The notes beneath the pieces were generated by a model. It was not told the DNA's origin. It saw nothing but the letters and a program-made list of their open reading frames with translations, and ran no database searches. Position numbers and translations under genes: made by a program. This document shows positions 1 through 25,232 of a stretch of 25,232 nucleotides of DNA, piece after piece; the first letter of the stretch is position 1; each line of letters opens with the position of its first letter. Source of the DNA: a virus; the IMG/VR virus record IMGVR_UViG_3300029797_000110, positions 1 through 25,232 of that record. One strand, given 5' to 3'.

Positions 1-1
1 A

Positions 2-568
2 GAGCTCAATGTAAATAATATCATAGCAGTGGATAAGGATGGTATTATCGCAAGAGACGATGAAACTAGGGAATATGACTTCCTTTCTAAAGAACTCTCT
101 ACTATTACCAACAAAGAAAACCTAAAAGGTGGATTAGGAGATGCAGTAAAGGGTGCAGATATATTTATAGGGGTATCAGCTCCAGGTATACTTAAGCCTG
201 AAATGATAAAGACTATGAATACGGATTCAATAATCTTTGCCATGGCAAATCCTACTCCAGAGATAATGCCTGATGAGGCCTTAGCAGCAGGAGCTAGGAT
301 AGTGGGGACAGGAAGATCTGACTTCCATAATCAGGTTAATAATGTTCTTGCATTCCCAGGACTTTTTAGAGGTGCTCTAGATGCAAAGGCGAAAAAAATA
401 ACTGAAGAGATGAAGATGGCGGCAGCTATAGCTCTTGCTAACGTAATAGAGGAGTCGGAGTTGAGAGATGACTATATAATTCCTGATCCATTTGATGAGA
501 GAGTTGTAAAGGTAGTGTCTGAAACTGTGGCGAGAGTTGCAAAGGATATGAAAATCTGCAGGGATTAA
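2..568 (+). CDS. Malic enzyme (malate dehydrogenase, oxaloacetate-decarboxylating), 3' end
   Basis: C-terminal 188 residues of a malic enzyme. The reading frame is open to the window edge, so the true start lies upstream. Malic enzymes oxidatively decarboxylate malate to pyruvate, producing NAD(P)H in the cytosol. The visible part is the NAD(P)-binding domain and C-terminal tail. It shows the conserved ADIFIGVSAPGILKPEMI stretch, then IIFAMANPTPEI, then GRSDFHNQVNN and LAFPGLFRGALD, all hallmarks of the family. The gene is followed within 20 bp by a hairpin terminator, so it ends its own transcription unit. It is host DNA flanking the prophage. NAD versus NADP preference cannot be judged without the missing N-terminal two-thirds. 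Confidence 0.93.
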   Translation, partial: ELNVNNIIAVDKDGIIARDDETREYDFLSKELSTITNKENLKGGLGDAVKGADIFIGVSAPGILKPEMIKTMNTDSIIFAMANPTPEIMPDEALAAGARIVGTGRSDFHNQVNNVLAFPGLFRGALDAKAKKITEEMKMAAAIALANVIEESELRDDYIIPDPFDERVVKVVSETVARVAKDMKICRD

Positions 569-586
569 GTAGGTAAGTAAGAAAGT

Positions 587-618
587 ATAGGGGCTGACTC
601 TAAAAGGTCAGCCTCTAT
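587..618 (+). terminator. Rho-independent terminator of the malic enzyme gene
   Basis: ATAGGGGCTGAC and GTCAGCCTCTAT form a 12-bp stem with one G-U pair around an 8-nt loop. A weak U-rich tail follows. It lies 19 bp after the malic enzyme stop codon. Confidence 0.8.
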
Positions 619-659
619 AAATTTAATATTTTTAAAAATTAAGATTATAAATAAAAAAG

Positions 660-689
660 TTGACAACTTTTAATAAGTGATGATATACT
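660..689 (+). promoter_or_regulatory. Sigma70-type promoter of tRNA-Thr
   Basis: A perfect -35 box TTGACA (660-665) and a -10 box TATACT (684-689) are separated by 18 bp. The predicted start, near 696, is about 10 bp before the mature tRNA 5' end, as expected for a single-tRNA transcript. Confidence 0.82.
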
Positions 690-705
690 TTTGCTGCAGC
701 CTTAC

Positions 706-781
706 GCCGCCTTAGCTCAGTAGGTAGAGCAATACCATGGTAAGGTAGAGGTCGCCGGTTCGACTCCGGCAGGTGGCACCA
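706..781 (+). tRNA. tRNA-Thr (anticodon GGU), CCA encoded
   Basis: Cloverleaf folded by hand. The acceptor stem is GCCGCCT/AGGTGGC with one G-U pair. The D arm is GCTC...GAGC. The anticodon stem is ATACC/GGTAG with loop ATGGTAA, giving anticodon GGT (reads ACC/ACU). The T arm is GCCGG-TTCGACT-CCGGC, the discriminator is A, and CCA is genome-encoded (779-781). The 27-43 pair at the top of the anticodon stem is an A-G mismatch. Its 3' end is the last clear host gene before the prophage, so it is the probable integration site. Confidence 0.95.
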
Positions 782-796
782 CTGAAAATGAGTGTT

Positions 797-825
797 AGAG
801 AGGAATGTAAGTTCTTCTCTTTTTT
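797..825 (+). terminator. Rho-independent terminator of tRNA-Thr
   Basis: AGAGAGGAA (797-805) pairs with TTCTTCTCT (812-820) as 9 bp including one G-U, around the 6-nt loop TGTAAG. A run of T residues starts at 821. It sits 15 bp after the encoded CCA. Confidence 0.85.
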
Positions 826-829
826 ATTT

Positions 830-851
830 GGCAAAGAAATGGCAAAGAAAA
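830..851. repeat. Tandem 11-bp direct repeat beside the prophage end
   Basis: GGCAAAGAAAT is followed directly by GGCAAAGAAAA, two 11-bp copies differing in the last base. It lies between the tRNA terminator and the phage late terminator. Short direct repeats in this position can be integrase or excisionase arm sites, but that is inference. Confidence 0.45.
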
Positions 852-855
852 TAAA

Positions 856-881
856 AAAGGTCGGGTGAATACCTGACCTTT
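856..881 (-). terminator. Terminator of the phage late operon
   Basis: On the minus strand AAAGGTCAGGT, loop ATTC, and ACCCGACCTTT form an 11-bp stem with one G-U, followed by a T-rich run. It lies 60 bp after the last phage gene and faces the host tRNA unit. The stem is nearly symmetric and may also work on the plus strand. Confidence 0.82.
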
Positions 882-940
882 AAAATATTAATTTAAAGCC
901 TGCTTCTATGCTTAAATTCTGATTCCCTCTGAAATCATTC

Positions 941-1426
941 CTATATCGAAGGCCTGGCAAACACCTCGCCTTTCAGATCTTCAGCGATTCCTTCTATCTG
1001 TCCATTTCCAACTATATCTTTATTATCAAAATAGCTTATTTCCAAGGCTTTATTTTTGAATTTATCTATTATTTCTACTTTAGATTCTACTTCTTGCACA
1101 TAGTGGGATCTGAAATGGGTATTAATACTATGCACTAATTTCTCTATATAACTAATTATCTTTGATTTCGGGAACAAGGCTTTCAAAATAAAACGTGGTA
1201 TTGAAGGTAGTGAACTTATTAAATTATCGTATAGGGACAGGGCCCTTTCCAGTTTAGCTTCTCCCTCTCCGCTTCCAAGTTCAGTCTCTGCCTGGACCAT
1301 CAATTTATAAACCGCATTGATTATAAATTGTTTTCCGCCAAATTTTATAGCTCCGAATATTCCAACTATAACTATTACTAAAAACCCAAGGTTCCCTAAA
1401 GTTAAAAAACTAATTATTTTTCCCAT
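941..1426 (-). CDS. Holin-like membrane protein, LL-H/phage_holin_6_1 type
   Basis: 161 aa with one N-terminal hydrophobic segment (about residues 5-27, LTLGNLGFLVIVIVGIFGAI). A soluble part containing QAETELGSGEGEAKLERAL follows; this Glu/Gly-rich pattern is typical of the LL-H holin family (family knowledge). Holins open the inner membrane at the end of infection so that endolysin reaches the wall. The AAGGAGGG ribosome site overlaps the end of the upstream holin-like gene, and ATG follows. It is last in the late operon, just before the terminator. The C-terminal ~80 residues are longer than in small holins and are unexplained. Confidence 0.65.
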   Translation of the reverse strand: MGKIISFLTLGNLGFLVIVIVGIFGAIKFGGKQFIINAVYKLMVQAETELGSGEGEAKLERALSLYDNLISSLPSIPRFILKALFPKSKIISYIEKLVHSINTHFRSHYVQEVESKVEIIDKFKNKALEISYFDNKDIVGNGQIEGIAEDLKGEVFARPSI

Positions 1427-1428
1427 TG

Positions 1429-1683
1429 CTATTTCCCTCCTTTTAGAAGTTCTACCATCATTTTTAGATATTCAGATACACCCTTGTGCACCTCATTGTG
1501 CGTCTCGTTATATAGACTAAAGTCCTCTTTGTCTAGTTTTTTTTCATGTAAAGTTTCCACTTCTTTTCTGCTCTCAGCCTTTATTTTTCCTTGTTCTCTC
1601 CATAAATAAAGAATAGCGCAACATATTAGTGTGAGAACCCCGTAAAGCGGTGTTTCGAATAAGCCTTTTATAAGACCGAACAT
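1429..1683 (-). CDS. Small holin-like protein with one membrane segment
   Basis: 84 aa. Residues about 10-28 (ETPLYGVLTLICCAILYLW) form one membrane helix. A charged, probably helical tail follows and ends in KGGK. This layout resembles BhlA/UviB-type holin-like proteins, but I assign it by topology and position rather than by a signature motif. It is preceded by AAGGAGGGG nine bases before ATG. It lies directly downstream of the endolysin gene and 2 bp before the second holin-like gene, so the lysis cassette has two candidate holins, or a holin and a partner. Confidence 0.6.
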   Translation of the reverse strand: MFGLIKGLFETPLYGVLTLICCAILYLWREQGKIKAESRKEVETLHEKKLDKEDFSLYNETHNEVHKGVSEYLKMMVELLKGGK

Positions 1684-1708
1684 TTCAGTATCCCCTCCTT
1701 AGTTGTTC

Positions 1709-2149
1709 TTAATAATCGCCTCTAACCATTAATGTTGCCAGCTCTTCCGCTCTTTCTTTCACATCTAGGTAATACTTGCTCTTCCCTTTGCTGCAATCAT
1801 TTCCATCTTTATACAGCATCTCTTTAGCGGCCAACTCAAAATTCTTTAGGATTATGGCCCTTATCATTCCTTTAAATCCTAAAACTTTGCCTATTCCCAT
1901 GTTGTAAACCATATTCACAATTACGTCTTTTCTTGCCATAGAAAGCGGAGTAAACCATGAATATTTTTCAAGGTCTTTTTCTAATTTGTCAGTTCGCATT
2001 TTTAAAATCATGAGACTTTCTTCATAAGAAAGCCCTACATGGTCTAGATTAAAGCCGATACCTACAGTGGCTATTCCTTTTGTGTCCGTATAAGGGAATT
2101 GTCTATACCCTTCGTGTGTTTCAAGTCTTTTTAATCCTTGCTCTGTCAT
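1709..2149 (-). CDS. Endolysin, GH24 (T4-type) lysozyme
   Basis: 146 aa from ATG at 2149. This start is chosen because AGAGGTG lies just upstream, overlapping the stop codon of the previous gene. The enzyme cleaves the MurNAc-GlcNAc bond of peptidoglycan at lysis. The catalytic triad is visible as E13, D22 and T28 in HEGYRQFPYTDTKG...TVGIG. The E-8-D-5-T spacing is the same as in T4 lysozyme (E11, D20, T26). No signal peptide or N-terminal membrane anchor is seen, so export should depend on the neighbouring holin-like proteins. Length is normal for a single-domain GH24 enzyme. Confidence 0.93.
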   Translation of the reverse strand: MTEQGLKRLETHEGYRQFPYTDTKGIATVGIGFNLDHVGLSYEESLMILKMRTDKLEKDLEKYSWFTPLSMARKDVIVNMVYNMGIGKVLGFKGMIRAIILKNFELAAKEMLYKDGNDCSKGKSKYYLDVKERAEELATLMVRGDY

Positions 2150-2160
2150 AAGTTCACCTC

Positions 2161-2484
2161 TTAATAGTGTGTCCAGCCAGCCAGACGGAGGACCACCCAA
2201 AAGGTGATCCCTTCTGCTATGCTGGTCCCTTCTTTTAATGCTATTTTTAAAAAAATATTGTCAGCTTTTAGTCTCCCTACTTTTTTGTAGTAAAGATAGT
2301 CGTGAACAGCGGCGGCCGTTATATAATCTTCGTCATAAGGATCGAAAAGCCACTGTAAACATTCAGGAACAGATGCCCCGTCTGTATAGAAACCTTGAGG
2401 GATTGTATAGGGGCCATATGTAAAGTCCTCTGAAACTATAAGAAATCCATCTTGATCACTTTCTTCTAGTTTTATTTTTTTCAT
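2161..2484 (-). CDS. DUF1353 family protein
   Basis: 107 aa. The pattern GFYTDGASVPE...L, then AAAVHDYLYY, then GRLKADNIFLKIALKEG matches the phage-borne DUF1353 family. The family's function is not established. The conserved Asp and His (D in TDGAS, HD in VHDYLY) resemble a metal or catalytic site, which is inference. The AAGGAGG site overlaps CCTT directly before ATG. It sits between the fibre genes and the endolysin, so a role in lysis or wall processing is possible. No signal peptide is present; the C-terminal segment (GITFWVVLRLAGW) is mildly hydrophobic. Confidence 0.7.
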   Translation of the reverse strand: MKKIKLEESDQDGFLIVSEDFTYGPYTIPQGFYTDGASVPECLQWLFDPYDEDYITAAAVHDYLYYKKVGRLKADNIFLKIALKEGTSIAEGITFWVVLRLAGWTHY

Positions 2485-2497
2485 AAGGCCTCCTTTT

Positions 2498-3217
2498 TTA
2501 GTAAGTTATAGAAGCACTCACTTCTTCCCATCTAGCAGTCAAATCATAATTTTCAAGAGTTTCGTCCGATGCACTTTCTAGTTCTGTTTTTATCGTTCCT
2601 CTAGTATCAAAGCATCTTTGAATATGGTCAGAAGTTAAAAGTCCTAGTGAAATAAGATCCTGTAAATTATCATCTGTTATCGCAATTCCTTCTTTATCCA
2701 GGTTATACCAAGTGGTACTTCTACCATAAGTTGAAAATCTTGAGACTGCTGAAGTAATGGAAGATATACTTTCAGACATTGTGTCAAAATCTCCATACTC
2801 TATTACAGTGTTATCTTCTAAATCGTTTTTCATGGTGGTAGCTGCTGCAATTAATGCGGTTCTTTTTTCTTCTACTTTTGTAAATTCGTAGTCTTCGGTT
2901 TCGGAGTTCCATGTATGATAATCAGAAGGGCACTCCACAGTTACGATACTTTCTGTATCGCCATCTGCATACTCTCCATCCTGGAGCTCATAATCTCCAT
3001 TGAGGAATGCTTCGTACTGCGACAGTTCTATTAACTCCCCGCTCTCACAAGTGAAATAATTCGGTAAATTCCCCTCATAAATTACATGTAAATCCGCATC
3101 GTATTCTTTATACAGCTTTGTGTATTCTTCATTGTCATATCTAGTTTTTGAAATAGACTCATATGAAACTGTTTTTAATATTTCATTTGATGATTTTTTT
3201 ATAAAATAAATACTCAT
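2498..3217 (-). CDS. Tail-fibre-associated protein, possibly a DUF4376-like fibre assembly factor
   Basis: 239 aa from ATG at 3217, chosen for the GGAGG site with 5-base spacing. The N-terminal 100 residues are acidic and Tyr-rich. The centre has EEKRTALIAAATTMKNDLED, and the C-terminal ~80 residues contain a Trp-Tyr-Asn-Leu motif followed by ITDDNLQDLISLGLL. That C-terminal pattern resembles DUF4376-type domains of tail-fibre accessory or assembly proteins. Its position directly after the fibre genes supports this. The assignment is tentative; it could also be a structural fibre component. Confidence 0.45.
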   Translation of the reverse strand: MSIYFIKKSSNEILKTVSYESISKTRYDNEEYTKLYKEYDADLHVIYEGNLPNYFTCESGELIELSQYEAFLNGDYELQDGEYADGDTESIVTVECPSDYHTWNSETEDYEFTKVEEKRTALIAAATTMKNDLEDNTVIEYGDFDTMSESISSITSAVSRFSTYGRSTTWYNLDKEGIAITDDNLQDLISLGLLTSDHIQRCFDTRGTIKTELESASDETLENYDLTARWEEVSASITY

Positions 3218-3262
3218 TTTTACCTCCATTTTAATTTTTTAATTTCTCATAAATTTTAGAAT

Positions 3263-4072
3263 TTATTTAATGATTCTAAATGTATAATTATTATCGGCCG
3301 TATAATTTTGATAAGCGTTTAGTTTAGTTTCATCAATATCATCAACTTTCAAAATAGGTGTTAAAGACGAGCCTCCTTTTCTCACCTCTAAAACTTCAAA
3401 AATATTAGCAAGATTTCTAGTTACTAAGTACAAAGAGGCGGCACTTGTCGCTATACTAACATCTTTCAAGGTACTCATTATCAAGACGCTTCCTTCATTG
3501 CTTTTTTTTCTTATTTCCTCAAAAAGTGAAGTTATATCAACTTCAACCGCATTTGCAGGCAAAGTCACAAAACTATAATCAGATAAATTCTCTAATTTAT
3601 CCGAAATTGACTTAGCTGTAAATTCTTCAAAATCAGAATCAGGGTTATCGTCTCCAAGGGTCCATGTCTTGTCAGAATTGCACAAATAGTAAGTATGATT
3701 TGAAGAATCTTCTTCAAGATCATAACCATTGTATACAGTATTAGTGGATACACTTTCTTGTTCAGATAAATTTCCTCCAAAGCTGTAACCTAATCTCAAC
3801 AAATTCTGTATTTGGTCTGAAAGCTCGCCACTACTCGAAGAAAAACCCGAAGTCGCCAGTTTGGCTTCCCCCCTTACGGTTTTTCCGTAGATTTTCCCTG
3901 AAGAGGCTTTCAAGTATCGTTTCTCTCCAGGATATAATATAATCGCATCATCTGAACTAGTAGGCTCAGTAGTCGAATCAGCAAGAAGAATACCATTACT
4001 TGTATCTTTGTTAAGAAATGTTCCTTTCGTCTCAGATAATTCTGTCCATGTTTCATTATTTAATTTATACAT
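3263..4072 (-). CDS. Tail fibre/receptor-binding-like protein, shorter paralogue
   Basis: 269 aa, preceded by AAGGAGG at good spacing. Residues 91-164 are a module also found in the neighbouring upstream gene at about 72% identity (counted by hand: LRLGY-FGGNLSEQE, YDLEEDS, WTLGDDNPDSDFEE). The N-terminal 90 residues and the C-terminal ~105 differ from the neighbour. The end (NYTADNNYTFRIIK) looks like a beta-rich tip. The gene lies after the I-like baseplate gene, the usual place for fibres. Host recognition is inferred from position and modular build. I do not recognise the tip domain. Confidence 0.55.
   Translation of the reverse strand: MYKLNNETWTELSETKGTFLNKDTSNGILLADSTTEPTSSDDAIILYPGEKRYLKASSGKIYGKTVRGEAKLATSGFSSSSGELSDQIQNLLRLGYSFGGNLSEQESVSTNTVYNGYDLEEDSSNHTYYLCNSDKTWTLGDDNPDSDFEEFTAKSISDKLENLSDYSFVTLPANAVEVDITSLFEEIRKKSNEGSVLIMSTLKDVSIATSAASLYLVTRNLANIFEVLEVRKGGSSLTPILKVDDIDETKLNAYQNYTADNNYTFRIIK
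3581..3802 (-). repeat. Fibre module copy 2 (74 aa, residues 91-164)
   Basis: Encodes the 74-aa module shared with 4503-4724. By hand alignment there are 21 differences in 74 residues and no gaps. WTLGDDNPDSDFEE and YDLEEDS are unchanged. Confidence 0.85.
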
Positions 4073-4115
4073 TTTTACCTCCTTATAAAATTAATTTTTT
4101 CATAAAGTTTAAAGT

Positions 4116-5240
4116 TTATGCTAGTTTAGTTATTTTAACTTGCCCGTATTCTTCTCCGCCTGTCCAAGTTGTGCTGTCAACAACTAATTTAAAATCAGTT
4201 CCTTTTGTAGACGTGTCATGATACCAGTTAACTGTGTGAGTTTGTCTTGTTATTGTAGTTGTCTGATTATGACCTGCGTGGTTAGAAACCGCTAAATTAG
4301 TATCGTCAGGTTTTCTTGCGTATAAATAAGTAGACCATGCAGAAACAAGAGATCCTTTATCTGTTCTTGCCACAGCTTCTATATAATATTTACCAGCCGG
4401 CAACGTAACAACTCCGCTGTCTATTGTTACACCAAGCTTATTATAAAGTACTGATAAAGAAGCTAAACCAGTTGTGTTGCTCGGATTATACAAAATGGCT
4501 CCCGATAAAGTTTCTACTTTATCCAAAAGTGCCCTGTATGTAGCTTCCTCAAAATCTGAGTCTGGGTTATCGTCTCCAAGAGTCCACGACTTACCTGTAT
4601 TGCACAAATAATAAACATGATCTGCAGAATCTTCTTCAAGATCATAAGCGTTATAAATATAATTAGAAACTACAGTCTCTTGTTCAGAAAGATTTCCTCC
4701 AAATGTATACCCAAGCCTAAGTAATTTTTCTATATTATCCTCATTTTGCTCCGGTAAAGAAGGTAATTTTGTAAGTATAAAGACTCCTCCTGTATATTGC
4801 AATTCTGCATACTTCCCAATACAGAGTTCGTAAGATTCTAAAGCGGTATTTAATCCGTCTGAATCTTTCTTATATACCTCTACAGTATCCACAAGGGTGT
4901 CCTCATCATATATTTTTAGGAAACTTCTACCTGTACCGGCTGAGTTTACTGCAGGAATATATACCTGTAATTTCAAACCTTCGAATAATCCAAAATCTTC
5001 TATACCTGTAAGATCCACAGTATAGTAATTGTAATCTGTTAATGCTTCATATGTAGAGGTTAAGCTGTATACGCAGTTCTTTTGAATTGCATTAAAGTTA
5101 GCGGCTTCTAGAGCGGTTCCAGCTTGTGAAATTGTACCAGGCTGGGCCTCGATAGTTGCTGTGAAAGTTGTGTCGTCATCTTGAGTGAATAAAAATTTAT
5201 TAGCATACTGAACAGATCTATCTATAAACTTCTTAATCAT
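4116..5240 (-). CDS. Tail fibre/receptor-binding-like protein, longer paralogue
   Basis: 374 aa, with GGAGG ahead of ATG. The N-terminal ~170 residues begin with FIDRSVQYANKFLFTQ and TFTATIEAQPGTISQAGT, the kind of trimerising N-terminus that attaches fibres to a baseplate. Residues 173-246 are the module shared with the next gene. The C-terminal ~125 residues are beta-rich, with VVTLPAGKYYIEAVARTD and a final His/Thr-rich stretch (NHAGHNQTTTITRQTHTVNW), resembling C1q/TNF-like fibre tips. Fibre identity is inferred from position after the I-like gene and from composition. The receptor is unknown. Confidence 0.62.
   Translation of the reverse strand: MIKKFIDRSVQYANKFLFTQDDDTTFTATIEAQPGTISQAGTALEAANFNAIQKNCVYSLTSTYEALTDYNYYTVDLTGIEDFGLFEGLKLQVYIPAVNSAGTGRSFLKIYDEDTLVDTVEVYKKDSDGLNTALESYELCIGKYAELQYTGGVFILTKLPSLPEQNEDNIEKLLRLGYTFGGNLSEQETVVSNYIYNAYDLEEDSADHVYYLCNTGKSWTLGDDNPDSDFEEATYRALLDKVETLSGAILYNPSNTTGLASLSVLYNKLGVTIDSGVVTLPAGKYYIEAVARTDKGSLVSAWSTYLYARKPDDTNLAVSNHAGHNQTTTITRQTHTVNWYHDTSTKGTDFKLVVDSTTWTGGEEYGQVKITKLA
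4503..4724 (-). repeat. Fibre module copy 1 (74 aa, residues 173-246)
   Basis: Partner of 3581-3802. The duplication keeps the same flank order (spacer, module, beta-rich tip), so the two genes look like a duplicated and diverged fibre unit. Confidence 0.85.
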
Positions 5241-5252
5241 TTATCCTCCTCT

Positions 5253-5816
5253 CTACACCGGAAAATCTGCTGCTACATATGTATAAGGGAAAACCCCACT
5301 AGCATTTATAGTCCCGCATGTGTGTATTTCGTTGTAATATTCGTAGTTATACTCTGCTATAACCTTTATTCCAGCTCCTATCATGCTTTCAATTTCCACT
5401 AGAGCCGCAGGATCAAAGCCAGGTGTTAGTAAATAATCTATCTTATACGCCAAATCTTCCGCTGTATCAAAATCCCAACCTGGGATAAGGTCTCTCGGGT
5501 AATTTCCTATAACATTTTTTATCATTTTCAATATATTGTTATAATGCGGGACAAAGAAAACATTGTAATACTTAGCTTTTAATATCTGCCTATAGGTGTC
5601 TAAACTTTCTCCTGACTTTCTGAGCCTGTCTACATTTTCACCCAGTAAATCAAGGAACTCTTCTGTGGCGTTATCTATATAGAAAAGACCTGGATAAGAG
5701 TCGATGATAGCCTCTAATTCGTCCAGAACAGCCCCTATAACCTTATATCTTTTCAAAGTTTCCGACCTTCTATATATATTTGGCAGATGCTTTACCATAA
5801 AATTATAGTTCGTCAT
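5253..5816 (-). CDS. Baseplate wedge protein, P2 gpI-like
   Basis: 187 aa. The N-terminal half has the pattern of gpI-like tail proteins: HLPNIYRRSE, then LDELEAIIDSYPGLFYIDNATEEFLDLLG, then RKSGESLDTYRQILKAKY. It overlaps the J-like gene by ATGA, the tight coupling expected for J and I of contractile tails, which together build the baseplate wedge. The C-terminal part (about residues 150-187) is Tyr-rich and may contact the fibre. GGAGG precedes the ATG by 4 bases, inside the end of the upstream gene. Confidence 0.75.
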   Translation of the reverse strand: MTNYNFMVKHLPNIYRRSETLKRYKVIGAVLDELEAIIDSYPGLFYIDNATEEFLDLLGENVDRLRKSGESLDTYRQILKAKYYNVFFVPHYNNILKMIKNVIGNYPRDLIPGWDFDTAEDLAYKIDYLLTPGFDPAALVEIESMIGAGIKVIAEYNYEYYNEIHTCGTINASGVFPYTYVAADFPV

Positions 5817-6934
5817 TCTACCTCCCCAGCCACTGGTTTTTCATTGTCTGATAAGCTTATTGCACTTACAAATTCAGTTGTACCATATTTCTTAAAGGTT
5901 ACCCCTATGTGATCAAAGTTAGCTGCAGAGGACACATTGTCAGCGATATATTCTCCTGCATAATGGGAAGATATAACTCCTCCAACCTTTACAGACTCTA
6001 TATATTCATCCACTGCAGTTTCTATGTCTTCTGTGGTTCCATCACCAATTACCGTTAATTTCTTATCAATAGTAACCTCTGTGGGCCTGTCGAAATATAC
6101 TGTCCTATCATCCCCTTGTGAGTTTTGAAGAGTCACAGAGGTGGACCCGTACATGTAAACCGCTTGATCTACTTTTTCAAAGAGGACCTCTGCAATATCG
6201 GCATCAAGACCACCATCTACAATACAGTAGACTGATCGCCTCGGTTGATCTCCAACGGCTTCATCTTCATTATTCACTACTACTTTTGCACTCTCTACCC
6301 CAGAGATTTCCATAAGTGCTGCATATATTCCATCTTCATTCCAGTAAGATTTTGAAAATCCGCCGTTAAAATATCTTTTTCGGGAAGTTTCTAGTTCTTC
6401 CAAGTCCTGCCCCCCTTCAAAAGTTGAAGGATTTGAGAAGCTTCCCCACCCCGAAGGAGCACTTACCAACTCTGTAATTGTCCCTTCATCTGCGTTCCCG
6501 TCTTCACCAGTACTGTCACACTGGAAATTCACTTGAAAAGTGTTCCCTGTGGCTGTTACAGCCTCAGTATTAGAGTATGTTATGTCTGTATTTGCTTTTC
6601 TGACTTGTATTTCTCCGATTTCCGCAGTAGAACCTTCTTGAGTATCGCTAGTTTCAAGAATACCAGATGCATAAGAGGGCATTTTCCGGAAAAACATGAA
6701 GTTAGCAGCTCCTCCGAAAAAATAAGGGTCTCCCGCAGTTCTGAGTCTTGAATTGTCTATTGAATTTTGTAATTTATCATATAACCTTTTTATAGCAAGA
6801 CCTACAGGGGCATTTTCCCTATACCAATCTGAATTTTCTGAAATTCTGAAATCCTGCCCATATTGCTCCTGGGCATTGCTTTGCATTTCTTCCATTATTT
6901 CATCAAAAGTTTGTCCTAATGTGATATCAGACAA
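5813..6934 (-). CDS. Baseplate J-like protein
   Basis: 373 aa from a TTG start at 6934. That start has GGAGG eight bases upstream and overlaps the gp25-like gene by 8 bp; a start further upstream would lie inside the ribosome site. The baseplate J-like family forms wedge arms linking the hub to the fibres. Visible features are the N-terminal FDEIMEEMQ...YGQDF, a central beta-rich domain (TGNTFQVNFQCDSTGEDGNADEGTIT), then ESAKVVVNNEDE and CIVDGGLDADIAEVLFEKV. The C-terminal two-domain part (TEVTIDKKLTV...IESVKVGGVI) is typical. It lies between gp25-like and I-like genes, the conserved order. Confidence 0.85.
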   Translation of the reverse strand: MSDITLGQTFDEIMEEMQSNAQEQYGQDFRISENSDWYRENAPVGLAIKRLYDKLQNSIDNSRLRTAGDPYFFGGAANFMFFRKMPSYASGILETSDTQEGSTAEIGEIQVRKANTDITYSNTEAVTATGNTFQVNFQCDSTGEDGNADEGTITELVSAPSGWGSFSNPSTFEGGQDLEELETSRKRYFNGGFSKSYWNEDGIYAALMEISGVESAKVVVNNEDEAVGDQPRRSVYCIVDGGLDADIAEVLFEKVDQAVYMYGSTSVTLQNSQGDDRTVYFDRPTEVTIDKKLTVIGDGTTEDIETAVDEYIESVKVGGVISSHYAGEYIADNVSSAANFDHIGVTFKKYGTTEFVSAISLSDNEKPVAGEVE

Positions 6935-7277
6935 CTCTCTCACCTCCAACTTCCAGGATCGTCCTATATATAGTTTCTATCTCCCCTGAAAAGCTTGTTT
7001 TATACCCGTCTATAGTCACAGAAATATTAATAACATCCGTGACCCTTTCACTGTAATACTCTAATATTTTATTTCTGATTTCACTTTTAATTGCTGATAT
7101 ATTCCTTGAAAATAAAATCCTTCTAGAAAGACCATGCCTCCTGTCCCAAAAACACATTCCCTCATCTAAGTGACAGAAGTTTTCTAATTCTTGGCGTAAC
7201 AATTCAGAATCAGAAACTCTTTCAAAATTTTCATCCTCGATATATCTCTCGCCTTTTGTATTTTTTAATCCAAACAT
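6927..7277 (-). CDS. gp25-like baseplate wedge protein (P2 gpW family)
   Basis: 116 aa. The gp25/W fold is suggested by ELENFCHLDEGMCFWDRRHGLS, then EIRNKILEYYSERVTDVINISVTID near the C-terminus, where the wedge motif pairs with a basic patch. These small proteins nucleate baseplate wedges around the tube. The gene is between the spike and J-like genes, as expected. The GAGGGGG ribosome site is 8 bases before ATG. A C-terminal overlap with the J-like gene suggests coupled translation. Confidence 0.8.
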   Translation of the reverse strand: MFGLKNTKGERYIEDENFERVSDSELLRQELENFCHLDEGMCFWDRRHGLSRRILFSRNISAIKSEIRNKILEYYSERVTDVINISVTIDGYKTSFSGEIETIYRTILEVGGERVV

Positions 7278-7291
7278 TTATTATCCCCCTC

Positions 7292-7825
7292 TTATTCCGG
7301 TGTACCCGTTGCAGTTGGAGTTCCAGAACCTGGGCTGTATTTATGTGTATGAGTGTCGTGTGAAGAAACATTAGGTGTACTAAGATCTTCTTCACATGTG
7401 ACCATTTTTTTAAATGTTGCTTCCTCTTGAAATTCCACAGCGGTATCAAAAATAACTTTTTCCGGCATAGAGAACTTTTCTCCTTCCTTCTCAAAAAGAA
7501 AAGGCAGGGCATAGGCATTAGTTCGGTCAAACTGTAATTCCTTCAAAGGCCCTCCTACTTCAACTGCAGAGGTACCAGTGAGGTATTCCCCTAGGGCATA
7601 TTTTGAAAAAAATACCGGTATTACCATACCAGCTTCCACAGGAACTTTCCCCCCTACCATCCGAAGAACCGGGACATTTATAAGAGGCCCAGAATCCCCC
7701 GATACAAATACCTGCGGAGTAACTTTAGCGAAGTGAGAACTTGAATTAAAACTATCTACCTTACAAGGAATAGAAGTGTATATATTATTCAGAACCAGCC
7801 TTACCAATTCTTCAACTTCTGTCAT
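7292..7825 (-). CDS. Baseplate spike protein (gp138/gpV-like)
   Basis: 177 aa from ATG at 7825, in a TAATG overlap with the hub stop codon and with GGTGG upstream. The N-terminal part looks like an OB-fold spike domain (KVTPQVFVSGDSGPLINVPVLRM, then VIPVFFSKYALGEYL), as in Gp138-type proteins. The C-terminus has HDTHTHKY followed by a Gly/Ser/Thr/Pro tail. His-x-His pairs at this position commonly bind iron at the spike tip (family knowledge). The protein would trimerise on the hub and pierce the outer membrane or wall. Confidence comes from motif, size and neighbours. Confidence 0.78.
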   Translation of the reverse strand: MTEVEELVRLVLNNIYTSIPCKVDSFNSSSHFAKVTPQVFVSGDSGPLINVPVLRMVGGKVPVEAGMVIPVFFSKYALGEYLTGTSAVEVGGPLKELQFDRTNAYALPFLFEKEGEKFSMPEKVIFDTAVEFQEEATFKKMVTCEEDLSTPNVSSHDTHTHKYSPGSGTPTATGTPE

Positions 7826-8604
7826 TACCCCACCACCTTTGCATAATAGTAAGCTTTCCAAGTCTTCCTACCATATATTTCATAATCTATAATTTTAACT
7901 GCTCCATTTAAGTTGTCGTGCTCCACTTTTATTATGTCGCCCTGTGCAATACTAGGAACAGGCAGAGCCTCCACTATGTAGTCGTATTTTTCATCCTCAT
8001 TTTTATATTTATTTACATTGATTAACCCAGATCCAGGTTTCAAAAGGATAGAGCCTACATCCCCGGAACTATCTTTTTTATATACTTCCAGATAAAGACC
8101 TCTAGTGGTGACCCCATAGCCAAATTTTGAAGCCAATGATTTTATAGAATTTATCCCTGGGCCTTTTATAGACCACCCATTTGGCAACCTGTCACTTTTT
8201 AAGTAGCTGCTATTTTTTATTTTAAATCCCAGTGTGTTAGCAATGTCATCTACTATATATTGAGCTGTAACCTGTCTTGTGTACCAGGTATTGTAATTTC
8301 CTTTAAAATTGTCCGAGTCTCCTATTACTTCGAAACTCACAACATTGTTATTATGTTCTATATTTTTAATATCCCCAGAGGTAAGATCCCCTAAGTCCGT
8401 ACCGTATCCTATATTAAAAATTGCTTGTTCTTCTTGTATTGAATTTCTTAAGTCCCTATCTAGGTTAGAAAGTTCTATTTCCAAGACTGGAAGGCCCGTT
8501 TGATCCATTGTGGTGTATTTGAAATTAAACCCTACGCCTTCCCAGTTTCTGAATTTATAGCCTGATTCCGTTATTAATTCAGCTTTTCTATCGAAAAAAA
8601 GCAT
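7825..8604 (-). CDS. Baseplate hub protein (P2 gpD/gp27-like)
   Basis: 259 aa. The N-terminus FDRKAELITESGYKFRNWEGVGFNFKY and the central QVTAQYIVDDIANTLGF and INSIKSLASKFGYGV match hub proteins that join tube to spike. The C-terminal part (GDIIKVEHDNLNGAVKIIDYEIYGRKTWKAYYY) is beta-rich. The gene lies between the plug and the spike, and translation to the spike is coupled through TAATG. The ribosome site GAGGAGG is well spaced. Identity to a particular subfamily is not established. Confidence 0.72.
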   Translation of the reverse strand: MLFFDRKAELITESGYKFRNWEGVGFNFKYTTMDQTGLPVLEIELSNLDRDLRNSIQEEQAIFNIGYGTDLGDLTSGDIKNIEHNNNVVSFEVIGDSDNFKGNYNTWYTRQVTAQYIVDDIANTLGFKIKNSSYLKSDRLPNGWSIKGPGINSIKSLASKFGYGVTTRGLYLEVYKKDSSGDVGSILLKPGSGLINVNKYKNEDEKYDYIVEALPVPSIAQGDIIKVEHDNLNGAVKIIDYEIYGRKTWKAYYYAKVVG

Positions 8605-8607
8605 ATA

Positions 8608-8958
8608 TTACACCTCCTCATACGCAAGGAGTATTTTATCCCCGAGATTATCCCAGCCAACTTCATACGTATTACCATCTACAGAACGGGGAACCATATT
8701 AAAATCAGGATATGAAGGATTCCTGTTTCCTTCCGTGTCCTCTTGATAGATCCAAAAGAGTGGGAAGTCCTGGACAAGTTTTTCCTCACCTTCTCCAAGG
8801 ATGTTATCATCTTCATCTCTTAAGATTACATAAAATCGATCATTATAGCTGTTGTATCTAACCTCAAGATTAAAATCATCTACATCAAAGGAGTAAGGGA
8901 CTCTATCTTTGTCAATTTCAATATATCTTTCTATATCTGTATGCTCAAATTTTGCCAT
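8608..8958 (-). CDS. Baseplate plug-like protein
   Basis: 116 aa. The order of short strands (PYSFDVDDFNLEVRYNSYNDRFYVILRDEDDNILGEG and then FPLFW) resembles the small baseplate plug protein described in cyanophage Pam3. It would sit inside the tube-hub channel. Placement between the Dit-like and hub genes agrees. It is an acidic protein with no membrane segment. GGAGG precedes ATG by 6 bases. The family call is by pattern and context only. Confidence 0.55.
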   Translation of the reverse strand: MAKFEHTDIERYIEIDKDRVPYSFDVDDFNLEVRYNSYNDRFYVILRDEDDNILGEGEEKLVQDFPLFWIYQEDTEGNRNPSYPDFNMVPRSVDGNTYEVGWDNLGDKILLAYEEV

Positions 8959-8961
8959 ATC

Positions 8962-9759
8962 TTACCTCCCTGTGTAGTATCTTGTGCCTTGTTGCCCTGC
9001 TGTAGTTGTTGATTTTGTTGGTTGCTCAAAGTAACTCATAGGTTCCGCAGTTCTTTGCAGGGTCTGCACAAAGAGATTTTCAAAAGTAATATCTACTTCA
9101 ATACTATCTGACCCGTCAAATTTTGGACTAATATTTTTTATAAGCATCTTGTCATAAGTTTCATTGAAAACTACAGTTATAAGCTCTTTATTTTTCCTCA
9201 TAGTCCTTATTTGGTTGAGCCTTGTCGTTCTGTCGTCTCCTGAGAGCACCACTGTGGCCGTCAAGGTTGTATTGTTATGTTCTGCGTCTTCGTTTGCTCT
9301 GTCAACGTTCTCAGAAGAAACTATACTTTGAGATATTGTGTCAGTAGATTCCACAGGGTTTGGATTATACAAATAATCTATAGCCACTCCACCAATGTCG
9401 TATTGGGTGGCCGTAGAGGCCCTTAGTGATTCTGTTTCTTCCAGGGCCTCTGTAAGATATGTTTGTGCGTCCTCCATATCACTTGTAGCTTCTGTTTTTA
9501 TTTCTCCAAGGAGAGTTTCTTGTGCTAGGTCCTCTACATCTGTAGCCGCAGTGTAGATTCCAATATCTTTTAAGACATCAGCCCACCTTTGCAGTCTGCC
9601 AGGAATGGCTTTCATTTCAAAAAGATAATTCTCCGCTATGTCTTTTGCTTCTTGTATAGCAGTCTCAAGGCTTTCAGGAGAGTCTATATCAGTAATATCT
9701 ATGTTTTCTATTTGTGTCCCTATATCCTTGAATCTTTTCATGTCTGATATAATACTCAC
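8962..9759 (-). CDS. Dit-like baseplate/tube-distal protein
   Basis: 265 aa from GTG at 9759, chosen because AGGAGG ends eight bases upstream; a start three codons earlier would lie in the ribosome site. The N-terminal ~120 residues are acidic and helical with Glu/Asp-rich coils. The C-terminal ~100 residues (TTLTATVVLSGDDRTTRLNQ, then NKELITVVFNETYDKMLIKNI, then SIEVDITFENL) match the Dit-like fold that joins the tail tube to the baseplate. It follows the tape measure gene directly, the usual place. The helical N-terminus is unlike simple Dit proteins and is unexplained. Confidence 0.6.
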   Translation of the reverse strand: MSIISDMKRFKDIGTQIENIDITDIDSPESLETAIQEAKDIAENYLFEMKAIPGRLQRWADVLKDIGIYTAATDVEDLAQETLLGEIKTEATSDMEDAQTYLTEALEETESLRASTATQYDIGGVAIDYLYNPNPVESTDTISQSIVSSENVDRANEDAEHNNTTLTATVVLSGDDRTTRLNQIRTMRKNKELITVVFNETYDKMLIKNISPKFDGSDSIEVDITFENLFVQTLQRTAEPMSYFEQPTKSTTTAGQQGTRYYTGR

Positions 9760-9760
9760 C

Positions 9761-11542
9761 TTATACACCTCCTAACATTGATTTTATTCTCTGAGACTTC
9801 CTTCTTTCTCTAGCATCTAAGAACTTTTCAAGTTTATATTTCACATCTTCAAAATTTTCCTGTATTGCTCCAAGAGAGATTGTTATATTATCCCCTTGTA
9901 CTGTAATGGAAGGCTGTTTAGTCACACTAGTAGTCTTGTTTTGATTGAATACCTTCTTAGTTTCAAGGGCTGTACTCACTTTAGAAGATCGAGGAAGGTT
10001 TACCAATTCTGGGCCTTGTTCCCCAACTAAAGTCATTCCCCCTGGGGAAAAGTTTGTCCCAGTTGCATTTTTAGGAATCTTAGTCTCATTAGTAGCTGCA
10101 CTTGCTGCCGATACATCTGAGGCTCCATCCATTCCGAGAAGTTTTTTAACCCATTTAGCAGTCTTAGTAAAAACTTTAAATTTTTTCTCTAGAATTGTAA
10201 TCCCTGTAATCCCTAAAGCAATCCATCCAAATGGATTTGAAATATTTAAAAGGTTAAAAAGCCATGTCAATGATGTTACTGCGACTCCTGCGCCTGCTAA
10301 TCCAGCTGCTATAGATTGGAGAATATCATTCTGATTTATTATTTCAAAAAACCAGTTTACTACACTTATTCCTGCTGTTAATATGTCAGTAAATGCCATT
10401 ATGGCAGGTGTCAAAGTAGTTATAATATTTATCGCTGCTCCCTCTATTGCACTTCCTGCAGATCTTAAAGACCCTCCGACTTCTGAATTCATGATCTCAG
10501 AAAAGGCCCTCGCTGTTCCGGCTGAATTTTCTAAACCTTTTTCGTATTCTCTAGACTTTTCAATTCCTTTACCCATCATTGCAGACACTGCTTTTATAGA
10601 AGTTTCTCCAAATATTTGAGATAAAGCTAAGTTTCGTTGTTCTTCTGTCATATTTGCTGTTGATTTTTTTAAATCTTCCATGATATCAGTCAGACTTCTT
10701 AATTTACCATTGTCATAGACTTCTACATCTAATTTTTTAAGCTGTTTGGTTTTGTTTATTATTTCTGTGAATGTAGCATTAAGAGCAGTCCCTGCCATAG
10801 ATCCCTCAAGTTGAGAGTCTCCAAGAGCCATTATCCAAGATGTTACTTGTTCGACAGAATAACCTAATCTGTTGGCAGTTCCTGCCGTATATTTATAAGC
10901 TTCTCCTAGACTTTCAGTCGTAACAGAAGCTGAACCTTGAGCCTTAGCCAATATGTCAGTAAACTTTTGTGCTTGATCTGCTTCTGCTCTATAAGCATTC
11001 ATTACCCCTGTAAGTATCTTAGCAGTTTCTCCGAGCCCCATTTGCGAAGCTTCTGCAAGGGACAATATCCCGGGAGTAACACCCATGATTTCATTTACCT
11101 TGTACCCTTTTTGGGCTAATTCTGTATAAGCTTCTCCTACCTGCGAGGCTGTAAATGATGTCGTAGCCCCTAACCTCTTAGCTTCTTTGGTCATGCTTTT
11201 ATATTCTTCTTTTGTTGCTCCTGTAAGGGCCTTAACCCTTAACATGTTATCTGAAAATGCAGCATAAACTTGTACACCTTTTTTCAGTGCGGCATAGCTG
11301 GCATAGGCTTTTACTAGATCCTTTACCTGATCTGACAGAGCCGCAGTGTCTTTCTTTGCACCTTTTGTATTTTTCCTAGTGTTAAAAAATGTTTTCTTCT
11401 GTTTCCTATCCATGTCACTATATGCATCTTCTGTATTTTCTACTTGTTCAACTAACTGTTCTGTGAGGCTTTCAGCATTTTTCAGAGGGGTGTCTTTTAT
11501 TTTTATTTCTGAATAAAGAATTAAGCTGTTATCCTTAGACAA
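9761..11542 (-). CDS. Tail tape measure protein
   Basis: 593 aa from a TTG start with AGGAGG seven bases upstream. The protein sets tail length and is threaded through the tube. The TP901-type core is visible (about residues 95-330): LGATTSFTASQVGEAYTELA, then GYSVEQVTSWIMALGDSQLEGS. Hydrophobic stretches at about 370-460 (IITTLTPAIMAFTDIL, WIALGITGITILE) suit membrane or tube insertion. The C-terminus is basic and helical. At ~590 residues it is short, so a short contractile tail is inferred. It lies directly after the tail chaperone and its frameshift region. Confidence 0.9.
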   Translation of the reverse strand: MSKDNSLILYSEIKIKDTPLKNAESLTEQLVEQVENTEDAYSDMDRKQKKTFFNTRKNTKGAKKDTAALSDQVKDLVKAYASYAALKKGVQVYAAFSDNMLRVKALTGATKEEYKSMTKEAKRLGATTSFTASQVGEAYTELAQKGYKVNEIMGVTPGILSLAEASQMGLGETAKILTGVMNAYRAEADQAQKFTDILAKAQGSASVTTESLGEAYKYTAGTANRLGYSVEQVTSWIMALGDSQLEGSMAGTALNATFTEIINKTKQLKKLDVEVYDNGKLRSLTDIMEDLKKSTANMTEEQRNLALSQIFGETSIKAVSAMMGKGIEKSREYEKGLENSAGTARAFSEIMNSEVGGSLRSAGSAIEGAAINIITTLTPAIMAFTDILTAGISVVNWFFEIINQNDILQSIAAGLAGAGVAVTSLTWLFNLLNISNPFGWIALGITGITILEKKFKVFTKTAKWVKKLLGMDGASDVSAASAATNETKIPKNATGTNFSPGGMTLVGEQGPELVNLPRSSKVSTALETKKVFNQNKTTSVTKQPSITVQGDNITISLGAIQENFEDVKYKLEKFLDARERRKSQRIKSMLGGV

Positions 11543-11571
11543 TTATCCACCTCCTAACTTTAAGGAGGCCC

Positions 11572-12050
11572 TTAAGCCCCCTTTTTTAATTTACTCATGG
11601 CAAAAATCATTTCTTGGAAGGTATCTTCAGACATATTAAGTATTGGCTCTGGATTCTCCCAACACTTCAATGTGTCAATTACTGCCCATCTGTCTTGCCT
11701 TCTGATATATCCCCACTCTGCTTTTCGTTCTGCCCTGTCCCGCTCACGAATTTTAGAGTCGGTTTCCTGCTGATACCTTCCCCCAAGAAACCCCGGATAG
11801 CACCAAGTACCATATCTCTAGCTGCAGGATGATTTTTAAAATATTTATCCCCTTCTCGGGCTTCTACAGGTGACACGATACAGTCTTTTAGTGCTGCATT
11901 GGCAAAATTACCGAGAGAAATATCCCCTTTTTTATAAGCTGCCTCCAAATCATAAAACATTCCTAAATCCATTTCCTGTATCTCGAATTCTTGATTAACT
12001 ACTTTTTTCTTTGAATTTATAAAATCATTAAGTGTAAATTTATTTTCCAA
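11572..12050 (-). CDS. Tail assembly chaperone, long form by -1 frameshift (gpGT-like)
   Basis: A second reading frame continues past the short-form stop. It is open in the -1 frame from an early TAG to TAA at 11572. It encodes a coherent, charged sequence (QQETDSKIRERDRAERKAEW, then RRQDRWAVIDTLKCWENPEP, then FQEMIFAMSKLKKGA). Slippage at the GGGGG run (11784-11780, minus strand), with the Gly90 codon GGG in the P site, would give about 159 aa. The next -1 codon is GGA, so only the P-site tRNA re-pairs perfectly. This matches the known gpG/gpGT arrangement. The exact slip site is inference. Confidence 0.68.
11679..12050 (-). CDS. Tail assembly chaperone, short form (gpG-like)
   Basis: 123 aa from a TTG start; AGGAGG is six bases upstream. 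Located between the tube and tape measure genes, where tail chaperones sit. The N-terminal part (KFTLNDFINSKKKVVNQEFEIQ, then MDLGMFYDLEAAYKKG) looks like phage tail chaperones, which coat the tape measure during tube assembly. The short form ends at TAA near 11679. The longer form described in the next entry shares the first 90 residues. Confidence 0.7.
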   Translation of the reverse strand: MENKFTLNDFINSKKKVVNQEFEIQEMDLGMFYDLEAAYKKGDISLGNFANAALKDCIVSPVEAREGDKYFKNHPAARDMVLGAIRGFLGEGISRKPTLKFVSGTGQNEKQSGDISEGKTDGQ

Positions 12051-12061
12051 TTTCTACCTCC

Positions 12062-12487
12062 TTAAATAGCCTTAACTTTATATTCAGATGCTATGATGCT
12101 GTATTCTCTGTTGTCCCCTTCTCTTTTATCATCTTCTGGGGAAGCTTCAAAATAACACTCTGTCCCTGTTTCCTGTTTTTTATATAAGTTGTTTGATTCG
12201 TCAATCACAGTAAGATTGAAAGGGACAGTGTTTTCAATCAGGTTGTCTATGTACTTTTCATCTGTAGTACCTATTTTTACAGATAAAGTTGGATTTCTTG
12301 ATTTGTCCGGTATTTTCTTCAAGAAAACTACCCCCTGTGTGTCCGGCTCCCTCTTCTCAATCTTGTTTTCAGAGGCCCCAGAGTTGTAGTTTGCTATATT
12401 CGTAAGAGTTCTCGAAGAATATGAATCGTCAGTAGGACTTATTTTTATTGTCAAAAGTGATATATCTTTAGTTCTATCTCCTGCCAT
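12062..12487 (-). CDS. Tail tube protein
   Basis: 141 aa, directly after the sheath gene, where tube proteins of contractile phages lie. The sequence is beta-rich and polar (SLLTIKISPTDDSYSSRTLT, then NPTLSVKIGTTDEKYIDNLI, then REYSIIASEYKVKAI). No membrane segment or catalytic motif is seen. GAGGAGG precedes ATG by about eight bases. Size and position support a tube subunit. I do not recognise a specific family signature. Confidence 0.72.
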   Translation of the reverse strand: MAGDRTKDISLLTIKISPTDDSYSSRTLTNIANYNSGASENKIEKREPDTQGVVFLKKIPDKSRNPTLSVKIGTTDEKYIDNLIENTVPFNLTVIDESNNLYKKQETGTECYFEASPEDDKREGDNREYSIIASEYKVKAI

Positions 12488-12490
12488 TTA

Positions 12491-13621
12491 TTACGCCTCC
12501 TCTACGCTGAATGTTCTGCCGTCTGTGTAACCGGTGATATCCAATTCAAACCATTTTCCAATACCTCTAAGAGACACCTGGATACTAAACTGGAACTTAT
12601 TTGCATTACTTTCAAGAGTTCTGTCGATATCGACTTTTTCAACTGTGTAATCCGAAAGTAGCCCCTCTCCTGTAGTTTCATTGTAGATCGAACTTTCCAG
12701 TCTAGACACTATTGTGGCGTAGACATTCCCCTCGTCTACATTTGATACACCAAGTCTTTCAGAATTATGTCTTAGATTTACAAGGTCGCTTCTTAGATCT
12801 GTCTTGACTTTCAATAACTCCCACGCATTAATGAACTCATTTCCTGAAAAAAGAATTAGTCCAGAAGTCTCATTAAGATCGTCTACGGTAGTAACATAGA
12901 CGTTACAATTTTTATCATTTACCCAGCTTTGGGCCTCTGTAACTGTCATAGTGTCCTCTGTATCAGGTGTTACCCCGACAAGTTCCTTTGCCTCTCCATC
13001 TGCTTCCCCGACTCCCATGAAAATCACACGACCTGCAAAGGCAGCATCTGCTACTTCTTCAAATACGTCCGTTTCTGTTTCATAAGATTTAATCCCGGCG
13101 AATCTTGTAGAGTCTGCGAAAGTATCGCAGTGTTCTTTTTTCTCTACTGCAACCAAGGCCCAACAATCTTGGCTGTTAAGTATCGTGTTTAATTCATCTA
13201 CGAGTTCAGGAGCTGTTTGGAATATCGAGCAGTCATCAAAAACCACCATTACTACCCCTGAATTTTTCAACTGAGTTTCAAACCAGTTTTTGAAGGCAGT
13301 AACTTCATCTTCATCTGTTTCTGTTACTCCTGTAAGTGTTAAAAGCTTCCCAGCTGTGTAAAAAGTAGTAGGAAGGATTTCATTACCACTTACATCTACC
13401 TGAGAAATAGCTTTACTGATTTTTTCTATATATTTATCTTCACCGATAAAAGCTTCTTCTATTTCGGCCTCTGTTACACTCCCTGCCCATGATTTTAAAG
13501 CATTTGTAGCTCCTGTGCTTACAAATAACACCCCATTGAGTGAATTATCTGTAAGAGACATTACCTCTGTAACATTAGCTACTAGCCTGTTATACGGATT
13601 AAATGTGCTTCTAGTACCCAT
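12491..13621 (-). CDS. Contractile tail sheath protein
   Basis: 376 aa with a strong AAGGAGG site. Sheath subunits polymerise around the tube and contract to inject DNA. The N-terminal part is FNPYNRLVANVTEVMSLTDN. The centre looks like the globular sheath insert (VVMVVFDDCSIFQ, then CWALVAVEKKEH). The C-terminal ~100 residues (YTVEKVDIDRTLESNANKFQ, then VSLRGIGKWFELDITGY) resemble the conserved sheath core. Size is close to P2-type sheaths. This gene is the main evidence for a contractile tail. Confidence 0.82.
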   Translation of the reverse strand: MGTRSTFNPYNRLVANVTEVMSLTDNSLNGVLFVSTGATNALKSWAGSVTEAEIEEAFIGEDKYIEKISKAISQVDVSGNEILPTTFYTAGKLLTLTGVTETDEDEVTAFKNWFETQLKNSGVVMVVFDDCSIFQTAPELVDELNTILNSQDCWALVAVEKKEHCDTFADSTRFAGIKSYETETDVFEEVADAAFAGRVIFMGVGEADGEAKELVGVTPDTEDTMTVTEAQSWVNDKNCNVYVTTVDDLNETSGLILFSGNEFINAWELLKVKTDLRSDLVNLRHNSERLGVSNVDEGNVYATIVSRLESSIYNETTGEGLLSDYTVEKVDIDRTLESNANKFQFSIQVSLRGIGKWFELDITGYTDGRTFSVEEA

Positions 13622-13632
13622 TTATTTCCTCC

Positions 13633-14142
13633 TTAATCTATTATAGTTTCTGTTTCTTCTATATCTCCTGTGATCTCTATAGTTGTTAATTTCTCGATCT
13701 CTTTCTCTACGGTGTTGTTGTAGTCGATTGTGATGCTGAGCATATAACAATATAGATATACATTATCAACCTTTTGATGATTAGAACCTTTCAGACTGTA
13801 TCTGACAAGCCCAAACCCGCTATTGTTGATTTCCTCGCGCCATACTGCCACAATACGCCTGTAAAGGCTGTTACGTGCCTCTAGGGCCTCTTCTTTGTCC
13901 GTAGAATAAACTTTTAAAGTGAGCTCTACCTCATCCCGAAAAGATATTTCTTCCTGGAGCTTTCCCTCTTCGGTTTCTGTTCTGGTATCAATTTTTATTT
14001 CGTCTGAGATTGGATCTCCAAGGGTGTCGTAAGTTGCAAAAGGGGTATGAGGTAATTTTTTCCACATATTAGAAGGTATAACCTGTAAAGTTTCATCTGT
14101 AAGGTTAGCATTTATAATATCTATAAAACCATCAATAGTCAC
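13633..14142 (-). CDS. Neck/tail terminator-like protein
   Basis: 169 aa from GTG at 14142 with AAAGGACGG upstream. It overlaps the preceding gene by 11 bp. The pattern (MWKKLPHTPFATYDTLG, then ISFRDEVELTLKVYSTDKEEALEARNSLYRRI) resembles neck or tail terminator proteins that end the tube at the head-tail joint. The C-terminal tail is strongly acidic (EITGDIEETETIID). Position between stopper-like and sheath genes agrees. Family assignment is moderate. Confidence 0.6.
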   Translation of the reverse strand: MTIDGFIDIINANLTDETLQVIPSNMWKKLPHTPFATYDTLGDPISDEIKIDTRTETEEGKLQEEISFRDEVELTLKVYSTDKEEALEARNSLYRRIVAVWREEINNSGFGLVRYSLKGSNHQKVDNVYLYCYMLSITIDYNNTVEKEIEKLTTIEITGDIEETETIID

Positions 14143-14464
14143 TTGATATCACCGTCCTTTTCAGCCCGTAGATTTTCAGATCTGAAGAGTCATAGTCTTT
14201 AATCCGATTTACCTCATAGTTATTCCCGTTATAAGAAACAATCAGACCTTCATCCAAATCATCCTTAGTATAAAATTTACGGTCATCCCTTATATATTTA
14301 CCTGCTTCTATGTTTACCAGCTCCCAATTTTTGAAAGCTGTAACAAGGCCCGAAGTAGTTCCTCCAGGGCTAGAAGTTACCTCTTCCCCATTAACCCACT
14401 CAGTCGCCCCTTCCTGTATGGTGAGGGTCTGAGTATTTCCAAATAACAAAACATTTGTAAACAT
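14132..14464 (-). CDS. Head-tail joining (stopper-like) protein
   Basis: 110 aa from ATG at 14464; AGGAGG lies seven bases upstream. It is a beta-rich small protein (LFGNTQTLTIQEGATEWVNG, then DEGLIVSYNGNNYEVNRIKD) of the size expected for a stopper or head-tail joining protein, which plugs the portal until the tail joins. No recognisable motif. It lies between the neck gene and the tail terminator gene, the canonical place. The function is inferred from order. Confidence 0.55.
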   Translation of the reverse strand: MFTNVLLFGNTQTLTIQEGATEWVNGEEVTSSPGGTTSGLVTAFKNWELVNIEAGKYIRDDRKFYTKDDLDEGLIVSYNGNNYEVNRIKDYDSSDLKIYGLKRTVISSDY

Positions 14465-14479
14465 TTTCACACCTCCTTT

Positions 14480-14947
14480 CTACAGTTTTACTATTTCAAA
14501 ATTTACACTATCCAATAGAAAATCATTTTCCCTCAATATATTATTTTTATTTCTCTTTTTTTTCTTGATTGTAGCCTCTTTCAGAGGTTCAAAATCATTA
14601 CTCATAATCCGTTCTTTAATTCTCTGTTGTACAAAGAACCCAAGTTGATTAAGAGCCTGTTCCCCTGTAATACTGCCTTGATAAACTTCTTTCAGAAGGT
14701 CTTTTTGTTTAGTAAGAATCTCTTTTTCTGATTTCCTTGTACTTGTAGCAGTTCTGAAAAAGGGCCTTTCCGGCATGAAAAAGGTCCCATATTCCAAATG
14801 CTTGGCATACTCGATCACTTTTACACCATCTTGCTCTTTCTCAGCCTTGCTTCCAAAAATCCCTATTATAAGACCGTATCTTTTCAAATATTTGATTTCT
14901 TTCTCTATTTTGTTAAGTTTTTTGAAGTTCTTAACAACTTTTACCAT
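14480..14947 (-). CDS. Neck/tail completion protein (HK97 gp10- or virion-morphogenesis-like)
   Basis: 155 aa. A central motif (VKVIEYAKHLEYGTFFMPERPFFRTA) with Gly-Thr, Pro-x-Arg-Pro-Phe is typical of phage tail-completion or neck proteins of the gp10/virion morphogenesis type. The C-terminal part is basic (KKKKRNKNNILREND). It overlaps the preceding connector gene by 7 bp, with GATAGG upstream of ATG. The protein would sit at the head-tail junction. Its exact subfamily is uncertain. Confidence 0.65.
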   Translation of the reverse strand: MVKVVKNFKKLNKIEKEIKYLKRYGLIIGIFGSKAEKEQDGVKVIEYAKHLEYGTFFMPERPFFRTATSTRKSEKEILTKQKDLLKEVYQGSITGEQALNQLGFFVQQRIKERIMSNDFEPLKEATIKKKKRNKNNILRENDFLLDSVNFEIVKL

Positions 14948-15543
14948 GCTATATACCTATCAAGAGTATCCATAAAAGGCCCTGAAGTTTCAGCATAACT
15001 CCTGAAAGAGTATGAAATATCACTTATAGAGTAAGATTTAAGCCCTTGAGCCATTCCACCGCTTGCCATCTTAGTAGCAAAGCTATTTACAAGACCAGCT
15101 ACCGCCATTTTAAGGTCATATGGAACTGTTGAAGAATCTGAAGTTTCCTCAGTTGGGTAGACATACCCAGCCGTATAAGTAACCTTGATCTGGTCGCTTG
15201 CAGTAGTTCTCCCTGCAGTAACCTCTCCAAAGTCCTGCCCCTTTTTAAATATCCCTGTTGCCAGCTCAATCCTGCGGTCGTCATACCTGTATTGGTCCCC
15301 TGTGAGCACCGCACCATTTAATATGACCTCTGATATTGCTGTGACGGGCCTTTTATCAAGATATAAATACCTGCTCCCGCTTCCAATCTTATAATCAATC
15401 TTCACATCTTCCTCGAGAGATTCTCCTGCATAGCTTGCTATAAGATCTGTGACTACATTTAGATAATTTACAATTGTGGCGTCATCCAGAGTAGAATCAG
15501 GGGACAGGCCCCTGAACTCACTCTTATTTATTATTGTGCTCAT
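14941..15543 (-). CDS. Head-tail connector protein (gp6-like)
   Basis: 200 aa, first gene after the major capsid. The N-terminal helical part (STLDDATIVNYLNVVTDLIASYAG) and the beta segment (YLYLDKRPVTAISEVILNG) followed by DQIKVTYTAGYVYP and PYDLKMAVAGLVNS are typical of gp6-like/adaptor proteins that bind under the portal. Ribosome site is weak (AAGTGATAG) ahead of ATG at 15543. The gene overlaps the next one, suggesting coupled translation. Confidence 0.72.
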   Translation of the reverse strand: MSTIINKSEFRGLSPDSTLDDATIVNYLNVVTDLIASYAGESLEEDVKIDYKIGSGSRYLYLDKRPVTAISEVILNGAVLTGDQYRYDDRRIELATGIFKKGQDFGEVTAGRTTASDQIKVTYTAGYVYPTEETSDSSTVPYDLKMAVAGLVNSFATKMASGGMAQGLKSYSISDISYSFRSYAETSGPFMDTLDRYIAW

Positions 15544-15553
15544 AAGCTATCAC

Positions 15554-16774
15554 TTACGCTGACGCTTTTATTTTAAGTAGTTTCCCGTGAGAAGCTTGTC
15601 TTACTCTTCCACCCTGTCTTGTTCTAGTGTAAACTACCCATTCGTCTTCATCCGCATCTCTGTCTCTTTCAATATAGATTTCTTTTTTCTTTAGTGTCGC
15701 ATAGAACTCTCTACCTGCTGAGAATAGAACAGGATATTTCCCTTCTTCTACACCGTCCATGAAGGTGTCCTCTTTCACCTTGTAACCCATGAATTTTCCA
15801 GGTTCTCCAGCTATAAGAGATTCAGTATAAAGCGGTGTCCCATCTGAGTTCTGGAACCCTCTCATTGCAGATAAAGCCTCTGTACTTACTTTGAAAGTAC
15901 ACTTTCTTCTTACTTTAGGAGGCATAGCATAGATAAGGTTTTTAAGGTCTAGCCAATCAAAAGATCCTGCTGTTGCAGTTGTTTTGGCTGCATCTGTGAC
16001 AGTTGTGTTTGTGTAAATCCCTTCAAAATAATTATTAGAAGTTCCATAAGATCCATTCCAAACATTGTCTGAAATTTTTTCAGATATATTTTCTTTGGAA
16101 TCTTCATAGATTTCTTGAAATGCATCAAATTCAGCATCATCAATCATTTCTTGAGTTACCGATTGTTTATCAGTAATTTTTCCAACTTTAAGTTCTAAGA
16201 AGCTATAAGTAGATCCGCTTTCATCTCCTGCTGCTTCACCTTCTGCCTGAGCCGCCGCATTATTTGTCCCTTTTGTTTTTACTCTGACTTTGATAGAATC
16301 TCCAGCGGTAGTATATTTCCTAGATTCTTCATAGATTGGAGAAGTTTCATAAGTTTCTTTGATGATTTCATTTACTCTAACTTCAGGAAGTAAAGCTCCG
16401 CCAGATGCATCACCAGTAGATAATGTTTTTACGAAATCACTTCTATCCCCTGTTTTTACATATGCATTAAGGTCTGTAAGGTGCTTTTGAAGTTCCCCAT
16501 CAACATTTATTTTTGCTCCGCCATCCTTTATCACTCTGTCTAATGCCCCTTCAAGGTCTTCAAGACTTTTCTTGAGGGCCTCATTTTCTTCTTTCATGAG
16601 CTTTATTTCTTCTTTAGCCTCTTTGGTAAGAGTTTCTCCTGCTTCTTTTTCTTTTTTCTCTACTTCTTTCGTATCTTTAGTTAAGATCTCTTTTATGGAC
16701 CCGATTTCCTTCATGAAGTCCTCTTTTGTGATAAAATCCTTTTTTTCATTTTCACTTTTGTTAATTCCTGGCAT
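15554..16774 (-). CDS. Internal start giving scaffold-capsid protein alone
   Basis: Within the fusion, an in-frame ATG at 16774 (16774-16772) follows AAGGAGGA by 6 bases, as good a ribosome site as any in the window. Translation from it would give 406 aa: coiled-coil scaffold domain plus capsid, close to the length of a standalone HK97-type major capsid precursor. The ATG falls between the protease domain and the coiled coil, where a separate capsid gene would start. This suggests that one gene makes a small amount of fused protease and a large amount of capsid. Translation from this site is inferred. Confidence 0.62.
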   Translation of the reverse strand: MPGINKSENEKKDFITKEDFMKEIGSIKEILTKDTKEVEKKEKEAGETLTKEAKEEIKLMKEENEALKKSLEDLEGALDRVIKDGGAKINVDGELQKHLTDLNAYVKTGDRSDFVKTLSTGDASGGALLPEVRVNEIIKETYETSPIYEESRKYTTAGDSIKVRVKTKGTNNAAAQAEGEAAGDESGSTYSFLELKVGKITDKQSVTQEMIDDAEFDAFQEIYEDSKENISEKISDNVWNGSYGTSNNYFEGIYTNTTVTDAAKTTATAGSFDWLDLKNLIYAMPPKVRRKCTFKVSTEALSAMRGFQNSDGTPLYTESLIAGEPGKFMGYKVKEDTFMDGVEEGKYPVLFSAGREFYATLKKKEIYIERDRDADEDEWVVYTRTRQGGRVRQASHGKLLKIKASA

Positions 16775-17323
16775 ATTGTCTCCTCCTTGATCGTCTTTTA
16801 TTATCCCTGCCACAGGGTTTGCACCTCTAAATACCACACTTACCTCGTATATGTCCGCTTTACTTATGCCTCTGTAAGTCCTTCCATCCTTCTTGTAAGG
16901 CTTAGCTTCTAAAATTCTTCCGCCTATAGAAAGTTTAAGAGGAACCTTATTTTTCTTAAGTTTTACAATTTTTTCCGCTGTCTCATCGCCTTCCAGGAAG
17001 GCCCCTTTGATTGTGATTTTCTTTTTATCCTGCCCAAGTTTTCCGGCTCCTATAGCCTTTGTAATGTCCCAGGAGTGATTAGGCATCATAGGGACTGTTT
17101 TTCCTATACATTCGTCAAAGGCCCCTTCTAGAAATACATCTCCGTAAGAATCTGAGTTTCCGTAACTTGAGGCTATCCCTTCAAACTCATAGTCGCCAGA
17201 CTCCTCTTTATAGATTAAGTGACCGTCAAGGCACTTCTCAAATTTGCCTTCTTGGGTATCATCCTTTTGAAAATAGCTGTCTGCCATTGAGGCGAGAGCA
17301 GATATAAACATTTTCTTATTCAA
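15554..17323 (-). CDS. Fused HK97-type prohead protease and major capsid protein
   Basis: 589 aa from TTG at 17323 (AGGAGG eight bases upstream, just after the previous stop). Residues about 30-180 are an S78-family prohead protease: catalytic His about 83 in PNHSWDITKAIG, Ser about 132 in LKLSIGGRIL, and Glu about 160 in IYEVSVVFRGANP. Residues 190-265 are a coiled coil like the HK97 scaffold (delta) domain. Residues from about 305 to the end are an HK97-fold capsid, beginning DASGGALLPEVRVNEIIKE. Fusions of this kind are known in a minority of phages. The reading frame is intact with no frameshift. An internal start is described in the next entry. Confidence 0.88.
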   Translation of the reverse strand: MNKKMFISALASMADSYFQKDDTQEGKFEKCLDGHLIYKEESGDYEFEGIASSYGNSDSYGDVFLEGAFDECIGKTVPMMPNHSWDITKAIGAGKLGQDKKKITIKGAFLEGDETAEKIVKLKKNKVPLKLSIGGRILEAKPYKKDGRTYRGISKADIYEVSVVFRGANPVAGIIKDDQGGDNMPGINKSENEKKDFITKEDFMKEIGSIKEILTKDTKEVEKKEKEAGETLTKEAKEEIKLMKEENEALKKSLEDLEGALDRVIKDGGAKINVDGELQKHLTDLNAYVKTGDRSDFVKTLSTGDASGGALLPEVRVNEIIKETYETSPIYEESRKYTTAGDSIKVRVKTKGTNNAAAQAEGEAAGDESGSTYSFLELKVGKITDKQSVTQEMIDDAEFDAFQEIYEDSKENISEKISDNVWNGSYGTSNNYFEGIYTNTTVTDAAKTTATAGSFDWLDLKNLIYAMPPKVRRKCTFKVSTEALSAMRGFQNSDGTPLYTESLIAGEPGKFMGYKVKEDTFMDGVEEGKYPVLFSAGREFYATLKKKEIYIERDRDADEDEWVVYTRTRQGGRVRQASHGKLLKIKASA

Positions 17324-17324
17324 T

Positions 17325-17606
17325 CTATTCACCTCCTAGTAGATTTCTAGCCTTGCAAAGGGATTCTAGACTCCCCATCATGATTGAATTTACTACTGCT
17401 GCTTCTTCAAATTCTTTAATCTTTTCTGAAATTAAGCTATCGAGCTTAGCTTTATTATTTTCATGCATGTTTTTACAGCTTTCAAGGGCCTGTATGTCGT
17501 TTTTATGTTCCTGAAGGCTCTTTTTTAAGTCTTCATTCTCTATATTGAGAGCCTCAAGTTTACTTTTAAGGGCCTCGTTCTCTTTTTGTAATTCTTCTTT
17601 TGTCAA
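17325..17606 (-). CDS. Small coiled-coil protein upstream of the capsid fusion
   Basis: 93 aa from TTG at 17606, with AGGAGG eight bases upstream. Residues about 3-75 are a continuous coiled coil (ELQKENEALKSKLEAL, then ENEDLKKSLQEHKNDIQ). There is no membrane segment or enzyme motif. The end (MGSLESLCKARNLLGGE) is not coiled. Position between the MuF-like and protease-capsid genes suggests an assembly or scaffold-like role. I do not recognise a family. Confidence 0.6.
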   Translation of the reverse strand: MTKEELQKENEALKSKLEALNIENEDLKKSLQEHKNDIQALESCKNMHENNKAKLDSLISEKIKEFEEAAVVNSIMMGSLESLCKARNLLGGE

Positions 17607-17623
17607 TTTCTTCACCTCCTGAG

Positions 17624-18412
17624 TTAAAAATAAGATATCTGACAATAACAGTGGACAATATGCCCAGCCACCCTGACCAATGGATCTTTCGGGAACCTCA
17701 TATTTACTGCTGGGGTTTTCCCATGCCCAGGAACCTTAAATTTCTCTTTGATTCCTATAGTCACTTCATGCATCTTTATGTGTGAAGGCCTGTCAGTGAT
17801 CCCTCCTCCTGCATGTATCCACTTCTTCTTTTTAAGGCCCGCTTTAGAAGCCGTTTCAAAGTTGGCAGAGTTGATAGCCTTAGAAGTCTCTGTTCTGGCT
17901 ATTATCTTTGCTCTTTTCTTACCGATTTCTCCTTTGGTATCTGCCACAATCTCTCTAACCATATCATCAAAGCTCATTCCTGCTGTTTTATGCTCTGTGA
18001 TTCTGTTTTTGAGTATCTTCTTAGTGGTTCTTGATACTCTTGTTACTGTTTCTCCAGAATATCTCTCTAAATACTCTTTGAGGAGCTCAGATTCGATATT
18101 TTGCATCTGTTTTAGATTCAAAGTTCTTTTGAAATTCTCGACAAAATATTCTATAAACTCTCTTATGTTAAGTGTATGGACTGTGAAAAGGGTCTTTTGT
18201 AGTTTAGGGTCAAAGTATTCCTCTACCAAGTCGTCAAGGTCCTTCTCTATGTCGTCATAGTTACTCTTCTTATACCTGCTCTCTATTCCCTTTGCCAGGG
18301 ATTTATAAGGCTCCAGGAAATACCTCTCTCGCCTCTTTGATACTCTAGCTTCATAGTTCCGCAGGTTCTTAGCAAGCAGTTTTTCTTTTGCTTTTACCTT
18401 CTTCTTAGCCAT
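17624..18412 (-). CDS. MuF-like head morphogenesis protein
   Basis: 262 aa. The N-terminal 150 residues are helical and basic. The C-terminal ~110 residues are the MuF domain: IIARTETSKAINSANFETA, then GITDRPSHIKMHEVTIGIKE, then PLVRVAGHIVHCYCQISY, with the expected Arg-x-Ser-His and His-x-x-His-Cys-x-Cys positions. These are minor head proteins that load inside or near the portal and sometimes carry toxin domains; no added effector domain is seen here. The gene lies directly after the portal, as is normal. The start overlaps the upstream 32-aa membrane peptide. Confidence 0.82.
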   Translation of the reverse strand: MAKKKVKAKEKLLAKNLRNYEARVSKRRERYFLEPYKSLAKGIESRYKKSNYDDIEKDLDDLVEEYFDPKLQKTLFTVHTLNIREFIEYFVENFKRTLNLKQMQNIESELLKEYLERYSGETVTRVSRTTKKILKNRITEHKTAGMSFDDMVREIVADTKGEIGKKRAKIIARTETSKAINSANFETASKAGLKKKKWIHAGGGITDRPSHIKMHEVTIGIKEKFKVPGHGKTPAVNMRFPKDPLVRVAGHIVHCYCQISYF

Positions 18413-18503
18413 CGAACAGCCTCACAAGGTATAGAAGGCCCTTTACAGCTAGAAAAAGAAAGGTAAATGCAATAAACTTTAAATTTTTCTTTTTAATCTT
18501 CAC
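18405..18503 (-). CDS. Candidate 32-aa membrane peptide overlapping the portal gene
   Basis: Read from GTG at 18503 with AGGAGG eight bases upstream, inside the end of the portal gene (different frame), to TAA at 18405, overlapping the MuF start by 8 bp. The product has a basic N-terminus (KIKKKNLKF) and one hydrophobic helix (IAFTFLFLAVKGLLYLV), ending RLFDG. It fills the gap between portal and MuF genes. A strong ribosome site and coupled overlaps support it. The function is unknown; it could be a host-membrane effector of the head module. Confidence 0.5.
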   Translation of the reverse strand: MKIKKKNLKFIAFTFLFLAVKGLLYLVRLFDG

Positions 18504-19770
18504 CCTCTCCGCCTCCTTTGCCTTCATCTTCATCAGGTTCTATATAATCAATTGGGACATCTGCCCCAGATACAAATAACTTATCTGCATTAGGATGATT
18601 ATATTTTTCCACTTCCAGTCCTGTTTGTGCTGCAGTAATAGCTCTTTTATCATTCATGGTGAGGAATTTACTGTTATTAAGCTTGTCTATAGTGTCCATC
18701 ATGTCACTTCTGAGCTCTTCTATAGCTGATATATCAAACCACACAAATTGATTGTCTTTTAGTTTATCCTTGAAAATTTTTGTGTAATAATCAGCTGTTT
18801 TCTTAGCAAGTGGAAGAACCGTATTTTTATACAGTTTTTTCTTATCTTCCACAGAGTTGTTGTAAGTCGCTCCAGCATCTGAAATCATAGATAAAGGCAC
18901 TCCCATGATATTAGCTACCATCTTGTTAGCCAATTCCCATCCTTGAGTCCAGTCCATTTCATGTGGGTTTACTGAAGTGTCAATATATTCCACGTCCTGG
19001 GGAAGTATGCCACCAAGTTTTCCAGCCTTCTGATACCCTTCCAAGGCTTCCTTAAGTTTTTCCTCAAATTCTTCCCTCTGTTTTTTCCCAATTCTTGTAT
19101 TATCCCCATCCTTCTGTTTGAATAATCCATTTTTATGCCCTTTATTTTTTACAAGGGTTGTATTGTGGGAGACCATGTAGTTTATAAGGTCACAGATAGG
19201 CCCTAGGGCCTCGAGAGGTGAAGAGCCTGCCCCAATTCCTGCTATCCTTGCATCAGGATCCAGGGATTTCATAAGATGGAAATTTAAAAGGTCCCTTCCT
19301 GCTACTTTTTTGGTTGGAAGTTGTATACAGTCGAGTGCCATTCTGTCCCTTGCATACTCTATAGAGTACACATCTGGGGCAAATAATAGCAGGTCAGAAG
19401 AAACATAACCATCCACTCTTTGGCAAAGGTTCCTCCCTCCGAAGAGGTAATAAAATAATAGATATTCCTGAAACTCTATCCTGGTAAGGAGAGGATTAGG
19501 GTTTTGAAGTGTAGAATCGACCCATTTGTTTTCTACAGGCTCTATCGAAGTCATTTTCTTTCCGTTTTTCTTTATGTTTTTCTTTTCAAAAACCTTGAAT
19601 TCTATATTTAGAAAGGCATTTTGTAACGGGGTGTATGCTGCCGCTACAGATGGGTTCCTATATACAGTTTTCCTATATGTCGCATAATTGGTTTTATAGC
19701 TTGGGAAAAGATTCAAGAACCCTGACCAAACAGCCCACGGGTTACTTTTTTTCTTGAAAAAATTCAACAA
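18493..19770 (-). CDS. Portal protein, HK97 family
   Basis: 425 aa from TTG at 19770 (GGAGG seven bases upstream). The dodecameric portal is the DNA gate of the head vertex and the platform for packaging. Visible parts: YRNPSVAAAYTPLQNAFLNI near the N-terminus; the wing and stem region with LLNFHLMKSLDPDARIAGIG and SSPLEALGPICDLINYM; the central KLGGILPQDVEYIDTS and ANIMGVPLSMISDAGATYNN; and an acidic, Gly/Glu-rich tail. An AGGCCCTAGGGCCT palindrome (19198-19211) lies within this gene. Assignment by family motifs and position after the terminase genes. Confidence 0.88.
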   Translation of the reverse strand: MLNFFKKKSNPWAVWSGFLNLFPSYKTNYATYRKTVYRNPSVAAAYTPLQNAFLNIEFKVFEKKNIKKNGKKMTSIEPVENKWVDSTLQNPNPLLTRIEFQEYLLFYYLFGGRNLCQRVDGYVSSDLLLFAPDVYSIEYARDRMALDCIQLPTKKVAGRDLLNFHLMKSLDPDARIAGIGAGSSPLEALGPICDLINYMVSHNTTLVKNKGHKNGLFKQKDGDNTRIGKKQREEFEEKLKEALEGYQKAGKLGGILPQDVEYIDTSVNPHEMDWTQGWELANKMVANIMGVPLSMISDAGATYNNSVEDKKKLYKNTVLPLAKKTADYYTKIFKDKLKDNQFVWFDISAIEELRSDMMDTIDKLNNSKFLTMNDKRAITAAQTGLEVEKYNHPNADKLFVSGADVPIDYIEPDEDEGKGGGEGED

Positions 19771-19784
19771 TTTTTCACCTCCTT

Positions 19785-19940
19785 TCAAATAAGGTGTCTC
19801 ATAAGGCCCTTTTTATTTAGTTCCCTGTATACTGCAGGTAAGGACAGCTCATTACTTTTGCAGTAGGTCACGAGTTTATCAATTTTTGTTTTCCTACCTT
19901 TTTCAGCTTTTTCTTGTATAGTTTTTATTATTTCTTCCAT
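19785..19940 (-). CDS. Small protein of 51 aa, unknown function
   Basis: ATG at 19940 with AGGGG nine bases upstream, overlapping the preceding stop. It ends at TGA near 19785, 15 bp before the portal start. It is basic and helical (EEIIKTIQEKAEKGRKTKID) and then resembles a short helix-turn-helix-like pattern (SNELSLPAVYRELNKKGLM). The HTH reading is weak. It is translationally linked to the portal operon. No family recognised. Confidence 0.55.
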   Translation of the reverse strand: MEEIIKTIQEKAEKGRKTKIDKLVTYCKSNELSLPAVYRELNKKGLMRHLI

Positions 19941-19951
19941 TCTGCTTGCCC

Positions 19952-20125
19952 CTAATCACAAGGAATACAATATCTGATAAGAGTTACTTTCTCTCCTGTT
20001 TCAGCCTCTATGTGGTCTTTTGCCATGTCTGTTGTGAAATTACATTTTGAACTAAACCTACATCTGCCAAGTTTATGCATCCCGCTTTTATCTAAGTAAA
20101 CATATCCAACTCTATATTCTTTCAC
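19952..20125 (-). CDS. Small Cys-containing protein, unknown function
   Basis: About 57 aa if read from GTG at 20125; earlier in-frame TTG/GTG codons (20146, 20140) lie in or against the GGAGG site, so the start is uncertain. The sequence has CRFSSKCNF in the middle and ends RYCIPCD, four Cys that could bind zinc. It contains YRVGYVYLDKSGMHKLG near the N-terminus. It follows the 53-aa Cys-rich gene. No family is recognised. Confidence 0.5.
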   Translation of the reverse strand: MKEYRVGYVYLDKSGMHKLGRCRFSSKCNFTTDMAKDHIEAETGEKVTLIRYCIPCD

Positions 20126-20157
20126 TTCTTCATCACACACCTCCAATTAAATTTTAG

Positions 20158-20319
20158 CTACTTTTCTATATATTCATACTCGCACTTGCTGCAGTTGTGA
20201 CCTCTCGCCTTGCATTCCATTTCCTTGAATTCATGCTTAAAACATAGATTACATGCATCTGTACAGTATTTATCACAATTTAAACATCGATGATCTAACA
20301 TGCATCTCGATAATCCCAT
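20158..20319 (-). CDS. Cys-rich 53-aa protein, probable zinc-binding
   Basis: ATG at 20319 follows AGGAGG by 5 bases, overlapping the TerL stop codon. The 53-aa product has nine Cys (C6, C12, C15, C19, C23, C26, C36, C43, C46), with CLNCDKYC, DACNLC and NCSKC pairs spaced like zinc ribbons or knuckles. The Cys density and clean ribosome site argue that it is a real gene. It has no membrane segment. A role in nucleic acid or protein binding in the packaging module is inferred. No family is recognised. Confidence 0.65.
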   Translation of the reverse strand: MGLSRCMLDHRCLNCDKYCTDACNLCFKHEFKEMECKARGHNCSKCEYEYIEK

Positions 20320-20328
20320 CTAAACCTC

Positions 20329-21825
20329 CTAAATAAACTTAGTGCCATATACAGCTTGGAGAAAAGCGTCCGACTTGTCCGGGGACCTCTTGAGCCTTTC
20401 TTTTACCTTGTCTTTTTTCTCGACTATGATGGTTCCATCCGATTTAAACTCATACTGCCTTGTAGAAAGCTCCTGTATTAGGTCTTTATCAGCTGGAATA
20501 GATATAAGGCCCTTTTCAAGCTGTTCTTTCAAGTGAAAGTGCATCTCTGTAATGGTGTTAGCAAATTCATTAGGTTCAAATACCTTGTTGGAACCGTTGT
20601 TTATTTCCACTACCTCGAGTCCTGGGACTTTAGGATTATATCCTTTTTCATCTTTCCTGTCGTAATCCTCGTCAAGGAGTTCCCTCAATCTATCTACTAC
20701 AGGGCCTCCGACCCCTACGGCATCTATGAAAAGATAATGTTCTTTCTCAGGAGTAGCCTGACACCATCTTGATATCTCTCCCACACAGCTCATAGTTGAT
20801 TTTTTTTCATACTCAAAGGCTAATTCGATCAGGGAACCAGTATTTTTATATCCAACTGTGTGATCTCCACCGTACCTGGCGACGTCCACTCCCATGATTT
20901 CATATCCTTCAAAAGCAATTCCTATAGATATTCCCACAGAGCTCTCAATAAGCCCCCTAGGTATTACCGTATTCTCTGTGGAATCAGGAGGGAGGCCCTT
21001 TATTCTTACACGGTAAACGTTAGAATCTTCGCCATATCTTCTTTTTATTGATTCTACTTGATCTTTTGACATGAAAGGACTGTCCTCAGAATTAAGTCTG
21101 ATTACATTCAGGGCCTCGTCTTGGACATGATAGGCCCATTCATAGAAAAACCCGTCTGTTCTGGTCATGTTCCCAAATACCACCATTCTATTGGCATCTG
21201 TTCCCTCAAGTACCTCCATGATCCTGTCATCTACTCCTGAGGCTTCATCCACGAGTACCAAAAGGTTATCTTCTGTGGTAGTGTGATTCCCTTCTTTTAG
21301 GAGCCTTGTTATTTCCTTGATTGTGGTATCATCTTCAATTTTGGTGATTCCCATTTGTTCCATGAGTTCCTCAACTATTGCTGACTTGTCCCCATGCTGC
21401 CCTTGGATGGCATCTGGATTCTTAGGGGAGATAGGAAGCATGTACCATTCCCTCTTGAGCTCTTCATCATTGATTTGCATGATATTATTTTTAAGATTGA
21501 ACATATCAAATTTCTTGAGGATTGATTTGTTATACCACTTATTCACTTCGGCATAATAGACAGTTGATAGCTGCCTCCATGTAGGTGAAGTTACTATTAC
21601 CCTTGCCTTGTGTCTTGTAGACAGCCAATGGAGTGTAATAGCTGCCGCTATAGCAGATTTTCCGCAACTGTGACCGCTGGGGACTACAGTAATAGGATTT
21701 TCCACATAGCTTTCCAGGATGTCCCTCTGCCCTTTCCAAATAAGATGCATCTTAAGAATTGAGTTGCAGAATTTTAAAGGCTCTTTTTGATAGGGCCTTA
21801 AAGTTTTACAAAGTTCTGTCATCAT
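20329..21825 (-). CDS. Terminase large subunit (packaging ATPase-nuclease)
   Basis: 498 aa. ATPase part: Walker A GHSCGKS at about 51-57 and Walker B NLLVLVDEASG at about 186-195. Nuclease part: Asp313 in IMGVDVARYGGD, Asp367 in FIDAVGVGGP and Asp482/485 in SPDKSDAFLQAV, the RNase H-like acidic triad. It cuts concatemers and drives DNA into the portal. It overlaps TerS by ATGA. Start ATG at 21825 with AAGGTGAT upstream, with a second ATG one codon later. It is the first structural gene after the small subunit. Confidence 0.93.
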   Translation of the reverse strand: MMTELCKTLRPYQKEPLKFCNSILKMHLIWKGQRDILESYVENPITVVPSGHSCGKSAIAAAITLHWLSTRHKARVIVTSPTWRQLSTVYYAEVNKWYNKSILKKFDMFNLKNNIMQINDEELKREWYMLPISPKNPDAIQGQHGDKSAIVEELMEQMGITKIEDDTTIKEITRLLKEGNHTTTEDNLLVLVDEASGVDDRIMEVLEGTDANRMVVFGNMTRTDGFFYEWAYHVQDEALNVIRLNSEDSPFMSKDQVESIKRRYGEDSNVYRVRIKGLPPDSTENTVIPRGLIESSVGISIGIAFEGYEIMGVDVARYGGDHTVGYKNTGSLIELAFEYEKKSTMSCVGEISRWCQATPEKEHYLFIDAVGVGGPVVDRLRELLDEDYDRKDEKGYNPKVPGLEVVEINNGSNKVFEPNEFANTITEMHFHLKEQLEKGLISIPADKDLIQELSTRQYEFKSDGTIIVEKKDKVKERLKRSPDKSDAFLQAVYGTKFI

Positions 21826-22427
21826 TTGAAATCACCTTCTACTGCTTTTCTTAGCTCCTGTAGGCCCTGTTTAATTTCTTCATTCCTGTCCCCTGTTGGA
21901 TCCTTCCTAATCTCAAGCTCTTTTTCCTTAAGCCTGAGATTTTTATTGTCGGTTTTTTTCTTATGTAAAAGTTTGTCTATCTCGAGGTTATGTTTCAATG
22001 CCTCTTCATAGACTTGAGTTTCTCTGATAGAGGATCTCTCTTTCCTAATCTGAGCCAATGTCTGAACAGAAAACATTGTATTCATAACTGTGATGGCTGG
22101 TTTTTCTCCGACAATTACACCTTCTTCTTTTATCGGCTTGGTTTCATGAAGCTTTTTATCTATAAGCCTGGTGGCTTTCTCATAGAGGTTATCCATGTCT
22201 TTATATATTGTCGCTATTTCTTCTCCGTACTTGGTTGTTATGATATCCTGGGCCTTTCTTGCAGCTTCTTTTTTCAAGCCATTCTTTTCCCAACACTCTT
22301 TCTTTGCTCTTGCTGAAATGGTCTTGAAATGAGGCCCGTACTTTTTTTCAAGAGCTTTATAAGTGCTGCCTTTTGTGATTCTCTCGAGTTTTATCTTTTC
22401 CCATAATTCTTTTGAATACTGTGCCAC
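21822..22427 (-). CDS. Terminase small subunit
   Basis: 201 aa from GTG at 22427, with a G-rich GGGGGGTGG site upstream. The N-terminal 45 residues (WEKIKLERITKGSTYKALEK, then ISARAKKECWEKNG) look like the HTH of phage terminase small subunits, and the rest is helical with a central coiled coil (AQIRKERSSIRETQVYEEAL) for oligomerisation. The protein binds the pac or cos site and recruits TerL. The genes overlap by ATGA, so translation is coupled. The C-terminus is charged and likely the TerL contact. Confidence 0.8.
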   Translation of the reverse strand: MAQYSKELWEKIKLERITKGSTYKALEKKYGPHFKTISARAKKECWEKNGLKKEAARKAQDIITTKYGEEIATIYKDMDNLYEKATRLIDKKLHETKPIKEEGVIVGEKPAITVMNTMFSVQTLAQIRKERSSIRETQVYEEALKHNLEIDKLLHKKKTDNKNLRLKEKELEIRKDPTGDRNEEIKQGLQELRKAVEGDFK

Positions 22428-22632
22428 TTTTTTTAACCACCCCCCTCTGAGTTTGAAAAAAAGGATAAAAAATGGATAGATAGTGTTTGAACCGTTTTCA
22501 CCTACTAGTTTGTTTAGTTATAATCTAGAATTACACGTGTATTAATTCTTTAAGGCCTGCTATTGTTGGTATAAATACAATTTCAAGGCGTGGGATATAA
22601 TACAATTTAAAATCCTAACTAAAATGAGAATT
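22428..22632 (-). promoter_or_regulatory. Intergenic region with candidate late promoter and palindrome
   Basis: 205 bp without a gene, between the rep-like gene and TerS. On the minus strand TATAAC and TTAATA are spaced 17 bp, a fair -10/-35 pair. The spacer contains TACACGTGTA (22532-22541), a perfect 10-bp palindrome. The flanks GAATTACACGTGTA and ATTC would be an 18-bp palindrome but for an inserted TTA. This may be an operator or activator site that controls the late genes. It is AT-rich and contains AAGGCCTG near 22552. No terminator is obvious after the rep-like gene. Confidence 0.45.
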
Positions 22633-23766
22633 TTACAGGCTTAATTTCACTGTAATTTCCTCAATACTTTTTATATATTCGGGTTTTTTCTTTACAGGTT
22701 CGTAATATTTTTTAAGGTTACGTTTCCAATCCCTCCTGGTCTCGGGTTTTTCAGCAACTAAATCTACTGCATCAAGGCACTCTTGGAGTCCCCAGACGGA
22801 AGTAACATTTCGTAGAAGGTACTTTAATAAAAATCCTCTGTCATTTTGCCTCCTCGCTTGTCTCAAAGCTACAGCTTGCCATTTTGCCCTCTGTTCTTTT
22901 TTATCTCTGAGGTGTTCTTTTTCTAATCCAGTTTCATTTATGACAGAGTAAAATATTTCTTCCATGAATGTATCCATACACTCAGAAAACTCTTTTAAAG
23001 TAGTTTCCTTTGGTATAAATCTATATAAAGCATCTTTTTTTAAGGTTATTTCTGCCCTGATCATAGATTTATATTTTCTAGTCATTTCTCTAAGGTCTGA
23101 CTTAGTGAGTTTTTTTAAAAAATCTTCATTTTTATATTTTTTTAAGAATACTTCTAAAGATTTATCGTATAATTTTAGGTTTTTATTTTTTGTCCCAAAT
23201 TTAAAAGTTGTTAAATTTTTTAACTCTTCATGCTTGAATGTAGACCTCTTAAAATGCCCTCTAATAATACTTTTTTTAGCCTCTTCTAAAGGTTTTTCAT
23301 AGTCTGAAAATGTCTTTTCTAACATCAAATACCTATTGAGTTCAGCCATGTGAAGATTACATTCAGATAAATCAATATCAATCCCGTAAGTTTTAAGATG
23401 CTCCTCCAATTTATCCAAAGCATTATTAAAATCTTCCTTAGAAGTTATACTGTTTATATTTTCTTCCCATAAAATTTTGGGCAAATTAACTTCCAAGTGG
23501 CAATACCAAATGTTTTTTATCTTCTTAGTTATAAAAACATTTATTAATTGGTCACTTATGACATTTTTTTTATTGATATCAAAAGGGGCCTTTTTAATAG
23601 CTTTTTTTGGTATAGAAAACTTTACTTTATCTAACCCTATCGAGGTTTTTAAATTATGAGACAACTTCTTATTTGGACTTTTAAGTTTCTGAAGTTCTTT
23701 GTTGTAAACTTTTGTCTGAATACTCAGGTACTCTTTGCTTAATATGTCTGCAATGTCCATCTTCAC
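22633..23766 (-). CDS. Gene II/X-like (filamentous phage/plasmid) replication initiator
   Basis: About 377 aa from GTG at 23766 (AGAGG ten bases upstream; ATG at 23760 is an alternative). The pattern fits the gene II/X rolling-circle initiator family: IGLDKVKFSIP near the N-terminus, HLEVNLPKILW then LDKLEEHLKTYGIDID, then TFKFGTKNKNLKLYDKSLEV and MIRAEITLKKDA. These nick a replication origin and start single-stranded replication (family knowledge). The C-terminal ~100 residues are basic with VALRQARRQNDRG. It is not a normal part of a myovirus head module. GC is very low in its middle (23101-23160 is 10/60 G or C by my count). Catalytic Tyr not proven. Confidence 0.65.
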   Translation of the reverse strand: MKMDIADILSKEYLSIQTKVYNKELQKLKSPNKKLSHNLKTSIGLDKVKFSIPKKAIKKAPFDINKKNVISDQLINVFITKKIKNIWYCHLEVNLPKILWEENINSITSKEDFNNALDKLEEHLKTYGIDIDLSECNLHMAELNRYLMLEKTFSDYEKPLEEAKKSIIRGHFKRSTFKHEELKNLTTFKFGTKNKNLKLYDKSLEVFLKKYKNEDFLKKLTKSDLREMTRKYKSMIRAEITLKKDALYRFIPKETTLKEFSECMDTFMEEIFYSVINETGLEKEHLRDKKEQRAKWQAVALRQARRQNDRGFLLKYLLRNVTSVWGLQECLDAVDLVAEKPETRRDWKRNLKKYYEPVKKKPEYIKSIEEITVKLSL

Positions 23767-23804
23767 ATAACTTTTCACCTCTTTCTGTTAGTTTCACTTA
23801 AAAA

Positions 23805-23843
23805 CTTCACTGAGCCGTCAGGGGAGGCGACAACTCAGTGAAG
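23805..23843 (-). terminator. Hairpin with U-run: terminator, attenuator or origin candidate
   Basis: CTTCACTGAG and CTCAGTGAAG form a perfect 10-bp stem around a 19-nt loop that can extend by GTC/GAC. On the minus strand it is followed by TTTTT (23804-23800), so it can terminate transcription running from the antirepressor towards the rep-like gene. It is 39 bp before the rep-like start. It overlaps a second hairpin (next entry). The position also suits a rolling-circle replication origin, since such origins often lie next to the initiator gene. Confidence 0.6.
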
Positions 23844-23856
23844 GCATTAAGCCTTC
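23840..23856 (-). promoter_or_regulatory. Alternative hairpin overlapping the terminator arm
   Basis: GAAGGC and GCCTTC pair around the loop TTAAT (minus strand). The 3' arm shares GAAG/CTTC bases with the first arm of the larger hairpin, so only one of the two can form at a time. This is the geometry of a terminator/anti-terminator attenuator, or of stacked origin hairpins. Which one is not settled by sequence. Confidence 0.5.
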
Positions 23857-23900
23857 ATGGTTCGTGTTGCTATATATAATTAATTTAAAGGAGGGCCTGT

Positions 23901-24572
23901 TTATACCGCTACCAGCTTGTTTATATAATCAACGCCCTTTTGAAATACCACGGTTTTTATGTTGATATTTGTTGTTCCATCGGGCTTGGTAAACTTCGAC
24001 TCTATACATCTGAAATACCCACGGTCTATGTATTCCTGGTAAGGTAAATTATTATACTGTAATACTTTTTTATCTCTTAAAATTTTGAAAAGTGTATTTC
24101 TTCCAATGCCTTTATTTATAACCTTTGCAACAGTCCCTATATCTATAGTTGCTTTACTTTCGATAATCTCATCATAAAATTCTTCTTTCGGCTTCATTTC
24201 AAGCACTTTTTTATGTTGTTGTTCAATTATTTCCTGTTGTTCTGCCGCTAGGAGTAAGGCTTCTCTGAAATTCTGAGGTACTTTTGATTTTTCTTCAAGC
24301 TGATTCATTCTCTGAATGAGTGCATATCTGATTTTTGCATCATACCTGGCTCCAAGTTGGAGGACTCCGTCTTTTGTCAAGCTGTACATAGGTTGTTCTT
24401 TGTTTTGAGAGTTGATGTACGAGGACAACGCAAAAATGCTCAGTCCTATTTCGCTCCCAAGTTTGTTGATCTCATCTTTGATATCTCTCATTATATCTGC
24501 ATGTCTTTTCCCTGTGATCTCTGCCACTTCCAAACTTGTTAGTCCACTGTTTTCAATTTTTACTAGACTCAT
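23901..24572 (-). CDS. Rha/KilAC-type phage antirepressor
   Basis: 223 aa, ATG with GGAGGG five bases upstream. Residues 8-95 are a Rha-type DNA-binding regulator domain (LTSLEVAEITGKRHADIMRD, MYSLTKDGVLQLGARY). Residues about 100-125 are a linker helix (LLLAAEQQEIIEQQHKKV). Residues about 130-220 resemble a KilAC/ANT-type domain (EEFYDEIIESKATIDIGTVA, then GRNTLFKILRDKKVL). Such proteins inactivate phage repressors or act as transcription regulators in the lytic switch. Two tandem hairpin repeats lie in its leader. It is separated from upstream genes by a strong terminator. Confidence 0.85.
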   Translation of the reverse strand: MSLVKIENSGLTSLEVAEITGKRHADIMRDIKDEINKLGSEIGLSIFALSSYINSQNKEQPMYSLTKDGVLQLGARYDAKIRYALIQRMNQLEEKSKVPQNFREALLLAAEQQEIIEQQHKKVLEMKPKEEFYDEIIESKATIDIGTVAKVINKGIGRNTLFKILRDKKVLQYNNLPYQEYIDRGYFRCIESKFTKPDGTTNINIKTVVFQKGVDYINKLVAV

Positions 24573-24601
24573 TTTATCCCTCCATATTATTTTTTTAGAA
24601 G

Positions 24602-24658
24602 GTAGGGTGCCCCATCACACCCGGTTTATCTGAATGTAGGGTGTCCCATCACACCCGG
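24602..24658 (-). repeat. Two tandem 23-bp repeats, each an inverted-repeat hairpin
   Basis: Copies at 24602-24624 and 24636-24658 (period 34 bp) differ by one base. On the minus strand each has GGGTGT, loop GATGGG, and a pairing arm ACACCC (second copy) or GCACCC (first copy, G-U). They lie 30-86 bp upstream of the antirepressor start, so they could be operator pairs for a dimeric repressor or RNA hairpins in its leader. Two copies are too few to be a CRISPR. Confidence 0.75.
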
Positions 24659-24692
24659 GTTATAACTTTGTGAAAGCGATTTAAAATAAAAA

Positions 24693-24757
24693 AAGATGGA
24701 GTTTATCTCAAAATAAAGACACTTTTAAAATGTCTCGATTGAGATAAACACCATCTT
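24693..24757 (-). terminator. Very long hairpin terminator upstream of the antirepressor
   Basis: AAGATGG-A-GTTTATCTCAA and TTGAGATAAAC-A-CCATCTT form a 19-bp stem with one A-A mismatch. The loop of about 27 nt carries a further AGACA/TGTCT stem. On the minus strand it is followed by TTTTTTTATTTT. It would stop transcription entering the antirepressor region from the right. The stem is far longer than a usual terminator, so a small RNA or dual-strand terminator is possible. Confidence 0.75.
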
Positions 24758-24848
24758 CTTTAAGATCGCCATGTTTAATCTTCTATTTTATTGGAGCTGC
24801 AAGATCCCACCTTATAGGTCGCCAGATTACTTGCCAGCCTTAATCTTT
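24758..24848 (-). other. Structured 91-bp spacer without a gene
   Basis: The minus strand has GCTGGCAAG...CTTGCAGC (8 bp with one bulge) enclosing ACCT-ATA-AGGT. A 15-codon frame from ATG at 24772 has no ribosome site. With the adjacent long hairpin, it may be part of a leader or small RNA. I see no other gene. Confidence 0.35.
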
Positions 24849-24965
24849 TTAGTCTTCTATTTCAATAATGAGCTTTGTTATTTTGCCTTGGGAGTCTTTC
24901 CTAACTCTTACCCAGCAGTCTTTTGCCTGTTCTAATTTTGATATCCTTCTCTTATGGTCTTTCAT
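24849..24965 (-). CDS. Small 38-aa protein, unknown function
   Basis: ATG at 24965, with GGGGGGAG five bases upstream, ends at TAA 24849. It is basic at the N-terminus (KDHKRRISKLEQAKD) and acidic at the end (LIIEIED), with CWVRVRKD in the middle. Good promoters and a ribosome site support it. It precedes the long hairpin terminator, so it is a short transcript of its own. No family recognised. An anti-repressor or regulator role is possible but not shown. Confidence 0.5.
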   Translation of the reverse strand: MKDHKRRISKLEQAKDCWVRVRKDSQGKITKLIIEIED

Positions 24966-24998
24966 ATACTCCCCCCTATTGTTTCAAATTTCAGTAAA

Positions 24999-25027
24999 TA
25001 TATACTAAAGCATCTTTTTGCTTTCAA
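24999..25027 (-). promoter_or_regulatory. Promoter candidate P1 for the 38-aa gene
   Basis: TTGAAA (25022-25027) and TATATA (24999-25004) on the minus strand, spaced 17 bp. The predicted start is about 25-30 bp before the ATG. Confidence 0.55.
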
Positions 25028-25031
25028 GAAA

Positions 25032-25059
25032 ATATTAGCATATTTTTTTTAAAAGTCAA
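25032..25059 (-). promoter_or_regulatory. Promoter candidate P2 for the 38-aa gene
   Basis: TTGACT (25054-25059) and TAATAT (25032-25037) on the minus strand, spaced 16 bp and lying just upstream of P1. Two close promoters suggest regulated or constitutive early expression. The DNA from 25060 to 25232 is AT-rich, with no gene I can support. Confidence 0.55.
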
Positions 25060-25232
25060 TTAAATATTTTTTCAGAGTGTCATTTAATTCCTAGGATTTT
25101 AATTACACTTTTTTTGATAAGAACTCAATAAAAATAGGGCTTACAAAAGAGTAGGATTTTATAATTATTTTTTTAAAAAAAATATTTTTCCAGACTCTAT
25201 TTGATTAACGTGAGAAGCTGCATAAGCTTTGT

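Follow-up and report, generated by a model that had tools for sequence, protein, structure and literature searches.

A gene II/X-type nickase gene recurs beside the packaging genes of Fusobacteriota tailed phages and may start the DNA copying that feeds packaging

Why should a tailed double-stranded DNA prophage carry, next to its terminase genes, a replication initiator of the kind found in filamentous phages? In lambda-like phages, rolling-circle replication supplies the concatemers needed by terminase. The passage from theta to rolling-circle replication is a long-standing open point in these phages, and we know of no dedicated initiator of that step. Tailed phages of the P2 type possess a rolling-circle initiator, gpA, which is an HUH protein and in P2 is the product of an early-region gene.

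The locus described here lies in a virus contig of 25,232 nucleotides, the whole of which is referred to as the window. A preliminary description noted a gene II/X-like open reading frame between the antirepressor and the terminase genes, and offered as explanations a captured rolling-circle unit, a satellite element, or a phage using rolling-circle initiation. The reading frame is present as described (22633-23778, minus strand, 381 amino acids), and is called CRI below. The prophage is that of a tailed phage, with genes for a portal, an HK97-type protease and capsid, a tape measure and a baseplate; it adjoins a host gene for a malic enzyme, the nearest kin of which are found in Fusobacteriaceae (Propionigenium maris, 74%). 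The early region falls outside the window because the record stops at position 25232. The features of the locus are as follows.

20329..21825, minus strand: terminase large subunit (TerL), matching phrog_2 (E 9e-31) and, by tblastn, phage terminases
21822..22427, minus strand: helix-turn-helix (HTH) and coiled-coil gene, the partner of CRI, 201 amino acids, with a TerS-like N-terminus by profile alignment
22428..22632, minus strand: non-coding gap between CRI and the HTH gene, found at nearly all loci
22456..22478, minus strand: direct repeats 11 bp apart, TATCCATTTTT TATCCTTTTTT, belonging to a lag-11 signal across the gaps between CRI and the next gene
22633..23778, minus strand: CRI gene, GTG start, 381 amino acids, a predicted nickase of the gene II/X type (Phage_CRI / Rep_trans fold)
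23805..23843, minus strand: hairpin of the preliminary description, with outer arms at 23805-23814 and 23834-23843 and a stem of 16 pairs, then TTTTTAAG
23901..24572, minus strand: antirepressor, the upstream neighbour of CRI, with pRha and KilAC/ANT domains (PF03374, E 4e-26; PF09669, E 2e-18)

Family, fold and catalytic residues of CRI

On its own, the window protein matched no family at E<0.01 in profile searches; tblastn in phages and plasmids, and scans of viral and genome contigs with the single protein, were likewise empty. The neighbouring malic enzyme pointed to P. maris, and whole-genome searches in Fusobacteriota yielded homologues with 26-37% identity, and it is through these that the proposed likeness to gene II/X, invisible with the window protein alone, was borne out. 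One homologue (L094) matches TIGR01629 (rep_II_X) at E 2e-5, a match that does not reach that model's cut-off; homologues also match phrog_702 (replication protein, E 2e-4) and PF05144 (Phage_CRI, E 1e-3), and the proteins of two loci (L104 and L105) exceed the curated PF05144 cut-off. A 15-member family profile matches M13 gpII with an E value of 4e-8 against that single sequence. The same profile supplies the catalytic tyrosine whose prediction the preliminary description had proposed: the invariant Tyr204 aligns opposite gpII Tyr197, the residue that is joined to the 5' end of the nicked strand (PMC5405960).

Enzymes of the Rep_trans and Phage_CRI families bear an Asp and the motifs RxD, YxKxxE and RxE (PMC5714925, PMC4797284). 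The set in the window protein is D50, E146, Y204/K206/E209 and R241/E243, the Y204 codon being at 23167-23169; CRI has E instead of D in the RxD motif (motif I). Among 13-15 divergent members of the family, D50, E146, YxKxxE and RxE are conserved, apart from one member with D for E146. CRI shares a common core with M13 gpII, PF05144 and TIGR01629, in which the tyrosine of YxKxxE aligns with gpII Tyr197 and RxE and NxxK are kept. CRI differs from the gene II/X proteins of filamentous phages in having additional helices at both ends and an HTH partner, and in residing beside the terminase of double-stranded DNA tailed prophages. No inovirus coat or assembly genes are found among its neighbours in the window, which comprise the antirepressor and terminase genes and those for the portal, head, tape measure and baseplate.

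An AlphaFold2 model of CRI (14 sequences; pLDDT 84.4, pTM 0.82) places Tyr204 at the end of a beta strand comprising residues 199-205. The best fold matches in the PDB are 4cij (Z 9.3), 4cwe (8.9) and 4cwc (8.6), all Rep_trans initiators (RepSTK1, RepDE), followed by TBP at 5.5, and a Foldseek search of viral models (BFVD) has inovirus proteins among its matches. The predicted fold and the active-site motifs are the same as those of Rep_trans proteins (pT181-type RepD/RepDE, RepSTK1; PF02486), from which CRI is set apart by its phage packaging context, rather than a plasmid or ICE, and by its sequence, neither the window protein nor its homologues matching PF02486 at E<1. No H-U-H motif occurs in the translated protein. 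Like P2-type gpA, CRI would be a single-strand nickase encoded by a tailed phage; unlike gpA, it has a Rep_trans-type fold, lies by the terminase and is no HUH protein. By its sequence relatives and its modelled fold, CRI is a predicted single-tyrosine nickase of the gene II/X type with intact catalytic residues.

Distribution, partner gene and terminase classes

Of 98 Fusobacteriota genomes, at least 23 contain CRI: a 13-member profile detected it in 21, and of seven divergent loci recovered by iterating the profile, two lie in further genomes. None was found in 398 genomes of one Bacillota group, a result that shows little since no positive control matched. A tblastn search with three members revealed no relatives in 50,697 sequenced phage genomes, and the module has therefore probably been overlooked so far. 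The arrangement is undescribed in the parts available of the papers found on prophages of Fusobacteriota, on Phage_CRI and on sigma replication.

In more than 30 Fusobacteriota prophages CRI occupies the same position, directly upstream of the HTH and terminase genes, in a near-constant order: CRI, in some cases a small open reading frame or ParB-like gene, the HTH gene, in some cases an HNH gene, TerS and TerL. The preliminary description had weighed its rolling-circle idea against a gene that is fixed in related phages and has no rolling-circle signature; the gene is indeed fixed in this way, and the signature is present.

Of 33 CRI genes, 29 are followed by the HTH gene, whereas none of 11 CRI-less loci has it, indicating that the two genes travel together. 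One homologue of the HTH protein weakly matches TerS PHROGs. Many CRI phages possess a separate, conventional TerS (Terminase_4; Nu1-like), and in these phages the HTH protein is therefore an additional TerS-like protein; in the window it may be TerS itself. Genes for HNH proteins are kept beside the terminase in cos phages, and CRI is likewise a nuclease gene next to TerS and TerL. HNH genes are present at some CRI loci too; CRI differs from their products in fold and chemistry, and brings its own HTH gene and repeats.

The terminases beside CRI fall into five to six classes, including GpA, Terminase_1, Terminase_3 and Terminase_6-like. At 40 loci with a GpA-type TerL, CRI is upstream in at least 26 and absent in nine, one locus being cut off and four not inspected; CRI is present at 11 of 14 Terminase_1-type loci, of which five are almost identical copies within a single genome. 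Since CRI-less loci exist in both classes (at least nine GpA-type and two Terminase_1-type), packaging in general does not need CRI. The terminase labels require nine changes on the CRI tree, and the small clade of the window (the window and L091-L094) alone bears five labels. One genome (G008, L118-L121) contains five near-identical CRI phage regions on four contigs (C1 twice, C3, C4 and C5), which vary in broken terminase or portal reading frames and in one HTH start.

CRI-bearing relatives encode separate replication proteins, Rep_3 at L091 and L094 and an HTH_36/DnaD-type protein with ParA at L131 and L139, so that the task of main initiator need not fall to CRI. The ParA-type ATPases (L131:700-1401 and L139:599-1300) suggest a phage-plasmid lifestyle for these two phages.

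Non-coding DNA and base composition around CRI

The gap that follows the CRI stop codon is mostly 130-210 nt long, and repeats with a spacing of exactly 11 bp recur in it near the ribosome-binding site of the next gene. These repeats were spotted by eye and the statistical test was made afterwards. Across lags of 5-30 at 26 loci, lag 11 has a z score of 7.3 and all others are at most 2.2; at 16 loci less than 45% identical, in a fixed interval of 180 nt, lag 11 scores 5.5-7.1 and the other lags at most 2.1. No such signal is seen in the DNA upstream of CRI (z 1.3), in 89 other intergenic gaps (z 1.2) or before terS of CRI-less phages. We infer that the repeats are a candidate binding site of CRI or of the HTH protein. 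They are not a universal mark of CRI, being missing from seven divergent loci, a clade with the ParB-like gene (lag 11, z 0.3). In that clade lag 10 has a z score of 4.7 (7 sequences), and CGCGTGATAATAAT is visible by eye.

Conservation among close relatives is much stronger in the half of the gap that adjoins the next gene than in the half next to CRI, and the conserved half contains a core resembling CCYTAnTAAYnAgg some 20-30 nt before the repeats. TTATAACTAA in the window, at 22514-22523, bears a tentative likeness by eye to the CCYTAnTAAY of this core. A nick core followed by binding repeats is the layout of the f1 origin, which the gap resembles by analogy only. Folding of the 60 nt before the repeats gave no hairpin common to the loci, and a conserved nick hairpin in the gap was rejected.

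Upstream of CRI, the preliminary description had pointed to a hairpin with perfect 10-bp arms and a 19-nt loop, 39 bp from the gene. Arms and loop are as stated, and the distance to the CRI start is 26 nt. Its fold as single-stranded DNA has a z score of -2.5, equalled by 3 of 200 shuffles. It scores as an intrinsic terminator, TTTTTAAG coming after the stem on the minus (coding) strand, and is most likely the terminator of the antirepressor gene; as a nick site it was rejected on account of this terminator-like structure. Directly upstream of the antirepressor start lie two operator-like 34-nt direct repeats, about 85% alike, with a GTAGGGTGYCCCATCACACCCGG core (24591-24658), and the non-coding end of the record contains a 23-nt inverted repeat (91% complementary, 27-nt spacer; 24689-24761).

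The CRI gene had also been singled out for an AT-rich middle and for the scarcity of AGGCCC/GGGCCT, and both observations hold. Its GC content is 30% (25-29% in the middle), compared with 37% for the window and 41% for TerL, and it contains one copy of the motif against 42 in the whole window. CRI genes are more AT-rich than their own TerL genes at 30 of 32 loci (mean GC 29% versus 35%); low GC is a property of the CRI family. The motif itself is phage-wide: its 42 occurrences (22 and 20 by strand, about 6.6 expected) extend from 5144 to 23893 with a spacing of about 400 bp, there are none in positions 1-5143, and the relatives checked have no clear enrichment.

Satellite-like elements and the role of the module

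P. maris harbours three related elements of about 6-7.5 kb without a terminase (L095:9229-16648, L096:1045-7365 and L097:521-6469), which encode a serine recombinase, a RepA_N/DnaD-type protein and CRI, and in which no structural genes were seen. They retain the 11-bp-spaced repeats, yet no gene lies just downstream of these. At 356-575 nt after CRI they possess a segment of about 90 bp with AAGGTACTGTG, in common with a co-resident phage (L093), where it stands directly before terS. About 100 nt before terS in this phage (L093:11300), and in L124, L133, L194, L206 and others, the same motif (AAAAAGGTACTGTG) is followed by a GC-rich stretch. This motif is conserved across Fusobacteriota phages with a GpA terminase, whether CRI is present or absent, and is probably a cos site; the cos site of lambda has a comparable place, shortly before terS.

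The three elements look like candidate cos-type satellites that kept CRI. Known cos-type phage satellites include P4 and the cos-PICIs, which they resemble in the cos-like segment common to a co-resident phage and in the apparent lack of structural genes. They differ in that their genes include one for a nickase of the gene II/X type and one for a RepA_N-type initiator. The satellite proposal of the preliminary description thus finds a counterpart in these relatives; it does not hold for the window prophage, the gene being at the same place in more than 30 prophages.

Taking as established the family, fold and catalytic residues of CRI, its fixed position, partner gene and cis repeats, and its presence in terminase-less elements with a cos-like segment, we judge it slightly better than an even chance that CRI, the HTH gene and the repeats form a module for initiating late rolling-circle (concatemer) synthesis next to the packaging genes. 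In that case CRI would act late in lytic growth: it would nick circular phage DNA near its own gene, possibly with the repeats as its site, and would remain joined to the nicked 5' end through Tyr204. The free 3' end would prime rolling-circle synthesis, generating concatemers that the adjacent terminase would cut and package. Of the explanations offered at the outset, the one that fares best is that of a phage with rolling-circle initiation; the family and catalytic residues agree with it, and the role in replication is conjectural. We regard as plausible, though somewhat short of probable, a wider proposal in which the module is dedicated to switching tailed phages to rolling-circle (sigma) replication at the genome's packaging end, is exchanged across terminase classes and is used by cos-type satellites.

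The main rival is a packaging-accessory role, to which we assign a minor but real chance: CRI and the TerS-like HTH protein would aid the terminase by nicking or marking DNA near cos or pac, with no drive to replication. The location of CRI within the packaging cluster beside HNH, TerS and TerL, its TerS-like partner, and its retention along with a cos-like site in the P. maris elements are all consistent with such a role, but the known functions of the family elsewhere are the initiation of replication and relaxation, and CRI-less phages of the same terminase class still carry the cos-like motif. It is rather improbable that CRI serves a plasmid-like state of the prophage, starting rolling-circle replication of the excised circle or its mobilisation, with a proximity to the terminase that is historical. 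The Rep_trans-fold kin of CRI include plasmid initiators and ICE relaxases (PMC5714925), and ParA and plasmid-type initiators occur in some relatives; however, theta-type initiators are already present in relatives, and the coupling to the terminase cluster has stayed fixed through many terminase swaps. A DNA-binding regulator with a nickase fold, no longer catalytic and acting on late genes through the repeats, would account for the position of the repeats shortly before the ribosome-binding site of the next gene, but we consider it very unlikely, as the catalytic residues are conserved and the P. maris elements keep the repeats though no gene follows them closely. That a captured rolling-circle unit or satellite is lodged in the window prophage, as its AT-richness and motif scarcity had suggested, is hardly credible, given the synteny in over 30 prophages, the low GC of nearly all CRI genes and the terminator-like hairpin.

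If the preferred reading of a late rolling-circle module is true, the theta-to-rolling-circle switch becomes a gene that can be deleted and assayed. The locus extends the settings of Phage_CRI initiators to a new one, the tailed double-stranded DNA phages of a whole phylum, and flags apparent cos-type satellites in Fusobacteriota. CRI is a recurring gene of Fusobacteriota tailed phages, and may start the DNA copying that feeds their packaging.
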